From assembly GCF_900112345.1 (NCBI RefSeq), contig NZ_FOLB01000008.1, positions 1 to 64,000 on the forward strand: 64,000 bases of DNA, written 5' to 3'. This DNA is from Nocardioides terrae. GTDB taxonomy: Bacteria; Actinomycetota; Actinomycetes; Propionibacteriales; Nocardioidaceae. Made by a program: the position numbers and the translations under genes. The notes beneath the pieces are model-generated. The model was not told the origin of the DNA, ran no database searches, and was given only the letters and a program-made list of their open reading frames with translations. Shown here piece by piece: positions 1 to 64,000 of this stretch (position 1 is its first letter; every line of letters begins with the position of its first letter).

Positions 1-2
1 AG

Positions 3-263
3 CGGCTGCTGGCGAACAACGGCCTGATCGGCTCGATGGGCCGCTCCTACGGCGCCGGAGACAACGCCAGCATGGAGAGCTTCTTCAGCCTTCTGCAGAA
101 GAACGTCCTCAACACCAGGCGCTGGGAGAACCGCGAAGACCTCCGGCTCGCGATCGTCACCTGGATCGAGACCAAGTACAACCGACGCCGTCGCCAACGC
201 GCCCTCGGCAAGCTCACCCCGGTCGAGTTTGAGATGATCTACGCCGCCGCAAACGCGGCCTGA
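3..263 (+). CDS. IS3-family transposase, C-terminal part (cut by window edge)
   Basis: The frame is open from the first bases of the window, so the gene begins upstream. The visible part has the end of an rve integrase core: a D-N-A-S-M-E-S-F-F block carrying the last catalytic glutamate, then an N-R-R-R-R-Q-R-A-L-G stretch and the P-V-E-F-E ending typical of IS3-family OrfB. Its role is cut-and-paste transposition of the element. The 3' part is intact to its TGA. Whether the rest is functional cannot be seen here. It lies just upstream of a PlsC gene whose start codon is next to the presumed IS end. Confidence 0.85.
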   Translation, partial: RLLANNGLIGSMGRSYGAGDNASMESFFSLLQKNVLNTRRWENREDLRLAIVTWIETKYNRRRRQRALGKLTPVEFEMIYAAANAA

Positions 264-278
264 TTACTGCAAACCCCG

Positions 279-306
279 AGTGTCAACCAAAGCGGGGGCA
301 GACCCT
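279..306 (+). repeat. Probable right terminal inverted repeat of the IS3 element
   Basis: About 16 bases after the transposase stop comes GTGTCAACCAAAGCGGGGGC followed by AGACCC. Read on the other strand this starts GGGTCTGCCCCC and ends TTGACAC, the style of IS3-family ends. The matching left end is outside the window, so this is inference from position and sequence style. Confidence 0.45.
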
Positions 307-307
307 C

Positions 308-958
308 GTGAAGCACACCGCGGCGCTGTTGTTCCGGATCTTGTGCGGCTTCACCGCGACCGAGACGCAGAACGTGCCCAAGCACGGGCCAGTTGTCATC
401 GTGCCAAACCACAAGTCCTTCTGGGACCCGTTCTTCGTCGCGATCGCGCTGCGTCGACCCGTGCACTTCATGGGCAAGGCGGAGCACTTCGACGGGCCGC
501 TCGCCAAGGTATTTCTGCGGCTCGGTGCATTCCCTGTCCGTCGCGGCGAGTCCGACGCCGAGGCCCTCGAGACCGCCCGCGCCATCCTGCGACGAGGCGA
601 TGCGCTCGCCCTCTTCCCGGAGGGCACCCGCGTCCGAGACGAGGGCCTGGGTACGCCGAAGCGCGGCGCTGCCCGACTCGCGATCGAGGCCGGCGCACCG
701 CTGGTGCCGGCGACGATCACCGGCACCGAGAAGCGCCGTTGGCCGCTCCCGCGCCGCGTCCGCCTGGTGTTCGGCACGCCGGTGTCCGTCGCGGGCCTGT
801 CGGCGACACCGGAGGATGCCGGCACCGCAATCAGGGCAGCCTGGCCGCAGGTCACCGAGGAGTACAACCGCTGGCAGAACCGGCCCACCCTCGTCGCCGC
901 CGGGCTCGCCGCCGTCGGCCTGGGTGCATGGGTAGTCAAGAAGAGGATGAGGAAGTAA
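308..958 (+). CDS. 1-acyl-sn-glycerol-3-phosphate acyltransferase (PlsC family)
   Basis: This 216-residue membrane-associated acyltransferase would transfer an acyl group to lysophosphatidate in phospholipid synthesis. Block I is N-H-K-S-F-W-D (the NHX4D catalytic motif, near residue 38) and block III is F-P-E-G-T-R (near residue 103). A hydrophobic segment near residues 195-210 followed by K-K-R-M-R-K suggests a C-terminal membrane anchor. The GTG start falls at the very end of the upstream IS element. The N-terminus before the motif is a little short for the family, so the IS may have cut the original 5' end or now supply the start and promoter. Catalytic blocks are intact. Confidence 0.85.
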   Translation: MKHTAALLFRILCGFTATETQNVPKHGPVVIVPNHKSFWDPFFVAIALRRPVHFMGKAEHFDGPLAKVFLRLGAFPVRRGESDAEALETARAILRRGDALALFPEGTRVRDEGLGTPKRGAARLAIEAGAPLVPATITGTEKRRWPLPRRVRLVFGTPVSVAGLSATPEDAGTAIRAAWPQVTEEYNRWQNRPTLVAAGLAAVGLGAWVVKKRMRK

Positions 959-1078
959 CGCTTCCTTGACGTCGGAGGAGTCACACTCGACCACGTGTCC
1001 CATGTGCGTCCAGATCGGCGCCGGTGCGCCTGAAGGTGCGGATCACGCACCCGCTGGTCTGAGAGTCCGTTCGTCAGC

Positions 1079-1222
1079 GTGCATGTGTCGCCGCACGGCA
1101 CGTCAATCGCGCTCCGAAAAGCCGAGACGCTGAGACGCCTTGAGCGCGCGCTCGCGAACTACAAGGAGGCTCTATGCGCGTCCAAACGCTTGATCCCAAC
1201 GCATACGCCCCCGAACCGATAG
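1079..1222 (+). CDS. Possible short reading frame or coding remnant
   Basis: A 47-codon frame from a GTG, with a charged helical stretch (K-A-E-T-L-R-R-L-E-R-A-L-A-N-Y-K-E-A) near its middle, ends inside the hairpin at 1206-1237. A strong Shine-Dalgarno AAGGAGG (1163-1169) stands before an ATG at 1174 in a different frame, which opens a 49-codon frame through the hairpin. I recognise neither product. Apart from these, the stretch 959-1264 shows nothing definite. Confidence 0.2.
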   Translation: MHVSPHGTSIALRKAETLRRLERALANYKEALCASKRLIPTHTPPNR

Positions 1223-1237
1223 GCCGGCTCGGGGGCG
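1206..1237. terminator. Hairpin terminator candidate
   Basis: Perfect 9-bp inverted repeat CGCCCCCGA / TCGGGGGCG with a 14-nt loop, followed on the plus strand by CTTCTGTGCGTTT. It lies between the PlsC gene and the toxin remnant, and could stop transcription from either side. Confidence 0.5.
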
Positions 1238-1264
1238 CTTCTGTGCGTTTGGCTCAGATGGGGC

Positions 1265-1470
1265 TCATCGGACCACCCAGTCGTGACCGCACGACTGGCA
1301 CAGCGCGACCTTCTGGTTCTTGAACCTGGTCTTCTCGGTGCCCTTCGACTTCTTCCAGACCAGGTTCGACATGCCGAAGGTGGAGACAGCTGTCAGGCCA
1401 CGGGCTGCGTTGTTCGTCTTGCCGCCAAGTCCGGTCCCGTGCCTGGCCGTGCGCCCACCCGCCTCGGACC
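1265..1470 (-). pseudogene. Headless minus-strand fragment with a C-terminal CxxCG knuckle
   Basis: A minus-strand frame of about 65 codons ends at a TGA at 1265-1267. It reads G-L-T-A-V-S-T-F-G-M-S-N-L-V-W-K-K near the middle and finishes A-L-C-Q-S-C-G-H-D-W-V-V-R. The basic stretch plus Cys-x-x-Cys-Gly looks like a real protein end, perhaps half a zinc ribbon. I see no start codon or ribosome site. The similarity to a protein appears to begin at about 1466, exactly where the plus-strand toxin fragment also begins, so a recombination joint is likely. Family not recognised. Confidence 0.35.
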
Positions 1471-1686
1471 CGCCTCGACATCCTGCTGAGCCGCACCCTG
1501 GAGGACGGCACTGTCCAACGGCTCTTCATCGAGGTGAAGAACGGCGCGACCGCCGGACTCGCACGCACCAACAGATTCCCAACCCTGAACGTCTTCGGCC
1601 TGATCGCGCGAGGTGCCAACGCGGTTGAGGCTGGGCTGACGGCCGGGGAGAACTACTTGGTCCCCGGCTTCGTCGTGTGGCTGTAG
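1465..1686 (+). pseudogene. C-terminal fragment of a polymorphic toxin, restriction-endonuclease fold
   Basis: About 73 codons without a start codon run into a TAG at 1684-1686. The translation has R-L-D-I-L-L, then L-F-I-E-V-K-N-G: an Asp followed by E-x-K, the PD-(D/E)xK signature. After it comes A-R-T-N-R-F-P and a C-terminal G-F-V-V-W-L. This matches the layout of REase-fold (Tox-REase) toxin domains at the ends of Rhs/WXG-type polymorphic toxins, which cut DNA in rival cells. The N-terminal delivery part is missing. A full immunity-like gene starts 9 bases downstream, the expected position. Assignment to a named toxin family is inference. Confidence 0.5.
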
Positions 1687-1695
1687 GGTCCGGCC

Positions 1696-2325
1696 GTGGC
1701 TGACAACCCGCTGATGGTGCCAGTGCGCCAAGTCCTCGACGCGCGAGGCTTCAAGAAGAAGGGGCCGTACGGCATCTATCGCAAGCCGTTGTCGCCCGGC
1801 GTTCATGCGTGGGTGGGGATGAACGCGCGTTCAGATCCCGGATCCCTGACGCTCAGCCCGACCGTCGGCGTGCGGCACGAAGAAGTGGAGCGGTGGGTGT
1901 CGCTGCTCCGCGATCGCAATCCCAAGGACTCGACCGCGCCGACCGTGTCGACGGGGTTGATGAACCTCCTTCCTGAGGGCCGGGCTTGGCCGCACTGGGT
2001 CCTGGCGCGTGGCGAGGACCAGCAGAATGCCCAGACCTGGGAGCTGTTCGGTCAGGACATCGACCAGTACGCGATGCCGTGGATGCAAGAGCGCGACACC
2101 GGTGAGCGTCTCGTGGAGCCGTTGCGGCGCAACGAGGGGTTGGACACCTCCCGCCTCGCGCTGCCGGTGCTGTTGTGGATCCTCGGCGACCCGGCCGGAG
2201 CACGGGAGGCGGTCGAGCGCGGGCGCTCGGCGAAGATCGTGGGCGGCATGGTGGTGGACTACGGCGCCTACGCGGAGCGCCTGCTGGCCGAGATCGACGC
2301 GCACCCTGACGGCCCGGTCGAGTAG
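1696..2325 (+). CDS. DUF4304-like immunity protein candidate
   Basis: A 209-residue soluble protein with a GTG start. The N-terminus has L-D-A-R-G-F-K-K-K-G followed by I-Y-R, the hallmark start of DUF4304-type proteins, many of which sit next to polymorphic toxins. No signal peptide or membrane segment is seen. The position, directly after the REase-fold toxin tail, supports a role in binding and blocking that toxin. If the toxin gene is dead, this may be a retained orphan immunity gene that protects against kin. The family match is from motif recognition only. Confidence 0.55.
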   Translation: MADNPLMVPVRQVLDARGFKKKGPYGIYRKPLSPGVHAWVGMNARSDPGSLTLSPTVGVRHEEVERWVSLLRDRNPKDSTAPTVSTGLMNLLPEGRAWPHWVLARGEDQQNAQTWELFGQDIDQYAMPWMQERDTGERLVEPLRRNEGLDTSRLALPVLLWILGDPAGAREAVERGRSAKIVGGMVVDYGAYAERLLAEIDAHPDGPVE

Positions 2326-2334
2326 GGAGCAGCC

Positions 2335-2523
2335 TTGGCGAGTGCATCTGCCGGACGGATCGCCGAGCTGCTGTGGCGCTACCGCGAGGATGAGACCGCC
2401 TCCTAGGCACAGGGGTCGGAGGCACGGCGGAGGCCGCTCGATTACTACTTCGACGCGGACTCGCAGAGCCGCAGCGACGCAGGTGTCCAGCAATTGAGGC
2501 GGCTCCAGCGGCTCACGCCTTGA
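2335..2523 (+). pseudogene. Small gene split by a frameshift or stop
   Basis: A TTG-started 23-codon frame (ending R-Y-R-E-D-E-T-A-S, TAG at about 2405) follows the immunity gene. A second frame resumes with R-R-P-L-D-Y-Y-F-D-A-D-S and runs to a TGA at 2521-2523. The two halves look like one short protein of about 60 residues that has suffered a frameshift. Function unknown; possibly a second immunity-type partner. Confidence 0.3.
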
Positions 2524-2615
2524 GATAGGCGTCTCATGTCCGGCCCGTGTCCGAGCGCACGCGTGTTCGCCCAGATCGCGGAATTCCTTTACTTGCCTAT
2601 AGATCCGTCGCGAAA

Positions 2616-2645
2616 CTTCGAAGGTTCGAATCCTTCACCCGCCAC
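2616..2645 (+). other. 3' fragment of a tRNA gene (tRNA-Tyr-like), probable attachment-site scar
   Basis: The bases form a complete T arm, stem GAAGG / CCTTC around the loop TTCGAAT (2620-2636), followed by ACCCGCC (the 3' acceptor strand) and discriminator A. This is the 3' end expected of actinobacterial tRNA-Tyr, whose 5' acceptor strand is GGCGGGT. The D arm and anticodon arm are absent upstream, so it is not a working tRNA. Such 3' tRNA pieces are left as attL or attR when a tyrosine-integrase element integrates into a tRNA gene. Confidence 0.6.
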
Positions 2646-2789
2646 ACGGGACCTCCGGGCCCTGGGCGTCAATTACCCCCGGTCAGGGTTCTGTGTCTTT
2701 CGTCAGGCGGTTTCGCCTCGCTGGTCGACGAGCCGGAGCCGCATCGCTGTGACCGGGCTCGCAGACCGCGGACCAATAGAGGAAGTTCT

Positions 2790-2935
2790 ATAACTCCGAG
2801 TCAGCCCGGCTCGCCGCTCTGCCAGCATGGGCCACGAGTTCAACCACCACCGGCCCCACTCAGCGATGGGGGAAGGCCGCACCCGTCACCAAGCTGAACA
2901 ATTCGGCTGCACATCACACGTGGTTGTTCTGGTTC
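2790..2935 (+). pseudogene. IS481-type transposase 3' remnant, frameshifted
   Basis: One frame reads F-N-H-H-R-P-H-S-A-M-G, the conserved ending block of IS481/IS3-type DDE transposases (N-x-H-R-P-H-S-A-L-G-G). One extra G in the run after ATG shifts the frame; in the next frame P-V-T-K-L-N-N follows, as expected for the family. No other part of the transposase is visible. It marks past insertions in this decayed region. The rest of 2646-3082 shows no gene. Confidence 0.6.
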
Positions 2936-3082
2936 ATGGGTGCTGCCCCCGGCCGCCGGTCCGGTTCATGACCCAGCGGGCGGACGCGCACGGTCGACTC
3001 GGCGCCGATGCGTCGCATCAACACCACCGCCTTCCTCAGGCTCGGTTCCGCCCGACCGATGAGGGGGTGACAGGGGAGGCGC

Positions 3083-6000
3083 ATGTACGGGAGATTCTTC
3101 GTCTTCACCTGCGCCTACGCCGTGGCTATCGTCGTCGGACGGATGACCGTTCCGGACGGAGCCACGCTGGCCATCTTCTGGCCCGCGTCGGGTGTCGGCG
3201 CGCTGTGGGCGATCACGTGCACGCGGACGGGTGAGCGGCGGGCGGCTGCGGCTGCCATCGCTGGTATCTCAGTCGGGGGGAACAGCGTACTCCACGGCTC
3301 GCTTGGGGCGGCGGTACTGCTGGGCGCTGCGAACGTGCTCATCAGCTTCGGCACCGCCCGAGTGCTCGGTGCCGCCGAGGGCGACGGACGGGCGTGGCGG
3401 CTGCACGGGCTCAGCGACTTCTACCGCCTGCTCGGCGCCGCGGTGATCGCCTCGCTCGTGAGCCTGGGTCCCGGCATGGCGGCGATCCTGGCGGCAGGTG
3501 ATGTTCCGGGCTGGGGCGACGCGCTCGCATGGGTCATGCGGCACTCCGCCTCGGTCGTCGTCGTCGTCGGGACGGTGTTCGCCCTCACTCGTCCACCGCG
3601 CCACTCACGCCGGAGCTCCGGTGCGGAGATCTTCGCCCTCTTCGGCCTCACTGTGCTCGCCGAATGGGCGGTGTTCGGCCCCGGACACCGACTGCCGCTG
3701 TCCTTCGTTCCGTTCGTGTTGCTGTTCTGGAGCGGCGTGCGGACCTCGGTCAGGGTGGCCGTCGGCCACAGTGGGCTCGTCGGCGTGCTCACGCTGGTCC
3801 TGGTCTGCGGCTTCCAAGGGGGATCGTTCGCCGCGATCGACGACCCTGCGATGCAGGCCGTCACCCTCCAAGTCTTCGTCTTCCTCACGACGAGCCTCAG
3901 CATCGTCCTGGCCATGGCGTGGGAGGAACGCGGTCGGTTGGCGCGCGATCTGGCTGCCTTGGAGGCCGCCGCGCGGCTGCGTGCCGAGGACCTGACGGCG
4001 GTCACCCAGACGATCCCGGACGGGCTGTTGGTCGTGGACCGCGACGGACGCATCCTGCTGCACAACGAGGCAGCGAAGGCGCTGTTCGACGACGCGAGCA
4101 CCGATAGCACCGCCGCAGCCACGGGCGACGCCCCGGTGCCCCGAGTGGAGGTGCTCGCGCGCCACCACCTCGACGGTCGGGAGTTCACCCGTGATGAGCG
4201 TCCCTCTGTGCGTGCGCTCGCCGGTGAGCACGTGCGCGGACTGCTGGTCCGCAGCGGCGTCGGCGCCGGCCGCGAGGGGCGGATCTACTCCGTGAGCGCA
4301 AGCCCGCTCCACGACGCGACCGACGCGACCGACGCGGCCGACACGACCGACGCGGCCGCCAGTGCCGGTCCCGCGGACCGAGCCGTCCTGTTGTTGCGGG
4401 ACGTCACCGCAGAGCACGCGCGGAGTGCGGAGCTCGATGTGTCACGGCGTCGGGCGGAGCGACTCTTCTCGGACGCGCCCACCGGCGTCGTCGTCCTCGA
4501 CCTGAGTGGGACGATCCTCCGGGTGAACTCGGCGGCCGCCGCCCTGCTGCTGCGCGATCCCGCCGACCTCGTCGGGCGGCCGCTCGCCGATCTCGCCACC
4601 AGGCCCGAGCAAGTCGCCCGCCACCTGGCCCAGACCGTGGAGCAGCCCGCCCGCCGACACTCGTTCGACTGGACGGTCGCTCCCGGCACCGATGACGCGA
4701 TGCAGGTGACCGCCTCCACGGGGGTGCTCGCCGGCTCCGAGGACTCGGAGGACGTAGTGCTCGCCCACCTGCTGGACGTCACGGAGCGGCGCACGTACGA
4801 GCGCAGGCTGGCGCACCTGGCGGAGCACGACGCTCTGACCGGGCTGCCCAACCGGCGACGCTTCGACCGCCTGCTGTCCGAGCACCTGTCACCCGACGGC
4901 GCCGAGCATCCGAGTGGAGCGATGCTGCTGCTGGACCTCGACAACTTCAAGGAGGTCAACGACACCCTCGGCCACGGCGCGGGTGACGAGCTCTTGGTCT
5001 CGCTGTCGTCGGAGCTGCGCCACGTGGTGGGCGATGCCGGGGTGGTGGCACGTCTGGGCGGCGACGAGTTCGCTGTGCTGCTGCCAGACGCCGATCACGC
5101 CGGTGCGCGGAGCCTCGCCGAGGACCTCGTGGCGGTCGTGCGGCAGCACACCGCAGCGCTCCCGGGCGTCCACCACCGGGTCACGGTCAGCGTGGGAGCC
5201 ATCACCTTCGCCGCGGCCGCTCAGCACGACGCCGACCCGCTCGCTCTGGCCGACATGCTTCTCTACGACTCGAAGGACTCGGGGCGCGACTGCTTCACGC
5301 TCCTTGCAGGCGACGGCTCGCTGGCGCCGCGCTCCGGTGCGCGACTGGCGTGGCGCGCTCGCCTGGAGGCGGCGCTCGACGCCGACGACTTCGAGCTCTA
5401 CCTGCAGCCCATCATGAACCTCCGCACCGGAGACGTGGACAGCGCAGAGGCGCTGCTGCGTCTCACCGACGTGCCGGGTGAGGCGGTGTCGCCGTATCAG
5501 TTCATGGAGATCGCCGAGCAGGCCGGGCTGGCACCGAGGATCGACGCCTGGGTGCTGGGCCGAGCGGCCCGTCTCATCGCAGACCTGCGCCGGCGGGAGC
5601 CGGAGTTCCGACTGGAGGTGAACCTGTCAGGCCGCTCGGTCGGGGACCCGGCGATCGAGGCGACCCTCGAGGAAGCGCTCCGCCGTCACCGCGTGGATCC
5701 CGGCGCGCTCATCCTGGAGATCACCGAGACGGCCGTCGTCGCTGACCTCCGGTTGGCCCGGCACTTCGCCGAACGGGTCCGGGCCCTGGGTGCGAGGTTC
5801 GCGCTCGACGACTTCGGCGCAGGCTACGGGTCGTTCGCCTACCTCAAGCACCTCCCCTTCGACTACATCAAGATCGACGGCGAGTTCGTCGCGCAGGTCG
5901 ACACGTCGCCGATCGACCGCGCCATCGTCCGGTCGATCGCCGGCATCGCCCGCGAGCTCGGGAAGAAGACGGTCGCCGAGTTCGTCGCGACCGATGACGT

Positions 6001-6148
6001 CCTCGACGTCGTTCGCGAGGAAGGGATCGACTTCGCGCAGGGCTACGCCGTCGGAAAGCCAGTGCCGGCCCGCGAGTTCGTGGCAACCTGGCTGCAGGAC
6101 CGGCTTCCCGATGTGGCCATCGACGTCGCGGACGTCCCAGCCCGCTGA
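3083..6148 (+). CDS. Membrane-bound diguanylate cyclase/phosphodiesterase, MASE1-PAS-PAS-GGDEF-EAL
   Basis: The 1021-residue protein starts with a MASE1-type sensory membrane region (about residues 1-290, many hydrophobic helices, A-I-F-W-P-A-S-G-V-G). Two PAS-like domains follow (about 300-440 and 455-570), separated from each other by an Ala/Thr/Asp-rich linker near 411-426. The GGDEF domain has an intact R-L-G-G-D-E-F (near 660). The EAL domain has E-A-L-L-R, E-I-T-E and D-D-F-G-A-G-Y, so both c-di-GMP synthesis and breakdown are possible. The RxxD inhibitory site expected just before GGDEF is absent. AGGGGAGG lies just before the ATG. Single gene with no partner; the signal sensed is unknown. 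Confidence 0.9.
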   Translation: MYGRFFVFTCAYAVAIVVGRMTVPDGATLAIFWPASGVGALWAITCTRTGERRAAAAAIAGISVGGNSVLHGSLGAAVLLGAANVLISFGTARVLGAAEGDGRAWRLHGLSDFYRLLGAAVIASLVSLGPGMAAILAAGDVPGWGDALAWVMRHSASVVVVVGTVFALTRPPRHSRRSSGAEIFALFGLTVLAEWAVFGPGHRLPLSFVPFVLLFWSGVRTSVRVAVGHSGLVGVLTLVLVCGFQGGSFAAIDDPAMQAVTLQVFVFLTTSLSIVLAMAWEERGRLARDLAALEAAARLRAEDLTAVTQTIPDGLLVVDRDGRILLHNEAAKALFDDASTDSTAAATGDAPVPRVEVLARHHLDGREFTRDERPSVRALAGEHVRGLLVRSGVGAGREGRIYSVSASPLHDATDATDAADTTDAAASAGPADRAVLLLRDVTAEHARSAELDVSRRRAERLFSDAPTGVVVLDLSGTILRVNSAAAALLLRDPADLVGRPLADLATRPEQVARHLAQTVEQPARRHSFDWTVAPGTDDAMQVTASTGVLAGSEDSEDVVLAHLLDVTERRTYERRLAHLAEHDALTGLPNRRRFDRLLSEHLSPDGAEHPSGAMLLLDLDNFKEVNDTLGHGAGDELLVSLSSELRHVVGDAGVVARLGGDEFAVLLPDADHAGARSLAEDLVAVVRQHTAALPGVHHRVTVSVGAITFAAAAQHDADPLALADMLLYDSKDSGRDCFTLLAGDGSLAPRSGARLAWRARLEAALDADDFELYLQPIMNLRTGDVDSAEALLRLTDVPGEAVSPYQFMEIAEQAGLAPRIDAWVLGRAARLIADLRRREPEFRLEVNLSGRSVGDPAIEATLEEALRRHRVDPGALILEITETAVVADLRLARHFAERVRALGARFALDDFGAGYGSFAYLKHLPFDYIKIDGEFVAQVDTSPIDRAIVRSIAGIARELGKKTVAEFVATDDVLDVVREEGIDFAQGYAVGKPVPAREFVATWLQDRLPDVAIDVADVPAR

Positions 6149-6223
6149 ACGTCGGTCACCACCAGGCCCGTCGTGGTCGGCAAGACCCTGAAGATCAGTG
6201 GGCCGCAGCTCCTGCCGTGGTGC

Positions 6224-7909
6224 TCATGCATCCACGACGATGGTGATGATCAGAGGGCTCCTGCGGAACTTCTTGTACGTCCAGCGGCCGATCTCGCGAG
6301 TGATCATCTGCTCGAGCTGGTGCGGCTCGCCGATGCCCTCCGCCGCTGCCCGGGCCAGGGTCTTCTCCACGACGGGGACGGCCGCCCGGAACGTGTCCGG
6401 CTCGTGGACGAAGCCTCGGACCATGAAGTCGGGCGCCTCCGCCAGCTTTCCGGTGTCGGAGTCGACGAGGGCGAGGACGGTGACGACACCCTCCTGGGCG
6501 AGCGTCCGCCGGTCCTTGAGCGAGGTCTCGGTCGCGCCGCCCACGGTCTGCGCATCGACGTACACGTTGCCTGCCGGAACCTTGCCGGTGATCTTGGCGC
6601 GGCCCTTCACCAGGTCGACGACGACGCCGTCCTCGGCAATGACGACCCGCTCGGGATCGACCCCCGTCCTGATCGCCAGGTCGGCGTTCGCCCGGAGGTG
6701 CCGCGCCTCACCGTGCACCGGCATCACGTTGGCCGGGCGGACGATGTTGTAGCAGTAGACGAGCTCCCCGGCGCTGGCGTGACCGGAGACGTGCACCTTC
6801 GCGTTGCCCTTGTGCACGACGTTGGCGCCCCACCGGGTGAGCCCGTTGATGACGGACGAGATGGCGTTCTCGTTGCCGGGGATGACCGAGCTGGCCATCA
6901 GCACCGTGTCACCTTCGCCGACCCTGATCTGGTGTTCGCGATTGGCCATCCGGGAGAGCGCCGCCATGGGCTCGCCCTGCGATCCCGTGCAGACGATCGC
7001 CACCTTCGTCGGAGCCATCCGGTCCAGCTGGTCGAACGGGACGACGAGGTTCTCGGGGTAGCGGAGGTAGCCGAGGTCGCGGGCCACGCCCATGTTGCGC
7101 ACCATCGACCGGCCGACGAAGGCCACCTTGCGGCCGTGCGCCTGGGCGGCATCGAGGACCTGCTGGATCCGGTGGACGTGGCTGGCGAAGCTGGAGACGA
7201 TGATGCGTCGGGGCGCTGTCCGGAAGACGGTCTCGATCGCCGGTGCGAGCTCACGCTCCGACATCGTGAATCCCGGGACCTCGGCGTTGGTCGAGTCCGT
7301 CATGAACAGGTCGACGCCCTCCTCGCCGAGCCGTGCGAAGCCGCGCAGGTCGGTGATGCGGTCGTCGAGCGGGAACTGGTCCATCTTGAAGTCCCCGGTG
7401 TGCAGGACCAGACCGGCCCTCGTGCGGATCGCCACCGCCAGCCCGTCCGGGATCGAGTGGTTGACGGCGAGGAACTCCAGATCGAACGGTCCGAACGTGA
7501 CTCGGTCGCCCTCCTTGACCCGGTTCAGCTTGGGCTTGATCTGGTGCTCCTTGAGCTTGGCCTCGATCAGCGCGAGCGTGAGGTTGGAGCCGACGACCGG
7601 GATGTCCCTGCGTTCCCGCAGCAGGTACGGGACGCCGCCGATGTGGTCCTCGTGCCCGTGGGTCAGGACGACCGCGACGACGGCGTCGAGCCGGTCCCGG
7701 ATCCAGGTGAAGTCGGGCAGGATCACATCGATCCCCGGCTGGTGCTCCTCGGGGAAGAGCACGCCACAGTCGACGATGAGCAGCTTCCCGCGATGCTCGA
7801 ACACCGTCATGTTCCGACCGATCTCGCTCAGGCCGCCGAGCCCGACGACGCGCAGGCCGTCTGCTGGGAGCTTCGCAGGAGGCCGGAGTTCGGGATGGGG
7901 ATGGCTCAC
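6224..7909 (-). CDS. rnj: Ribonuclease J
   Basis: A 561-residue metallo-beta-lactamase/beta-CASP nuclease with endo- and 5'-3' exoribonuclease activity in mRNA decay and rRNA maturation. The metal site H-G-H-E-D-H is at residues 84-89. Later motifs H-T-G-D-F-K, D-S-T-N-A-E, S-S-F-A-S-H-V-H-R and S-G-H-A-S-A-G-E fit RNase J rather than RNase Z. Full length for the family, with a GTG start. In many actinobacteria it sits next to dapA; here that neighbour is missing and a serine hydrolase gene lies upstream. Housekeeping role; well supported. Confidence 0.95.
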   Translation of the reverse strand: MSHPHPELRPPAKLPADGLRVVGLGGLSEIGRNMTVFEHRGKLLIVDCGVLFPEEHQPGIDVILPDFTWIRDRLDAVVAVVLTHGHEDHIGGVPYLLRERRDIPVVGSNLTLALIEAKLKEHQIKPKLNRVKEGDRVTFGPFDLEFLAVNHSIPDGLAVAIRTRAGLVLHTGDFKMDQFPLDDRITDLRGFARLGEEGVDLFMTDSTNAEVPGFTMSERELAPAIETVFRTAPRRIIVSSFASHVHRIQQVLDAAQAHGRKVAFVGRSMVRNMGVARDLGYLRYPENLVVPFDQLDRMAPTKVAIVCTGSQGEPMAALSRMANREHQIRVGEGDTVLMASSVIPGNENAISSVINGLTRWGANVVHKGNAKVHVSGHASAGELVYCYNIVRPANVMPVHGEARHLRANADLAIRTGVDPERVVIAEDGVVVDLVKGRAKITGKVPAGNVYVDAQTVGGATETSLKDRRTLAQEGVVTVLALVDSDTGKLAEAPDFMVRGFVHEPDTFRAAVPVVEKTLARAAAEGIGEPHQLEQMITREIGRWTYKKFRRSPLIITIVVDA

Positions 7910-7998
7910 GCCCTCACGCTAACCGAGTGGACCTGTGTCGGGGACGGCGGCATCACCCGCATCCCTGGATCACGAGGGATCAGTGGTAGCGCGAGACC

Positions 7999-9789
7999 TC
8001 AGTTCGGCGACAGCTGCCAACCGGTGGATGCGAAGGCGCTGTCAGCGACCGGCTCGCGGTCGACGCGCACGTCGTCGACGTACACCCCACGACCCTGGTA
8101 GAGCGAGTCGGAGGCGTAGCGCCAGCGCACCAGCACGCCGTTGCCCGACGGGCCGGCCGTCGGAAGCGCGGCGGTGGCGCGGTGCCAGCGCCGACCGCCG
8201 AACCCGGAGATCGTGCCGTCGGTGCGCGTCTCGACGGGCCCCGCCCGCATCGAGAAAGGCACCGGGGACCAGGTCGCGCCGCCGTCGGCGGAGGCTTCGA
8301 GGCTCAAGATGTCGGAGCCGCCCTCGGTGTCGTACCACAGGCCGAAGGACAGCGCGCCGCCCGAGGCCGCCGGCATGGACAGGGTGACGGTCCGTGCGTC
8401 GCCGACGCCGGAGAACCAGGCCTCGTCGCCCTCGATCGGGTGCACCGCGAGCGCCCGGGCCAGGTCCCGAGCGACCGCGCGCCGCGCCGGGTTGTTGCTG
8501 CCCCAGTCGCGGGTCGGGTGCACCCGGTTGGTCAGCAGGATGACGAACGAGTCAGACATCGGGTCGACCACCAGCGAGGTGCCGGTGAAGCCGGTGTGCC
8601 CGAAGGTGACCGGGGTGGACAGGCCGTCCATGTACCACCGCTGGTCGAGCTCGAAGCCGAGGCCGTGGGAGTCGCCGGGGAACTGGGCGTTCCGGTTGAC
8701 CAGCATCTCCCGGACGGTGTCCGCCCGAAGGATCCGGGCGTGGCCGTAGCGGCCGCCGTTGAGCAGGGTCCGGGCCAGGATCGCCAGGTCGTGGGCGGTG
8801 GAGAACAGCCCCGCGTGGCCGGCGACGCCGCCGAGGGACCAGGCGTTCTCGTCGTGCACCTCGCCGCGGATCATCGGCCGCCCCGCCCACGGCTCCGCTT
8901 CGGTGGCCGCGATCCGGTCCTTCAGCCTCGCCGGCGGGTTGAACATCGTGTCCGTCATCCCGAGGGGACCGGTGATGCCGCCGGCGATCACCGTGTCCAA
9001 CGCCTGACCGGTGACCTTCTCGATCACCATGCCCAGCGTGATCAGGCTGAGGTCGGAGTAGAGGTAGGCCTCGCCGGGCGCCGCGATCGGCTCGACAGCC
9101 AGGACCGCGGCGAGCCGCTGCTCGGGCGTCGGATAGTCGCTGTAGAGCGGCAGCCAGGCCGGCAGGCCGGCGGTATGCGTGAGCAGGTTCGTGATCGTCA
9201 CGTCGCCCTTGCCGTTCTGGGCGAATGCGGGCAGGTACGTCGCCACCGGGGCATCGAGATCGATCCGGCCGGCCTCTGCCTGCTGCAGCACCGCGATGGT
9301 GGTGAACGTCTTGGTCACCGACGCCAGGTCGAACATCGTGTCCGGGCGCACCGGCACCTGCTGGTCGGCGGGTAGCTCGGTGTCGGCGTCGGCGTACCGC
9401 AGCGCCTTGCCGGCCGCGTCGTGGACCGGGACCACACCATGGCGTGAGGCCAGCACCACACCGCCGGCGTACTCCGGGTGCGTGGGTGAGGGGACGAGGA
9501 AGGAGCGCAGGTCGGTCGACATCTGCTCCAGCGGTCCCGGCAGCAGCTGCGCCCGCGCGGGCGTGCCGGACCGGAGCCGGTGGTGCTGGAAGTGCAGGTT
9601 CTCCGCCGTCACCTCGAACGGCCTCGGGACGTCGGTGACCGGCTTGTCCTGCTGTCCGACGGCGGCACCGCTCCGGCTCGGCGCGCTCCCGTCTGGTACG
9701 TAGCCGGATTTCGAGTGGGCCGCAGGGCCGGCGGACATGGCGATCATGCCGAGCGCCACCGCCTGCGCCGCGACCAGTGCCCGCCTCAC
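7999..9789 (-). CDS. Secreted serine beta-lactamase-fold hydrolase
   Basis: A 596-residue protein with an N-terminal signal peptide (residues 1-25, ending A-A-H-S). The class C beta-lactamase/penicillin-binding fold has S-V-T-K (catalytic Ser and Lys), Y-S-D in place of Y-S-N, and G-H-T-G near the third motif. About 150 extra C-terminal residues form a beta-rich domain, perhaps for binding. Its GTG start overlaps the stop of the NamZ gene by four bases, so the two are co-translated. Probable role: cleaving a cell-wall peptide, ester or amide outside the cell as part of muropeptide use. The substrate is not shown by sequence. Confidence 0.85.
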   Translation of the reverse strand: MRRALVAAQAVALGMIAMSAGPAAHSKSGYVPDGSAPSRSGAAVGQQDKPVTDVPRPFEVTAENLHFQHHRLRSGTPARAQLLPGPLEQMSTDLRSFLVPSPTHPEYAGGVVLASRHGVVPVHDAAGKALRYADADTELPADQQVPVRPDTMFDLASVTKTFTTIAVLQQAEAGRIDLDAPVATYLPAFAQNGKGDVTITNLLTHTAGLPAWLPLYSDYPTPEQRLAAVLAVEPIAAPGEAYLYSDLSLITLGMVIEKVTGQALDTVIAGGITGPLGMTDTMFNPPARLKDRIAATEAEPWAGRPMIRGEVHDENAWSLGGVAGHAGLFSTAHDLAILARTLLNGGRYGHARILRADTVREMLVNRNAQFPGDSHGLGFELDQRWYMDGLSTPVTFGHTGFTGTSLVVDPMSDSFVILLTNRVHPTRDWGSNNPARRAVARDLARALAVHPIEGDEAWFSGVGDARTVTLSMPAASGGALSFGLWYDTEGGSDILSLEASADGGATWSPVPFSMRAGPVETRTDGTISGFGGRRWHRATAALPTAGPSGNGVLVRWRYASDSLYQGRGVYVDDVRVDREPVADSAFASTGWQLSPN

Positions 9790-11114
9790 GACCGACGCCG
9801 CCCGGGATAGAGCAGGTACCGCTCCCGTACGGCGCGGAACGCGGCCAGCTCCTCCTGCCAGCCGGCGACGACCTCATCCGCGTCCGCGCCGCCGTCGATC
9901 GCCCGCCGGACCTGGTCGGAGCCGGTGAGCCGGTCGATCCAGAACGGTGCCGTGGTCTCCCGCCACGCGAAGTCGTCGGGGTAGAGGTCGCGGGCCGTGA
10001 CGATCATCGTGATCGCGGTCCGGATCGCTTCGAACCGATCCCGGTCGCCCACGTGCAGCTGCACTCCGCCACAGGTCGTGCCGACGTGCTTGGACGACGT
10101 CGGTGCGAAGTAGGCCTCGCGGAAGGCCACGCCGGACAGCCCGCGTTCGTTGAGCGCCTCGGCCCAGCGGTAGTCGACGTACGGCGCGCCGATGAGCTCG
10201 AACGGCCGCGTCGTGCCCCGGCCCTCGGAGAGGTTGGTGGCCTCGAAGAGGCAGGTGCCCGGGTAGACGACCGCGCTCTCGATCCGCGGCATATTGGGCG
10301 AGGGCATCACCCACGGCTGCCCGGTCTCCTCGCCGTACATGGAGCGCTGCCAGCGCTTCACCCGCGAGACGGCCAGGTCGACGGGGCCGTTCGCGTTCGG
10401 GTCCTCGGGCAGGAACTCACCGTTGAACAGGCCGGCCAGCTCGCCGACGGTCATGCCGTGCTGCTGGGAGATCGCCTTGAGGCCGACGAAGCTGGCGTAC
10501 TCCGGGTGCATGACCGGGCCGTACGCCGCCGTAGCACTGATCGGGTTCGGCCGGTCGAGCACGAGGAACCGCACGCCGGCCAGGGAGGCGGCCACCATGC
10601 AGTCGTACAAGGTCCAGATGTAGGTGTAGAACCGGGCGCCGACGTCCTGGATGTCGAACATCACCGTCTCGAGGTCCGCCGCGCGGAAGTAGTCGGCGAT
10701 CTGAGCCGCGGTCTTGCCATAGGTGTCGTAGACCGGGATGCCGGCCCGCGGGTCGACGTAGCTGCCCTCAGAGCCGCCGGCCTGGGCGCTGCCCCGGAAC
10801 CCGTGCTCGGGCCCGAATGCGGCCACCAGGTCGACGCGGTGGTCGCCGGCCATCACGTCGACCTCGTGCCGCAGGTCCTTGACGATGCCCGTGGGGTTGG
10901 AGATCAGTCCCACCCGCTGTCCGGCCACCAACCGGTAGCCGTCGAGGGCGAGGTTGTCGAAGCCGGTGAGCACGCCGCCACCGGCCCGGCGACCGGCCGC
11001 GACTGCGGTCTCCCCGGCGGCGAAGGACGGTGGGGCGGTCGCGACGAGAGCACCCGCCCCGGCCGTGGTGAGAGCGGTGCGCAGCAGGCTGCGACGCTGG
11101 ATCGAGCGGGCCAT
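9786..11114 (-). CDS. Exo-beta-N-acetylmuramidase, NamZ/DUF1343 family
   Basis: A 442-residue protein with a Tat-like signal (R-R-S-L-L-R-T-A then a hydrophobic run ending F-A-A). The start at 11114 is preferred because GGAGGT precedes it; an upstream ATG would add 17 residues. The DUF1343 hallmarks are L-I-S-N-P-T-G, G-P-E-H-G-F-R-G (with the likely catalytic Glu) and V-Y-D-T-Y-G. Known members remove terminal N-acetylmuramic acid from peptidoglycan fragments. It overlaps the serine hydrolase by four bases, suggesting a two-gene exported system for peptidoglycan recycling or scavenging. Confidence 0.85.
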   Translation of the reverse strand: MARSIQRRSLLRTALTTAGAGALVATAPPSFAAGETAVAAGRRAGGGVLTGFDNLALDGYRLVAGQRVGLISNPTGIVKDLRHEVDVMAGDHRVDLVAAFGPEHGFRGSAQAGGSEGSYVDPRAGIPVYDTYGKTAAQIADYFRAADLETVMFDIQDVGARFYTYIWTLYDCMVAASLAGVRFLVLDRPNPISATAAYGPVMHPEYASFVGLKAISQQHGMTVGELAGLFNGEFLPEDPNANGPVDLAVSRVKRWQRSMYGEETGQPWVMPSPNMPRIESAVVYPGTCLFEATNLSEGRGTTRPFELIGAPYVDYRWAEALNERGLSGVAFREAYFAPTSSKHVGTTCGGVQLHVGDRDRFEAIRTAITMIVTARDLYPDDFAWRETTAPFWIDRLTGSDQVRRAIDGGADADEVVAGWQEELAAFRAVRERYLLYPGRRRS

Positions 11115-11346
11115 GCCAGTACCTCCGAGCAGGTCTGGGAGCGGCGGATGTCGTTGATCGACCAATCGGTGCCAACAGCGGCGAGTTTCCTACGACCCCG
11201 GTCGAGGGTCAATGGGCGCAGCAGGCGCCGAGTCCGCTCGGACCCTGTACGAGGGCCGCACGAAACAGGCGTAGTCCGCCACCGACCTCGTCGAGCGCCT
11301 GTCGCCGGCTCCGTCGCCCGGGCGATGACCCGCGCTCGGCTGTCCC

Positions 11347-12936
11347 TCAGCGCAACCAGACTGCGGTGTCCGGCGGCAGCAGGTCTTCGGACACCGCACC
11401 CGAGGCGATGAGGATCCGCCCACGAGGCAGCCGAACGGGTACGTCGCCGCAGTTGACCACGACCCGGAGCGAGCCTCGCTCGAAGCTGAACACCTCCCCG
11501 CCTCCATGTGCCACCCGGATCGCCTCGCCCTCCGGAGTGGCGAATCGGCGGCGCGCCGCCAACGCGGACCGGTAGAACTCGAGCGTCGATCCGGCGACAC
11601 CGGACTGCGCCTCGACCGTGAGCGATGACCAGTCCGTCGGCTGCGGGATCCACGGGGTGCTTCCGGCCGGGCCGAACCCGAACGGGGGTTCCGCGCCCGA
11701 CCAGGGGAGCGGCACCCGGGACCCGTCGCGTCCTTGGCGGCCACCGCGCAGCCACGCAGGGTCCTGCCGGTGCTCGGGCGGCACGTCGACCTCCTCCAGC
11801 CCGAGCTCCTCGCCCTGGTAGAGGTAGGACGAGCCCGGCAGGGCGAGCATCGCCAGGGTTGCGGCGCGGCCACGCGCAAGCCCCCGGGCGCCGCCGCCGT
11901 AGCGCGTGGGGTGACGGACGACGTCGTGGTTGGAGAGCACCCAGGTGGGGGCGGCGCCGACCGGCTGCATGGCGGCGATCGTGCCGTCGACGACGTCCCG
12001 GAAGGAGCCGGCCGACCACTCTGCGACCGTCCAGGCGAAGTTGAAGACCTGGTCGAGCTCGTCGCCGCGGACGTACGCCGCGCTCGCCTCCGCGGTCTGG
12101 GTCCAGGCCTCGCCCACCGTCATCCGGTCGGGCCCGGCCTTGTCCAGGATCCGGTGCCAGCGCCGGAAGACCTCGTGAACGCCCGGCTGGTCCCACATCG
12201 GGGTGTCGGCGACGTCCAGCTCGACCATCGACCTCTCGCCGCGGACGCGCCGAGAGCTCGGCCGGCCGTCGGCGTCGACCAGCTGGTCGCGCAGGTCGGG
12301 GTCCTTGACCAGCCCGTGAGCCACGTCGACGCGGAACCCGTCGACACCGCGGTCGAGCCAGAAGCCGAGGATCTCGTCGAACAGCTCGACGACCTCTGGG
12401 TCGGCCCAGTTGAGGTCCGGCTGGGTCGGGTCGAAGAGGTGGAGGTACCACTCGCCGTCGGGCACCCGGGTCCAGGCCGGCCCGCCGAACAGGGACTGCC
12501 AGTTGTTCGGCGGCTCGGCGCCGTCCGGGCCGCGGCCGGAGCGGAAGTGGTAGCGCTCGCGCTCCGGGGAGCCGGGCTCGGCCCGCAGAGCCGAGCGGAA
12601 CCACGAGTGCTCGCTCGAGGTGTGGTTGGGCACCAGATCGACGACGACGCGGAGGCCGAGGCCGTGGGCGGTCGCCAGAAGGCGGTCGAAGTCGTCGAGC
12701 GTGCCGAACAGCGGGTCGACATCGCAGTAGTCGGCGACGTCGTACCCGTGGTCGTGCTGCGGTGAGGGGTAGAAGGGAGTGAGCCAGACGGCGTCGACGC
12801 CGAGGTCGCGCAGGTAAGGGAGCCGGGCGGTGATCCCGGGCAGGTCGCCGACACCGTCACCGTCACCGTCGGCGAAGCTGCGGACGTAGATCTGGTAGAC
12901 GACGGCGTCGCGCCACCAGTCGGAGGGGTCGGGCAC
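11347..12936 (-). CDS. GH13 alpha-glucosidase (oligo-1,6-glucosidase type)
   Basis: A 529-residue cytosolic GH13 enzyme without a signal peptide. W-W-R-D-A-V-V-Y-Q-I-Y opens the barrel. The conserved regions are D-L-V-P-N-H-T, G-F-R-V-D-V-A-H (nucleophile Asp), G-E-A-W (acid Glu) and S-N-H-D. It would release glucose from alpha-glucosides such as maltose, isomaltose or sucrose isomers. GTG start with AAGGA upstream. It is divergent from the first dehydrogenase of the LacI regulon and shares a 97-bp gap with it, so the operator there could also affect it. No alpha-glucoside transporter sits beside it on its own strand. Confidence 0.88.
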   Translation of the reverse strand: MPDPSDWWRDAVVYQIYVRSFADGDGDGVGDLPGITARLPYLRDLGVDAVWLTPFYPSPQHDHGYDVADYCDVDPLFGTLDDFDRLLATAHGLGLRVVVDLVPNHTSSEHSWFRSALRAEPGSPERERYHFRSGRGPDGAEPPNNWQSLFGGPAWTRVPDGEWYLHLFDPTQPDLNWADPEVVELFDEILGFWLDRGVDGFRVDVAHGLVKDPDLRDQLVDADGRPSSRRVRGERSMVELDVADTPMWDQPGVHEVFRRWHRILDKAGPDRMTVGEAWTQTAEASAAYVRGDELDQVFNFAWTVAEWSAGSFRDVVDGTIAAMQPVGAAPTWVLSNHDVVRHPTRYGGGARGLARGRAATLAMLALPGSSYLYQGEELGLEEVDVPPEHRQDPAWLRGGRQGRDGSRVPLPWSGAEPPFGFGPAGSTPWIPQPTDWSSLTVEAQSGVAGSTLEFYRSALAARRRFATPEGEAIRVAHGGGEVFSFERGSLRVVVNCGDVPVRLPRGRILIASGAVSEDLLPPDTAVWLR

Positions 12937-12998
12937 GGGAGCATCCTTCGGTCGGAGGTCGGGTCGAGTCGGTCACCGGGTCGGCCGCAAACAGGCTC

Positions 12999-13027
12999 TT
13001 GCCAGGGTGTGACCGTCGCCATAGTGT
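12999..13027 (+). promoter_or_regulatory. Leaderless promoter of the first HisD-like gene
   Basis: -35 TTGCCA (12999-13004), 17-bp spacer, -10 TAGTGT (13022-13027). Six bases then separate the -10 from the ATG at 13034, which would be close to the transcription start, so the mRNA is probably leaderless. There is no Shine-Dalgarno. Confidence 0.65.
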
Positions 13028-13038
13028 ATGCGTATGCA
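13026..13038. promoter_or_regulatory. LacI-family operator O1
   Basis: GTATGCGTATGCA overlaps the -10 end and the start codon. Its reverse complement TGCATACGCATAC occurs exactly at 22322-22334, also over a -10. Related sites are at 14372, 21161 and 21221. Binding there would block RNA polymerase. The LacI-family protein at 21269-22264 is the expected binder (inference). Confidence 0.65.
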
Positions 13039-14362
13039 ACTCACTTCCGACGACAAGAAGCGGATCCGCAGCGGCTCGGTCACCGTGGTCAAGGAGCCCG
13101 TCAACGCCGACCAGCTCGACGAGCTTCGCGACCCGGCCGTCGCCGCCAAGGTCTCCGAGATGCTCAGCTCGATCGAGCGCGACGGGATGGACGCCGTCCT
13201 CCGCTACGCGCGAGAGCTCGACAACTACACCGGCCACGGCCTGGAGATCCCCGAGGCGGAGCTGGAGAAGTCCGGCGAGCGGATCCCTGCGGCCGTGCGC
13301 GAGGCGCTCGAGACGGGCGCCGACCGCACCCGCCGGTTCGCCGCCATGCAGCGCGCCCGACTGCAGGACTTCGAGGAGGAGATCGTCCCCGGCCTGGTGT
13401 GTGGCCAGCGCTTCGTGCCGGTGCAGAACGTCGGGGCCTACCTCCCCGCCGGCCGGTTCCCGCTGCTGGCCAGCGCCTTCATGACGGTCGGCGTCGCCGA
13501 CGTGGCTGGTGTCCCCAACATCGTGAGCTGCACGCCGCCCTCGCTCGACGGCGAGCCCCACCCCGCCGTGCTCTACGCCGCATGGGTCTCCGGCGCGCGC
13601 AAGGTCCACCCCCTCGGCGGGGTGCAGGCGCTCGCTGCGATGGCGTTCGGCCTGCTCGACAGCGAGCCGGCCGACATGATCGTCGGCGCCGGCAACGCGT
13701 TCGTCGCCGAGGCGAAGCGGCAGCTCTACGGGCGCGTCGGTATCGACGTCCTGGCCGGCCCCTCCGAGGTCGCCGTGCTCGCGGACGACACCGCCGATGC
13801 CGAGATGGTGGCCGCGGACCTCCTGGGCCAGGCCGAGCACGGCCCCACGTCGCCCGCCAACCTCACCACCACCTCCGAGCGGCTGGCCCGCGAGGTCCTC
13901 ACCGAGGTGGACCGGCAGCTGGCGCGACTCTCCACCCGCGACATCGCCGGCGCCGCCTGGCGCGACTACGGCTCGATCTACGTCACAGACTCCCGCGAGA
14001 CCGCGGTGGAGGTCATGGACACCCTCGCCCCCGAGCACCTGGAGGTGCTGGCCGACGACCTCGACTGGTGGCTGGGCGCACTCCACAACTACGGGTCGCT
14101 GTTCCTCGGACCGTGGTCGACGGTCGCGTACGCCGACAAGGGCATGTCGGGCACCAACCACGTGCTCCCCACCGTCAGGGGCGCTCGCTACACCGGTGGC
14201 CTGAGCGTCGCCGCGTTCCTCAAGCAGCTCACCTACCAGCGCGCGACGCAGGACGCGACGGAGGCGCAGGCCGTGCCGACCGTCACCGTCTCGGACTTCG
14301 AGCGCCTCGACGCCCATCGCGACACAGCCCAGCTCCGCCTGGACCGGATCGCGTCCCGCTGA
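13034..14362 (+). CDS. Histidinol-dehydrogenase-like zinc dehydrogenase 1
   Basis: A 442-residue HisD-superfamily enzyme. Zinc and catalytic positions are kept: G-Q-A-E-H-G-P, A-P-E-H-L, and a C-terminal E-R-L-D-A-H. The family performs two-step NAD-dependent oxidation of a primary alcohol to an acid. No histidine biosynthesis genes are nearby and the gene lies in a catabolic regulon, so a HpsN-like (sulfopropanediol dehydrogenase) or other polyol/amino-alcohol role is more likely than histidine synthesis. The start at 13034 is chosen over the ATG at 13028 because the promoter predicts a leaderless mRNA beginning there. About 30% like the second paralog by eye, so a different substrate or step is likely. 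Confidence 0.82.
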   Translation: MQLTSDDKKRIRSGSVTVVKEPVNADQLDELRDPAVAAKVSEMLSSIERDGMDAVLRYARELDNYTGHGLEIPEAELEKSGERIPAAVREALETGADRTRRFAAMQRARLQDFEEEIVPGLVCGQRFVPVQNVGAYLPAGRFPLLASAFMTVGVADVAGVPNIVSCTPPSLDGEPHPAVLYAAWVSGARKVHPLGGVQALAAMAFGLLDSEPADMIVGAGNAFVAEAKRQLYGRVGIDVLAGPSEVAVLADDTADAEMVAADLLGQAEHGPTSPANLTTTSERLAREVLTEVDRQLARLSTRDIAGAAWRDYGSIYVTDSRETAVEVMDTLAPEHLEVLADDLDWWLGALHNYGSLFLGPWSTVAYADKGMSGTNHVLPTVRGARYTGGLSVAAFLKQLTYQRATQDATEAQAVPTVTVSDFERLDAHRDTAQLRLDRIASR

Positions 14363-14371
14363 GACTAAGCG

Positions 14372-14388
14372 CTGCATACGTATAGCAG
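14372..14388. promoter_or_regulatory. LacI-family operator O2, before the ABC transporter
   Basis: CTGCATACGTATAGCAG, with a central ATACGTAT palindrome and CTGC/GCAG flanks. It lies 10 bases after the dehydrogenase stop and 88 bases before the binding-protein gene, so the importer can be controlled by the same repressor as O1. Confidence 0.6.
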
Positions 14389-14475
14389 TCCGGACTCGGC
14401 CGGCATAGACCCCGAGCGGCACGCACCGAGGCGTGTCGTCCGCCGCCGCAACGACAGCACCACTTGGGAGAACAC

Positions 14476-15792
14476 ATGAGCCTGTCCCGTTCCCGCGTCT
14501 CGGCCCTGGCGGCCGTCGCCGCGAGCCTGACCCTGGTAGCCACCGGGTGTGGCGCTGGGTCCAAGACCTCAGCGGACACCGCCGCAAGCGTCGAGTGCGA
14601 CTACAAGGCGCCCAGCGGCAAGACGGACGTCAACGTCCTCGCCTACAACTCCTCGTCCGTCGACCCGTACACGAACACGATGGTCAAGAGCTGCACCAAG
14701 GGCGACGTCACCGTCAACCACCAGCCGATCGACTTCGCCGGTCAGGTGCAGAAGACGACCGCGACGCTGGCCGGCGACACCGGGACCTACGACATCATCG
14801 AGACCTACTCGTTCGTCATCCCCCAGCTCGCCGCCGAGGGCAAGCTCGAGCCCCTCGACGACCTCGTCGACGAGTACGGCGACGAGTACGGCCTGGATGC
14901 GATCAACAAGAACATGTCGGGCGCGATGACCTACGACGGCAAGCTCTACGGCCTCCCGATGCAGGCCCAGATGCTGATCATGGCCTACCGCAAGGACATC
15001 TTCGACAAGCTCGGCCTGAAGCCGCCGACGACGTTCGCCGAGATGATCGACGACGCCAAGAAGATCCAGGCCGCGGGGGAGGTCAAGTACCCGATCGCGC
15101 TGCCGCTGCTGGCCAGCGCCGACATCGTGACGGCGTACGACGCGGCCCTCGGGTCGCTCGGCCAGAACCTCACGGACCCGAAGACGATGACCGCGAACCT
15201 CGACTCGCCGCAGTCCAAGCAGGCGCTGGAGGCCCTGCTCTCCCTCAAGCCCTACATGGACCCGCAGGTGACGACCTTCGACCAGCCGGCCGTGCAGCAG
15301 CAGATGTACAACGGGTCGGCGGCGATCTCGATCATGTTCTCCGGGCGCATGAACGACCTCACCCTCCCCGCGAACAGCCAGTACGCCGACAAGATGGCGT
15401 TCGCGGCGCCGCCGTCGGTCAACGGGGGCGACGTCCTCTACGACACCGTGTCGGTCGACGGCTGGTCCATCCCGGCCAACGCCAAGAACGACAAGGACAT
15501 GCTGTTCGAGATGCTCTCCTCCTCGGTGAGCGAGAAGGCGTCCAAGGCGTCGCTCCCTGCCGCCTACCCCGCCCGTGACGGGATGGTCACCGATGACAGC
15601 ATGCCGTTCGCTGCGGCGGCCAACGAGTCGATCGCCAAGGTGCCGCCGTCGGAGCCCTACCCGTGGACGGCCGAGATCAGCAACGCGATCACGCCGATCG
15701 TGGCCAACGTGGTGCTCGGCAAGACCTCGGTGCAGGACGGGATGGGCAAGATGCAGTCCGAGGCGAACAAGATCCTCACCGAGTACAAGTGA
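14476..15792 (+). CDS. ABC importer substrate-binding lipoprotein (sugar family)
   Basis: A 438-residue family-1 extracellular solute-binding protein. The signal has S-R-S-R then a hydrophobic run and a lipobox A-T-G-C (Cys near residue 25), so it is a lipoprotein outside the membrane. The fold of the MalE/UgpB type is indicated by length and by the K-D-I-F-D-K-L-G-L-K segment common in the family. ATG 14476 is chosen since GGGAG stands five bases before it. Two permease genes follow. Substrate unknown; the LacI regulon context suggests a sugar, polyol or derivative. Confidence 0.9.
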   Translation: MSLSRSRVSALAAVAASLTLVATGCGAGSKTSADTAASVECDYKAPSGKTDVNVLAYNSSSVDPYTNTMVKSCTKGDVTVNHQPIDFAGQVQKTTATLAGDTGTYDIIETYSFVIPQLAAEGKLEPLDDLVDEYGDEYGLDAINKNMSGAMTYDGKLYGLPMQAQMLIMAYRKDIFDKLGLKPPTTFAEMIDDAKKIQAAGEVKYPIALPLLASADIVTAYDAALGSLGQNLTDPKTMTANLDSPQSKQALEALLSLKPYMDPQVTTFDQPAVQQQMYNGSAAISIMFSGRMNDLTLPANSQYADKMAFAAPPSVNGGDVLYDTVSVDGWSIPANAKNDKDMLFEMLSSSVSEKASKASLPAAYPARDGMVTDDSMPFAAAANESIAKVPPSEPYPWTAEISNAITPIVANVVLGKTSVQDGMGKMQSEANKILTEYK

Positions 15793-15819
15793 CGCACGAC
15801 CAGCGGGAGGCACCAGACC

Positions 15820-16689
15820 ATGCGTAGACGTGAGTTCGCGGTTCTGGCGGGGCCGAGCATCCTGGTGATGGTGGGCCTCCTGGTCCTCCCGCTGGTCCGC
15901 ACCATCGAGTGGAGCTTCCAGAAGGTCGACTACGGGTCACCCGGCTCCTTCGTCGGCCTGGACAACTACCAGGAGGCGTTCAGCGACCCGCGGTTCGGGA
16001 AGGCGGTGATCTTCACCGTCATCCTCACCCTGATCGTGACCGCCGTGCTGCTCGTCGCGGGCTACGTCCTCGCCGTCCTGGTGAACGGGCTGCACCGGGC
16101 CAAGCCGTACGTGCTCGGACTGCTCCTCGTGCCCTACGTCATCCCGCAGATCGTGGGAGCGACGATGTTCTCGTGGCTGTTCAACCCGAACTACGGGGGA
16201 GTGCTCAGCTACCTCATCGAGAAGCTGACCGGCGCCCACATCCTGTGGATGAGCGAGACCTGGCCGAACCGGGTGGTCGTCTCCCTCGACGTCATCTGGG
16301 CGATGCTGCCCTTCGCGATGCTCATCATCGTGGCCGGGTTGCAGGGCGTCTCCGACGAGATGATCGAGGCCGCACGGATCGACGGGGCGAGCACGCTCCG
16401 GCTCCACCTCAGCGTGATCGTGCCCAGCATCCGCGGCGTGCTCGGCTTCGTCGCCCTCATCTCGATCATGGACGTGGTCCGCACCTTCGACGCCTTGGTG
16501 CCGCTCTCGCCCCAGGCGGTCCAGATCGGGAACGAGTCGATCATGCTCTACATCTACAACGTCGCCTTCCAGAACGGCGGTCAGAACCTCGGTCTCGGTA
16601 GTGCCATCGACGTCCTGCTGATCCTTCTGATCGTGGTGTTGTTGTTGCCCTTCATCCGAGGCGTTGCGAAGGAGACCCGCGCAGGATGA
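15820..16689 (+). CDS. ABC importer permease 1 (MalF-like)
   Basis: A 289-residue inner-membrane permease with about six hydrophobic helices. The EAA loop, E-A-A-R-I-D-G-A-S near residue 185, docks to an ATPase. GGGAGG precedes the ATG by nine bases. It overlaps the next permease by four bases (ATGA), so they are translated together. With the binding protein it forms a carbohydrate uptake type-1 importer. Confidence 0.92.
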   Translation: MRRREFAVLAGPSILVMVGLLVLPLVRTIEWSFQKVDYGSPGSFVGLDNYQEAFSDPRFGKAVIFTVILTLIVTAVLLVAGYVLAVLVNGLHRAKPYVLGLLLVPYVIPQIVGATMFSWLFNPNYGGVLSYLIEKLTGAHILWMSETWPNRVVVSLDVIWAMLPFAMLIIVAGLQGVSDEMIEAARIDGASTLRLHLSVIVPSIRGVLGFVALISIMDVVRTFDALVPLSPQAVQIGNESIMLYIYNVAFQNGGQNLGLGSAIDVLLILLIVVLLLPFIRGVAKETRAG

Positions 16690-17606
16690 GCACTCTCACT
16701 GGCGCCACCGAGTCCGCAGGCGAGGCCGTCCCCCTGGCCGATGACGTGCTGCAGCCACGCCCCCGTCGCCGGCGCGCTGGAGGCGAGGGCGCTGCCGGTC
16801 GCCGGTTCATGGTCGGCGGGCTGCTGCTCCTGGTCTGCTGGGCGATGCTCAGCCCGGTCCTGTGGACCGCCATGGTGGTCACGAAGCCGACCAGCATCGC
16901 CTTCATCAACCCGCCGCAGTTCACCTACCACCCGTCGCTCGACGCGTTCGTGAACCTCTGGCAGACGACTGACTTCTACAGCTACCTGAGCAACACCGTG
17001 GTCGTCGCGGTGGTCAGCACCCTCTTCGCGCTGCTGCTCGGCGTCCCCGCGGCGTACGCGCTCTCGCGCTTCCCCAGCTGGATCTCGGTGGTGCTGCTCG
17101 TCGCGGCCCTCGTCTTCCGTGCGCTGCCGCGCTTCGCGGTGGTGCTGCCGATGTACGACATCTCGCGCAGCCTGGGGATCTACGACACCAAGATCGCGGT
17201 GGTCGCGGCGCTGGTGGCGATCAACCAGCCGTTCAGCATCTGGCTGTTGCGCAACTTCTTCGCCGAGATCCCGCAGCAGCTCGACGAGGCGGCGATGCTC
17301 GACGGCTGCTCGCGGGTGCAGGTGCTGTGGCGGGTCATGGTCCCGCTGATGGGGCCGGGCATCCTCACGGCGGGGATCTTCATGTTCCTGTTCGCCTTCC
17401 AGGAGTACCTGACCGCGCTCATCCTCACCGACGTGCACTCCCCGACGGTTCCGGTCTTCATCGCCACCCAGCTCGGGCAGACCTTGCCGTTGCTGCAGCA
17501 GGCCGGTGCCGCGTCGATGCTCCTGACCCTGCCGGTCATCGCCTTCGCCTTCATCGCGCAGCGGTACCTGGTGGCCGGCCTCAGTGCCGGCTCCGTGAAG
17601 GGATGA
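16686..17606 (+). CDS. ABC importer permease 2 (MalG-like)
   Basis: A 306-residue permease with a cytosolic N-terminal tail of about 35 residues, six hydrophobic segments and an EAA loop (D-E-A-A-M-L-D-G-C-S). It pairs with the preceding permease. No ATP-binding protein gene follows; instead an alpha/beta hydrolase overlaps its stop by four bases. The importer therefore must borrow an ATPase encoded elsewhere, as actinobacterial CUT1 systems using MsiK do (known for that group, inferred here). Confidence 0.92.
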   Translation: MSTLTGATESAGEAVPLADDVLQPRPRRRRAGGEGAAGRRFMVGGLLLLVCWAMLSPVLWTAMVVTKPTSIAFINPPQFTYHPSLDAFVNLWQTTDFYSYLSNTVVVAVVSTLFALLLGVPAAYALSRFPSWISVVLLVAALVFRALPRFAVVLPMYDISRSLGIYDTKIAVVAALVAINQPFSIWLLRNFFAEIPQQLDEAAMLDGCSRVQVLWRVMVPLMGPGILTAGIFMFLFAFQEYLTALILTDVHSPTVPVFIATQLGQTLPLLQQAGAASMLLTLPVIAFAFIAQRYLVAGLSAGSVKG

Positions 17607-18319
17607 CCCCGCCGGACGAGCCGCTGGTCCTGCTGCCCGGGATGGGCTGCTCGTCGCGGATGTGGGACCAGGTGTTGGCGGCACCCGACCTGGACGGCTC
17701 GGTCTCCGAGGTACGCCGCCCGGCGCTGCGCGGTCGCTCGCTCGGCGAGTGCGTCGACGCTCTGCTCGACCAGCTGCCGCAACGGTTCGCGCTGGCCGGG
17801 CTGAGCCTCGGCGCCATCGTCGCACTGGCGCTCACCCGCCGTGCGCCCGATCGGGTCGTCCGCCTGGCGCTGCTGGCCGTGAACCCGCGGCCGCCGCGGC
17901 CGGACCAGCTGGAGGCGTGGGCCGCCCAGCGGCGGGCGTTGGCCGATGGCGCGTCGGCTCGGCAGCTGCAGGAGCAGCTGCTCCCCGTGCTCGTCACCCC
18001 GCGCCACCGGGCCGAGCTCGAGCCGCTCGTGCTCCGGATGGCCGACGAGGTCGGCGAGGAGGACCTCGACGACCAGCTGGCCATCCAGCAGACGCGCATC
18101 GACGAACGGCCCGCACTCCGGAGGATCGGCGTCCCCACTCTCGTGCTGGCCGGGGCCCAGGACGCCCTCGTCCCGGTGGCGCGTCATGAGGAGGTCCGTG
18201 CGTCGGTGCCGGGCGCGCGCCTGGCGGTGCTGCCGCACTCGGGCCATCTCAGCACCTGCGAGGCGCCGGCCGAGGTCGCCGCAGAGCTGCGCCGGTGGTT
18301 GCGGGGGTCAGACGCGTAG
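17603..18319 (+). CDS. Alpha/beta-fold hydrolase
   Basis: A 238-residue cytosolic hydrolase. Nucleophile elbow G-L-S-L-G, acid A-G-A-Q-D-A-L-V-P and histidine P-H-S-G-H-L form a full catalytic triad; P-G-M-G-C-S near the N-terminus is the oxyanion region. It is translationally coupled to permease 2 (ATGA overlap), so it probably hydrolyses an ester or lactone of the imported compound. Its 3' end overlaps by 12 bases the convergent aldolase gene. Confidence 0.85.
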   Translation: MTPPDEPLVLLPGMGCSSRMWDQVLAAPDLDGSVSEVRRPALRGRSLGECVDALLDQLPQRFALAGLSLGAIVALALTRRAPDRVVRLALLAVNPRPPRPDQLEAWAAQRRALADGASARQLQEQLLPVLVTPRHRAELEPLVLRMADEVGEEDLDDQLAIQQTRIDERPALRRIGVPTLVLAGAQDALVPVARHEEVRASVPGARLAVLPHSGHLSTCEAPAEVAAELRRWLRGSDA

Positions 18320-19048
18320 CTCGCGCAGGAGCGCCATCATCGACAGGGTGAGGTTGTGCACGACCACCCGAGCCCCGTCCGCGAGGGCGGCCCGGGCCGC
18401 CTCGGCCGATCCGGCCAGGTCGCAGCGGACGACGTCCGCCGCCGATGCGTGCGTGGTGGCCACGAGCTCGCTCAGCGAGGGATCGTCCCCGGCGCGCGAC
18501 GCACCGAGGTCGGACGTGCCGATCAGGTATCCGTCGATGCCGGGCACGCCCGTGATCTCCGCTGCCGCACGCACCGCGGCCGGTGACTCGATCATGGCCA
18601 CGACGAGGACGTCCTCCGCCCGCCTGAGGTGCTCCTCGACGCCGAGCGCGCCGTAACGGCCTGCCCGCGAGTAGGTCGCGTAGCCGCGGTCTCCCCGAGG
18701 GGGATAGCGGACCGCCCGGAGCAGGCGCTCGGCATCGTCGGCGCTGTCGACGTGCGGTGCCACGACGCCCTGGACACCGAGGTCCAGGGCGCGGAGCAGG
18801 AACGGGGTGTCCCCGGCGCCGTACCTCACCATCACCGGCAGGCCGAACGACTCGGCGGCGGTGACGTGGTGGCGCAACGCGCCGAGGTCGGCCGACCCGT
18901 GCTCGCAGTCGACGAGCACGAAGTCGTGACCGGCCACGGCCAGCATCTCGACGATCTCCTCGGACGGCATGCGCACGAGAGCGCCGACGAGGTCGTCCCC
19001 GGCTGCCAGCCGGGCGCGCAGGGTGGGCACGTGCCCGCGGCTGCTCAC
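18308..19048 (-). CDS. HpcH/HpaI-family aldolase
   Basis: A 246-residue class II aldolase of the 2-keto-3-deoxy/4-hydroxy-2-oxo acid type. D-C-E-H-G (metal Glu region), M-V-R-Y, G-V-V-A-P-H-V and a metal-binding M-I-E-S-P are visible. It would split a 2-oxo-4-hydroxy acid into pyruvate and an aldehyde, the usual last step of a sugar-acid route. The GTG start at 19048 overlaps the SDR stop by four bases; the frame continues upstream but belongs to the SDR gene. Last gene of the minus-strand operon with SDR and HisD-like 2. Confidence 0.87.
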   Translation of the reverse strand: MSSRGHVPTLRARLAAGDDLVGALVRMPSEEIVEMLAVAGHDFVLVDCEHGSADLGALRHHVTAAESFGLPVMVRYGAGDTPFLLRALDLGVQGVVAPHVDSADDAERLLRAVRYPPRGDRGYATYSRAGRYGALGVEEHLRRAEDVLVVAMIESPAAVRAAAEITGVPGIDGYLIGTSDLGASRAGDDPSLSELVATTHASAADVVRCDLAGSAEAARAALADGARVVVHNLTLSMMALLRELRV

Positions 19049-19803
19049 GCGATCATCCCTCCGGAGAAGTCCAGGTCCGTGCCGGTGAGGCCCGGCATCG
19101 CCAGGAGCGAGACGAGGGCGTCCGCGACCTCGGCCGGCGTGACCATCCTCCCGAGCGCCGCGCGCTCGACGAACGTCCGCCGGGCCTCGTCCACGCTGGT
19201 GCCGGTCCGTTCGGCCTCCAGGCGGAAGTTGCGCTCCATGCGCTCGCTCTCGACGGGCCCGGGGGACAGGGTGTTGACCCGTACGCCGTGCGGGCCGGCC
19301 TCGTGCGCCAGCGTCGTGCTCAGGCCGATGACGGCCATCTTCGACGCGCAGTACGGTGTGCGCCGCGCGAGCGGACGCTTGCCCGAGACCGAGGCGACGT
19401 TCACCACGTCGCCCGATCCGCGGGCGTACATCGCCGGCAGGAACGCTCGGGACATGAGGAAGGTTCCGCGCACGTTGACCGCGAAGACCTCGTCCCACTC
19501 CTCGGGTGAGACGTCCTCCAGCGGTGCGACCGGTCCGGCGATCCCGGCGTTGTTGACCAGCACCGACACCTCCTCACCGCCCAGCCGCGCGGCCAGGTCG
19601 GCGACCTGCTCGCAGGACGCGACGTCACACGTCTCGGCCCGGGCGGCGGCGCCGAGGTCGGCGGCCACCGCTCGGACCGCCTCGGGACGACGGCCGACGA
19701 GCACGACCTTGAGCCCCTCCTCGACCAGACGCGCCGCCATCACCGCACCCAGGCCGCTGCCTCCGCCGGTGACGACGGCGACGCGCCCCGCGAGTCGGTT
19801 CAC
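19045..19803 (-). CDS. Short-chain dehydrogenase/reductase
   Basis: A 252-residue classical SDR. The cofactor motif is T-G-G-G-S-G-L-G, then N-N-A-G, and the catalytic Y-C-A-S-K with an upstream Ser (N-V-A-S-V-S-G). It would interconvert an alcohol and a ketone, probably NAD-linked. The GTG start at 19803 overlaps the HisD-like stop by four bases. In DHPS-type pathways an SDR pairs with a HisD-like enzyme, which is a possible parallel but is not proven here. Confidence 0.9.
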   Translation of the reverse strand: MNRLAGRVAVVTGGGSGLGAVMAARLVEEGLKVVLVGRRPEAVRAVAADLGAAARAETCDVASCEQVADLAARLGGEEVSVLVNNAGIAGPVAPLEDVSPEEWDEVFAVNVRGTFLMSRAFLPAMYARGSGDVVNVASVSGKRPLARRTPYCASKMAVIGLSTTLAHEAGPHGVRVNTLSPGPVESERMERNFRLEAERTGTSVDEARRTFVERAALGRMVTPAEVADALVSLLAMPGLTGTDLDFSGGMIA

Positions 19804-21122
19804 CGCTTCTCCGACGCGACGACGTCGTCGATCCACGCGAACCGGTCGCCCCCGTGGCGCCACGCCCGCACGTCGCCCGACCTGGCGTGGCCCTCGAAGA
19901 GCTCCACCCGTGCGGCACGCCCGCAGACCCGGCCCAGGTCGGCGCTGCTCGCGGGGTCGGTGATCTCCTGGTAGGTGACGGTCTTGAGGTACTTGCCGAC
20001 CCAGAGGCCACCGGTGTAGCGGGCGCTGCCCAGCGTGGGCAGCACGTGGTTGGTGCCGATCACCTTGTCGCCGTAGGACACGCAGGTGTTCTCACCGAGG
20101 AAGAGAGCGCCGTAGTTCCGCATCCGCTCGAGCGCCTGACGTGGGTCGGCGGTCAGCACCTGGACGTGCTCGGAGGCGAACGAGTCACCGACCGCCCACA
20201 GCTCGTCCATGTCGTCGACCACGACGACCTGGCCGTGGTCGCGCCACGCCGGCTCGGCGAAGTCCTTGGTCGGCATGCCCGGCAGGATCTCGTCGACCAG
20301 CCGGATGACCTCCTCGGCGAGCGCGCGCGAGGTGGTGACGAGCACCGCGGGGGAGTCTGGGCCGTGCTCCGCCTGGGAGAGCAGGTCGACCGCGCACGTG
20401 AACGGGTCGGCGTCGTCGTCGGCGAGGACGAGGATCTCGGTCGGTCCGGCGAACAGGTCGATGCCGACCTCGCCGAACAGCTGGCGCTTGGCCTCGGCGA
20501 CAAAGGCGTTGCCGGGGCCGGCCAGGAAGTCGACGCGGTCGATCGACTCGGTGCCGACGGCCAGGGCGGCGACGGCCTGGACGCCGCCGAGGACGTAGAT
20601 CTCGTCGGCGCCGGCCCGGCTCATCGCTGCGATCGTGGCGGCCGGGATCTCGCCGCGGATCGGGGGAGTGCACGCCGCCACCCGCTCCACGCCTGCGACC
20701 TTGGCGGTCACGACCGTCATGTGCGCGGAGGCCGTGAGCGGGTAGCGGCCGCCGGGCACGTAGGCGCCGGCCGCCGACACGGGGACGTGCCGGTGCCCGA
20801 GGCGGACGCCGGGCAGCGTCTCGATCTCGATGTCCCGCATCGAGTCGCGCTGGGCCTGGGCGAACCGGCGTACCTGGCTCTGGACGAAGTCGATGTCCTC
20901 GATGACCTGGTCCGGCAGGGAGTCGACCAACCGCTGGACCTCGTCCTGGTCGAGGCGGAAGCTGTCCGGCGTCCACGAGTCGAAGACGCCGGAGTACTCC
21001 CGGACCGCCGCGTCACCACGCGTGCGTACGTCGGCGATGATCTGCGCGACGCGCTGGGCGACGTCCTCGCGGGCGCGGTCGGCGAACGTCGTGGTGGGCG
21101 CGCTCTTGAGGTACTCGGCCAT
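19800..21122 (-). CDS. Histidinol-dehydrogenase-like zinc dehydrogenase 2
   Basis: A 440-residue HisD-superfamily protein starting at the ATG with AGGAG upstream; an earlier in-frame ATG would pass through the operator region and is rejected. Conserved sites are S-Q-A-E-H-G-P, A-S-E-H-V, G-T-N-H-V-L-P and a C-terminal E-L-F-E-G-H-A. The final 25 residues differ from biosynthetic HisD. First gene of the operon HisD2-SDR-aldolase, divergent from the LacI gene across a 146-bp gap with two operator sites. Probable role: four-electron oxidation of a hydroxyl of the imported compound to a carboxylate. Confidence 0.85.
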   Translation of the reverse strand: MAEYLKSAPTTTFADRAREDVAQRVAQIIADVRTRGDAAVREYSGVFDSWTPDSFRLDQDEVQRLVDSLPDQVIEDIDFVQSQVRRFAQAQRDSMRDIEIETLPGVRLGHRHVPVSAAGAYVPGGRYPLTASAHMTVVTAKVAGVERVAACTPPIRGEIPAATIAAMSRAGADEIYVLGGVQAVAALAVGTESIDRVDFLAGPGNAFVAEAKRQLFGEVGIDLFAGPTEILVLADDDADPFTCAVDLLSQAEHGPDSPAVLVTTSRALAEEVIRLVDEILPGMPTKDFAEPAWRDHGQVVVVDDMDELWAVGDSFASEHVQVLTADPRQALERMRNYGALFLGENTCVSYGDKVIGTNHVLPTLGSARYTGGLWVGKYLKTVTYQEITDPASSADLGRVCGRAARVELFEGHARSGDVRAWRHGGDRFAWIDDVVASEKR

Positions 21123-21160
21123 GGGGACTCCTACGGGGTCAGCGGGTCGCGTTCGGGTGC

Positions 21161-21174
21161 GACATACGTATGTC
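21161..21174. promoter_or_regulatory. LacI-family operator O3, perfect palindrome
   Basis: GACATACGTATGTC is a perfect 14-bp palindrome 38 bases before the start of HisD-like 2. Its core CATACGTATG matches O1, O2 and O5. TTTGTCAAG at 21201-21209 reads TTGTCA on the plus strand and TTGACA on the minus strand and may supply -35 elements for both directions. Confidence 0.65.
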
Positions 21175-21220
21175 TTACATGACACTGGCGCGCCGGCCGG
21201 TTTGTCAAGGGTCCTGCGAG

Positions 21221-21238
21221 TGCAAACGTATAGAGTTA
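21221..21238. promoter_or_regulatory. LacI-family operator O4, before the regulator gene
   Basis: TGCAAACGTATAGAGTTA is a weaker form of the same motif (core AAACGTAT), 31 bases before the regulator start. It suggests autoregulation. Confidence 0.5.
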
Positions 21239-21268
21239 TGCTGCCGCCAGGATCGGGCGGAGGACGAA

Positions 21269-22264
21269 GTGATCACCAGCAAGGACGTGGCGAGGCTCGC
21301 CGGCGTGTCCCAGCCCACCGTGTCGCGCGCCCTGAACGACCATCCCAAGGTCTCGGCGGCCACCAAGCAGAAGGTGCGCGAGGCCGCTCGCGCCCTGGGC
21401 TACGCGCCGAGCGCCGTCGGGCGGGCGCTCTCGACGGGACGGACCACACGCGTCGGCCTGGTCGTGACCGACCTCGACAACCAGTTCTACTCCTACGTCA
21501 TCGCGCCGATGCACGACGAGCTCGGCCGGTTGGGTCACGAGCTCGTCCTGGTCACCGAGGCCGACGAGACCGGTCCCATCGCCGAGCGGCTGATCAGCCT
21601 CGGCCTGGCCGGCGTCGTGCTCGCGACGACGACGGTCGACTCGATCCTCCCCGCTCGGCTGCAGGACCGTGGGATGCCCTTCGTCTACTTCAACCGGGTC
21701 GCCGGCGTGGAGGCGGACGCGGTGGTGGTCGATCCCTCCGCCGGGGTGGAGGCCCTCGCCCGCGCGGTCGCTGACGCGGGACACAAGCGCGCAGCCGCCA
21801 TCTTCGGTCCGCACAACACCAGCACCGGCGAGGAGCGCGAGCGCGCGATGCGCGCGGCCCTGGAGGAGGTCGGGATCTCGCTGTCACAACGCGACGTGGT
21901 GCACGGGCCGTTCGACTTCGAGAGCGGACGTCGTGGTGCGCACGAGCTGTTGGGTCGTGACGGCGCGCCCTCGCTGCTGATCTGTGCCAACGACCTCGTG
22001 GCCCTGGGAGCCCTCAACGCCGCGGCGGAGCTCGACATCGACGTGCCGGGCCGGGTGTCGATCATCGGGTTCGACGACCTGCCCCCGTCGCGCTGGGCAC
22101 TGGTCCAGCTGAGCACCGTGGCCTACGACCTCGAAGCGATGTCGCGTGAGGCGGCCCGGCTGATCGTGAGCCGAGTCCAGGGCGACCGCGGTGCGCCGGC
22201 GCGCCGCGTGGCCTTCGGGACCACGTGGGTCCCGCGGGCTACCGTCGGACCGTCCCCGCGCTGA
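21269..22264 (+). CDS. LacI-family transcriptional regulator
   Basis: A 331-residue repressor with an N-terminal helix-turn-helix (K-D-V-A-R-L-A-G-V-S-Q-P-T-V-S-R-A-L) and the hinge A-V-G-R-A-L. A periplasmic-binding-like effector domain follows (V-G-L-V-V-T-D onward, ending G-F-D-D-L and T-T-W-V-P-R). GTG start at 21269 with GGAGGA before it. The five related operators at 13026, 14372, 21161, 21221 and 22322 all lie within 9.3 kb of it, so it is likely a local repressor released by the imported compound or a breakdown product. Confidence 0.92.
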   Translation: MITSKDVARLAGVSQPTVSRALNDHPKVSAATKQKVREAARALGYAPSAVGRALSTGRTTRVGLVVTDLDNQFYSYVIAPMHDELGRLGHELVLVTEADETGPIAERLISLGLAGVVLATTTVDSILPARLQDRGMPFVYFNRVAGVEADAVVVDPSAGVEALARAVADAGHKRAAAIFGPHNTSTGEERERAMRAALEEVGISLSQRDVVHGPFDFESGRRGAHELLGRDGAPSLLICANDLVALGALNAAAELDIDVPGRVSIIGFDDLPPSRWALVQLSTVAYDLEAMSREAARLIVSRVQGDRGAPARRVAFGTTWVPRATVGPSPR

Positions 22265-22307
22265 CGGCGCCGCACAGGCTCGGTCGGGCAGCGACGGAGC
22301 AGGGCGC

Positions 22308-22337
22308 TTGCGCATCGGTAATGCATACGCATACAGT
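22308..22337 (+). promoter_or_regulatory. Leaderless promoter with LacI-family operator O5
   Basis: -35 TTGCGC (22308-22313), 18-bp spacer, -10 TACAGT (22332-22337), then six bases to ATG 22344. The operator TGCATACGCATAC (22322-22334) overlaps the -10 and is the exact reverse complement of O1. It ties the next three genes to the same regulon. Confidence 0.65.
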
Positions 22338-22343
22338 TGCCTC

Positions 22344-23342
22344 ATGGCTCTAGACCCGATCGCCTACCGCCCCTACGCGGACCCGGACGAGTTCATCCGT
22401 GAGGTCACCGACCTCATCTGGGTGCAGCGCGACGTGAACCACATCGTGGAGAACTACGAGCCGGACTCCATCGTCCACGGCGGTCTGGGAACGACGACCG
22501 ACCGCGCGGGCGTCATCGAGGGCAGCCTCATGCGGATCGCCGAGTCCCCCCACCACGTCGGGCAGGCCGAGGACGTCGTCTGGGAGGCCCGCGGGGACGA
22601 CGCCTTCCTGTCCTCGCACCTCGTCTTCTCCAGCGACGAGTACCTCGTCGCCGGGCAGATCCGCCGGGTGCGGTCACGGACGATCGCCAACTGCCTCTAC
22701 CGCCGAGGGCGGATGGTCGAGGAGTGGGTGGTCCGCGACACGCTGGCCCAGGCCCTCCAGCACGGGCTCGACCCGGACGAGGCGGCGCGGAGCATGACGT
22801 TCCGCGGCTTCCGGGGCTCCTGGCTCGACCCGGCTCCGAAGGACCCGCTGGCCGAGGGGGACAGCGGCCCGCGGCCCGACGACCACCGGGCGGAGTGCGA
22901 GATGGTGCTCGAGATGATCGAGGAGGTCTGGAACGGGCGGCACCTCAACCAGGTGGGACGGTTCTTCCACCGCGACCTGTTCCTCGACACCGTGGGCGAC
23001 GTCACCATCACCCGTCCGGACGGCTACCAACGCGACCTCCTCACCCTGCTGTCCGCGTTCCCCACCGCGCAGTTCGAGGTCCGCGACATCCAGACGAACC
23101 ACGCCGAGCGGTACGCCGGCCTCCGGATCGCCGTGCTCTGGAAGCTCGTCGGGGGCTACGACGGTCGAGCCCTCTTCGGCCCCCTCACCGGAAAGCCGGT
23201 CGACCTCATGGGCGTCTCGCAGTTCCTGGTCCACGACGGCCGGATCGTGCGGGAGAAACGCATCTACGACGACCTCGCCCTGCGCGCCCAGATCAACAGC
23301 ACGCGCGGCGACGAGCCCGTCGCCAACACCAACATCTACTGA
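22344..23342 (+). CDS. Tandem NTF2/SnoaL-like protein
   Basis: A 332-residue cytosolic protein with two alpha+beta NTF2-like (SnoaL/ester-cyclase type) halves, about residues 20-140 and 175-310. Each begins with a helix and a W-x-x-R/N stretch (I-W-V-Q-R-D-V-N and V-W-N-G-R-H-L-N). Such folds act as cyclases, isomerases, dehydratases or hydrolases on small polar compounds. ATG 22344 is near the predicted transcription start, with no Shine-Dalgarno. Followed by bicupin and amidase genes in one unit. Activity unknown. Confidence 0.7.
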   Translation: MALDPIAYRPYADPDEFIREVTDLIWVQRDVNHIVENYEPDSIVHGGLGTTTDRAGVIEGSLMRIAESPHHVGQAEDVVWEARGDDAFLSSHLVFSSDEYLVAGQIRRVRSRTIANCLYRRGRMVEEWVVRDTLAQALQHGLDPDEAARSMTFRGFRGSWLDPAPKDPLAEGDSGPRPDDHRAECEMVLEMIEEVWNGRHLNQVGRFFHRDLFLDTVGDVTITRPDGYQRDLLTLLSAFPTAQFEVRDIQTNHAERYAGLRIAVLWKLVGGYDGRALFGPLTGKPVDLMGVSQFLVHDGRIVREKRIYDDLALRAQINSTRGDEPVANTNIY

Positions 23343-23417
23343 CCCACGCCCGGCCGATGTCTGCCGGGCAGCCGTCTACCGACCGCGGGGCCGTCCGGCT
23401 CCGGAGGGGAGTCCGTC

Positions 23418-24596
23418 ATGACCGAAACAGGGAGCGCCACCCCCGTCAGCTCCGACGAGGTCGCCCGCCGCACCATCCTGCGCAAGGACTGGGTCCCGTG
23501 CAAGGCGGCGTTCATCGACTGCCGTACACCGGGGTCGGACCGCAAGGACAACTACTCGTTCATCGGGATGGGCGTCTCGCAGAGCTCCGACCAGTTCGTC
23601 AATCTGGTGGAGCCGCACGGGTTCAACGTGGGTGCGGCGGGCATGCCGAACGGCACGGTGAACAGCCTGCACATGCACTTCACCGCCGAGGTCTTCATCA
23701 ACTTCGGCGGCGACTACCAGCTGCGCTGGGGCGCTGACGGCACCCAGGGCGAGTACCGCTCCGTCGACGGTGACGTGATCTCGGTGCCGACCTGGGTCTT
23801 CCGTGGCTTCACCAACGTCGGTGCCGACGACGGGATCCTGCTCACGGTTCTCGGGCAGGACGACAACGGCGGCATCATCTGGGGCCCGCAGGTGCTCGAA
23901 GAGGCCGCTCGGCACGGGCTCTACCTCACCGCCGACAACCGCCTGGTCGACACGGTCTCCGGTGACACCGTGACCGAGGACGTCGCGCTGATCCGACCCA
24001 TGCCGCAGGAGGAGATCGACGAGCTCGGTGTCGTCACGCTCGAGCAGTTCCGCCAGCGGGTGATCACCGCCGCCGAGCGCGTGTGGGTGGACAAGCCGTT
24101 CCTCTGCTCGGACCTGCCCGGCGGGGGCGCCCAGGCCAGCCTGGTCATCGGCTACGGCATGGTGGAGGACCGTCGTGCGGCCCCGCGCCTCACCAACCCG
24201 CACAGCTTCGACCTGGCCTGGCTGCGCGCCACACCAGGGGAGGGCGTGCTCACCCACCGCACCGCGGAGCCAGTGGTGCTCATCGTCAAGGCGGGCCGCT
24301 GGGTGGTCCGGGTCGGAGACCCTGCCGACCCGCACGTCGTGGAGCTGGGCCCCCAGGACGTGTTCTCGGTCCCGCCCGGCGCCTGGCGCTCGTTCACGCT
24401 GCTCGATCACGAGGGTGGCGTCGCCGGGGCGGCTGGCACGGGCGAGCTCATCGCCGTGACGGGCGGCGACGCCCGGACCCGGTTGGTCTGGGCGCCCGAC
24501 GTCGTGGGCGCCGCCCGCGAGGCAGGCGTGGTCATCGACCCCGACGGCTATCGCGCCCCCGCCGCGGTCATGGTCACCGCCACCGAGGATGACTGA
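23418..24596 (+). CDS. Bicupin protein, possible dioxygenase or isomerase
   Basis: A 392-residue protein with two cupin domains. The first (about residues 50-160) keeps the metal motif H-M-H-F-T-A-E and a G-D-V-I-S-V-P-T turn. The second (about 255-345) has G-E-G-V-L-T-H-R-T-A-E in place of HxHxxxE and G-P-Q-D-V-F-S-V-P-P, so it has probably lost its metal. Good GGAGG site. The next gene overlaps by eight bases. Family relatives include quercetin- and homogentisate-type dioxygenases; the reaction here is unknown. Confidence 0.75.
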   Translation: MTETGSATPVSSDEVARRTILRKDWVPCKAAFIDCRTPGSDRKDNYSFIGMGVSQSSDQFVNLVEPHGFNVGAAGMPNGTVNSLHMHFTAEVFINFGGDYQLRWGADGTQGEYRSVDGDVISVPTWVFRGFTNVGADDGILLTVLGQDDNGGIIWGPQVLEEAARHGLYLTADNRLVDTVSGDTVTEDVALIRPMPQEEIDELGVVTLEQFRQRVITAAERVWVDKPFLCSDLPGGGAQASLVIGYGMVEDRRAAPRLTNPHSFDLAWLRATPGEGVLTHRTAEPVVLIVKAGRWVVRVGDPADPHVVELGPQDVFSVPPGAWRSFTLLDHEGGVAGAAGTGELIAVTGGDARTRLVWAPDVVGAAREAGVVIDPDGYRAPAAVMVTATEDD

Positions 24597-25434
24597 GTCC
24601 GACCGCGTCGTCGTCGCGGTCTGCCAGCTCGACGGCGTCGCGGCCCGCGACGACCGCGAGGTGATCCGTCGCGCCGTGACCGCGGCAGCGGACCGCGGCG
24701 CACGACTGATGGTGCTCCCCGAGCTCGCCGCGTGCGGCGGGGTCGTCACGAGCCGCGAGCAGTCCCGAGCGGTCGCCGAACCGCTGGACGGAGCCACCGT
24801 GGCGCTGGCCGCCGAGCTCTCGGCCGAGCACGGTTGCGTGGTCGTTCTCGGCCTCGCGGAGGCGGGCACCGGTGGCAAGGTGCACAACACGGCAGTCGTC
24901 CTCGACCGCGGAGAGCTCAGGGCGACGTACCGCAAGGTGCACCTCTGGGGTGCCGAGAAGAACGCCTTCGATCCGGGCGACCAGCCGCCGGCGGTCGTCG
25001 ACACCAGTGCCGGCCGCGTCGGCGTCATGGTCTGCTACGACCTGGAGTTCCCCGAGTGGGTGCGGATGGCCGCCGAAGCGGGCGCCGAGGTGCTCGCCGT
25101 TCCGGCCAACTGGCCCGTGCGCCCCGGCGGCGATCCGCAGCGGCCCTTCGAGGTCGTCAAGGCGCGGGCGGCTGCCGTCACCTACCGCGTGAACGTCGCC
25201 GTCGCCGACCGGTGCGGCGTCGAGGACAGCGTGGACTGGTACGGCGGCTCGCTCGTGTGCGACGTCAACGGTGAGCTGCTCGCCGGACCCGCCTGTGCCG
25301 GGCCTCAGGACGGGCGCGGGGCACAGCCCGCGATCCTCACCGCGCAGGTCGATCTCGGCGCGGCGCGCGACAAGCGGCTCGGCCGCTTCAACGACGCCTT
25401 CGCGGACCGGCGACCGGATCTCTACACCCGGTGA
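24589..25434 (+). CDS. Carbon-nitrogen hydrolase (nitrilase-superfamily amidase)
   Basis: A 281-residue member with the full Glu-Lys-Cys triad: L-P-E-L near residue 44, Y-R-K-V-H near 119, and M-V-C-Y-D-L-E-F-P near 147. It would hydrolyse an amide or carbamoyl group and release ammonia. It overlaps the bicupin gene by eight bases, so it is coupled to it. Its presence suggests that the regulon substrate, or a late intermediate, contains an amide or C-N bond. Nitrile hydrolysis is possible but less common in this branch. Confidence 0.87.
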   Translation: MTESDRVVVAVCQLDGVAARDDREVIRRAVTAAADRGARLMVLPELAACGGVVTSREQSRAVAEPLDGATVALAAELSAEHGCVVVLGLAEAGTGGKVHNTAVVLDRGELRATYRKVHLWGAEKNAFDPGDQPPAVVDTSAGRVGVMVCYDLEFPEWVRMAAEAGAEVLAVPANWPVRPGGDPQRPFEVVKARAAAVTYRVNVAVADRCGVEDSVDWYGGSLVCDVNGELLAGPACAGPQDGRGAQPAILTAQVDLGAARDKRLGRFNDAFADRRPDLYTR

Positions 25435-25509
25435 CCGGCGGCAGACCGGGCGTCGGATGTCCGGCCGGTGAGACTCTGCGCGACGTTCGAAGCTCGAGAC
25501 GGCCGTCTC

Positions 25510-25557
25510 ATGTCCAAGCGCATGTCCAAGCCCATGTCCGAGCCCATGTCCGAGCGC
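25510..25557 (+). repeat. Four tandem 12-bp repeats
   Basis: Four head-to-tail copies of ATGTCCRAGCSC, differing only at two positions. They lie between the amidase and a DUF1269-like gene. In one frame they would code MSK/MSE-R/P repeats, but that frame is broken shortly after, so coding is doubtful. Apart from this and the hairpin at 25684, the gap 25435-25696 shows no gene. Confidence 0.85.
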
Positions 25558-25683
25558 ACCGTCCGTTCGCCTGACGTCGATCGATCTTGCGTGCACGACG
25601 CGGGGTCGGCTCTCCGACGAGGTCGAGACTCACCGGCCCCGAGTCCGGGTACCGGTTCCTACGGGAGTTCTCTTCCCGGGAGT

Positions 25684-25696
25684 CAGGAGGCTCCTG
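25684..25696 (+). promoter_or_regulatory. Palindrome burying the Shine-Dalgarno of the next gene
   Basis: CAGGAGGCTCCTG is a perfect inverted repeat (6+1+6) immediately before ATG 25697. The only good ribosome site, AGGAGG, lies in it. Pairing between mRNA copies or with an upstream GGGAGT stretch could hide the site; a 1-base loop is too tight for a simple hairpin. Confidence 0.4.
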
Positions 25697-26230
25697 ATGG
25701 ACTCCGACGCTGTTTGGACGGAGGGGCCGGCACTGTCGGCGTGGATCTACGACTCGCCGAGGGGCGCGGCGGCCGGCAAGGTGCGCCTCGAGCGGCTCAG
25801 TCAGCGGGGCGCGGTCGTCGTGGTGGACGCCGCGACGGTGACGTGGGTCAAGGGGGCGCATCGCCCCCGCATCGGACGTCCCCATGTCGCCACGATGATG
25901 CGTGCGAACCGAACCTCACCGCTCGAGGTGCTCCTCGGTCACCTCGTGTTTCCGAGCGCAGGGAGCCTCGACGGCCCGGCCGGCCTCGACTCTGCGCTCC
26001 ATGGCACCCAACTCACCGAGGACTTCCTCCTCGCGCTGCGGGCCGGTTTCGCTCCCGATACCTCCACCCTGCTGGTCCTGTCGAGCGACGCTGCTTTCGA
26101 CGAGGTCCAGGTCGTCATCGAGAGAGGGCGAGCCCGCGGGGATGTCCGCCTTCTCCACACACCTCTGGGTGTCGGCGGGATGGCGGCGCTCGACGCGTTC
26201 GCTCACACGAGCGCTCGTCCGGATAGGTGA
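25697..26230 (+). CDS. DUF1269-like protein without the membrane segment
   Basis: A 177-residue soluble protein. It shares layout and phrases with the DUF1269 protein at 58471-58956: a start around W-x-x-D/A-S-P-x-G-A, V-x-D-A-A-T-V-T-W-x-x-G, an A-P-x-T-S-x-L-x-x-L-S-S-D-A block, and a final strand. It lacks the Gly/Ala-rich hydrophobic hairpin of that paralog. Role unknown; relatives are often stress-induced. Monocistronic, with the palindromic ribosome site described above. Confidence 0.6.
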   Translation: MDSDAVWTEGPALSAWIYDSPRGAAAGKVRLERLSQRGAVVVVDAATVTWVKGAHRPRIGRPHVATMMRANRTSPLEVLLGHLVFPSAGSLDGPAGLDSALHGTQLTEDFLLALRAGFAPDTSTLLVLSSDAAFDEVQVVIERGRARGDVRLLHTPLGVGGMAALDAFAHTSARPDR

Positions 26231-26327
26231 CGCAGCAATCGATCATCGCCGACTCCTATCACCCACAGACTCGCAGGTGTTTCGGTCCCTGACCGAGGGC
26301 TCGACCGGTCCAGTGTGCGCCCGGAGT

Positions 26328-26357
26328 TCCGCGTACAGCTCCAGCTCCGGACGCGGA
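26328..26357. terminator. Terminator-like hairpin between convergent genes
   Basis: TCCGCGT / ACGCGGA with a 16-nt loop, between the DUF1269-like gene and the convergent collagen-like gene. No T tract follows, as is common in high-GC actinobacteria. The rest of 26231-26364 holds nothing else I can support. Confidence 0.4.
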
Positions 26358-26364
26358 GTCCGTG

Positions 26365-27396
26365 TCAGGACAGGGTCAGGCCGGCAGACCAGTAGCCGTT
26401 GAGGGTCGTCGCCGTGTCGAGGCCCGCGACCACGTCCGAGCGTACGACGAGGATGGCGCGGGTCTGATCGGTCAGAGGGATGGCCAGGCCGGCGCTCGCG
26501 CAGTCAGCGACGTTTCCGATCGCGAGGACGCCGGTGAACGAGGGTGCCAATGTGCACACTGCTCCGGGCACCGGGGTGAAGACGTTGTCCCCGGTCGAGG
26601 ACGTCCAGACCTGAGCCTGGAGGGCGAGGGTGGAGCCGACCAGTGACATCGCGTTGGTGTTGGTGAAGTAGGCATCGATGCCGGTGAGGGTGTGGGAGCC
26701 CGTGATCGGCTGGGCCAGACCGGCGACCGCGCTGTTCGTCGCGTCGATCGCCCCACCGGCGATGGCGACGCCACTGACCGAGCCGGTGCCGTTGATGGGC
26801 AACACGGCCACGGTGTTGTTGGCCCCACCAAGGACGGTCGTGGTGGTCGCCACCTGGCCGCTGCTGCTCGACAGCATGGCTCCGGAGCCTGCCGGGCCGG
26901 TGGCACCGGTCGGGCCCGAGGCACCCGCGGGGCCCGTCGCGCCGGTCGGGCCCGTGGCACCGGTCGGGCCGGTGGCGCCGGTCGGCCCGGCGGGGCCTGT
27001 CGCGCCGGTCGGTCCGATGTCACCGGCCGTGCCCGTCGCGCCGGCCGCACCCGTGGCTCCAGTGGCGCCGGTCGGGCCGGCGGGGCCGGCGGGGCCGATG
27101 TCACCGGTTGCGCCCGTCGCCCCAGCGGGACCGGCCGCACCGGGCGTGCCCGTGGGGTGCTTCACGCCGCGGACCCAGTTGATGTGGTCCTCGCGCGGCC
27201 GGCACTGCGTGACCTTGCGGACGATGCGGATCTTGCCGGTCTTGACGCTGAAGCAGGCGCGGATGACCCGGACGTCCTGCTTCGACCTGTTGGCAGCATC
27301 GGCAGCATCGGCCGCCCCGCCAGTGCCCACGGCGGTGGCTAGGGCCAAAGTGGCGAGGGACAAGGAGGCGAGGGCGCGGGGCCGAGAGGTGGGCAC
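26365..27396 (-). CDS. Secreted collagen-like repeat protein
   Basis: From the GTG at 27396 the product is 343 residues. It has a signal-like start (T-S-R-P-R-A-L-A then a hydrophobic run ending A-D-A-A), a short domain with two Cys, then about 30 G-x-y triplets, mostly G-A-T-G-P-T and G-P-A (about residues 75-165), and a C-terminal beta-rich domain of about 170 residues. Collagen-like helices with such trimeric heads form surface fibres or spore/exopolymer coats. A -10 TACGGT (27403-27408) lies six bases before the GTG, fitting a leaderless start. The frame is also open further upstream to 27591 and beyond. Confidence 0.72.
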
Positions 27397-27495
27397 CGGA
27401 TGACCGTAGTGGACCAGCGGAGGAGCTGTGGCGCATTCGGAGAGATGGAGCCCGCGCAGAGGTCGCCTGCTCGGGTCGTACGACGGCGCCGCGAC

Positions 27496-27591
27496 GCCCG
27501 CCATCGAGGGGTTCAGCGCGACGCCGGCGCCGAGAAGCTCCTCGGCCTCGTCGGTCCTGCCGAGGTGCAGGAGGGCGAAGCCGAGACGCAT
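27496..27591 (-). pseudogene. TPR remnant in frame after the glycosyltransferase stop
   Basis: [20 protein letters not shown]-type sequence followed by A-L-N-P-S is a clear tetratricopeptide helix pair. It is in the same frame as the upstream glycosyltransferase, nine codons after that gene's TGA. It looks like the original C-terminal end of the transferase cut off by one stop codon. The same frame then runs on into the collagen-like gene. Confidence 0.5.
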
Positions 27592-27615
27592 GGGGGTGGC
27601 CGGGAGGCACCCCGG

Positions 27616-28725
27616 TCAGGGTAGGGCGGTGCGCTCGCGCGCGAAGGCGAGGTTCTGTTCCACGCGAGGTCGCTCCTGTGGCGGCAGCTGCGGGTCCGCG
27701 AGCACGGCCTGGGCGAGGGCAGCGGACTCGGCGTACCTGCCCACCCAGTAGCTCGAGATCGACAGCTCGTCGCGGGCCCGCCAGCCGTAGCAGTCAGGGG
27801 ACACGAAGAGGATGTCGTCCGTCGGCGCGAGCTGGACCGCTCTGGTTGCGAAGACGTGGCCGAGTTCGTGTCGTCCGAGCTCGCGGAGATAGCGGGCCAG
27901 CTGGACCAGGGTCTCGGCCCGTCCGGGTCGGCGTTCGAACGCCGCCAGGTAGGCTGCCAGCACGTCCCGGTCGCTGTCCGCCAGTCGCTCGCGCAGCAGT
28001 GCCACCTGCAGCAGCGAGTACCACACCTCCTCCTCCCAGCCGCCCAGGGAAGCCCGGTGCTCGTAGGCGGACAGGGCCTCCCGCTCCCGGCCGAGGTCGC
28101 GCAGCGTCTGGGCTCGGTAGAAGGCATAGCGCGCGTTGTCGGGCTCGACCGTGAGGCCGCCCTCCAACAGCGCGAGATCGCGCTCGAACTTCCCCCGGCG
28201 GTTGGCCCCCTCCGCATGGTCGTGGAACCAGACCCCGCCCAGGGTCGGCCGGGCGGCCGAGCCGATGTCGAGATATTCGTGGGTGACGCCCACGTAGCGC
28301 GCCGGTGCGTCGACTCTCAAGAGTCTGACGTTGGCGTAGTGGAGTCCGCTGGCCCGCTGGCCGAGGAGGTAGGCGTCAGCGGCCAGCGAGTCCCGGAAGC
28401 CGGGGTCGTCGACCACGAGCTCCATGTCGGCGTCGCACAGCAGGAGGTAGTCGACCCCGTAGGCCGCGGCGGAGTCACGCGCCAGGGCCAGGGATTCGTT
28501 GCGGGCCTGGGCGAAGTCGTCGAAGCGGCCGTGGGTGACGCGGCCCGGCACACCGCGTCGCTCGAGGAATGACCGGACGATCTCTGCCGTGCCGTCGGAC
28601 GAGCCGGTGTCGTGGATCGCGTAAGCGTCGATCCAGGGAGCCGCGGCCGCCAGGCAGCGTGCGATGATGGCCGCCTCGTCCCTGACGATCATGGTCAGGC
28701 AGAGCCTGGCTCGGGTATCGGCCAC
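27616..28725 (-). CDS. Family 2 glycosyltransferase with TPR-like C-terminal region
   Basis: A 369-residue protein. The GT-A part (about residues 1-210) has L-T-M-I-V-R-D-E, D-T-G-S-S-D-G-T and C-D-A-D-M-E-L as the DXD-like metal site. The rest is helical repeats (A-R-Y-A-F-Y-R-A-Q-T-L-R-D-L-G). This is the SunS-like type that glycosylates peptides or proteins. GTG 28725 is chosen because the family starts right at this point and -10 TAGACT lies eight bases before; a start at 28818 is possible. An in-frame TGA ends it nine codons before another TPR unit, so it may be truncated. It may act on the adjacent collagen-like protein (inference). Confidence 0.75.
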   Translation of the reverse strand: MADTRARLCLTMIVRDEAAIIARCLAAAAPWIDAYAIHDTGSSDGTAEIVRSFLERRGVPGRVTHGRFDDFAQARNESLALARDSAAAYGVDYLLLCDADMELVVDDPGFRDSLAADAYLLGQRASGLHYANVRLLRVDAPARYVGVTHEYLDIGSAARPTLGGVWFHDHAEGANRRGKFERDLALLEGGLTVEPDNARYAFYRAQTLRDLGREREALSAYEHRASLGGWEEEVWYSLLQVALLRERLADSDRDVLAAYLAAFERRPGRAETLVQLARYLRELGRHELGHVFATRAVQLAPTDDILFVSPDCYGWRARDELSISSYWVGRYAESAALAQAVLADPQLPPQERPRVEQNLAFARERTALP

Positions 28726-28826
28726 GGCCAGGAAGTCTAGGTTGTCGCCTCCGACCAGCCAGGGGGACCGACTTGGTGCAGTGCGACAAGGCACCGAGAG
28801 GCGCGATCCGCCTAGCATCGACTTCC

Positions 28827-30476
28827 ATGACAGGTGCGGCGTCCCTCGCGCCGGCGTCGAGCGGGGGGATGCGCCCTCGCGCGAGCCTGGGTCGGGTGCT
28901 CGACGACCTCGGGGACACCCTCCTCGAGGTGCTGGTGGGCACCCCCGACCCCGACGTCGTGATCGACGGGATCGTGATCCACGACCCGCTCGACGAGCCG
29001 GTGTACCCCTCCGGCGCTCTTGTCCTGGCCGTCGGGCTCACCGGTGACGACCTGATCCCGTTGTTCCGATCGCTCGGGGGCGAGCCGGTAGCCGGGGTCG
29101 TCGCGCGCCTTCCGGTCACCGTCACGCCCGAGCTGGTCGAGGCGGCGGATGCGAACGGGATCGCCCTGCTGGGCCTCCGGCGCGGAGCCACCTGGGCGCA
29201 GCTGAGTGCCCTCCTCCGCTCTCTGCTCGCCGAGGGGGACGTGGGTGTTGTGCCGCAGGAGTCGCTCGGCGGACTGCCGTCCGGCGACCTCTTCGCCGTC
29301 GCCAACGCGGTCGCGGCCCTCCTGGACGCACCCGTGACGATCGAGGACCGCAGCTCGCGCGTGTTGGCGTTCTCGGGACGGCAGGACGAGGGCGACCCAT
29401 CGCGGGTCGAGGCGATCATCGGGCGCCAGGTCCCCGAGCGGCTGGCCCGCGTCCTCAACGAGCGCGGGATCTTCGGCGAGCTCTACCGAGCCCAACGGCC
29501 CGTCGTCATCGAGCCATGGGGCGACGGCGTCTTCAGGCAGCGCGTGGCGATCGCGGTCCGCGCGGGCGACGAGGTGCTGGGCTCGATCTGGGCCGTCATG
29601 GACGGGGAGCTGAGCGCCGAGCGTGAGGCGGCGCTCCAGGACGCCGCCAAGCTGACCGCCCTCCACCTCCTCCAGGTGCGTGCCGGCGCCGACGCGCAGC
29701 GACGGATCCGGTCCGACCTGGTCGCGACCGCCCTCGAAGGCGGCTCGGACGCCCGCAGTGCCCTCGACCGGCTCGGGTTGACCAACCGCATGGTCGTCGT
29801 CCTGGGCGCCGGCCTCCGCGGCCGCCCGGGCGAGGGTGCCGACGAGCAGGCGGCCGCCTCCGACTGGCAGAGGCTGAACGACGCGTTCGCGGTGCACATG
29901 TCGACGTCGGTGCCGCGGGCGGCCGTCGCGCACATCGGCGCCGCCGTCTACGCGCTGATGCCGGTCGCGGACGAGGCCGGGGCGGCGCGCGCCGTACGGC
30001 TCGCCGAGGAGTTCCGCGACCGGCTCGGAAAGGGGCTGCCGGTCGTCGTCGCGGTGGGGCCCGCCGTACGCGGTATCAACGAGATGGTCGAGGGCCGGGC
30101 GGTGGTCGACCGGGTGCTCCGCGTCCTTCGCGACGGCCACGCCACGCGGCGCGTGGCCAGCCTGCCCGACGTCTACACCCAGTCGCTCCTGCTGGAGCTC
30201 CGCGACCTCGCCATCGTGCGCGGCGACGGGCCGATCGGGCCGATCGCTGAGCTCCTGGCGTACGACGAGCGACACGACTCCGGCCTCCTGGAGAGCCTGG
30301 AGGCATGGCTGGACGCCTTCGGGGACTACACGGTCGCGGCCGCGGCCCTGTTCATCCACCCGAACACCCTCCGCTACCGGATCAGGCGCGTCGCCGAGCT
30401 CAGCGGCCTCGACCTCGCCGACCCGGACCAGCGGTTCGCCGCCCTGCTGCAGCTCCGCATCCTCGCGCGCCGATGA
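28827..30476 (+). CDS. PucR-family transcriptional regulator
   Basis: A 549-residue regulator with an N-terminal PucR domain (about 15-130), a middle GAF-like/GGDEF-like region, and the C-terminal PucR helix-turn-helix (Y-T-V-A-A-A-A-L-F-I-H-P-N-T-L-R-Y-R-I). Family members activate purine or other nitrogen-compound breakdown. A -10 TAGCAT at 28813-28818 lies eight bases before ATG 28827, so the mRNA is probably leaderless; an upstream TTG at 28773 is less likely. Its stop overlaps the next gene by four bases, so regulator and dipeptidase-like enzyme are co-translated. Confidence 0.85.
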   Translation: MTGAASLAPASSGGMRPRASLGRVLDDLGDTLLEVLVGTPDPDVVIDGIVIHDPLDEPVYPSGALVLAVGLTGDDLIPLFRSLGGEPVAGVVARLPVTVTPELVEAADANGIALLGLRRGATWAQLSALLRSLLAEGDVGVVPQESLGGLPSGDLFAVANAVAALLDAPVTIEDRSSRVLAFSGRQDEGDPSRVEAIIGRQVPERLARVLNERGIFGELYRAQRPVVIEPWGDGVFRQRVAIAVRAGDEVLGSIWAVMDGELSAEREAALQDAAKLTALHLLQVRAGADAQRRIRSDLVATALEGGSDARSALDRLGLTNRMVVVLGAGLRGRPGEGADEQAAASDWQRLNDAFAVHMSTSVPRAAVAHIGAAVYALMPVADEAGAARAVRLAEEFRDRLGKGLPVVVAVGPAVRGINEMVEGRAVVDRVLRVLRDGHATRRVASLPDVYTQSLLLELRDLAIVRGDGPIGPIAELLAYDERHDSGLLESLEAWLDAFGDYTVAAAALFIHPNTLRYRIRRVAELSGLDLADPDQRFAALLQLRILARR

Positions 30477-31462
30477 CGACCACTGGAGATCCCGTGACGC
30501 ACACCTCGACCGCACGCCTCTTCTGGGAGCAGCACGCCTGCCTGCCGCTCACCCGCCAGGCGGATGTCGGCGACATCCTGCGCTACCGCCGCGACGGCGG
30601 AGCGTTCGTGTGCGTCAACGTCGGCTACGCGCCGCACACCCGAGAGGACTCCCTGGGATTCCTGGACGACTTCCGTCGCCAGATCGAGGAGCATCCGGAG
30701 CTCGGCCTGGTGGGGGGCGTCGACGAGATCGACGACGCCCACGACGCGGGCCGGATCGTCGTGGCCTTCGACCTCGAGGACTCGCGTCCGCTCGCCGGCG
30801 ACCTGGACATGGTGGACACGTTCTACGACCTCGGCGTGAGGTCGCTCCTCCCCACCTACAACACGGCGAACGCCGCGGGCTGCGGCTGCCTCGACACCGA
30901 GGACACCGGGCTGACCGCCTGGGGTCGCTCGCTGGTCAAGCGGATGAACGAGGTCGGGATGCTCGCCGACGGCTCCCACTGCAGCGTGCGGACCGGGCTC
31001 GACATCTCGGAGATGAGCGAGCGGCCGATGATCTACTCCCACTCAGGGATGAAGGGCGTGTGGGACCACGCCCGCAACGTCACCGACGAGCAGGCCCGCG
31101 AGTGCGCCGCGACCGGCGGTGTCATCGGGATCCCCGGCATCGGCATCTTCCTCGGGCCCAACGTGGCGACGCTCGACGCCTACATCGCGCACATCGACTA
31201 CGCCGTCGACCTGGTCGGATGGGAGCACGTGGGCATCGGGAGCGACTTCTCCTTCGACGCCGAGGACGTGCAGGGCGAGCTCGTGGAGAACCCCGACCTC
31301 TTCCCCGAGGAGTACAACCGGTGGGGCGTCATCGAGTTCATCGACCCGGAGACGACGGTCAGCGTCGAGGGTGCGCTCGCGGAGCGCGGATATCCCGCGG
31401 AGGCGATCGACGGGATCCTGGGCGGGAACTTCCGCCGCGTCGCCGCCCAGGTGTGGCGCTGA
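30473..31462 (+). CDS. M19 (membrane dipeptidase) family hydrolase, altered metal site
   Basis: A 329-residue TIM-barrel metallohydrolase. Visible family positions: F-D-L-E-D (bridging Glu), S-H-C-S and Y-S-H-S (metal His), and G-S-D-F (Asp). The first metal motif HxD near the N-terminus is W-E-Q-H-A-C-L-P-L, so the Asp is Cys. This variant subfamily probably does not cleave ordinary dipeptides. ATG 30473 overlaps the regulator stop; GTG 30494 with TGGAGA before it is an alternative. First enzyme of the PucR cluster. Confidence 0.8.
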   Translation: MTTTGDPVTHTSTARLFWEQHACLPLTRQADVGDILRYRRDGGAFVCVNVGYAPHTREDSLGFLDDFRRQIEEHPELGLVGGVDEIDDAHDAGRIVVAFDLEDSRPLAGDLDMVDTFYDLGVRSLLPTYNTANAAGCGCLDTEDTGLTAWGRSLVKRMNEVGMLADGSHCSVRTGLDISEMSERPMIYSHSGMKGVWDHARNVTDEQARECAATGGVIGIPGIGIFLGPNVATLDAYIAHIDYAVDLVGWEHVGIGSDFSFDAEDVQGELVENPDLFPEEYNRWGVIEFIDPETTVSVEGALAERGYPAEAIDGILGGNFRRVAAQVWR

Positions 31463-31597
31463 GGGCTTTGTAGCGGTCCACCAACCAGCCCTGGGTTTGT
31501 TGTCGGTCGCCACGAGGCACGGCGGTCGGCGTGGACCTACGGTGAGCGAAGAGAGCCGTGCCCCACTCGGCCGAAGCCCTTCGCGGAAGGAAGAACC

Positions 31598-33031
31598 ATG
31601 TCACTCCTGCTGACCGGTGCGACCGTCATCGACGGCGTCACCGACGACGGCGTCGATGGTCTGGCGATCCTGGTGCGAGACGGCCGCATCGTCGCCATCG
31701 GCCGACCTGACGAGCTCGACGTACCGGAGGACACGGAGGTCGTCGACGTCAGTGGGAAGTTCATCATCCCGGGCCTGATGAACGCCAACGTCCACCTCCT
31801 CATCAACATCTTCCTCGAGACGCTCGTCCGGTACGACGGCCGCTACGAGGACCTGATCGCCGAGGCCGCCCAGGTCGCCCTGAAGAGCGGCATGACGACC
31901 GTGTTCGACACGTGGGGGCCGCGGCGCGCGCTCCAGGCGGTCCGCGACCGGATCGACCGCGGCGAGCTGGTCGGCAGCCGCATCCGTTGCGCCGGCAACA
32001 TCATCGGGTTCGACGGCCCGTTCTCCCCGGACTTCGACGGGCGGATTCCCGGCGTGGGGACCGGGCACTTCGTCGACCGCGTCAACGCGACGTGGGTCGA
32101 GAACACCGGACGGCACCTGATGTGGCTCACCCCCGAGGGAGTCGGCGACGAGGTCCGTGACTATCTCGGGCGCGGCATCGACTTCGTCAAGTACGGGTCC
32201 AACGAGCACGGCGGGACCTCCGCCGGTGCCTTCCTCCAGTTCTCGGAGCGCGCGCAGCGCGTCATCGTCGAGGAGGCCCACCGTGCAGGGGTGACCGCCC
32301 AGGCGCACACCGGGACCGTGGAGGGCCTGAGGATCGCGGTCGAGGCAGGTTGTGACCTCGTGCAGCACGCCAACATGACCGGTCCGACCGAGATCCCCCA
32401 GGAGACGCTCGAGCAGTTCGCGCCGAAGGGCTGCGCCGCCACCGTGTTCCCGCTGACCGACCACGGGCGCGACATCCTGAAGAAGTCCATCACCGACTTC
32501 GAGTGGACGATCTGGGCGGCGTCGGACACCAACTGCCGCAACCTCGTCGATGCCGGCGCCAAGATCCTCCTCGCCAACGACGGCGGCATCTTCGCCCGGG
32601 AGGTGATGCAAGAGCCGATGATCGCGGCCACCTGGAACGGACTGCCCGAGGACGAGGCCCTCAACCGCCTGGCGACCGGTCACTTCGTCTGGCTCCGGGC
32701 CATGGAGGAGAAGGGCATGGCGCCCATCGAGCTCCTGCGCGCCGCGACCCGCAACATCGCCGAGGCCTACCAGGTCGACGACGACCTCGGCACGCTCGAG
32801 GCGGGCAAGATCGCCGACATGGTGGTCCTCGACGCGAATCCCCTGCAGGGCGCGAAGAACTACCAGAGCATCCATGCCGTCATCAAGGGCGGCGTGATGG
32901 TCGACCTCGACGCGCTCCCGGAGCAGCCCCTGCTCACCGCCGAGCTTCCTGCCGCGCTCGAGGAGGAGGCCCGCTACAAGCGACCCCTCCACCACGGAGA
33001 GCGCCTGCCCGGATGCCCGGGACACCACTGA
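31598..33031 (+). CDS. Amidohydrolase, imidazolonepropionase-like
   Basis: A 477-residue amidohydrolase-superfamily protein. An N-terminal beta-sandwich leads into P-G-L-M-N-A-N-V-H-L, where the usual HxH is N-V-H. Lys (F-V-K-Y-G), His (A-Q-A-H-T-G and L-V-Q-H-A-N) and Asp (A-N-D-G-G) are kept. Loss of one metal His suggests a mononuclear site. It would open a cyclic amide or split an amide or peptide bond. GGAAGGAAG precedes the ATG. A possible -10 TACGGT (31538-31543) lies 54 bases upstream. Confidence 0.82.
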   Translation: MSLLLTGATVIDGVTDDGVDGLAILVRDGRIVAIGRPDELDVPEDTEVVDVSGKFIIPGLMNANVHLLINIFLETLVRYDGRYEDLIAEAAQVALKSGMTTVFDTWGPRRALQAVRDRIDRGELVGSRIRCAGNIIGFDGPFSPDFDGRIPGVGTGHFVDRVNATWVENTGRHLMWLTPEGVGDEVRDYLGRGIDFVKYGSNEHGGTSAGAFLQFSERAQRVIVEEAHRAGVTAQAHTGTVEGLRIAVEAGCDLVQHANMTGPTEIPQETLEQFAPKGCAATVFPLTDHGRDILKKSITDFEWTIWAASDTNCRNLVDAGAKILLANDGGIFAREVMQEPMIAATWNGLPEDEALNRLATGHFVWLRAMEEKGMAPIELLRAATRNIAEAYQVDDDLGTLEAGKIADMVVLDANPLQGAKNYQSIHAVIKGGVMVDLDALPEQPLLTAELPAALEEEARYKRPLHHGERLPGCPGHH

Positions 33032-33056
33032 GCTCCGCGACGGATCCGAGACACCC

Positions 33057-34331
33057 GTGAACTCCGGAGCTCGTGTCGTCATCGTCGGTGGCGGCGCCGT
33101 CGGGCTCGCGGCGGCGTACTACCTGCAGCGGGAAGGGGCGGAGGTCGTCGTCCTCGATCGTGGGTACGTCGGCGACGAGGCCTCGCGCGGCAACGCGGGA
33201 TGGATCACGCCCATGCTGTCGGCGCCCATCCCGGCCCCCGGGGTGCGGCGGTACGCCGTCCAGGCGATCGGCAGACCGGACTCGCCCGTCTTCATCCCGC
33301 CCCGCGCGGACCTCGGCCTGGCCCGGTGGCTGTGGCGGTTCTGGAAGGCCTGCAACCCCCGGGACTACCACGCCGGCCTCGCCGCGCTGGCCGCCCTCAA
33401 CGCGCGGACCATGCCCCTCTTCGACGAGCTGGTCCGGGACGACGTGCAGTTCTCGATGTGGAAGAAGGGCCTGCTGTTCGCCTTCACGAGCGAGAGCAGC
33501 GCGCAGCACGAGCTCGAGACCCTGCAGCAGCTGGCCCCGTTCGGCTACGACGTGCCCACCGACCTCCTCGACGCGGCCGGCATGAGCCGGCTCGAGCCGA
33601 CGCTGTCGTCGCGGGTAGCCGCCGGCTTCCTGCTCGCCGACGAACGGCACGTGGACCCGCAGACGCTCACCCGAGGGCTCGCGGAGCGCCTGCTCGAGGG
33701 GAAGGCGACCATCCGTGAGGGCCTGGAGGTCACCGACCTCGAGATCAGGGGTGGCCGGGTCGTCGCCGCCCTCGCGGGCGGAGAGCGGATCGAAGCCGAT
33801 CAGGTGCTGCTCGCGGCCGGCGCCTGGACGGAGCCGCTGGCGCGGAAGCTGGGCGTGGACGTCCCGGTCCAGGGTGCCAAGGGCTACAGCTTCAGCCTGC
33901 GACTGGAGCACCCGCCGAGCCATCCGCTCTACCTCGGCGACTCCAAGATCGGCGTCAGCGCCTTCGACGACGGCCGGACCCGCGTCGCCGGCACGCTCGA
34001 GCTCAGCGGGCTGAACACCCGGATCGACCAGCGTCGCGTCGAGTCGATCCACCGGCAGGCCCAGGAGTTCCTCGGCGCCCCGGCCGCCGGCCCGATCGAG
34101 GACGTCTGGGCCGGCATGCGGCCGCTGACCTACGACGGCCTGCCCGTCGTCGGCAGGTCGAACCACTACGAGAACGTCTTCGTGTCGACGGGCCACTCGA
34201 TGCTCGGCATCACGCTGGCGCCGGCCACCGGCGAGGCGGTCGCGGAGCTCATGCTCACCGGCAGGACGCCAGAGGTCCTGCAGCCGTTCTCGCCGGCACG
34301 CTTCCAGCGATCTCGAAGGAGCAGGACATGA
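33057..34331 (+). CDS. FAD-dependent amine/D-amino-acid dehydrogenase (DadA-like)
   Basis: A 424-residue flavoprotein. The N-terminal GxGxxG is V-G-G-G-A-V-G-L-A-A, with the E/D-end L-D-R-G; S-R-G-N-A-G-W-I is the DadA-type FAD contact, and the C-terminal G-H-S-M-L-G-I-T-L-A closes the FAD site. Full length. It would oxidise an amino acid or amine to an imine. The RidA gene that overlaps its end by four bases would then hydrolyse the imine to a keto product and ammonia. GTG start, 26 bases after the amidohydrolase. Confidence 0.88.
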   Translation: MNSGARVVIVGGGAVGLAAAYYLQREGAEVVVLDRGYVGDEASRGNAGWITPMLSAPIPAPGVRRYAVQAIGRPDSPVFIPPRADLGLARWLWRFWKACNPRDYHAGLAALAALNARTMPLFDELVRDDVQFSMWKKGLLFAFTSESSAQHELETLQQLAPFGYDVPTDLLDAAGMSRLEPTLSSRVAAGFLLADERHVDPQTLTRGLAERLLEGKATIREGLEVTDLEIRGGRVVAALAGGERIEADQVLLAAGAWTEPLARKLGVDVPVQGAKGYSFSLRLEHPPSHPLYLGDSKIGVSAFDDGRTRVAGTLELSGLNTRIDQRRVESIHRQAQEFLGAPAAGPIEDVWAGMRPLTYDGLPVVGRSNHYENVFVSTGHSMLGITLAPATGEAVAELMLTGRTPEVLQPFSPARFQRSRRSRT

Positions 34332-34735
34332 ACGTCGAGCTCATCCGCGTCGGGAACGCCCTGGACTTCAAAGACCTGCCGTTGTCGGCCGCCTGCCGGA
34401 TGGGCGACGTCGTACACACGGCCGGCATCCTCCCGATCGACCCGGACAGCGGGAAGCTCGTGGGCGGGAGCATCGAGGAGCAGGCCCGGCTCACGCTGAC
34501 CAACCTCGTCGCCATCCTGGAGCGCGCCGGCTCGTGCCTCGCGCAGGTGGGGATCGTGCGCATCTTCCTGGCCGACATCGCTCGGGACCTCGCCGGGTTC
34601 AACACGGTGTACCAGGAGTTCTTCGCCGACCATCACCCCGCGCGCTACGCGCTCGGGGTCCAGCTGGCGTTCCCCGAGCTGAAGGTGGAGATCCAGGTCG
34701 TCGCCGGCTGCCCGGTAGGGGAGCGGACCGCATGA
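34328..34735 (+). CDS. RidA/YjgF-family imine deaminase
   Basis: A 135-residue Rid protein. G-D-V-V-H-T-A-G-I-L-P and V-R-I-F-L-A-D-I are typical strands, and P-A-R-Y-A-L-G-V near residue 106 holds the position of the RidA arginine, so deaminase function is plausible. Coupled by ATGA overlaps to DadA upstream and a serine hydrolase downstream. It would hydrolyse the reactive imine made by the flavoenzyme. Confidence 0.87.
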   Translation: MNVELIRVGNALDFKDLPLSAACRMGDVVHTAGILPIDPDSGKLVGGSIEEQARLTLTNLVAILERAGSCLAQVGIVRIFLADIARDLAGFNTVYQEFFADHHPARYALGVQLAFPELKVEIQVVAGCPVGERTA

Positions 34736-36144
34736 CCGCACTCGAGTCGTTGCGCGCACCGCTCGCCGACCTCCTCGACCGACAGTCGGAGGCGACCGGC
34801 GTCGCCGGAGCCGTGGTCGGGATCTCGGTGGGCCGCGAGCAGCTCGCGCTCGCCCACGGCTGCGCCAACCTCAACACCGGCCAGGCGTTCACGACGGACA
34901 CCGGCTGGCTGCTGGGCTCGGTGACCAAGGTGCTCACGACCACCGCGTTGCTCCGACTGGTGGAGCGGGGCGCGGTCGACCTGGACGCCCCCGCGCATCA
35001 CTACATCCCTGACCTCAGGCTCGCGGACACCGCGGCCGCAGACGCCATCACGGTGAGGATGCTCCTCAACCACACCAACGGCATCGACGCGGACGACCTG
35101 ATGCCCGACGGCGTGCGCGGCCGCGACGCCAGCAGGTCCTACGTCGCGCACCTGCACCAGGTCGGCTGCCTCTTCGAGCCGGGCGCGGGGGTGCACTACT
35201 CCAACCCCGGGTTCGTGCTCGCCGCGCGCATCCTCGAGGAGCAGACCGGGCTGCCGTACGAGCTGGCCCTCGAGGCCGAGGTGTTCGGCCCGTGCGGGAT
35301 GACCGATGCGACAGCGGTCCAGACGCAGGCGTTTCTGCGGCGTACGGCGATCGGCGCCTTCGCGGCCGAGGAGCCCGGGCGGCTGCGGGCCACCGAGCTG
35401 TTCACGCTGCCCGAGTCCTGCGCGGGGGCCGGTGCGACGCCGATCGTCACCGTCGCGGACATGATCGCCTTCGGGCGGATGCACCTCTGCGGCGGTCGGG
35501 CGGTCGACGGCCGTCGCGTCCTGTCCGAGGAGCTCGTCGCAGCGATGCGGACGCCGACGGTCGACCTGGGCATCCCGCAGGCACCGCCGATCGGGCTCGG
35601 CTGGTGGCTGATCCCCATCAGCGGAACGACGGCGGCATGGCACGGCGGCGGCTCCCTCGGCGGCAGCTCGAGCTTCTGCATCATCCCCGAGCTCGACGCC
35701 GTCATCGTCAGCTTCGTCGCCGGACCGAACGTGCTGCTCAACGACAGCCTCCACACGACCGTCATCGAGCACCTCACCGGACAGCCGGCGGCGCCGCCGG
35801 TCGTCCCCGTACCGACCACACCCGACCCCGGCGTGAGCGGCGAGTACGCCAGCTTCCAGAAGCGGCAGACCGTGACGACGCACGGCGAGAAGCTCCTCGT
35901 CGAGACCGCGACGACGTTCGTCGACGACGACCATCGACGCGTGCTGGAGGCCTACGGCGGCTTCGGCACGACGACCCGGGAGTACGTCGGGATAGCGCCC
36001 GGTCAGTACATGCTCGACGGGACGGACCCGGAGAAGCTGACCGGCTTCTACGGGCGACTGACCCTCCTCGCCGAGCTGCCCGCGGCGCCTGGTCGCCCGC
36101 GCGGTCTGCACACCGCGCTGCGCTTCATGCCCCGGGAGGGATAG
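34732..36144 (+). CDS. Beta-lactamase-fold serine hydrolase (esterase/D-peptidase type)
   Basis: A 470-residue cytosolic protein with no signal peptide. S-V-T-K (catalytic Ser near residue 64), Y-S-N and H-G-G fit class C/penicillin-binding folds acting as esterase, D-aminopeptidase or amidase. A small beta-barrel-like C-terminal domain of about 100 residues follows. Coupled to RidA (ATGA). Its location next to a D-amino acid type oxidase suggests it releases a D-residue or amine from a peptide or amide. Confidence 0.82.
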   Translation: MTALESLRAPLADLLDRQSEATGVAGAVVGISVGREQLALAHGCANLNTGQAFTTDTGWLLGSVTKVLTTTALLRLVERGAVDLDAPAHHYIPDLRLADTAAADAITVRMLLNHTNGIDADDLMPDGVRGRDASRSYVAHLHQVGCLFEPGAGVHYSNPGFVLAARILEEQTGLPYELALEAEVFGPCGMTDATAVQTQAFLRRTAIGAFAAEEPGRLRATELFTLPESCAGAGATPIVTVADMIAFGRMHLCGGRAVDGRRVLSEELVAAMRTPTVDLGIPQAPPIGLGWWLIPISGTTAAWHGGGSLGGSSSFCIIPELDAVIVSFVAGPNVLLNDSLHTTVIEHLTGQPAAPPVVPVPTTPDPGVSGEYASFQKRQTVTTHGEKLLVETATTFVDDDHRRVLEAYGGFGTTTREYVGIAPGQYMLDGTDPEKLTGFYGRLTLLAELPAAPGRPRGLHTALRFMPREG

Positions 36145-36242
36145 GCGGGGAGGCGTCGGTTCTGCCACGATCGGGTCCAGGACCCCGGGACATCCGGCCA
36201 CCCTGACCGGTTCGCCTGACCGAGGTCCGCGGAAGGAACGCG

Positions 36243-37562
36243 ATGAGCCGGCCGCTGGCAATCACCCATGCGACGGTGGTCACCGGTGACGCGCGAGGCA
36301 CCCTCCTCGAGGACCGGACGATCACCGTCGACGACAGCGGCCTCATCACCACGGTCGCCCCGACCGCCCAGGTCGAGGTGCCGGTCGGGGCTCGCGTCAT
36401 CGATGCGACCGGCAGGTTCGTCCAGCCCGGTCTCATCAACGCGCACGCCCACCTCTTCTCCGACGGGAAGCCGCTGAAGCCGGTGCTCGCGGACCCGCGG
36501 GTGGGGACGCTCGTCGCCCGCTTCCTCCGCGGCCCGATCGGCCAGCGCTGGCTGCTCGGGAAGACGAGGAACGCCGTCGAGACGCAGCTCAACACCGGGG
36601 TCACCACGATCCGCAGCGTGGGCGACCCCGGCTACGAGGTGGTCCAGGTCGACAGGGAGATCCGGGAGGGGCGACTGCTGGGTCCGCGCCTGATCCCGTC
36701 CGGTCCGCTGCTGGCCATCCCGGGCGGACACGGGGCGCCACAGATCGCGCTCATCGGTGCCGACGCGGACACGGTGCGCAAGCACGTCCGCAGGAGCCTC
36801 AGCAGGGGCGTCAGGGCCATCAAGATCTCCGCCACGGCCGGTGTCACCGACGCCAAGGAGGTCGGGTACGCCGGACGCCCGGAGATGACCGAGGCGAACA
36901 TGCGCGTCATCTGCGAGGAGGCACACCAGGCAGGCGTCCTGGTCGCCGCCCATGCCCAGGGCGCCGACGGCATCCGTGCCGCCCTGCGGGCCGGCGTGGA
37001 CACCATCGAGCACGGCGCGAACCTGACCGACGACATCATCGACCTGTTCAAGAACAACCCGAGCTCGCTGCGTGGCTTCTCGGCGCTCATCCCGACGCTG
37101 ATGGCGTGCCTCCCGCTGGTCAAGCTCGACCGGGCGATCACCGGTGCCAACGAGGTGGCCAAGGTCAACGCGGAGATGATCTTCGAGGAGATGCTCGGAG
37201 GCATCCGCATCGCCTTGGAGTGCGACATCCTGCTCGGCATGGGCACCGACTCGGCCCTCACCTTCGTCACCCACTACAACACCTGGCGCGAGCTCGACTT
37301 CCTCATCCGGTACGCCGGCCTCACCCCGGCGCAGGCGCTGCACGCCGCCACCCAGGCCAACGCCCGCATCCTCGGTGTGGAGGACGTCACCGGCGCCGTC
37401 GAGCCGGGCCGCGCGGCCGACCTCGTCGTCACCTCCGCGAACCCGCTCACCGACATCCGCACCCTCGACCACCCCATCAGCGTGGTCGTCCGCGGGCACG
37501 TCATCGACCACCCGAAGGTCGAGCGGTTCGCCGAGCTCGACCAGCTGATCGACCAGTTCTGA
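36243..37562 (+). CDS. Amidohydrolase (prolidase/imidazolonepropionase-like) with complete metal site
   Basis: A 439-residue amidohydrolase. All ligands are present: A-H-A-H-L-F, I-K-I-S (Lys), A-A-H-A-Q-G, I-E-H-G-A-N and G-T-D-S. This contrasts with the N-V-H variant at 31598. It could split a second amide or a dipeptide-like bond in the same route. AAGGAA precedes the ATG. It ends convergent with the RidA gene, 21 bases away. Confidence 0.87.
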   Translation: MSRPLAITHATVVTGDARGTLLEDRTITVDDSGLITTVAPTAQVEVPVGARVIDATGRFVQPGLINAHAHLFSDGKPLKPVLADPRVGTLVARFLRGPIGQRWLLGKTRNAVETQLNTGVTTIRSVGDPGYEVVQVDREIREGRLLGPRLIPSGPLLAIPGGHGAPQIALIGADADTVRKHVRRSLSRGVRAIKISATAGVTDAKEVGYAGRPEMTEANMRVICEEAHQAGVLVAAHAQGADGIRAALRAGVDTIEHGANLTDDIIDLFKNNPSSLRGFSALIPTLMACLPLVKLDRAITGANEVAKVNAEMIFEEMLGGIRIALECDILLGMGTDSALTFVTHYNTWRELDFLIRYAGLTPAQALHAATQANARILGVEDVTGAVEPGRAADLVVTSANPLTDIRTLDHPISVVVRGHVIDHPKVERFAELDQLIDQF

Positions 37563-37583
37563 CGCTCCCACGCGCGCGCGGGG

Positions 37584-38012
37584 TCAGCTCGGTCGAAGGA
37601 GGCGCTCGTCGGGGATGACCGCGACGCCGAGGATCTCGATCATCGCCTCGGGCTGCCACAGGCAGGTGGTGCCGATCCCGGCCATCGCCGGGTAGACCGG
37701 GCCGGCGAGCTCGCGCCAGACCCTGCCGATCTCGCGCCCGTGCGCCTGGTAGTCGGGGATGTCGGTCAGGTAGATCGTGATCGAGACCAGGTCCTCGGGG
37801 ACGCCGCCCGCCTCGCGCAGCGTCGCGAGCACGTTGGAGAAGGCCTGCCGGAACTGCTCGACGATCCCGCCCGGGACGATCCGCATGTCCTTGTCGAGCG
37901 CCGTCTGGCCGGCGAGGTGGAGCGTGTTGCCGCTCAGCGTGCCGTGGGAGAAGCCGCTCGGCTCGGCGAGCGTCGCGGGGTTGATCGCCACGGGGGTGAG
38001 GTCGGTCGTCAT
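37584..38012 (-). CDS. RidA-family protein, divergent from the aromatic-CoA operon
   Basis: A 142-residue Rid-family protein (L-S-G-N-T-L-H-L-A-G-Q-T; I-T-I-Y-L-T-D). In place of the RidA arginine strand it has Y-P-A-M-A-G-I-G-T-T-C-L-W, so it belongs to a non-archetypal Rid group and may act on another imine or enamine. It is divergent from FAH across 57 bp with one operator. In an anthranilate-CoA route it could hydrolyse the enamine left by ring reduction (inference). -10 TACCGT lies six bases before its ATG. Confidence 0.82.
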   Translation of the reverse strand: MTTDLTPVAINPATLAEPSGFSHGTLSGNTLHLAGQTALDKDMRIVPGGIVEQFRQAFSNVLATLREAGGVPEDLVSITIYLTDIPDYQAHGREIGRVWRELAGPVYPAMAGIGTTCLWQPEAMIEILGVAVIPDERLLRPS

Positions 38013-38018
38013 GCGGCA

Positions 38019-38063
38019 ACGGTACGACGCCTATTGACAGTTGCACAACGTTCGTGCAGAAAT
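38019..38063. promoter_or_regulatory. Divergent leaderless promoters around an inverted-repeat operator
   Basis: Plus: -35 TTGACA (38034-38039), 18 bp, weak -10 AGAAAT (38058-38063), six bases, ATG 38070. Minus: -35 TTGTGC (38048-38043), 18 bp, -10 TACCGT (38024-38019), six bases, ATG 38012. TGCAC-N7-GTGCA (38042-38058), with AACGTT inside, covers the minus -35 and the plus spacer. The PaaX-family protein at 44853 is a candidate binder. Confidence 0.6.
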
Positions 38064-38069
38064 TGAAAT

Positions 38070-38885
38070 ATGCGACTGGCGACCGTCCGAACCGACTCCG
38101 GGCCCCGTGCCGCCGTCTGGCGCGAGGACGGCTGGCACGCGCTGCCGGCCCCCGACCTCAGTGCCTACCTGGCCGCCCACACGACCGCCGAGGCCGACGG
38201 CCTCGCCGGCGACGCGCTGCCCGGCGCCGTACCGCTGCTGCCGTTGCCGGCGCCCGGCAAGGTGATCTGCTGCGGGCTCAACTACGCCGACCACATCACC
38301 GAGATGGGCCGCGAGCTGCCGAGCCACCCCACCCTCTTCGCCAAGTACGCCGACACCCTGGTCGGCCCCGACGCCGAGATCCGGCTGCCCGACGGCCTCG
38401 ACGTCGACTGGGAGGCCGAGCTGGCCGTGGTCGTCGGCACCGATATCCGCAACGCCGGTCGCGAGCAGGCCGGGGCGGCGATCGCCGGCTACACCGTCGC
38501 CAACGACATCTCGATCCGGGACTGGCAGAACCGCACGCTGCAGTGGTTCCAGGGCAAGGCCTGGGACGCGAGCACGCCGCTGGGCCCCGTCGTCGTCACG
38601 CCCGACGAGATCGACCCGGTCGCCGGCGTCGAGGTGACCTGCCGGGTCAACGGCGTCGAGCGCCAGCGCGGCAACACCAAGACGCTGGTGTTCGACAGCG
38701 CCGCGCTGCTCGCCTACGTGTCCACCTTCACCGTGCTGCGACCCGGGGACGTCGTCCTGACCGGGACGCCGGGCGGCGTCGGGATGGGCATGACGCCCCC
38801 GACCTACCTGGCCGACGGTGACCTCGTCGAGGCCGAGGTCACCGGCATCGGCTCGATCGCCGCCACCATCCGCTTCAGCCGCTGA
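38070..38885 (+). CDS. Fumarylacetoacetate-hydrolase-family enzyme
   Basis: A 271-residue FAH-fold protein. C-C-G-L-N-Y-A-D-H opens the catalytic domain at about residue 68. D-W-E-A-E-L-A and Y-T-V-A-N-D-I-S hold metal Glu/Glu/Asp; L-T-G-T-P-G-G-V closes the site. The family cuts C-C bonds of beta-diketones or decarboxylates oxo acids. As first gene of the aromatic-CoA operon it may cleave the oxo ring or an oxo acid formed after it. The fit to a known step is not established. Confidence 0.88.
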   Translation: MRLATVRTDSGPRAAVWREDGWHALPAPDLSAYLAAHTTAEADGLAGDALPGAVPLLPLPAPGKVICCGLNYADHITEMGRELPSHPTLFAKYADTLVGPDAEIRLPDGLDVDWEAELAVVVGTDIRNAGREQAGAAIAGYTVANDISIRDWQNRTLQWFQGKAWDASTPLGPVVVTPDEIDPVAGVEVTCRVNGVERQRGNTKTLVFDSAALLAYVSTFTVLRPGDVVLTGTPGGVGMGMTPPTYLADGDLVEAEVTGIGSIAATIRFSR

Positions 38886-38938
38886 CCAACCGCCCGGCTC
38901 CGCGCAGCTGAGCCGGCCCGACAGACAGGACACCGCCC

Positions 38939-39424
38939 ATGGATCCCGACCTCAGCAACTACGTGCTCGAGGGCGACCCCTCGTCGTACGCCAACGAGAG
39001 CGGGCTGGTCGTCCCGGTCGTCACCCGCGGCGGCCACGAGCCCGACCTGACCGGTCAGAGCGAGGGCGCGACCCGGATCAGCGGCGTCAGCATCCAGCAC
39101 ACCCCGGCGACGAAGCTGTGGTTCGGCAAGGTGCACAACCTGGCCGGATACCGCTCCGTCCCGCATCACCACGGCGAGGCCGAGACCGGCGGCTACGTGC
39201 TGTCCGGCCGCGCTCGGATCTACTTCGGCGAGCGGTTCGAGGACTACATCGACATGTCCGAGGGTGACTGGGTGTTCGTGCCGCCGTTCATGCCGCACGT
39301 CGAGTGCAACCTCGACCGCAACAACCCGCTCACCTGGATGACCGCCCGCACCCCCGAGAACATCGTCGTCAACCTGCCGCAGGTCGGCGACGAGGACCTG
39401 AAGGACTGGGTGAGCCGGCCGTGA
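38939..39424 (+). CDS. Cupin-domain protein
   Basis: A 161-residue single-domain cupin. Motif 1 is H-H-H-G-E-A-E with a preceding Y-R-S-V-P; motif 2 is G-D-W-V-F-V-P-P-F-M-P-H. Metal ligands are intact, so it may be a small dioxygenase, isomerase or a regulator of the pathway. Its stop overlaps the thioesterase GTG by four bases. Confidence 0.82.
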   Translation: MDPDLSNYVLEGDPSSYANESGLVVPVVTRGGHEPDLTGQSEGATRISGVSIQHTPATKLWFGKVHNLAGYRSVPHHHGEAETGGYVLSGRARIYFGERFEDYIDMSEGDWVFVPPFMPHVECNLDRNNPLTWMTARTPENIVVNLPQVGDEDLKDWVSRP

Positions 39425-40320
39425 CCGCCACCTCCGCGATCTTCACCGACGCCATCACGCTCAAACCCGCCGAGGCTGAGGTCTTCGACGTCGCCTTCAC
39501 GGCGACCACCCAGCCGTGCCCGTGGCCCAAGGCCTACGGCGGCGACATGGTCGCGCAGGCGCTCGTCGCCGCGATGCGGACCGTCGGCGACAAGGAGGTC
39601 CACTCGATGCACTCCTACTTCATGCGCCCCGTCGACATCGGCGCCGAGGTCAGCTACGAGGTGGAGGTCCTGCGCGACGGCCGCGGCTACGCGACCCGGC
39701 AGGTGCGCGCCTACCAGAACGGCAAGCCGGCCTACGTCAGCCTGGTCGGCTTCGCGGCGGGCGAGCCCGGCGGCAGCTTCTCCGCCGAGATGCCGGCCGG
39801 GCTCCCGGACCCGGAGACGCTGCCGACCTCGGCCGACTACCTCGCCGACCGCTCCGGCGCCACGATGACCGAGACGTCCAAGGCCTACTGGTCGGGCGGG
39901 CGCAGCTTCGACATGCGCCACGTCCCCGGCCCCGTCTACGTCAGCGTCGACGGCGGCACCGCGCCGCACCAGGCCGTGTGGGTCAAGCCGTACGACGCCC
40001 TGCGCGACGTGGACCCGCTGACGACCGCGCAGCGCGACACCGCGGCCCTGGCCTACGTCTGTGACTACACGATCCTCGAGCCGGCGCTGCGGGCGCTCGG
40101 CGTGGCCTGGGCCGACCCGGGCCTGGTGACTGCCAGCCTCGACCACGCGATGTGGTTCCACCGCCCGGTCCGGATGGACGACTGGCTGCTCTACGCCCAG
40201 GAGGCGATCTCGGTGGAGTCCGGCCGCGGCTCGGCGGTGGGCAGGTTCTTCGCCCGCGACGGCGCCCACGTCGCGACCGTCGTCCAGGAGGGCATGATCC
40301 GGACGGGGGCGGCCTCGTGA
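39421..40320 (+). CDS. Acyl-CoA thioesterase II (TesB-like, double hotdog)
   Basis: A 299-residue thioesterase with two hotdog halves. W-P-K-A-Y-G-G-D-M-V-A-Q-A-L and H-S-M-H-S-Y-F-M-R-P lie in the first; D-H-A-M-W-F-H-R-P in the second. It would release CoA from stalled or overflow acyl-CoA in the pathway. The GTG start overlaps the cupin stop and its own stop overlaps the CoA ligase start (GTGA at both). Confidence 0.87.
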   Translation: MTATSAIFTDAITLKPAEAEVFDVAFTATTQPCPWPKAYGGDMVAQALVAAMRTVGDKEVHSMHSYFMRPVDIGAEVSYEVEVLRDGRGYATRQVRAYQNGKPAYVSLVGFAAGEPGGSFSAEMPAGLPDPETLPTSADYLADRSGATMTETSKAYWSGGRSFDMRHVPGPVYVSVDGGTAPHQAVWVKPYDALRDVDPLTTAQRDTAALAYVCDYTILEPALRALGVAWADPGLVTASLDHAMWFHRPVRMDDWLLYAQEAISVESGRGSAVGRFFARDGAHVATVVQEGMIRTGAAS

Positions 40321-41960
40321 GCGAGCTGGCCCCCACCGGCTACGTCGACACCTTCGCCCGGGACCACCTGCCGGCACCGGAGCTGTGGCCGACCCTCGAG
40401 TTCACCACCGAGCTGCTCGACTACCCCGAGCGCCTCAACGCCGGCGCCGAGCTGATCGACGCCGCCGTGGCGACGTACGGCCCCGACCGGCCGGCGCTGC
40501 GCACGCCCGACGGCACCGTGTGGACCTACGGCGAGCTGTGCGCCCGGGCCAACCAGGTCGCGCACGTGCTGGTCGACGACCTCGGCCTGGTCCCCGGCAA
40601 CCGCGTGCTGCTGCGCTCGCCCAACAACCCGTGGACGGTCGCCGCGTGGCTCGGCGTGCTGAAGGCCGGCGGCATCGTGGTGACCACGATGGCGGCCCTG
40701 CGGACCGCCGAGCTCACCCCCATCGTCGCCAAGACGCGACCCGCCGTCGCGCTCGTCGACCACCGGTTCGTCGACGACGTCCTGGCGGTCCGCGACGACA
40801 GCGCGCCCGATCTCACGGTGGTGACGTACGGCGGCCCGGCGGCCGACGACCTGGCCCGACGCATCGAGGGGAAGCCGACCGGGTTCGCGGCCGTCGACAC
40901 CGCCGCCGATGACGTGGCGCTGTTCGGGCCCACCTCGGGCACGACCGGGATCCCGAAGATCACCACGCACTTCCACCGCGACATCCTCTCGATCGACAAC
41001 ACCTTCGGGCGCACGACGCTGCGGCTCGAGCCCGACGACGTGGTGGCGTGCACGGCGCCGTTCGCGTTCACCTTCGGCCTCGGCATGCTGGTGGTCTTCA
41101 CGCTGCGCGCCGGCGCGTCAGCGCTCCTGACCGAGGCCGCCGCCCCGGCGGAGCTCGCCGACCTCGTCGACGAGCACGGTGTCACGGTCCTGGCGACCGC
41201 CCCGACGGCGTACAAGCAGATCCTCAAGGCGGGCAAGGTCGGCCGGCTCGCCGGGCTGCGCGCCGCGGTGACCGCCGGCGAGCACATGCCCCAATCCACC
41301 TGGGAGCAGCTGCACAGCGAGCTCGGCATCAAGCCGATCGACGGCATCGGCGCCACCGAGATGCTGCACATCTTCATCTCCGCGGCCGGCGACGACATCA
41401 GGCCCGGCGCCACCGGCCGGCCGGTGCCCGGCTACCGCGCCACGATCCTGGACGCCGACGGCAACGAGGTCGGCCCGGGGGTCGAGGGCAGGCTCGCGGT
41501 GATCGGCCCGGTCGGGTGCCGCTACCTCGACGACGACCGCCAGCGCGGCTACGTGGTCAACGGCTGGAACGTCACCGGCGACACCTTCCTTCGCGACCCC
41601 GACGGCTACTTCTGGTACTGCTCGCGCACCGACGACATGATCGTCTCCTCCGGCTACAACATCGGCGGCGCTGAGGTGGAGGCGGCGCTCGACCTGCACG
41701 AGGACGTCGTCGAGTCGGCCGTGGTCGGCGCACCCGACCCCGACCGCGGCGCGATCGTCTGCGCGTTCGTGGTGCTGCGCGACGGCGTCGAGCCGAGCGC
41801 GGCCAAGGCCACCGAGCTCCAGGACCACGTCAAGGGCCACCTGGCGCCCTACAAGTACCCCCGCGACGTGCGGTTCGTGTCAGCGCTGCCCCGCAACATC
41901 AGCGGGAAGCTGCAGCACTTCAAGCTGCGCCAGATCATCGAGGCGGAGGCCGGAGCATGA
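40317..41960 (+). CDS. Aryl-CoA ligase, probably 2-aminobenzoate-CoA ligase
   Basis: A 547-residue ANL-family enzyme. The P-loop is T-S-G-T-T-G-I-P-K, then G-I-G-A-T-E-M, N-V-T-G-D-T-F and the C-terminal I-S-G-K-L-Q with the adenylation Lys. It makes an acyl-AMP and then an acyl-CoA. It belongs to the benzoate/aminobenzoate-CoA ligase style in length and order. The choice of anthranilate as substrate rests on the overlapping downstream gene, the 2-aminobenzoyl-CoA monooxygenase/reductase type fusion; salicylate or benzoate is the alternative. Confidence 0.8.
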   Translation: MSELAPTGYVDTFARDHLPAPELWPTLEFTTELLDYPERLNAGAELIDAAVATYGPDRPALRTPDGTVWTYGELCARANQVAHVLVDDLGLVPGNRVLLRSPNNPWTVAAWLGVLKAGGIVVTTMAALRTAELTPIVAKTRPAVALVDHRFVDDVLAVRDDSAPDLTVVTYGGPAADDLARRIEGKPTGFAAVDTAADDVALFGPTSGTTGIPKITTHFHRDILSIDNTFGRTTLRLEPDDVVACTAPFAFTFGLGMLVVFTLRAGASALLTEAAAPAELADLVDEHGVTVLATAPTAYKQILKAGKVGRLAGLRAAVTAGEHMPQSTWEQLHSELGIKPIDGIGATEMLHIFISAAGDDIRPGATGRPVPGYRATILDADGNEVGPGVEGRLAVIGPVGCRYLDDDRQRGYVVNGWNVTGDTFLRDPDGYFWYCSRTDDMIVSSGYNIGGAEVEAALDLHEDVVESAVVGAPDPDRGAIVCAFVVLRDGVEPSAAKATELQDHVKGHLAPYKYPRDVRFVSALPRNISGKLQHFKLRQIIEAEAGA

Positions 41961-44335
41961 GGATCGCGATCGTCGGCGGCGGGCCCGGCGGGCTCTACTT
42001 CGCCGCCCTGATGAAGACGCTCGACCCGAGCCACGACATCACCGTGTGGGAGCGCAACGCGCCCGACGACACCTTCGGCTTCGGCGTGGTGTTCTCCGAC
42101 GAGACCCTCGGCAGCATCGAGGGCGCCGACCCGGTCATCCACCAGCGGATGGAGAGCCGGTTCGCGCGCTGGACCGACATCGACGTGGAGTTCAACGGCA
42201 CGCCGTTCACCGTCGGCGGCCAGGGCTTCGCCGCGATGAGCCGCAAGGAGCTGCTGCAGATCATGCAGGAGCGGGTCGCCGAGCTCGGCGTCACCGTGCG
42301 CTACCGGACGCAGGCGCCCGACCCGGACGAGCTGCGGGCGTCGTACGACCTGGTGCTGGCGGCGGACGGGCTCAACTCCGCGGTGCGGACGAAGTACGCC
42401 GACGTGTTCCGGCCGACGCTGGACCGGCGGCACAACAAGTACATCTGGTTCGGCACCGACCTGGTCTTCGAGGCGTTCCAGTTCTTCGTCAAGCAGACGG
42501 AGTGGGGCACCATGCAGATCCACGGCTACCCCTACTCCGACCAGGGCTCGACGTTCATCGTCGAGATGCACGAGGACGTGTGGCGTCGCGCGGGTCTGGA
42601 CCGGACCGAGGGCGAGGTCTTCGCGCCGGGCGTCTCGGACGACTACGCGGTGGAGCGGATCAAGGAGATCTTCGCCGGCGAGCTGCAGGGGCACGAGATC
42701 CTCACCAACAACTCCAAGTGGATCAACTTCAACACCGTGCGCAACGAGCGCTGGCACGACGGCAACGTCGTGCTCCTCGGCGACGCCGCCCACACCGCGC
42801 ACTTCTCGATCGGCTCCGGCACCAAGCTGGCGATGGAGGACGCGCTCGCCCTCGCCGCCTGCCTGCACGAGCACCCTGACGTCGAGACGGCGCTGGCGGC
42901 CTACCAGGCCGAGCGCAAGCCGGTGGTCGAGTCGACCCAGCGCGCCGCCCAGGCGTCGCTGGAGTGGTTCGAGAACATCGGGATGTACGCCGACCAGGAC
43001 CCCGCGCAGTTCGTCTTCAACCTGCTCACCCGCTCGCGGCGCATCACCCAGGAGAACCTGCGCGATCGCGACGCCGAGTTCGCGGCGCTGATGGAGGCCG
43101 AGTTCGCGCGCCACCAGGGCTCGGCGGACGAGACCGCGCCGGCGATGTTCCAGCCGGTGCGGATCGGCGAGCTGGAGCTGAAGAACCGCGTCGTGCTTTC
43201 GCCGATGGACATGTACGTCGCCACCGACGGCGTGCCCACCGACTTCCACCTCGTGCACCTCGGCTCCAAGGCGCTCGGCGGGGCCGGCCTGGTGATGACC
43301 GAGATGACCTGCGTCTCACCCGAGGGCCGGATCACCCTTGGCTGTCCCGGGCTGTGGAACGACGAGCAGCTGGCGGCGTGGAGCCGCGTCACCGCCTTCG
43401 TCCACTCGCAGTCGACCGCGAAGATCGGCATGCAGCTGGGCCACTCCGGTCGTAAGGGCTCCACGAAGCTGATGTGGGAGGGCATGGACGAGCCGCTCGA
43501 GGAGGGCAACTGGGAGGTCATCGGGCCGTCCGCCCTGCCGTACGGCGCGGACTGCCACGTGCCGCGCGAGGCGACCCGGGCCGACCTCGACGCGGTCGTG
43601 GCGGACTTCGTCGCGTCCGCCGAGCGGGCGGTGGCGGCGGGCTTCGACCTGGTCGAGGTGCACGCCGCGCACGGCTACCTGCTCAGCTCGTTCCTCTCGC
43701 CCGTGGCCAACCACCGCACCGACGAGTACGGCGGCTCGCTGGAGAACCGGCTGCGCTTCCCGATCAAGGTCTTCGCCGCCGTACGCGCGGCCGTGCCGGC
43801 CCGGATCCCGGTCACCGTCCGCATCTCGGCGACGGACTGGCTGCCGGACGGCAACACCGACGAGGACGCCGTCGAGATCGCCCGCGCCTTCGTCGCCGCG
43901 GGCGCCGCGGCGATCGACGTCTCGTCGGGGCAGGTCAGCAAGGACGAGAAGCCGGCGTTCGGCCGTTCCTACCAGACGCCGTTCGCCGACAAGATCCGTC
44001 ACCGCGTCGCCGAGCCGGCCGGGGTGAAGGTCATCGCGGTGGGGGCGATCTCGTCGTACGACGACGTGAACTCGATCCTGCTGGCCGGCCGTGCCGACCT
44101 GTGCGCGCTGGGCCGCACCCACCTCTACGACCCGAGCTGGACGCTGCACGCGGCGGCCGAGCAGGACTACCGAGGGCCCGGCGCGCAGTGGCCGGTCCCG
44201 TGGGAGGCGGGACGGCGCAGGCCGCCGACCTCGCGCACCGACAAGGTCCCGCCGCGGCTGCAGCTCCTGCGGGACGGAGCGTCCGAGTCGGTCCATCTCC
44301 GCTGGGTGCCGTCCGCGGCGCGTGACCGGGTCTGA
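41957..44335 (+). CDS. 2-aminobenzoyl-CoA monooxygenase/reductase-type fusion
   Basis: A 792-residue flavin fusion. The N-terminal part (about 1-385) is a class A flavin monooxygenase: G-G-G-P-G-G-L-Y-F and L-G-D-A-A-H-T-A-H-F-S-I-G-S-G. The C-terminal part (about 395-760) is an old yellow enzyme: L-K-N-R-V-V-L-S-P-M, H-A-A-H-G-Y-L-L-S-S-F-L-S-P and Y-G-G-S-L-E-N-R. This order and length match ACMR of Azoarcus evansii, which hydroxylates and then reduces the ring of 2-aminobenzoyl-CoA. Salicylyl-CoA 5-hydroxylase is a shorter relative or a similar fusion. ATG overlaps the ligase stop by four bases. Confidence 0.85.
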   Translation: MRIAIVGGGPGGLYFAALMKTLDPSHDITVWERNAPDDTFGFGVVFSDETLGSIEGADPVIHQRMESRFARWTDIDVEFNGTPFTVGGQGFAAMSRKELLQIMQERVAELGVTVRYRTQAPDPDELRASYDLVLAADGLNSAVRTKYADVFRPTLDRRHNKYIWFGTDLVFEAFQFFVKQTEWGTMQIHGYPYSDQGSTFIVEMHEDVWRRAGLDRTEGEVFAPGVSDDYAVERIKEIFAGELQGHEILTNNSKWINFNTVRNERWHDGNVVLLGDAAHTAHFSIGSGTKLAMEDALALAACLHEHPDVETALAAYQAERKPVVESTQRAAQASLEWFENIGMYADQDPAQFVFNLLTRSRRITQENLRDRDAEFAALMEAEFARHQGSADETAPAMFQPVRIGELELKNRVVLSPMDMYVATDGVPTDFHLVHLGSKALGGAGLVMTEMTCVSPEGRITLGCPGLWNDEQLAAWSRVTAFVHSQSTAKIGMQLGHSGRKGSTKLMWEGMDEPLEEGNWEVIGPSALPYGADCHVPREATRADLDAVVADFVASAERAVAAGFDLVEVHAAHGYLLSSFLSPVANHRTDEYGGSLENRLRFPIKVFAAVRAAVPARIPVTVRISATDWLPDGNTDEDAVEIARAFVAAGAAAIDVSSGQVSKDEKPAFGRSYQTPFADKIRHRVAEPAGVKVIAVGAISSYDDVNSILLAGRADLCALGRTHLYDPSWTLHAAAEQDYRGPGAQWPVPWEAGRRRPPTSRTDKVPPRLQLLRDGASESVHLRWVPSAARDRV

Positions 44336-44349
44336 GACCCTTGCCGACC

Positions 44350-44856
44350 GTGAGCGTGCCTGAGCCGACGACCGGGGCCACGACCGAGCACGGCCGGCCG
44401 CGCGCCGTCCTCCGCACCCGCGTGGAGTGGATCGACACCGACGCCGCCGGCATCTACCACAACAGCACGGTGATGCGGTTCGTCGAGGCCGCCGAGGCCA
44501 GCCTCATGCGCGAGCGCGGCCTCGACGGCTACTTCCCGGTCGCGCCCCGCGTCCGCTTCGAGGTGGACTTCGAGGCGCCGCTGTTCTTCGGCCAGGACGT
44601 CACCACCGTCGTCGAGCTGGCGCGGCTGGGCACCTCGTCGATGCGTTTCGAGTTCGAGGTGTGGGGCGAGGAGCACGACGGCCGGCCGCGCGGGCGGGCG
44701 GCCCGGGGCGCCTACGTCACCGTGCACATCGGCACGAACCACGCAGGCGCCGGGCACCGGGACGGCGCCGGCAGCGTGCCGTGGCCGGTCGAGTGGGTCG
44801 CGGCGCTGGGCGGGACTGGCGAGGCCGACGGATCGGCAGAGGCTTCGCGCGCATGA
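44350..44856 (+). CDS. 4-hydroxybenzoyl-CoA thioesterase-family hotdog protein
   Basis: A 168-residue single-hotdog thioesterase. R-V-E-W-I-D-T-D-A-A-G-I-Y-H-N holds the catalytic Asp of the 4HBT family. Chosen start is GTG 44350; TTG 44341 is three codons earlier. It would release CoA from aromatic or ring-opened acyl-CoA. The stop overlaps the PaaX gene by four bases. Confidence 0.85.
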   Translation: MSVPEPTTGATTEHGRPRAVLRTRVEWIDTDAAGIYHNSTVMRFVEAAEASLMRERGLDGYFPVAPRVRFEVDFEAPLFFGQDVTTVVELARLGTSSMRFEFEVWGEEHDGRPRGRAARGAYVTVHIGTNHAGAGHRDGAGSVPWPVEWVAALGGTGEADGSAEASRA

Positions 44857-45683
44857 GCGAGGCGCCCGAAGGCGCGGTCCGCGGGCCGCAGCCGCGTACG
44901 ACGATCGTCACGTTCCTCGGCGCCGTGGTGCGCCCGCTCGGCGGTTGGATGCCGATCGCGGCCGCGGTCGACCTCCTGGGGGAGGTCGGCATCGACGCGC
45001 CCAGCGTGCGCACGGCCGTCTTCCGGCTGAAGAAGAACGGCTGGCTCGATCCCGCATCCCGCTCGGGAGCTCGGGGTTACCTCCTGACCGAGGAGGCGGA
45101 CGCCACGCTCGCCGCCGGCGACGAGGTGATCTGGCACGCCCGCAAGCCCGCCGACCTCTCCGACGGCTGGTGCATCGTCCACTTCGGGGTGCCGGAGTCG
45201 ATGCGGGCCAAGCGTCACCAGCTGCGCTCCCACCTGACCAGCCTCGGCTTCGGCAACATCGGGACCGCGCTGTGGATCGCGCCGGCGCGGATGCGGCAGG
45301 CGGCCGAGCGCGCCATCGAGGACCTCGGGCTGGGCGGCTATGCCGCCATCTTCGTCGGCGACTACTTCGGCCCGCAGGACCTCACCCGGGTGCTGTACGA
45401 CTCCTGGGACCTCGCGGCGATCGACCGGGGCTACCGCGACTTCATCGACGCCTACCGCTCGCAGTTCCGGCAGCTCTCCGAGCTGGCCGGGGCCGAGGCG
45501 TTCGCGGCGTACCTCACGATGCTGGACCGGTGGCGCAAGCTTCCCTTCCGCGATCCCGGCCTCCCGCGCGAGGTGCTCGCCGCCGACTGGCCGGCCGGCG
45601 CGGCGGTGGCGCTCTTCGAGGAGCTGGTCGCGGTGCTCGAGGGGCCGGCCCTCGACCACGCCCGGGCCTCCTGGGGCGGCTGA
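44853..45683 (+). CDS. PaaX-family transcriptional repressor
   Basis: A 276-residue regulator. The N-terminal winged helix has P-S-V-R-T-A-V-F-R-L-K-K-N-G-W-L, then a Y-L-L-T-E stretch and the middle PaaX domain W-C-I-V-H-F-G-V-P. PaaX proteins respond to aryl-CoA esters and repress aromatic-CoA operons, which fits its place as last gene of this cluster. It likely senses the CoA ester made by the ligase and binds the repeat at 38042-38058 (inference). Confidence 0.87.
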   Translation: MSEAPEGAVRGPQPRTTIVTFLGAVVRPLGGWMPIAAAVDLLGEVGIDAPSVRTAVFRLKKNGWLDPASRSGARGYLLTEEADATLAAGDEVIWHARKPADLSDGWCIVHFGVPESMRAKRHQLRSHLTSLGFGNIGTALWIAPARMRQAAERAIEDLGLGGYAAIFVGDYFGPQDLTRVLYDSWDLAAIDRGYRDFIDAYRSQFRQLSELAGAEAFAAYLTMLDRWRKLPFRDPGLPREVLAADWPAGAAVALFEELVAVLEGPALDHARASWGG

Positions 45684-45712
45684 TCTCGTCGCGCGGCGGC
45701 TGCGCCGAAGGG

Positions 45713-45743
45713 TCACCCGTGCCTCTTGGATCTCGACGGGTGA
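45713..45743. terminator. Terminator-like hairpin after the PaaX gene
   Basis: TCACCCG / CGGGTGA with a 17-nt loop, 30 bases after the PaaX stop and before the promoter of the ArsR operon. No T tract. Confidence 0.35.
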
Positions 45744-45758
45744 GTCCGGCGATATTCC

Positions 45759-45818
45759 GCAACCACTGGTTGCACATCGACGCCAGCGCGCCTACAGTGA
45801 TGTGCAACCAATCGTTGC
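45759..45818 (+). promoter_or_regulatory. Promoter with two ArsR-type operators
   Basis: -35 TTGCAC (45770-45775), 17 bp, -10 TACAGT (45793-45798). GCAACC-ACT-GGTTGC (45759-45773, perfect) overlaps the -35, and GCAAC-CAATC-GTTGC (45804-45818) sits just after the -10. Both share GCAACCA and are 45 bp apart. They fit autoregulation by the ArsR-type protein of the operon. GCAGGAGG follows for translation. Confidence 0.68.
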
Positions 45819-45829
45819 AGGAGGCAGTC

Positions 45830-46291
45830 ATGGAGCTGGGATCCATCGAGCGTGAGCTCTTCATCGAGGCGTCACCGGAGACGGTCTTCCAGGTGGTGAG
45901 CGACCCGAGGCACGTGGCGCAGTGGTGGCCCGACGAGGCGCGCTACGAGCCCGTCGCCGGGTCGGTGGGTGAGATCCGGTTCTCGAACGGTGACGCCGGC
46001 GACCAGGTCGAGTCGCTCACGGTCGTCGACGTCGAGCCGCCGACGCGCTTCTCCTTCCGCTGGACGCATGCGGCCGGGGAGCCGGCGGCCGAGGGGAACT
46101 CGATGCTCGTCACCTTCGAGCTCGTGGCCCGCGACGGTGGCACGCTGGTGCGGTTCCGCGAGACCGGCTTCCGCGAGCGGGGCTGGGAGGCAGCCGCGCT
46201 GGAGGCGCACTACCGGGACCACGTCCAGGGTTGGGACCACTTCCTCCCGCGGCTGGCGGCGTACGCCGCGCGGGTGGGTGTCCGGGCATGA
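45830..46291 (+). CDS. SRPBCC-domain (AHSA1-like) protein 1
   Basis: A 153-residue START/Bet v1-like protein: an initial R-E-L-F-I-E-A-S-P-E-T-V-F, then W-W-P-D, and a last long helix (H-V-Q-G-W-D-H-F-L-P-R-L). Such proteins bind a small hydrophobic ligand in a deep pocket. First gene of a three-gene operon with an ArsR regulator and a second SRPBCC. Function unknown. Confidence 0.83.
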   Translation: MELGSIERELFIEASPETVFQVVSDPRHVAQWWPDEARYEPVAGSVGEIRFSNGDAGDQVESLTVVDVEPPTRFSFRWTHAAGEPAAEGNSMLVTFELVARDGGTLVRFRETGFRERGWEAAALEAHYRDHVQGWDHFLPRLAAYAARVGVRA

Positions 46292-46641
46292 GCACGGCCG
46301 TCGACGACGAGCTGTGGTCGGCGATCGGTGATCCCACCAGGCGCCAGATGCTCGACCTCCTGCTCGCCCACGGGTCGGGCACCGCGACCACGCTCAGCGA
46401 CCGGCTCCCGGTGAGCCGTCAGGCGGTCGCCAAGCATCTGACCGTCCTGGACAGGGCCGGCCTGGTGCACGGGGAGGCGGCCGGGCGCGAGCGGCACTAT
46501 CGGATCGACGACGAGCAGTTCGCTCGTGCGCTCGCGCAGCTCCATGCGGTGACGAGCGCCTGGGACGGGCGGCTCCGCCGGATCAGGCGCCTCGCCGAGA
46601 CGCTGCAGCAGATCAAGGACAAGGAGACGAACGATGGTTGA
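46288..46641 (+). CDS. ArsR-family regulator
   Basis: A 117-residue winged-helix repressor. D-P-T-R-R-Q-M-L-D-L-L-L and the recognition helix V-S-R-Q-A-V-A-K-H-L are typical. No cysteines are present, so it is not a metal sensor of the classic kind; it belongs to the group paired with SRPBCC proteins. ATGA overlap with the first SRPBCC gene; overlap of eight bases with the second. Confidence 0.88.
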   Translation: MSTAVDDELWSAIGDPTRRQMLDLLLAHGSGTATTLSDRLPVSRQAVAKHLTVLDRAGLVHGEAAGRERHYRIDDEQFARALAQLHAVTSAWDGRLRRIRRLAETLQQIKDKETNDG

Positions 46642-47077
46642 CATCCTGCACCGCGTCGCGGTCGAGAAGATTCCGCCCGACGCCGTCTACCGAGCGCTGA
46701 CCACCATCGACGGCCTCGCGGGCTGGTGGACGACCGACACGTCCGGTGACGCCTCGGAGGGAGGCGTCATCGAGTTCCGCTTCCCGCCGGGGGGCTTCGA
46801 CATGAAGGTCCTGGAGACGACGCCCGGCTCGCACGTGCGGTGGGAGGTCGTGGACGGTCCGGAGGAGTGGGTCGGCACGACCGTCGACTGGCGGTTGAAC
46901 GCCGTGGATGACTGGACGGTGGTGATGTTCGAGCACCAGGGCTGGGAGCGCCCGGTGGAGTTCATGCACCACTGCAGCACCAAGTGGGCGACGTACCTGA
47001 TGAGCCTGAAGGGGCTGCTCGAGAGCGGTGCCGGTGCTCCGGCTCCCCACGACGTCCACATCGCATTCCCGGACTGA
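46634..47077 (+). CDS. SRPBCC-domain (AHSA1-like) protein 2
   Basis: A 147-residue AHSA1/Bet v1-like protein (I-D-G-L-A-G-W-W-T-T-D-T; C-terminal H-H-C-S-T-K-W-A-T-Y-L-M-S-L). It differs clearly from protein 1 and may form part of the same ligand-binding or sensing unit. Last gene of the operon, convergent with the ROK gene 24 bases away. Confidence 0.83.
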   Translation: MVDILHRVAVEKIPPDAVYRALTTIDGLAGWWTTDTSGDASEGGVIEFRFPPGGFDMKVLETTPGSHVRWEVVDGPEEWVGTTVDWRLNAVDDWTVVMFEHQGWERPVEFMHHCSTKWATYLMSLKGLLESGAGAPAPHDVHIAFPD

Positions 47078-47101
47078 CCCGAGGTGCCCCTCGGCGCGCC
47101 A

Positions 47102-48310
47102 TCACATCGCGTCAGCGACCTGCGCGACCTCGGCGCTCCCGACGACCCCGCCTCCGAGGCGGGACGCCGCGAGGAGAGCGGCGCCGAGGGCTTCGGCCCG
47201 CGGGCCGAGCTGTGCGCGGACGACGCGGATGTCGTGATTGGCGACCGGCGGCAGCGCGGAGTCGAGGGCGCGGCTCGCGGCGGCGAGGAGCGCATCGCTC
47301 GACTCGGGCCGTGCGGTGAGGTCGCCGCCCACGACGACCAGGCGCGGGTCGGTGATGGTGCAGACGCCGGCCAGGGCGGTGCCGAGCACCTGCCCGGCGT
47401 CGGTGAGGAGTCGGAGCGCTCCTCGGTCGCCGGCGTCCGCGAAGTCGAGGAGGGACTCGACGGTGGCGGCCGGGCCGAGCGTGTGCGCGAGCGCGGAGAC
47501 GAGCGCGCGCTTGCTGACGAGGGTCTCGAGGCAACCGCGTGCCCCGCACCGGCAGATCCGGCCGTCGGGGACGACGGAGAGGTGGCCGAGCTCCCCGGCC
47601 ATGCCGGCGGCCCCGGTGTGCAGCCGGCCGCCGAGGACCAGGCCGGAGCCCACGCCCTCGCCGAGCATGACGTAGACGAGGTCGTCGACCCCGGCGCCCG
47701 CTCCGAGCCGCCACTCGGCGAGCGCACCGAGGCTCGCGTCGTTGCCGAGGTGGACCGGGAGGCCGGTGCGCTCGGCCAGGATCCCACCGATGTCCACGCC
47801 GCCCCAGTCGAGCAGCATCGGCGGCGAGCCCAGCTGCCGGGACCCGACGACCGGCGCCGAGACGGCCACTCCCACGCCGAGGACGCGTCCGAGGTCGGTG
47901 TCCGCGCTCGCGACCAGGTCGGTCGTGCTGCGCGCGACCCGGTCCAGGGACTCGGTCGGCTCGTGGTCGACGTCGAGGACGTGCCGCTGCTCGGCGATCA
48001 GCGTCCCGTCCAGCGAGGTGAGCACCACTCGGAGGTCGGCGTGGCCGAGGTGGATCCCGATGAGGGCGCCGGCCCGCGGAGCCAGACCGAGGGAGACGGA
48101 GGGCCGGCCACCGCTCGTCGCCGGCCTGGTGCCGAGCTCGACGAGGAGCCCGGCGGCGATCAGGCTGCTCACCAGGGCCGAGACGGCGGACGTCGACAGG
48201 CCGGTGGCGCGCGCCACGTCGGCGCGGCTGCAACGGGGGCGGGACCGGACGGCCTCGAGGACCGCGCGTCCGTTCCGGCTCGGCAGCGTCTCGTCGCCTC
48301 GCTCGCTCAC
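47102..48310 (-). CDS. ROK-family repressor (NagC/XylR type)
   Basis: A 402-residue protein. The N-terminal winged helix (S-R-A-D-V-A-R-A-T-G-L-S-T-S-A-V) is followed by a ROK sugar-kinase-like domain with the zinc motif C-R-C-G-A-R-G-C-L-E and metal His G-E-L-G-H. The ATP site D-x-G near I-G-I-H-L-G-H lacks the kinase DxG, as in repressors. GTG 48310 is chosen: -10 TAGGCT (48323-48318) lies seven bases before it. Divergent from the secreted GH3 gene, it likely represses that gene and itself in the absence of xylose or a related sugar. Confidence 0.88.
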   Translation of the reverse strand: MSERGDETLPSRNGRAVLEAVRSRPRCSRADVARATGLSTSAVSALVSSLIAAGLLVELGTRPATSGGRPSVSLGLAPRAGALIGIHLGHADLRVVLTSLDGTLIAEQRHVLDVDHEPTESLDRVARSTTDLVASADTDLGRVLGVGVAVSAPVVGSRQLGSPPMLLDWGGVDIGGILAERTGLPVHLGNDASLGALAEWRLGAGAGVDDLVYVMLGEGVGSGLVLGGRLHTGAAGMAGELGHLSVVPDGRICRCGARGCLETLVSKRALVSALAHTLGPAATVESLLDFADAGDRGALRLLTDAGQVLGTALAGVCTITDPRLVVVGGDLTARPESSDALLAAASRALDSALPPVANHDIRVVRAQLGPRAEALGAALLAASRLGGGVVGSAEVAQVADAM

Positions 48311-48332
48311 GCACGGCAGCCTAGCGGCCCGA

Positions 48333-48411
48333 GTTAGTCCGGAACAGGATAAATCAAGCGGCCACAACGCGAGATTGATCCTTGACCCGGATAAAGGCAC
48401 GGCCCTACGGT
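48333..48411. promoter_or_regulatory. Divergent ROK/GH3 control region with paired operators
   Basis: GH3 promoter: -35 TTGACC (48382-48387), 18 bp, -10 TACGGT (48406-48411). Two 21-bp blocks with a 7-7-7 layout: GTTAGTC-N7-GGATAAA (48333-48353) and TTGATCC-N7-GGATAAA (48375-48395). The second covers the -35. Their centres are 42 bp apart, four helix turns. Confidence 0.5.
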
Positions 48412-48505
48412 CATGAGACCCAGACCACACGCTGCCTGTTCTCGGGCAGGGCTGGGGGACCTATCGGCGCGCACCCGTTCGGTACGCCTTTCTCTCGGAG
48501 CACTC

Positions 48506-51500
48506 ATGGTCAGCAGACAACGCAGGCGTGCCGTCGCCACTCTCGGCACCGCCGTGATCGCCGGCGCCCTCGCCGCAACAACCGTCGGCCACTCGGCCGC
48601 CGCCCCCGCCGCACCCGGCGCATCGTCCGCGGCGCGGGCGTCCTCGACTCCGGTCTACCTCGACACGTCGTTCACACCCCAGGAGCGGGCCGCCGACCTG
48701 GTCAGCCGGATGACCCTGGCCGAGAAGGCCCAGGAGATGAACAGCAGCCAGGCTCCGGCCATCCCGCGCCTGGGCATCGCGGCGTGGGGCTGGTGGAACG
48801 AGTCCAACCACGGCGTCAACGCCTCGACGATCACGCCGACGGGCAACGCCACGACCCTGACCAACACCACGTCGTATCCCTCCGACCTCTCGATGGGCAG
48901 CACGTGGGACCCCGACCTCGTCTACCGCGAGGCCTCCCTGATCGGCGACGAGGCGCGCGACACCGCGCCCGACAACCGGCTCAACCTCGACTTCTACGCC
49001 CCGACCGTCAACCTCTCGCGCGACCCGCGCTGGGGCCGCAACGACGAGAGCTGGAGCGAGGACCCGACGCTGACCGCGCAGCTCGCCGGCCAGTACGTCG
49101 ACGGGCTGCAGGGCCAGACGCCCGACGGCGAGCTGCCGGCGTCGGCGAAGGGCTACTACAAGGCCATCGCGACGCTGAAGCACTACGCGGCCAACAACAG
49201 CGAGGTCGACCGCCGCACCGGCTCCGCCGACATGGACCAGCGGACCCTGCGCGAGTACTACACCAAGCAGTTCGCCGACATCATCAAGGCGGCCCACCCC
49301 GGCTCGATCATGAGCTCCTACAACGCCGTCAACGGCGTCCCGGCCGCTGCGAGCGTCCAGCTGATGAGCGACCTCGCCCGCGACACCTACGGCTTCGGCG
49401 GCTACTTCACCTCCGACTGCGACGCCGTGCGGGAGATCCAGAACGGGCACCACTGGCAGCCGCCGACGGCGAGCGCGCCGCTCGACCAGTACGGCCGGTC
49501 GGCGTACGCCATCTCGGCGGGCGAGGACCTCGACTGCAACTGGGGCTACCACGACCAGTACAGCTACGGGAACACCGTGCCCACGGCCGTCGACCAGCAG
49601 ATCAGGACCGAGGTCGACACCTTCAACGTCGGCGACGTCGACACCTCCGTCACGCGGCTGTTCACCGCTCGGATCCAGACCGGTGAGTTCGACAAGGAGA
49701 ACCAGGTGCCGTGGGTCCGCGCGGCCCGCAAGCGCCTCGGTGGCGCGACCTGGACCAGCTCGCCCGACAACAACGCCGTGACCGAGACTCCCGAGCGGCT
49801 CGCCCAGGCGCAGGAGAGCGCCGAGCACGGTCTCGTCCTGCTCAAGAACGACCAGGTCGGCAGCGCCTCCCTCCTCCCGCTCAGCGTCCCGAGGAACAAG
49901 GCGTTCAAGGTCGCCGTCGTCGGCTACTTCGCGCACCCGGCGCGGCTCGACACCGGCGGCTACTCCAGCATCCAGGTCAACGCCGGCGCCGCGAACAACA
50001 TCGACGCCTACACCGGCATCAAGGACGCCGTCGAGGCTCGCAACCCCAACGCCACGGTCGACTTCCTGCCCGGCGTCACCGGCGGGACCACCGCCGGCTC
50101 GCTGACCACCGTCGACCAGGCGACCATCGACGCCGTCAAGGGGTACGACGCCGTGGTGGTCGTGGCCGGCACGGACCGCACCACTTCCTCGGAAGACCAC
50201 GACCGCACCACGACCGCGCTCCCCGGCGCTCAGGCCGCGATGATCAGCCAGGTCGAGGCCGCCAACCCGCGCACCGTCGTCTACCTGCAGACCGTCGGGT
50301 CGGTCGACGTGCGCAGCTTCGAGGCGACGAGCCCCGCGATCCTGTGGAGCTCCTACCTCGGTCAGCGACAGGGCCCGGCGATCGCCAACGTGCTGCTCGG
50401 CAAGGTCAACCCGAGCGGCCACCTGCCCTTCACGTGGTACTCCGACGACAGCCAGCTGCCGCCGATCACCGACTACGCGATCCGGCCCAGCCAGTCGTCG
50501 CCCGGCCGCACGTACATGTACTACACCGGCACGCCGACCTTCCCCTTCGGTCACGGACTGGGCTACAGCAGCTTCCGGTTCTCCGACCTGAAGGTCGCCA
50601 ACGGCTCCGTCGCCGCCTCCGGGACGATCTCGGCGACGGCGACGGTCACCAACACCGGCGACGTCACCGGAGCGGCGACCCCGCAGCTCTACGTGACCAC
50701 GCCGTTCGCCTCGGCCGCGGCGGAGCGACCGGCCAAGAGGCTGCTCGCCTTCGACCGGGTCACGGTGAAGCCCGGCCGGTCGGTGCGCGTGCACTTCTCG
50801 GCGCCGGCCTCGCAGCTGGCGTTCCTCAACGAGAAGACGCAGACCATGAAGGTGGATCGCGGCACCTACGGGCTCCAGCTGGCCGCCTCGTCCTCCGACG
50901 TCCGGGCGCACGCCTCGGTCGCGGTGACGGGCCGGCTCGGGCGGGTGCCCACCACGGTCACGGTCCGCCCGGTGCAGACCGGTGACGCCGCCGCGGACGT
51001 CGCCCAGCGGGTCGCCTTCGACGTCGGCACCGCGATCGACCCGCAGGTCACCGTCGCCACCGACGACGAGGCGCTGCACGGCTACGTCGCCAAGGGACGC
51101 AGCACACCGCTCCCCGCCGGGATGCGGGTCCGCTACCGGTCGGACCGGCGCGATGTCGTCGCCGTCGAGAAGCGCGGCACCGCGCTGCGGACGGTCGGCT
51201 CGGGTGTCGCCACCGTGACGGTGGACGCCACCTACCGCGGCAGGACGGTCAGCACATCGTTCGTGGTGAACGTGGCGCCGCTGCACATCACCTCGGAGCC
51301 GACCGCCACCTTCACGGCGGGTACGGCCGGCAGCTTCACGGTGACGACGGCCACCACGCAGTCGCCGACCGCCCAGGAGGTGCCCAGCCTCTCGGTCGCC
51401 GGCCGGCTGCCGGCAGGGCTCGCCTTCACCGACAACGGTGACGGCACCGGCACCATCTCCGGCACGCCCACCGCCGCCGGGACGTCCACCGTCCGGGTCC

Positions 51501-51559
51501 GGGCCAGCAACGAGGTCAGCCCGACGGCCATCCAGGAGGTCACCGTCACGGTCGGCTGA
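48506..51559 (+). CDS. Secreted GH3 beta-xylosidase/glucosidase with Ig-like tail
   Basis: A 1017-residue exported enzyme. Signal: R-R-R-A-V then a hydrophobic run ending S-A-A-A-P-A. The GH3 N-domain has the nucleophile in S-D-C-D-A-V, as in plant and bacterial beta-xylosidases (BXL). The GH3 C-domain and a fibronectin-like domain (G-H-G-L-G-Y-S-S-F onward) follow, then a BIG2-like and a He_PIG-type Ig domain at the C-terminus (T-S-E-P-T-A-T-F-T-A-G-T-A-G). Start 48506 is chosen (GGAG before it); the promoter -10 rules out the upstream ATG 48413. It releases xylose or glucose from oligosaccharides. Confidence 0.88.
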   Translation: MVSRQRRRAVATLGTAVIAGALAATTVGHSAAAPAAPGASSAARASSTPVYLDTSFTPQERAADLVSRMTLAEKAQEMNSSQAPAIPRLGIAAWGWWNESNHGVNASTITPTGNATTLTNTTSYPSDLSMGSTWDPDLVYREASLIGDEARDTAPDNRLNLDFYAPTVNLSRDPRWGRNDESWSEDPTLTAQLAGQYVDGLQGQTPDGELPASAKGYYKAIATLKHYAANNSEVDRRTGSADMDQRTLREYYTKQFADIIKAAHPGSIMSSYNAVNGVPAAASVQLMSDLARDTYGFGGYFTSDCDAVREIQNGHHWQPPTASAPLDQYGRSAYAISAGEDLDCNWGYHDQYSYGNTVPTAVDQQIRTEVDTFNVGDVDTSVTRLFTARIQTGEFDKENQVPWVRAARKRLGGATWTSSPDNNAVTETPERLAQAQESAEHGLVLLKNDQVGSASLLPLSVPRNKAFKVAVVGYFAHPARLDTGGYSSIQVNAGAANNIDAYTGIKDAVEARNPNATVDFLPGVTGGTTAGSLTTVDQATIDAVKGYDAVVVVAGTDRTTSSEDHDRTTTALPGAQAAMISQVEAANPRTVVYLQTVGSVDVRSFEATSPAILWSSYLGQRQGPAIANVLLGKVNPSGHLPFTWYSDDSQLPPITDYAIRPSQSSPGRTYMYYTGTPTFPFGHGLGYSSFRFSDLKVANGSVAASGTISATATVTNTGDVTGAATPQLYVTTPFASAAAERPAKRLLAFDRVTVKPGRSVRVHFSAPASQLAFLNEKTQTMKVDRGTYGLQLAASSSDVRAHASVAVTGRLGRVPTTVTVRPVQTGDAAADVAQRVAFDVGTAIDPQVTVATDDEALHGYVAKGRSTPLPAGMRVRYRSDRRDVVAVEKRGTALRTVGSGVATVTVDATYRGRTVSTSFVVNVAPLHITSEPTATFTAGTAGSFTVTTATTQSPTAQEVPSLSVAGRLPAGLAFTDNGDGTGTISGTPTAAGTSTVRVRASNEVSPTAIQEVTVTVG

Positions 51560-51569
51560 CGCTTCACCG

Positions 51570-51612
51570 GTGCAGACGCGGTCGCGGGCGTTGCCCGCGG
51601 CCGCGTCTGCAC
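51570..51612. terminator. Strong hairpin after the GH3 gene
   Basis: A perfect 12-bp outer stem GTGCAGACGCGG / CCGCGTCTGCAC, then an inner 7-bp stem CGCGGGC / GCCCGCG with loop GTT. It starts 11 bases after the GH3 stop. A Rho-independent role is likely though no T tract follows. Confidence 0.7.
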
Positions 51613-51690
51613 TCGGCGTCCGGTCGATGTCACCGGCGGTGCATCACCACGTCGCTGACGCTGTATCCATGCGCCTCGGGCGCTGGCACG

Positions 51691-53358
51691 ATGATGAGCA
51701 TGCCTCCCGCGCGCCGTGGCTTCGTGCGACGGCAGCTCCGGGCGCCGTACGCGGCGGTCGTCGGCGCCCTCGTGGGCTTCTGGCTCTCCCTGACCCCGTC
51801 ACTGATGCCCCGGGCCGCTGGGGCCCAGGCCCTGATCTCCGCCGTCTGCGCCTGCGCGGGATACGGGCTCGGCGCGCTCGTCGGCTGGCTCGTCCGCCGT
51901 TGCGGGGTCCGCCCGGTCGGCCGCGCCCGCCGCGCCGCCTGGTGGGTGCTGGCCGTGGTCGGGGGGATCGGCTGCATCGTCGCGCTGTGGCTGGGGCTGC
52001 GCTGGGAGAACGAGGTACGCCGCCTGGTCGGCGTCGACCGAGTCGGACTGCTCCACGTCCTCGTGTCGGTCGCTCTCACCGCCGTCCTGGCCGTGGTCCT
52101 GCTGCTGGTCGCGCGCGCCGTCAAGGCCGTCGGACGCGTCGCGGGCCGGCTCATCGCAACGGTGATGCCCGCGGTGGCGGCGACGCTGCTCGGTGGGCTG
52201 ATCGCCGCCGTGGCGGCGTACGTCCTCGTCGTGGACGTCGGCGGCGGCCGTCTGGTGGGCGCGCTCGATGCGACCTTCCGGACCCTCAACGACGAGTTCC
52301 GCACCGACCTGCCCAAGCCCACCTCGCCCGACGTCTCCGCCGGACCCCGCTCGGGGCAGTCCTGGAACGAGCTCGGGCGACAGGGTCGGCTCTTCGTGGT
52401 CAACACGCCGACGGCCGAGCAGGTCAGCGCCTTCACCGGCGAGCCCTCGCTCCACCCCGTCCGCGCCTACATCGGGGCCGGCGCGGACGGCGTCGACCTC
52501 GAGGCGGAGGCGCGCCGTGCGGTCACGGAGCTCGAGGCCCTCGGCGGCTTCGACCGGGCGGTGCTCAACGTCGCCACCGGCACCGGCCGGGGCTGGGTGA
52601 ACGAGAACCAGGCCCAGGCGCTGGAGTACATGTGGGGCGGCGACACCGCCACCGTCAGCATGCAGTACTCCTACCTGCCGAGCTGGATGTCGTTCCTCCT
52701 GGACGGCGACCGCGCCCAGGACGCGGGTCGGACGCTCTTCGACGCCGTCTACGCCCACTGGCAGGGGCTCCAGCCTGCCCACCGACCGCTCCTCGTGGTC
52801 AGCGGGGAGAGCCTCGGCAGCTTCGGTGGGGAGGCCGCCTTCAGCGATGCGCACGACCTCGCGACGCGGACCTCCGGTGCGCTGTTCGTCGGGCCGACCG
52901 CCAACAACGTCCTGTGGAGCCGCTTCACCTCGCACCGCGACCCGGGCACGCCGCAGGTCCTGCCGGTGCTCGACCGCGGCGCGACCGTCCGTTTCGCCGA
53001 CGTCCCCGCCGACTGGGAGCGCCCCGGCCCGTGGACGGGCGTCCGGATCGGATACCTCCAGCACGCCAACGACCCGATCACCTGGTGGTCGTGGGAGCTG
53101 GCGGTCAGGCGCCCCGACTGGCTCGAGGAGCCGCCGGGGCGCGGCGTCTCCCCGCACCTGCACTGGATCCCCGGCGTCACGATGCTCCAGCTCGGCGTCG
53201 ATCAGTTCGCGGCCAACAGCGTCCCGGACGGGGAGGGCCACGAATTCGGTCAGTCGCCGGCGTACGCCTGGGCGAAGATCCTGCCGCCGGCGCGATGGAC
53301 CGATGCCGACACGGCGGCGCTCGCCGAGCTCCTCAGGAGCAACCCGGCGCCGCGGTAG
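51691..53358 (+). CDS. Membrane alpha/beta-hydrolase (Abhydrolase_9 family)
   Basis: A 555-residue protein. The N-terminal half has four to five membrane helices (G-F-W-L-S-L-T-P-S-L-M-P-R is the mark of the Abhydrolase_9 N region). The C-terminal part is a hydrolase domain with G-E-S-L-G-S-F-G (nucleophile Ser) and H-A-N-D-P-I (acid). Function is not known in the family; it could act on lipids or wall esters. ATG 51700 is an alternative start. Confidence 0.85.
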   Translation: MMSMPPARRGFVRRQLRAPYAAVVGALVGFWLSLTPSLMPRAAGAQALISAVCACAGYGLGALVGWLVRRCGVRPVGRARRAAWWVLAVVGGIGCIVALWLGLRWENEVRRLVGVDRVGLLHVLVSVALTAVLAVVLLLVARAVKAVGRVAGRLIATVMPAVAATLLGGLIAAVAAYVLVVDVGGGRLVGALDATFRTLNDEFRTDLPKPTSPDVSAGPRSGQSWNELGRQGRLFVVNTPTAEQVSAFTGEPSLHPVRAYIGAGADGVDLEAEARRAVTELEALGGFDRAVLNVATGTGRGWVNENQAQALEYMWGGDTATVSMQYSYLPSWMSFLLDGDRAQDAGRTLFDAVYAHWQGLQPAHRPLLVVSGESLGSFGGEAAFSDAHDLATRTSGALFVGPTANNVLWSRFTSHRDPGTPQVLPVLDRGATVRFADVPADWERPGPWTGVRIGYLQHANDPITWWSWELAVRRPDWLEEPPGRGVSPHLHWIPGVTMLQLGVDQFAANSVPDGEGHEFGQSPAYAWAKILPPARWTDADTAALAELLRSNPAPR

Positions 53359-53359
53359 C

Positions 53360-55156
53360 TCACGGCGTCCACGCCAGCGGGACGACCACCAGCGCGACGA
53401 CGAACCACCAGGCCATCACGCAGAGCCCGAGCCTCCAGTAGTCGCCGAAGCGGTAGCCCGCCGGGCTCATGATCATCAGGTTGCCCGGCGTGGCGATCGG
53501 GGTGAGGAGGGCGGCTGCGCCGGCCACCGCGACCACCATGAGCATCGGCTTGGCGGACGTGTCGGTGGCCGACGCGGCAGCGAGGGCGATCGGGGCGACG
53601 ACCAGGACCGTCGCGGTGTTGCTGACCACCTGGCCGAGCCCGGCGGTGAGCAGGAAGAGTGCCGCCATGAGCAGGTAGGGGCGGGAGTCGCCCACCACGT
53701 CGACGAGGAGCGAGGCGATCCGGTCGGCGGCGCCGCTGTTCCGGATGGCGGTGGACAGAGGGATGAGCGCACCGATGAGCACCACCGTCTGCCAGGAGAC
53801 GGCGCGGTAGGCCTGCGCGGGGCTCACGACCCGGGTCAGGACCATGGCAAGGGCGGCGATGAGGCCGGCGATCGCAGGGGGCACCTGGCCGGAGGCGAGC
53901 ATCACGACGAGGCCGCCGAGCACCAGGACGGCGCGCGTGGCTCCGGGCCCCCACGGCACGGTCTGGCGTCGTACGGCGTCGGGGGAGTCGACCAGGAGCA
54001 CGTCCCGATCCCGGTGGAGCCGGTCGAGGGCCGACCACCTCCCGTTGAGCAGGATGGCATCGCCGGCGGCGAGCTCCACGGGCCCCTGGCCGAGGTCCTT
54101 GCCCACCCGTTGGACGGCCAGGATCACCAGGTCGTGCTGACGGAGCATGCCCGGATAGACGGTCTCGCCGACGAGTCGGGAGCGGGGAGGGACCACGACC
54201 TCCGCGACGCCGCCCTCCCGCGAGAGCAGGTCGTCGGCCTGCGTCGATCCAGTCATCGCCACGGCGAGGCCGTGGTCCACCGCGAAGCTGGTCAGCTCCA
54301 GCGGTGGTCCGGTCGCCACCAGCACGTCGTCCTCGCCGACGACGTCGGTGACCCGCCGGCCCTCGCGCGACTCGACCGCGACGACCCGCACCGAGGTGTC
54401 GGGCAGCGCCGCCAGCTCGGCGACCTCGCGTCCGACCAGCTCGGACCTTCCGCGCACGCGCAGCCGGTAGAAGCCGTCGGTGCGCAGGTAGCTCGACTCG
54501 AGGGTCTCGGCGTGGCCGGCGAGGTCGGGCTGGCTGTGCTCCGGCGTCCTGCGAGGGAGCAGCCGCGGGCCCAGCACCAGGCAGATGGTGGTCGTCCCGA
54601 CGAGCAGGGGGAGCCCGATCAAGGCGAAGGAGAAGAAGGGGAACGTCCCCTCGCCGGCGTGGTCGGCGGCTTCGGACACGATGATGTTGACCGGGCTGCT
54701 CATCAGGAGCAGCAGGCCGCCGGCGCTGCCGGCGAAGGCGACCGGCATCAACAGCTGCGACGGCGCCTGCCCGATGCGGTACGCGAGCATGACCGTCAGC
54801 GGGAGGAGCGCGGCGACGGCGCCGTTGAGGGTGATCAGCGACGTCAGCACCGCCGACAGCAGGCAGAGGGTGACGAGGACGCGCGAGTGCTGCGTGCCGG
54901 CCACCTTGAGGAGCCGTTGGCCCGCCCAGGTCGTCACGCCGGTCGAGTCGATCCCCTCGCTGACCACGAACAGGGTCGCGATGAACGTCACGACCGGGTC
55001 ACCGAAGCCCCCGACGGCATCCTCGCTGGACACCAGGCCGGTCGCCCACAGCGCCAGCGCGGCCAGGATCGCCACCGCCCCGACCGGCAGCCTGTTCCAG
55101 ACGAAGAGCGCGATCACCGCGCCCAGCACGAGGAGCGCCGTGGCGGCGTCATCCAT
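53360..55156 (-). CDS. SLC13/DASS-type anion permease with RCK-C domains
   Basis: A 598-residue membrane transporter. Two halves of about five helices flank a central cytosolic part of about 200 residues with two TrkA-C (RCK-C) domains (R-V-R-G-R-S-E-L-V-G; P-R-S-R-L-V-G-E-T-V). Transport motifs include S-S-P-V-N-I-I and S-N-T-A-T-V-L. Likely Na+-coupled uptake of dicarboxylate or sulfate. GAGGAG site. Last gene of an operon with M17 peptidase and AbgT; its stop is one base from the convergent hydrolase gene stop. Confidence 0.88.
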   Translation of the reverse strand: MDDAATALLVLGAVIALFVWNRLPVGAVAILAALALWATGLVSSEDAVGGFGDPVVTFIATLFVVSEGIDSTGVTTWAGQRLLKVAGTQHSRVLVTLCLLSAVLTSLITLNGAVAALLPLTVMLAYRIGQAPSQLLMPVAFAGSAGGLLLLMSSPVNIIVSEAADHAGEGTFPFFSFALIGLPLLVGTTTICLVLGPRLLPRRTPEHSQPDLAGHAETLESSYLRTDGFYRLRVRGRSELVGREVAELAALPDTSVRVVAVESREGRRVTDVVGEDDVLVATGPPLELTSFAVDHGLAVAMTGSTQADDLLSREGGVAEVVVPPRSRLVGETVYPGMLRQHDLVILAVQRVGKDLGQGPVELAAGDAILLNGRWSALDRLHRDRDVLLVDSPDAVRRQTVPWGPGATRAVLVLGGLVVMLASGQVPPAIAGLIAALAMVLTRVVSPAQAYRAVSWQTVVLIGALIPLSTAIRNSGAADRIASLLVDVVGDSRPYLLMAALFLLTAGLGQVVSNTATVLVVAPIALAAASATDTSAKPMLMVVAVAGAAALLTPIATPGNLMIMSPAGYRFGDYWRLGLCVMAWWFVVALVVVPLAWTP

Positions 55157-55177
55157 CCGCGAATCTCCTCAACGCAG

Positions 55178-56836
55178 CTAGGGCAGATGGACCGGCGAAC
55201 CGGGACCCCACGCGACACCGACCAGGTACCACGCCACGAAGAACAGGATCCAGGTCACCAGCACGACGACGGTGTAGGGCAACATCATCGAGATGACCGT
55301 GCCCATGCCGGCCTCGGCGCGATAGCGCTGGCACACGAGGATGATGAACGGCAGGTAGACCATCAGCGGAGTGATGACGTTGACCGGCCCGTCGCCGACG
55401 CGGTACGCCGCCAGCACGGTCTGCGGAGCGATGCCGAGGTTGTAGAAGAGCGGGATGAAGATGGGGGCGATGATCGCCCACTTCGGGATCACGCCGGGCA
55501 TGATCACGTCGATCACGAAGACCAGCAGGATGAACCCGATCAGGAGCGGGAGCGCCCCCACGTCGGCGCGGCCGAGGAGGTCGGCGAGGCTCGTGGCGGC
55601 GATGCTGGAGATGTTGGAGTAGTTGAAGAACGAGATGAACTGAGCGATCAGCAGCATCAGGAAGATCAGGCCACCGAGGCCGTTGAACGTCTTGACGATG
55701 GCGTTGATGACGTTCGTGCTGCCGCTCAGGCTGCCCGAGCCGGTCCCGTAACCCAGTCCGGCGGCCAGGAACAGCATCGAGATGATGAACAGCAGGCTGC
55801 TCATGAAGGGTGAGGTCCCGAAGATCTCGCCCGTGTCCGGGTTGCGGAGCGGTGCGTCGGGCAGGAAGGTCAGCAGGCAGACGACGGCGACCGCCCCGAG
55901 CAGGTAGACGCCGGCGAACCGGAGGCCCCTCGCCTCGTGGGAGAGCTCGTCGCCGCTCGGCACGTGGTCGACCGGCGCGTCGGCAGGTCGCTCGGAGGGG
56001 TCCCACGTCCCCATCCGCGGCTCGAGGTAGCGGTCGGTGATCAGCGTCATCACGGCCGCGGTGAAGAGCGTGGACGCGATCGAGAAGTAGAAGTTGTTGG
56101 TGACGTTGAGCTGGTCGGCGTTCGGCGCCACGCCGCCGAGGATCTCGTTGGTGACCTCGGTGATGATCCCGTCGGCGGGGGTGATGAGGACGTTGACGAA
56201 GAAGGAGGCGCTGACGCCGGCGTACGCCGCGGCGATGCCCACCAGCGGATTGCGCCCCAGGCTGGCGAAGGCCGCCGCGCCGAGCGGGATCAGCACCAGG
56301 TAGCCGGCGTCGGAGGCAACGCTGGATATCCCGCCGAGCAGCACGATGATGAACGTGATCGCTCCCCGGGGCGCGACCTGGACCATCTTGCGGATGAGGG
56401 CCGCGATGAGACCCGCCTCCTCGGCGACACCCACGCCGATCATCGCCACGAGGATGACCGCGACGACACCGAAGTCGTTGAAGTTCTGGACGGCGCTCGT
56501 GAAGATGTGCCGGATCCCTTCCGCGCTCAACAGGTTGTTGACCTCGATGGTCTCCTTCTCGACGTGGTAGTCGGGGATGGCCTTCTCGGGGTCGTGCTCG
56601 AGCGAGGGATAGACGGTGCCGCCCTCGTAGTCCTGGGAGACCGAGGCGTCGTCGGGGACGGCCACCTCCGTGGTCACGCTCGCCCCGGCCCACGACATGA
56701 TCGCGGACAGCACGATGACGCCGACGATCAGCCCGAGGAAGATCATCGCCGGGTGCGGGACCTTGTTGCCCACCCGCTCGATCCACCCGAGCAAGCCTCC
56801 GCCGGACTGGTCCGGCGCCTCGGCCGTGCGGCTCAT
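55178..56836 (-). CDS. AbgT-family transporter
   Basis: A 552-residue permease with about 11 membrane helices and the AbgT marks S-D-A-G-Y-L-V-L-I-P-L-G-A, N-V-I-T-P-L-M-V-Y and W-A-I-I-A-P-I-F-I-P. Known relatives take up p-aminobenzoyl-glutamate or export sulfa drugs. The start at 56836 overlaps the M17 stop by four bases; upstream frame belongs to M17's other frame and is rejected. Coupled to an M17 aminopeptidase, so it may supply a peptide-like substrate. Confidence 0.9.
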   Translation of the reverse strand: MSRTAEAPDQSGGGLLGWIERVGNKVPHPAMIFLGLIVGVIVLSAIMSWAGASVTTEVAVPDDASVSQDYEGGTVYPSLEHDPEKAIPDYHVEKETIEVNNLLSAEGIRHIFTSAVQNFNDFGVVAVILVAMIGVGVAEEAGLIAALIRKMVQVAPRGAITFIIVLLGGISSVASDAGYLVLIPLGAAAFASLGRNPLVGIAAAYAGVSASFFVNVLITPADGIITEVTNEILGGVAPNADQLNVTNNFYFSIASTLFTAAVMTLITDRYLEPRMGTWDPSERPADAPVDHVPSGDELSHEARGLRFAGVYLLGAVAVVCLLTFLPDAPLRNPDTGEIFGTSPFMSSLLFIISMLFLAAGLGYGTGSGSLSGSTNVINAIVKTFNGLGGLIFLMLLIAQFISFFNYSNISSIAATSLADLLGRADVGALPLLIGFILLVFVIDVIMPGVIPKWAIIAPIFIPLFYNLGIAPQTVLAAYRVGDGPVNVITPLMVYLPFIILVCQRYRAEAGMGTVISMMLPYTVVVLVTWILFFVAWYLVGVAWGPGSPVHLP

Positions 56837-58353
56837 CGCGTCGATCCGGCGGGGAGCTCGAACCCGGCGGCGAGCTCGAGGAGCAGCTTGGCGCCGAACC
56901 CGCTGGCACCCTTGTTGCGCCAGGTCCGCACGGCCGGCTGCTGGGCGGTGCCGGCGATGTCCACGTGCGCCCACGGCACATCGCCGACGAACTCCTCGAG
57001 GAAGAGCGCCGCGGTGATGGACCCGGCGTTGACGCCTCCCATGTTGGTCAGGTCGGCGATGGGTGACTCGAGCTGGCTGCGGTAGGGACGGTGCAGAGGG
57101 AGCTCCCAGACCGGCTCGTCGGCAGCGGCACCGGCGCTGCGCAGCTGGTCGACCAGGCTCGTGCTGTTGCCCATCACCCCGGCGATCTCGACGCCGAACG
57201 TGCGCAGGCAAGCGCCGGTCAGGGTGGCGATGTCGATCAGGGCGTCGACGCCGTCCTCGACCGCCAGGCAGAGGCCGTCCGCCATCACGAGTCGGCCCTC
57301 CGCGTCGGTGTTGAGCACCTCGACCGTGGTGCCGTTGCGCATCCGCAGGACGTCGCCCAGCTTCATCGCGGAACCGGAGGGCATGTTGTCGGTGCAGCAC
57401 AGGTACGCCGTCACGCTGCAGCGGACGTCGAGGGCGCCGAGCGCGGTCATCGCACCGAGGATCGCCGCTGCGCCGGTCATGTCGTTCTTCATCTGGGCGT
57501 GCGACTCGTCGCTCGGCTTGAGGCTGATGCCGCCCGAGTCGTACATGATCCCCTTGCCGACCAGTCCCAGGTGGCCCGAGGGGGACTCGGGGCGATAGGA
57601 CATCTTGATCAGGCGCGGCTCGTCGACGCTGCCGAGGTTCACCCCCAGGATCCCTCCGCAGCCCATGGCGATCAGCTCGTCCTCGCCGAAGACCTCCACC
57701 TGCAGCCCCGCCTCGGCGCCCAGCTCGAGGGCGACCTCGCCCATGCGAGCCGCGGTGAGGGTGCTGGCCGGGCAGTTCGACAGGTCCCGGCTGATCGCGG
57801 CCGCCCGGGCGACCGCCTCGCCGCGGGCGGCGCCGGCTCGAGCCTCGTCGGCGACCTCGGGAGGCGCGACGAGCGCCAGCGAGGTGAGGGTCGGCTGCTC
57901 GTTCCCCGCCCCGACGAAGTACCGCCAGCGAGCGAGCAGCACGCCTTCGACCACGACCTGGGCGAAGAGGGCAGCGGTGATCGCCAGGGCTTCGGACGGA
58001 AGCTCAACGGCGAGGCGCTGGTGCTGGGGCACGGCGCGCGCGAACTGGGCGGCGAGGTCACGGACGAGCGTCGCGTCGACCGCGGCGTCCGCGCCGACGC
58101 CGAGGGCCACCAGTGCGCGCCCGTCGTCGCCGGCCAGGGTCAACGTCTGTCCGGCCGCTCCGGTGAAGCCCACCACGGCCAGCCGGTCCGCGCCGGTCCC
58201 GAGGTCGGCGGGAGGGTCGTGCCCCTCGACCACCGGAACGGCGAGCGCAGCCGCCTGCTCGACCGCCGGCAGCCGGGTGACGACCGATACCTGCACCGGT
58301 GACTTCGTCGAGGGGACAGGCTCGAACCGGCCCCTCGCCGGGTGATCCACCAT
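56833..58353 (-). CDS. Leucyl aminopeptidase (M17)
   Basis: A 506-residue cytosolic metallopeptidase. The C-terminal catalytic half has V-G-K-G-I-M-Y-D-S-G-G (Lys, Asp), M-K-N-D-M-T-G-A and N-T-D-A-E-G-R-L (Asp, Glu, Arg), so both metal sites are complete. It removes N-terminal residues from peptides or splits dipeptides. Here coupled to AbgT and SLC13 transporters, unlike the usual single housekeeping pepA, so a pathway-specific paralog is likely. The CACC-N7-GGTG repeat is 62 bases upstream. Confidence 0.9.
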   Translation of the reverse strand: MVDHPARGRFEPVPSTKSPVQVSVVTRLPAVEQAAALAVPVVEGHDPPADLGTGADRLAVVGFTGAAGQTLTLAGDDGRALVALGVGADAAVDATLVRDLAAQFARAVPQHQRLAVELPSEALAITAALFAQVVVEGVLLARWRYFVGAGNEQPTLTSLALVAPPEVADEARAGAARGEAVARAAAISRDLSNCPASTLTAARMGEVALELGAEAGLQVEVFGEDELIAMGCGGILGVNLGSVDEPRLIKMSYRPESPSGHLGLVGKGIMYDSGGISLKPSDESHAQMKNDMTGAAAILGAMTALGALDVRCSVTAYLCCTDNMPSGSAMKLGDVLRMRNGTTVEVLNTDAEGRLVMADGLCLAVEDGVDALIDIATLTGACLRTFGVEIAGVMGNSTSLVDQLRSAGAAADEPVWELPLHRPYRSQLESPIADLTNMGGVNAGSITAALFLEEFVGDVPWAHVDIAGTAQQPAVRTWRNKGASGFGAKLLLELAAGFELPAGSTR

Positions 58354-58414
58354 GTCGTGCCCCTCCGTCGTCTCGTCGTCACCTGAAGGCTGGCAAACGA
58401 CGGACCGGGCCGCA

Positions 58415-58431
58415 CCACCCGAAACCGGTGA
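58415..58431. promoter_or_regulatory. YCACC-N7-GGTGA inverted repeat, before the M17 operon
   Basis: CCACC-CGAAACC-GGTGA. It has the same arm and spacer design as the sites at 59040, 61887 and 63841. It lies between the M17 start and the DUF1269 stop. Confidence 0.5.
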
Positions 58432-58470
58432 GCCGGATCCCGGCCGACGTACCGACCGCCGGCGGCCGGA

Positions 58471-58956
58471 CTAGTCCGCGAACACCTCGCGGAGCGCCGC
58501 CTCCTGGTCGTTGCTGAGGTTGGTGAAGATCAGCTCCGCCCGGTCGTTCGCGAACGCATCGCGCACCTTGTCCACCACGGCGTCGGACGACATGAGGAAC
58601 AGCGCGGACGTCCCCGGGGCCACCTGGTCTCGCACCCGGTTGATGAAGTTGTCGTCGATCCCGACGTCGGTGAGCGATCCGGCCACCGCGCCGGAGGCCG
58701 CCCCGATCGCGGCGCCGAGCAGCGGGACGAAGAAGATCAGACCGAAGAGGAAGCCCCAGAAGGCACCGCCGAGGGCGCCGGCACCGGCCATGTTGGTCAG
58801 CTGCCGGGTCTTGGGCTTCTTCGCGCCCGCCTCCCAGGTCACGGTCGCGGCGTCGTGCACCGTGATCAACCCCTGCTGGGCGAGCGTCATCAAGGTGGCC
58901 TGAGCGGTCTCCGCGCCCTCGGGTGAGGCGAACTTCCAGACTGTCAGCGTGCCCAT
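58471..58956 (-). CDS. DUF1269-family membrane-hairpin protein
   Basis: A 161-residue protein. An N-terminal W-K-F-A-S-P-E-G-A fold and V-H-D-A-A-T-V-T-W lead into a Gly/Ala-rich hydrophobic hairpin (about residues 65-100), then a C-terminal domain with T-S-A-L-F-L-M-S-S-D-A. Start 58956 has AGGAG upstream. Members are stress-linked in many actinobacteria, but molecular role is unknown. Divergent from the LuxR gene with an inverted-repeat site between. Confidence 0.82.
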   Translation of the reverse strand: MGTLTVWKFASPEGAETAQATLMTLAQQGLITVHDAATVTWEAGAKKPKTRQLTNMAGAGALGGAFWGFLFGLIFFVPLLGAAIGAASGAVAGSLTDVGIDDNFINRVRDQVAPGTSALFLMSSDAVVDKVRDAFANDRAELIFTNLSNDQEAALREVFAD

Positions 58957-59039
58957 CAGGTCTCCTAGCTCCGCGTATCCGGTTCGCGACTCCTGCTGGT
59001 AGCCGTGCGGTCCGAGCATGGCCGCAGACGACGGAGGGC

Positions 59040-59062
59040 GGATCACCCGGATCCGGTGATCC
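59040..59062. promoter_or_regulatory. Perfect 8-7-8 inverted repeat between DUF1269 and LuxR genes
   Basis: GGATCACC-CGGATCC-GGTGATCC. Arms are identical to those at 61887-61909 although the spacer differs. Located 84 bases before DUF1269 and 137 before the LuxR start. Confidence 0.65.
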
Positions 59063-59198
59063 TCGGATGGACCGGCAGTCGTTCCCAACCCGTCCGCGGA
59101 CGGACTAGCCTGAGGTCACGGCACACCGTGGGAGCCGGCGTGCCGGGCCGGCGCGCACCGGCCTCGCCGCTCGAGGGGCGCTGGCCCCGGAGGTGCTC

Positions 59199-61868
59199 AT
59201 GGAACGACCGAACGAGTCTCCACCCCCTCCGAGGACAGGGCGGGACGGCTCGTCGGCGGAGGAGACCGGGTACGCCGACGTACCGCTGCTCCCCCGCGTC
59301 TACATCCCTCGCCCGACGCTGTGGGACCGCCTCGACGAGGCCTGTCTCGCACCCTTGACGACCCTGATCGCACCCGCCGGCGCGGGCAAGACGCTCGGCG
59401 TCGCGGGATGGCTGCGCTCCCGGGCTGGCCCGACACCCGAACCCCCGGGGTGGATCCACGCGGACGCCTCGTGCGATCCCGCCACGATCATGGGGATCCT
59501 CGACGCCACGGTCCCCCGCCTCCTCGTGGTGGACGACGCCCACCAGCTTCCCGCTCCGACCTTGCGTGCACTCGAGGCCCGGCTGTCGGACGCGCCGTCG
59601 TCGATGAGGGTGCTCCTCGTCAGCCGGTCGACGCTCTCGCTGAGCCTGCTGGTGCCCGAGCTTCTCGGCCAGTCCACCACGCTGCGGGGCGACCTCCTGC
59701 GACTGAGCGATGCGGAGGCCGCCATCGTCGCCGAGGCACACGCGCACACCAGCGATCCGACGGTGATCGACGCGATCGTCGACCAGGCGCACGGCTGGTG
59801 CGCCGCGCTGGTGCTCACGGCCCGGGCGGTCGGCGCGAGTCCGGACCACCGTACGGCGGTCCAGCGGTACGCCTCGGGCGGGGCGGCGGCTCCAGAGCGC
59901 GTCGCCAGCGAGGTGTTCGCCGCGCTGAGCCCACGTCAGCGGCACGTGCTCCTCTGCGCCGGTGCCGAGGCGTCCGGCGTGGTGACCGAGCACGACATCG
60001 TCCATCTCTCGCACGACGCCGACGCGGTCGGCGTGCTGGCCGAGCTGGAGGCGACCGGCTTCCTCGTGACCAGGGTGCCGCCGGCCGCGGGCCAGCGGGA
60101 CACGGCGCGCTACCGCACCCACCCCCTGCTGCGCGACGTCGTCCGTCGTCGCCTGAGCGCCGGCGGCGTGGACGTCGCTCGGGCTCAGGCAACGGTCGCC
60201 CGCGCCGTGCACCTCGACGTCTCGCGGGGGATCCTCCGGCAGGCGTTCAGCCGGCTCGTGCACGCCAAGGCGATCGGTGAGGCCGCCGACCTCCTCGCCG
60301 TCGACGGTGCCCGCCTGGTGCTGATGGAGGAGGACGGTCCGGCCATCGCCTCGTTCGTCACCGAGCACACCGACGTCATCGAGGGCCGACCGGACAGCTG
60401 GTTCGCCATCGCGCTGGAGCGCTGGATCGACGGGGACCTCGAGGCAGCGGGCCACTGGATCGACCGGATCCTGACGCGGGAGTCCGTCGCCGATGGCCCC
60501 GAGGCCGGGACCGCGGTGGACGGTCCGTTGCCCTCCGCCGTCGTACGGCTGTGGCATGCCCGGCTGGGCTTGGAGTCGCTCGACGCGGCGGTGCTGAACG
60601 GGGAGCGGGCGCTGTCGGCGACGGGGACCGGCCCCGGTTCTCGGGTCGCGCACGGACCAGTGCTGCCGCTGCTGCTGAACGAGCTGGGCATCGCGCAGAA
60701 CTGGCTCGGCCGGCTCAGCGACGCTGAGGCCCACCTGACGGCCACCATCGGGTCGGCCCAGGCGCAAGGAGTGCCGGCACTGGTCGCTTCCGCCATGTCC
60801 CACCTCGCCTTCACCGAGCTGATGCAGGGGCGCGAGCACGCCTCCGCACGGGTCGCGACCGAGGCGCTCACCCTGATGGGCGATGCGAACCGGTGGCGAG
60901 CCGGGGCGGCACCATCGCGCGCCACTGCCACGCTCACGATCGCCGCGACGTTCGGGCCGCCTGAGCAGGCCGAGGGGCCGGGCGATGCCGTCATCGGCAC
61001 GCCTGTCCAGGCCCACGATCCGTGCACCGCCTTCTGGTTGCGCATCCGGGACGCGCGGCAGGCACTGCTGTCGGGGGCGCTCGTCGAAGGTGAGCGGATC
61101 CTGTCCACGCCCGCACCGTCGATCGACCCGGCCGGCCTCCCCGTCCACCTACGCGTTGCGGAGCTCATGGAGCAGGGGCTGCTCCGGGTGGTCATGGGAG
61201 ACGCCGAGGGGCTGGGATCGGTCCGTCGGCAGTTCGAGGACCTCGGAGCGGCAGGGGAGGCGCAGCTCATCGCCGGATGGCTCGCCGACCTGCGGGGGGA
61301 CCGGCCGGCCGCGCTTTCGGCCCTCGGTGCCGCGGGGGAGGAGCCGGCGCACGACCAGCCGGCGACCCGCGCACTGGCCCTCTGCTCCGAGGCCCAGCTG
61401 CTGGCCGCGTCGGGCAGGTCGAGCGCTGCCCTGACCCGGCTCGAGGCCGCGGTCGCCGTCACGGAGGCGCGACGCAATGCCACGCCGTTCCTCGGGTGGG
61501 CGCGGCACGGCACCCGGATGCGGACCCTTCTCCGTCGGCTCCACGAGGTGCGGCCCTCCTCCTGGCTGCAGGAGGTCATCGCCTCGACGGAGCATCGCGG
61601 CGACATCGTCGCGACCCGTCCGCCCGCGCGCGGGATCGTCGTCAGACCCAGGTCGGCGATGGAGGCCGGCGGCGGAGCCGGGCTGTCGTCGCGAGAGTGG
61701 GAGGTCCTGCAGGGGCTCGCCAAGGGTGCCACCTACGCCGACATCGCGGAGGAGCTTTTCGTGTCGGTGAACACCGTCAAGTCCCACGTCTCGGGCCTGT
61801 ACGCGAAGCTCGGCGCGACGCGCCGGGGTGAGGCGCTGGCGGTCGCCCGCGCCAACGGCTTCCTCTGA
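59199..61868 (+). CDS. Large LuxR-family (MalT/LAL-like) regulator
   Basis: An 889-residue regulator. An N-terminal NTPase has Walker A A-P-A-G-A-G-K-T (near residue 58) and Walker B L-L-V-V-D-D-A-H. A helical TPR-like middle follows. The C-terminal LuxR helix-turn-helix (L-S-S-R-E-W-E-V-L-Q-G-L-A; Y-A-D-I-A-E-E-L-F-V-S-V-N-T-V-K-S-H) binds DNA. ATG 59199 has GGAGG five bases before it. It lies between two copies of the GGATCACC-N7-GGTGATCC repeat, the likely target of it or of a regulator of it. Confidence 0.9.
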   Translation: MERPNESPPPPRTGRDGSSAEETGYADVPLLPRVYIPRPTLWDRLDEACLAPLTTLIAPAGAGKTLGVAGWLRSRAGPTPEPPGWIHADASCDPATIMGILDATVPRLLVVDDAHQLPAPTLRALEARLSDAPSSMRVLLVSRSTLSLSLLVPELLGQSTTLRGDLLRLSDAEAAIVAEAHAHTSDPTVIDAIVDQAHGWCAALVLTARAVGASPDHRTAVQRYASGGAAAPERVASEVFAALSPRQRHVLLCAGAEASGVVTEHDIVHLSHDADAVGVLAELEATGFLVTRVPPAAGQRDTARYRTHPLLRDVVRRRLSAGGVDVARAQATVARAVHLDVSRGILRQAFSRLVHAKAIGEAADLLAVDGARLVLMEEDGPAIASFVTEHTDVIEGRPDSWFAIALERWIDGDLEAAGHWIDRILTRESVADGPEAGTAVDGPLPSAVVRLWHARLGLESLDAAVLNGERALSATGTGPGSRVAHGPVLPLLLNELGIAQNWLGRLSDAEAHLTATIGSAQAQGVPALVASAMSHLAFTELMQGREHASARVATEALTLMGDANRWRAGAAPSRATATLTIAATFGPPEQAEGPGDAVIGTPVQAHDPCTAFWLRIRDARQALLSGALVEGERILSTPAPSIDPAGLPVHLRVAELMEQGLLRVVMGDAEGLGSVRRQFEDLGAAGEAQLIAGWLADLRGDRPAALSALGAAGEEPAHDQPATRALALCSEAQLLAASGRSSAALTRLEAAVAVTEARRNATPFLGWARHGTRMRTLLRRLHEVRPSSWLQEVIASTEHRGDIVATRPPARGIVVRPRSAMEAGGGAGLSSREWEVLQGLAKGATYADIAEELFVSVNTVKSHVSGLYAKLGATRRGEALAVARANGFL

Positions 61869-61886
61869 GCCCGCCCCGCGCGCTGC

Positions 61887-61909
61887 GGATCACCGGGTCC
61901 GGGTGATCC
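61887..61909. promoter_or_regulatory. Perfect 8-7-8 inverted repeat after the LuxR gene
   Basis: GGATCACC-GGGTCCG-GGTGATCC, 18 bases after the LuxR stop and 104 before the next gene start. It could be an operator for that gene, and could also form a hairpin in the LuxR mRNA tail. Confidence 0.6.
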
Positions 61910-62013
61910 GTCCAGCCCGGGTCTGAACGATGCTGACCAGTGCGAGGTGCGCCCGCGGCACCATCCACACGGCCAGGAAGCACGGGGTTCGGCATGACAG
62001 GACCGGTCTCGCC

Positions 62014-63048
62014 GTGAACGCCCGGCGGCGCCGGTGGCTCGTCCGCGGGGTGCTCCTCGTGGTGGCCGCCGTGGCCACCGTCGTCGCGGTCCGGCTCATC
62101 GGACAGGTCGACTGGGCGGAGGTACGCCGCTCGCTGAACCGCCTGGACTGGTGGCAGGGCCCCGTGCTGATCGGCCTCCTGCTGCTCCGCCAGGTCATCA
62201 ACGCGCTGCCGCTCTCGCTCTACATCGCCGGGGTCACGCCCTACCAGGCAACGCTCAACGACCAGGTCGCCATCCTGATGTCGACCGTCGCACCACCGCC
62301 GAGCGACCTGGCCCTGCGGACCGCGATGTTCAGCTCCTGGGGCGTCTCCGTCGCCCGCGGCATGACGGGCACGCTGATGAACACCGTGACCTACTACATC
62401 GTGCGGTTCAGTGCGCCCGGCGTCGGGCTGGTGATCCTCGTGCTGCGCGGCGATGCCATCGGGATCCGCCTCGTCGACCTGGCCAGCCTCGCCGTGGCCG
62501 CCGGCATCGTGGCCATCCTCCTGATGGTGATGCACAGCGAGGCGCTCGCCGCGTCGATCGGAACCCGGGCCGGCAGGACCGCGCGACGGTTCCGTGACGT
62601 CGACCCTGCGGCGTGGTCGGCGGCCTGCATCAGGTTCCGCGAGGACGTCGCCGCCCGCTTCGGCTACGGCTTCCCGCGCTCGCTCCTCGCGCTGAGCGGC
62701 ATGTTGCTCGTCGACGTCGGCATGCTGATCCTCTGCCTCCGCTTCGTCGGGGTCGGAGCGACAGAGGCGCCGGCGATCGAGGTGGTCGCGGCCTACCTGA
62801 TCGCCTACCCGCTCACGCTCTTCCCGTTCTACGGCCTCGGCCTCGTGGACGCCGTCGTCCTGGCCACGGTCACCGCGGTCGGCGGTCACGACGTCGAGGC
62901 CACCGCTGTCGCCGGGCTGATCGTGTGGCGAATCTTCATCATCGGTGGGCCGCTGCTGCTCGGCGCCGCATCGCTCGTCCTCTGGCGCCGCGCAGCCGGA
63001 TCCTCGGATCGGATCGGCGGCTCGGCGGAAGGCTCACCCGACCGGTGA
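62014..63048 (+). CDS. YbhN/LPG-synthase-type membrane protein (UPF0104)
   Basis: A 344-residue membrane protein with about seven helices, of the flippase-like lysylphosphatidylglycerol-synthase transmembrane family. A-P-P-P-S-D-L-A-L-R and F-P-F-Y-G-L-G-L-V-D are its conserved loops. GTG 62014 is chosen as the likely start, but upstream in-frame starts to 61930 exist and no clear ribosome site decides it. Probable lipid-handling role; substrate unknown. Its 3' end overlaps the convergent DUF4203 gene by 15 bases. Confidence 0.78.
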   Translation: MNARRRRWLVRGVLLVVAAVATVVAVRLIGQVDWAEVRRSLNRLDWWQGPVLIGLLLLRQVINALPLSLYIAGVTPYQATLNDQVAILMSTVAPPPSDLALRTAMFSSWGVSVARGMTGTLMNTVTYYIVRFSAPGVGLVILVLRGDAIGIRLVDLASLAVAAGIVAILLMVMHSEALAASIGTRAGRTARRFRDVDPAAWSAACIRFREDVAARFGYGFPRSLLALSGMLLVDVGMLILCLRFVGVGATEAPAIEVVAAYLIAYPLTLFPFYGLGLVDAVVLATVTAVGGHDVEATAVAGLIVWRIFIIGGPLLLGAASLVLWRRAAGSSDRIGGSAEGSPDR

Positions 63049-63051
63049 GCC
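63031..63051. terminator. Inverted repeat over the overlapping ends of convergent genes
   Basis: GGCTCACC-CGACC-GGTGAGCC. Arms resemble the YCACC/GGTGA sites but the spacer is five, and the position at two convergent stops fits a bidirectional terminator better. Confidence 0.45.
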
Positions 63052-63693
63052 GGCGGACCGGCCGTTCCAGCCGGCGTGCACCGGCGTCATCCAGCTGCGG
63101 AGGAGCCGGACCTGCATCATGGCGCCGATCAGCGCCAGGGCGACGTACGCCGTCCACCACCACCACCGGTCCTGCAGCACGCTGCTGGTGGACTCGTCGG
63201 CGAGGTCGCCAGGGGTCACTGTTCCCGTGAGGAAGACCAGGCCGGTCAGCGTCACGCTGCTGCCGGTGAAGGCGCTGAGCAGCACCAGCAGGATGATCGG
63301 CAGGTCCATCACGAGCGCCCCCAGGCCCAGGACCAGGCCGCTCAGGACCCCGACCAGGGCGACCAGCCACGACCACGACACCCCGAGAGCGACCATGGTG
63401 TCGGTCGCGAGGGTGAAGCCGAACGCGGCCATCGCGACCATGATCGCGACCTCGTAGACGGTGTAGGCGACGGTCGCGAAGAGGACGCCGACCACGACGG
63501 CGGCCAGGAACGCCACCGCGTCGGCCAGGAACCGCTCACCTGTGACGGCCGCGATGGACCCGGCGCCGACGAAGGCGCCGACGAGGCCGGCCCACAGGGC
63601 GATCAGGAGCCGCATCACGACCGCCCCACGCAGGCACAGGACGAGGCCGACCACCAGCGTGGCGAGGCCGATGACGAAGCCGGACCAGGTCAT
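63034..63693 (-). CDS. DUF4203-like seven-helix membrane protein
   Basis: A 219-residue protein with about six or seven hydrophobic helices and repeated Gly (G-L-A-T-L-V-V-G-L-V; G-L-V-G-A-F-V-G-A-G), the TMEM198/DUF4203 style. Start ATG 63693 is chosen at the first helix; no strong Shine-Dalgarno is seen. Function unknown. Confidence 0.7.
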   Translation of the reverse strand: MTWSGFVIGLATLVVGLVLCLRGAVVMRLLIALWAGLVGAFVGAGSIAAVTGERFLADAVAFLAAVVVGVLFATVAYTVYEVAIMVAMAAFGFTLATDTMVALGVSWSWLVALVGVLSGLVLGLGALVMDLPIILLVLLSAFTGSSVTLTGLVFLTGTVTPGDLADESTSSVLQDRWWWWTAYVALALIGAMMQVRLLRSWMTPVHAGWNGRSAGSPVG

Positions 63694-63839
63694 CGGAGCA
63701 CGAGCGGACCAGGACGGCCAGCGCCCGAGCCGACCCGGATGCGGACGAGTCGCATGTCCCACGTCCCTTCCGGCGCCCGGCCGGCACCCCGCCGTCACCC
63801 AACAGGTCACATCATCGGACCACCGCGGCCCGGGCGGGC

Positions 63840-63856
63840 ACACCTGAAACGGGTGA
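63840..63856. promoter_or_regulatory. YCACC-N7-GGTGA inverted repeat, before the DUF4203 gene
   Basis: ACACC-TGAAACG-GGTGA. Same spacing as the site at 58415 and similar centre (GAAAC). It lies 147 bases before the DUF4203 start and 27 bases after the stop of the partial gene at the window end. The stretch 63694-63882 has no gene that I can support. Confidence 0.45.
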
Positions 63857-63882
63857 TCGGCCGGCTCGAGCGGCCGAGTCGG

Positions 63883-64000
63883 TCAGGCGCGCAGCAGCTG
63901 GGCCAGAGCCTGCCGGCGCAGCCGCCGCCACTCCACGAGGGCGAGGAGCAGAACGCCGACCAGCACGGTCGCGACGACCACGGCGAGGGACCACGGCAGG
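63883..64000 (-). CDS. C-terminal end of a membrane protein (cut by window edge)
   Basis: Minus-strand frame from the window end to a TGA at 63883-63885: P-W-S-L-A-V-V-V-A-T-V-L-V-G-V-L-L-L-A-L-V is a membrane helix, then a basic amphipathic tail (E-W-R-R-L-R-R-Q-A-L-A-Q). The start and the rest of the gene are outside the window. Confidence 0.55.
   Translation of the reverse strand, partial: LPWSLAVVVATVLVGVLLLALVEWRRLRRQALAQLLRA

Follow-up and report, generated by a model that had tools for sequence, protein, structure and literature searches.

Clusters built around 2-aminobenzoyl-CoA monooxygenase/reductase (ABM) were found to carry one of two lower modules and, in the loci examined, never both. 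Most lineages have an enoyl-CoA hydratase and an acyl-CoA dehydrogenase, often with an SDR, whereas one actinobacterial clade, which includes the window (the whole stretch of 64,000 nucleotides of Nocardioides terrae analyzed here), has a cupin and a TesB-type thioesterase, usually with an FAH-fold hydrolase. There is a strong case that the cupin/TesB/FAH module replaces the hydratase/dehydrogenase module. With a probability of about 0.65, the genes of the window form a PaaX-controlled operon for aerobic breakdown of anthranilate via CoA esters that uses this actinobacterial lower module.

The region 37584-45683 of the window contains eight genes, all of them open and each matching its family (Table 1), as the original prediction had observed. 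GTG was chosen as the start codon of the TesB-type thioesterase and of the ligase, and TTG as that of the 4HBT thioesterase; with these starts, on which the overlaps depend, neighboring genes share 4 bases at each of the junctions cupin/TesB, TesB/ligase, ligase/ABM and 4HBT/PaaX. The gaps between ABM and 4HBT and between FAH and the cupin are 5 and 53 bases, respectively. Because of these overlaps and short gaps, the block from FAH to PaaX looks like a single operon; the Rid gene is divergent from it, with 57 bases in between. No Rfam family matched the window when gathering scores were applied. The grouping of these genes is not due to chance: 89 of the 135 ABM loci compared (type A) combine TesB and ABM with Rid, and of these, 85 also contain the cupin and 61 contain FAH.

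Table 1. Features of the anthranilate locus (positions in the window)
Feature	Position	Strand	Family or sequence support
Rid (YjgF/YER057c/UK114) protein; proposed deaminase of the ABM product	37584..38012	-	PF01042, 70.0 bits vs cut-off 27.3
Divergent intergenic region; promoter-like TATTGACA at 38032-38039; palindrome-like ACGTTCGT at 38048-38055, proposed PaaX operator	38013..38069	.	
FAH-fold hydrolase; proposed acylpyruvate (succinylpyruvate) hydrolase	38070..38885	+	PF01557, 234 bits vs cut-off 23.9
Single-domain cupin; proposed dioxygenase on a beta-keto thioester	38939..39424	+	PF07883, 29.2 bits vs cut-off 27.2
TesB-type double hotdog acyl-CoA thioesterase	39421..40320	+	PF02551, PF13622, PF20789
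Anthranilate (2-aminobenzoate)-CoA ligase	40317..41960	+	PF00501/PF13193; 65% identity to pAL1 ligase
2-Aminobenzoyl-CoA monooxygenase/reductase, ABM (FAD monooxygenase fused to OYE-type reductase)	41957..44335	+	NF006101, 1223 bits
4HBT-type hotdog thioesterase, accessory	44341..44856	+	PF03061/PF13279
PaaX-family regulator, presumed repressor	44853..45683	+	PF07848, PF20803, PF08223

Anthranilate, derived from tryptophan, is very probably the substrate. The ligase, which would make 2-aminobenzoyl-CoA in the first step, is 65% identical, in an alignment of 538 columns, to the ligase of pAL1, for which the experiment exists: it was assayed as an anthranilate-CoA ligase (PMC3534580, accessible text), and we equated the assayed enzyme with ARUE_113p00220 by gene order. 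The best PDB match is 4wv3, “Anthranilate-CoA ligase”, and the score with the benzoate-CoA ligase family TIGR02262 (319.8 bits) lies below the cut-off of 375.25 bits. The genome of the window itself has, outside this locus, neighboring genes for kynureninase and tryptophan dioxygenase on C20. Elsewhere, kynU stands beside one ABM cluster, tryptophan dioxygenase and a class V aminotransferase-fold gene that we read as kynureninase beside another, the alkylquinolone dioxygenase gene aqdC1 beside a further one, and kynU with tryptophan dioxygenase in one type B cluster (type B is defined below). The 65% ligase identity, the match to 4wv3 and the kynureninase and tryptophan dioxygenase genes bear out the original prediction of anthranilate as the substrate.

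The family name of NF006101, “salicylyl-CoA 5-hydroxylase”, would fit salicylate instead of anthranilate, and a salicyl-CoA route exists in Streptomyces WA46. Nevertheless, we regard salicylate as very unlikely: a Rid protein, of a deaminase family, is present in all 89 type A loci; kynurenine-pathway or alkylquinolone genes adjoin several clusters; anthranilate is the one acid named for the assay of the pAL1 ligase; and Arthrobacter sp. Rue61a, which has the same cluster, did not grow on salicylate, nor on 5-hydroxyanthranilate, gentisate or catechol, according to the accessible text of PMC3534580.

The fused protein matches NF006101 along residues 1-769 with a score above the family cut-off of 1078 bits and contains the FAD_binding_3 (PF01494) and Oxidored_FMN (PF00724) domains. 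Its Tyr420, His569, His572, Tyr574 and Arg622 are found in all 89 type A proteins, including that of the window; we take the His-x-x-His-x-Tyr motif and the active-site Tyr and Arg to be the OYE catalytic residues. Given this conservation, a reduced ring is expected as the product. The ABM of Azoarcus is reported to hydroxylate and reduce 2-aminobenzoyl-CoA to 2-amino-5-oxocyclohex-1-ene-carboxyl-CoA, and the conserved residues suggest that the window enzyme would perform the same second step. The assignment of the fusion as a putative 2-aminobenzoyl-CoA monooxygenase/reductase of the Azoarcus type, also made in the original prediction, is thus supported by the family model.

Alternatively, ABM could stop at 5-hydroxyanthraniloyl-CoA, with a thioesterase releasing 5-hydroxyanthranilate or, following loss of the amino group, gentisate; the cupin would then be a ring dioxygenase and FAH a maleylpyruvate-type hydrolase. 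Gentisate-type routes use enzymes of these kinds (thioesterase, cupin and FAH), the fold search with the cupin retrieved gentisate and salicylate dioxygenases among its matches, and 5-hydroxyanthraniloyl-CoA was reported at limiting NADH (PMC3534580, accessible text). Conversely, the OYE residues are invariant, the cupin has only 161 amino acids and no gentisate dioxygenase among its PDB sequence matches at E 0.01, and the failure of Rue61a to grow on 5-hydroxyanthranilate or gentisate, for which uptake may matter, also argues against this route (PMC3534580, accessible text). Taken together, an aromatic route is improbable.

If the ring is reduced by ABM, the third step would be hydrolysis of the enamine by Rid, yielding 2,5-dioxocyclohexane-carboxyl-CoA and ammonia. 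In anthranilate-grown cells of Rue61a, anthraniloyl-CoA, a C7H7NO3-CoA and a C7H8O4-CoA were detected, the last of which has the formula of 2,5-dioxocyclohexane-carboxyl-CoA (PMC3534580, accessible text). The window Rid shares the family PF01042 and a conserved Glu with the RidA subfamily (2-iminobutanoate/2-iminopropanoate deaminase); however, RidA has a catalytic Arg (Arg105) where the window protein has Met110. Among 122 ABM-linked Rid proteins, none has Arg at this site, 115 have Met, and all retain Glu126; five proteobacterial ABM-linked Rid proteins are 31-36% identical to that of the window. The idea that loss of Arg is unique to the Rid protein of the cluster was rejected. The genome encodes four more Rid proteins; three were aligned and have Arg, Ser and Ala, respectively, at the site, and the fourth (L198) was left out of the alignment. 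Since Arg is thus missing from two further Rid proteins encoded there, its loss alone does not indicate a special substrate. In RidA relatives, the Arg binds the substrate carboxylate (PMC4433059, accessible text); since the ABM product has a thioester in place of the carboxylate, loss of Arg is expected for this substrate.

It is also possible, although we consider it the weaker reading, that the enamine hydrolyzes spontaneously and that Rid serves as a scaffold, tautomerase or protector. The absence of Arg from all 122 proteins fits such a role, whereas the presence of Rid in every type A locus and in 34 of the 37 type B loci, the invariant Glu126 and the expected loss of a carboxylate-contacting Arg from an enzyme acting on a thioester (PMC4433059, accessible text) argue for catalysis. 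On this sequence evidence, Rid is somewhat more probably the deaminase of the ABM product. As for the original prediction that Rid is “able in principle” to hydrolyze the enamine, the protein does not have the arginine considered decisive for deaminase activity, so this ability would call for a changed mode of substrate binding. Should Rid prove to act on the enamine of a CoA thioester, the arginine rule would not apply throughout the Rid family.

The 135 ABM loci comprise 89 of type A, 37 of type B and 9 with neither module. Eighty of these loci are the top-ranked among 541 contig-search matches, and this subset is therefore biased toward type A; it overlaps with the order-wide sample described below (L015 and L213 are identical). 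The neighborhood count covers 39 of the 40 foreign sequences among 41 phylum hits, G287 being left out. In type A, Rid and TesB are constant (89 each), and matches to enoyl-CoA hydratase, acyl-CoA dehydrogenase and SDR never exceed 150 bits; in type B, the hydratase is found in 37 loci, the dehydrogenase in 35 and Rid in 34, with no cupin and no TesB. A search of the 28 kb from 28001 to 56000 of the window for enoyl-CoA hydratase and acyl-CoA dehydrogenase at E 1e-5 gave no match. It should be noted that hits below the 150-bit cut for hydratase, dehydrogenase and SDR were left uncounted in type A: L087 has 98, 120 and 101 bits, respectively; L020, L023 and L025 have hydratase matches of 105-117 bits, and L020 and L025 also 3-hydroxyacyl-CoA dehydrogenase matches of 156 and 166 bits; L038 has a hydratase match of 49 bits and L050 a dehydrogenase match of 50 bits; and weak SDR matches occur in many type A loci. 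Among the nine loci with neither module, L140, L152, L153 and L159 are pieces of less than 13 kb, and L141, L152 and L159 have a dehydrogenase match. The type A locus L039 has neither cupin family and no ligase, L209 has no TesB or FAH match, L210 has no FAH match, and in Ruegeria a cupin lies within a type B operon.

In the order-wide sample of 342 genomes, 12 of the 20 ABM copies have a window-type cupin within 3 kb, 6 have a cupin of another family, Cupin_7, beside Rid, and 2 have the hydratase/dehydrogenase/SDR genes. Twelve of the 342 genomes carry a cupin at least 77% identical to that of the window, and 3 of 396 carry one at least 73% identical, each time with ABM. Cupin_7 stands in for the window-type cupin in two sub-clades. 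In a tree of 37 rows, with rows taken by tblastn, there is one module switch (support 92/94), and Cupin_7 appears twice separately.

For the steps after deamination, we offer a tentative scheme. In step 4, the metal cupin with O2 would cut the C1-C2 bond of the beta-keto thioester in a Dke1-like reaction, giving a ring-opened acylpyruvoyl-CoA; in step 5, TesB would remove CoA to give succinylpyruvate (4,6-dioxoheptanedioate); and in step 6, FAH, as an acylpyruvate-type hydrolase, would split succinylpyruvate into succinate and pyruvate. That these three steps run exactly as written is possible but doubtful. The same caution applies to the scheme as a whole, i.e., two oxygenations on CoA esters, a Rid retuned to a CoA thioester, then cupin with O2, TesB and an acylpyruvase leading to succinate and pyruvate, with the older module replaced once and the cupin replaced twice by another family. 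The TesB-type protein scores 186 bits with TIGR00189, below the cut-off of 292.85. The 4HBT thioesterase, present in 44 of the 89 type A loci, probably frees CoA from stalled anthraniloyl-CoA, which is a guess.

The metal motif of the cupin is intact (His76, His78, Glu82 and His120) and invariant in 59 aligned copies. Its predicted structure (mean pLDDT 74) matches cupin folds, with 3bu7 at Z 10.5 and 5flj at Z 10.1, and with storage proteins and decarboxylases at like Z. At E 0.01, the cupin profile has 12 PDB matches, all of the oxalate decarboxylase type (best E 7e-5) and none a dioxygenase. The acetylacetone-cleaving dioxygenase Dke1 (3bal) is, like the window protein, a small single-domain metal cupin, although it is absent among these 12 matches. 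Its substrates form cis-beta-keto-enolates (PMC4019311, accessible text), and analogous chemistry on a beta-keto-enolate is proposed for the window cupin; should the latter prove to be a dioxygenase that acts on a beta-keto thioester, the ring-opening reaction would be an unusual one. The Cupin_7 substitute of L014 has a marginal Dke1 match (E 0.047), which a 9-row Cupin_7 profile did not improve: it gave generic cupin matches at E 0.01, Dke1 not being among the 60 of 62 listed. A clear kinship of the substitute with Dke1 thus found no support. At 20 places encoding more distant relatives of the cupin (37-45% identity), the profiles recognized no pathway genes nearby, save a ligase or SDR match in three, so these relatives gave no hint of function.

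A hydrolytic opening would dispense with the second O2: FAH with water would cleave C1-C2 of 2,5-dioxocyclohexane-carboxyl-CoA to 4-oxopimeloyl-CoA, followed by TesB or general beta-oxidation, and the cupin would serve as an isomerase, a tautomerase or a helper. Cleavage of C-C bonds in diketones is known for FAH-fold enzymes. In addition, at locus L215, which has no ABM, a cupin 64% identical to that of the window is in an operon with a gentisate-dioxygenase-family gene, an SDR and FAH; this counts against the dioxygenase route, because a second ring-opening dioxygenase seems unneeded there, and fits a non-dioxygenase role. On the other hand, the FAH protein keeps the residue set of its relatives acting on 2-keto acids, a grouping that the ring substrate does not contain; moreover, FAH is absent within the examined flanks in 28 of the 89 type A loci and varied in the others (49 close, 12 distant or broken), whereas the cupin or Cupin_7 is nearly constant. 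For these reasons hydrolytic opening appears unlikely, and cleavage by the cupin with a later role of FAH is preferred.

The residues in question are kept among 63 FAH neighbors (61 from type A, L151 and L153): His75 and Glu78 in 61, Glu115, Glu117 and Lys163 in 63, and Asp146 in 62; their roles are presumably those of relatives acting on 2-keto acids. The named sequence relatives include 2,4-diketo acid hydrolase and acylpyruvase: 2,4-diketo-3-deoxyrhamnonate hydrolase 8gsr (168 bits), maleylpyruvate hydrolase 6jvv (96 bits) and acylpyruvase FAHD1 6fog (92 bits) all share conserved catalytic-type residues with the window protein. However, the top PDB rows are a predicted hydratase (6j57) and decarboxylases, not 2,4-diketo acid or acylpyruvate hydrolases, and the best equivalog score, with NF053535 (2,4-didehydro-3-deoxy-L-rhamnonate hydrolase), is 191.8 bits, below the cut-off of 500. 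FAH homologs are found elsewhere in all 16 genomes searched out of the 28 with FAH-less clusters, which is uninformative because such homologs are too common to be specific. Of the original prediction that an FAH-fold C-C hydrolase opens the ring, the family was confirmed; direct hydrolytic opening has less in its favor than action of FAH on an acylpyruvate, given the residue set and given that the cupin and TesB, not FAH, are nearly constant. The predicted actinobacterial version is supported in that its lower part has these extra genes in place of beta-oxidation-type genes.

A PaaX gene is found in 79 of the 89 type A loci. The window PaaX scores 147.3 bits with TIGR02277 (phenylacetate-operon PaaX), below the equivalog cut-off of 264.55. 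Among 87 type A divergent regions, which are mutually related, ACGNNCGT occurs in 70 (50 shuffles: mean 5.7, highest 14) and TTGAC-N6..14-ACGNNCG in 58 (shuffle mean 0.2). A PaaX-type operator consensus has reportedly been described for Rue61a (MeqR1/MeqR2), and the palindrome-like ACGTTCGT is proposed as a candidate PaaX operator.

The part of the 2-aminobenzoyl-CoA pathway after ABM is poorly known, and the two modules name candidate genes for it. A pathway curation effort omitted tryptophan breakdown via anthraniloyl-CoA monooxygenase/reductase for lack of knowledge (PMC9007349, accessible text). In a literature search mostly confined to freely accessible papers, we found no published function for the extra genes of the cluster; the words “cupin” and “fumarylacetoacetate” are absent from the main text of PMC3534580, and anthranilate is not named in PMC13101512. 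Rid, FAH, the cupin and the thioesterases had been called new here; this was wrong as to the gene set, and the idea that they are additions peculiar to this genome is rejected, since pAL1 and many other loci share them. The gene set is already known from pAL1, and the two alternative lower modules are what this analysis adds.

The linear plasmid pAL1/pARUE113 of Rue61a (locus L005), which carries quinaldine genes (PMC3534580, accessible text), has the order Rid-FAH-cupin-TesB-ligase-ABM, as in the window. The ABM proteins are 70% and the ligases 65% identical, and both loci have PaaX and a hotdog thioesterase. In pAL1, unlike the window, two PaaX genes flank the block, and the downstream PaaX/hotdog order is reversed, with PaaX on the opposite strand. 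The comparison with the hybrid pathway of the Azoarcus evansii type rests on eight other proteobacterial loci (L011, L012 and L161-L166) rather than on Azoarcus itself; ABM is present in 8 of 8 by selection, and the ligase and Rid in 7 of 8 each, and a Rid gene is found in 5 of the 6 annotated proteobacterial ABM clusters. These eight loci have enoyl-CoA hydratase, acyl-CoA dehydrogenase, SDR and MarR, whereas the window has the cupin, TesB, FAH and PaaX instead.

We conclude that the window, part of contig C9 in a genome of 3.92 Mb, carries an anthranilate-CoA operon belonging to a type that is widespread among actinobacteria. As the original prediction had stated, Rid, FAH, cupin, two thioesterases, ligase, PaaX and the 2-aminobenzoyl-CoA monooxygenase/reductase (ABM), an FAD monooxygenase fused to an OYE-type reductase, are all present. 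The Rid gene is separated by 57 bases from the plus-strand genes; these seven genes very likely constitute one operon, because four junctions of the cluster overlap by four bases with the chosen starts. The predicted anthranilate-CoA pathway was also the right one, judging from the ABM family and from the ligase, which is 65% identical to that of L005, the pAL1 cluster of Arthrobacter sp. Rue61a. The top PDB match of the window ligase is 4wv3, an anthranilate-CoA ligase, and the closest named ABM relatives among the best 80 of 541 genome-contig matches are from Nocardioides and Pimelobacter (88-89%).

Table. Positions of features in the window and in compared loci
Feature	Position	Strand	Content
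Anthranilate-CoA cluster	window 37584-45683	Rid divergent; seven genes +	+ strand order: FAH, cupin, TesB-type thioesterase, AMP ligase, FAD-monooxygenase/OYE fusion (ABM), 4HBT thioesterase, PaaX
Rid/FAH intergenic motif	window 38032-38039		TATTGACA
Rid/FAH intergenic motif	window 38048-38055		ACGTTCGT
Neighbouring set	window 31598-37562	+	amidohydrolase, DAO-type FAD oxidoreductase, second Rid, beta-lactamase-fold hydrolase, second amidohydrolase
Single gene	window 3083-6148		MASE1-PAS-GGDEF-EAL protein
Single gene	window 19800-21185		histidinol-dehydrogenase-family protein
Adjoining frame	window 19045-19863		short-chain-dehydrogenase-like by eye
Genes beside anthranilate cluster	L014:12717-16361		luciferase-like monooxygenase, flavin reductase, PF04199 cyclase (Pfam)
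Genes close to cluster	L008:14845-18674		indolepyruvate ferredoxin oxidoreductase
Operon-like locus, no ABM	L215:6461-9644		cupin, SDR, gentisate/5-aminosalicylate dioxygenase family, FAH
Gene within type B operon, Ruegeria pomeroyi	L011:14538-14990		cupin; no tblastn match to type A cupin at E 1e-5

Since kynureninase adjoins tryptophan 2,3-dioxygenase in the window's genome, anthranilate is probably within its own capacity to produce; clusters of this kind in other genomes have a neighbouring gene for kynureninase, for tryptophan dioxygenase or for an alkylquinolone dioxygenase (aqdC1). Anthranilate can also be reached from indole or indoleacetate, a route that the luciferase-like monooxygenase, flavin reductase and PF04199 set of locus L014 may represent. 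Look-alikes of these genes were seen by eye in L015, L056, L017, L024 and L039 (not each gene in every locus), and frames resembling indolepyruvate ferredoxin oxidoreductase genes in L209 and L210.

The comparison set of 135 ABM loci consists of the window itself, 15 loci from plasmids, the 80 best of 541 genome-contig matches, and 39 of 40 foreign matches in a phylum sample of 396 genomes. Neighbours were called by tblastn at 60 bits or more (150 bits for hydratase, dehydrogenase and SDR). Type A loci, defined by TesB, numbered 89, type B loci, defined by enoyl-CoA hydratase without TesB, 37, and nine were neither. Type A neighbours included Rid (89), cupin (85), ligase (85), PaaX (79), FAH (61) and 4HBT (44), and no hydratase, dehydrogenase or SDR at the 150-bit threshold in any of the 89. 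Type B neighbours were dehydrogenase (35), Rid (34), ligase (32), SDR (19), PaaX (14) and FAH (1); at 60 bits, cupin and, by definition, TesB were found in 0/37. Because TesB and hydratase served as the defining genes, only two contrasts are independent of the definition, cupin (85/89 versus 0/37) and dehydrogenase (0/89 versus 35/37), and the loci are related, so that the events are not independent. The phylum sample alone held only three type A loci; therefore an order-wide sample of 342 genomes was taken, which yielded 20 ABM copies in 19 genomes. The usual cupin lies within 3 kb of 12 copies, a different cupin lies beside Rid in six (L209-L214), and in the remaining two (L207, L208) Rid is accompanied by hydratase, dehydrogenase and SDR, with no cupin. 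Direct reading of six of the 12 cupin copies (window, L217-L221) and all six of L209-L214 revealed no hydratase or dehydrogenase; FAH had no match in L209 and L210, nor TesB in L209.

In the type A loci L014, L015 and L056, alone among the 135, the usual cupin is absent and a 133-aa protein adjoins Rid. This substitute belongs to the Pfam family Cupin_7 (E 8e-22) and retains the cupin metal motif (HEH...E...H), while the window cupin matches Cupin_2 and Cupin_1; relatives at 76-77% again adjoin Rid in L209 and L210. L039, also of type A, lacks both cupins. The 37-row ABM tree requires a single change for the hydratase/dehydrogenase group (branch bootstrap/SH-aLRT 92/94) and splits the substitute-cupin loci into two separate clades within type A; an earlier tree, built with 36 of the 89 type A rows and with SH-aLRT as its sole support measure, also recovered type A as one clade (support 99). 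Given this topology, the lower module most likely switched a single time, with the cupin kind taking over from the hydratase kind, and another cupin most likely took the place of the usual one on two occasions. Such repeated exchange speaks for a catalytic step performed by a metal cupin. Near the branch where the module changed lie L124-L132 (family f3) and L167 (Streptomyces), type B loci that retain PaaX and have hydratase and dehydrogenase in place of the cupin module.

The cupin follows ABM closely: relatives at 73% identity or more occurred in exactly the three of 396 phylum genomes with ABM at least 80% identical, and relatives at 77% or more in 12 of 342 order genomes, all with ABM. 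The next relatives, at 64% (L215) and 58% (L216), are from genomes without an ABM match; L216 has acyl-CoA dehydrogenase and SDR matches and, by eye, a flavin monooxygenase.

The chemistry that accommodates all parts would begin with deamination to 2,5-dioxocyclohexane-carboxyl-CoA (acid C7H8O4). The cupin would then cleave C1-C2 oxidatively, in the manner of Dke1, to a ring-opened 2-oxo thioester (acid C7H8O6), TesB would strip CoA to give succinylpyruvate, and FAH would hydrolyse this to succinate and pyruvate. The atom balance holds (C7H8O4 + O2 = C7H8O6; + H2O = C3H4O3 + C4H6O4). Dke1 is described as acting on beta-diketones able to form cis-beta-keto-enolates, and each of its products receives one atom of O2 (PMC4019311). 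The cupin fold model (mean pLDDT 74) matches many cupins, dioxygenases among them, and does not discriminate between these functions. L215 repeats the cupin-FAH pairing of the window. No other single observation weighs as heavily against a ring-opening dioxygenase role for the cupin, because this locus already has a gentisate-dioxygenase-family gene (TIGR02272, 263 bits, under the cut-off of 442.1).

OYE residues are kept in 89/89 type A ABM proteins; therefore ABM is expected to yield a reduced ring and not a hydroxylated aromatic. Of 122 Rid proteins linked to ABM, 88 are from type A loci and 34 from others; the RidA arginine position holds Met in 115, Ile, Val, Leu or Ser in seven and Arg in none, and Glu126 is present in all. 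This arginine, in the sections of the studies cited, binds the substrate carboxylate, its change to Ala nearly abolishing imine hydrolysis (PMC4433059), and is the determinant of deaminase activity (PMC5619798). We take its loss as fitting the proposed substrate, which would bear a CoA thioester in place of the carboxylate. The second Rid of the neighbouring set retains Arg (PAR), and that set may break down an amide resembling an amino acid, with imines cleared in the classical way.

FAH neighbours (n = 63: 61 type A, L151 and L153) have His75 and Glu78 in 61, Glu115, Glu117 and Lys163 in 63, and Asp146 in 62; His75/Glu78 we take to be the counterpart of the acylpyruvase FAHD1 dyad. Named relatives include 2,4-diketo acid and acylpyruvate hydrolases. 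In type A loci FAH is close in 49, distant or broken in 12 (in 11 beyond Rid's other side, adjoining PaaX; that of L006 apparently frameshifted) and not found within the fetched flanks in 28; homologues elsewhere in 16/16 genomes searched of these 28 are no strong evidence.

The intergenic region between Rid and FAH (or Rid and cupin) was compared in 87 type A loci; ACGNNCGT is present in 70 (against a mean of 5.7 and a maximum of 14 over 50 dinucleotide shuffles), and TTGAC with ACGNNCG 6-14 bases further on in 58 (shuffled mean 0.2, maximum 1). Both counts overstate the evidence because the regions are related by descent. With PaaX in 79/89 clusters, the simple reading of these shared motifs is a candidate PaaX operator overlying the promoter.

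Searching plasmids at the protein level recovered ABM on pAL1 at 70%; the locus there comprises PaaX, Rid, FAH, cupin, TesB, ligase, ABM, a further PaaX and a hotdog protein, and from Rid to ABM it has the same order and orientation as the window. The gene set is thus already known, and its predicted novelty was overstated. In the portion of the Rue61a study cited (PMC3534580), anthraniloyl-CoA is made by two ligases, ARUE_113p00220 and ARUE_c41730; besides anthraniloyl-CoA, cells grown on anthranilate contained CoA-bound C7H7NO3 and C7H8O4; and 5-hydroxyanthranilate, gentisate, catechol and salicylate gave no growth. From gene order, the L005 ligase gene would be ARUE_113p00220. What makes the operon interesting is the exchange of its lower module and the absence of the arginine from Rid; compared with the Azoarcus pathway, the window operon is a variant with a different lower module.
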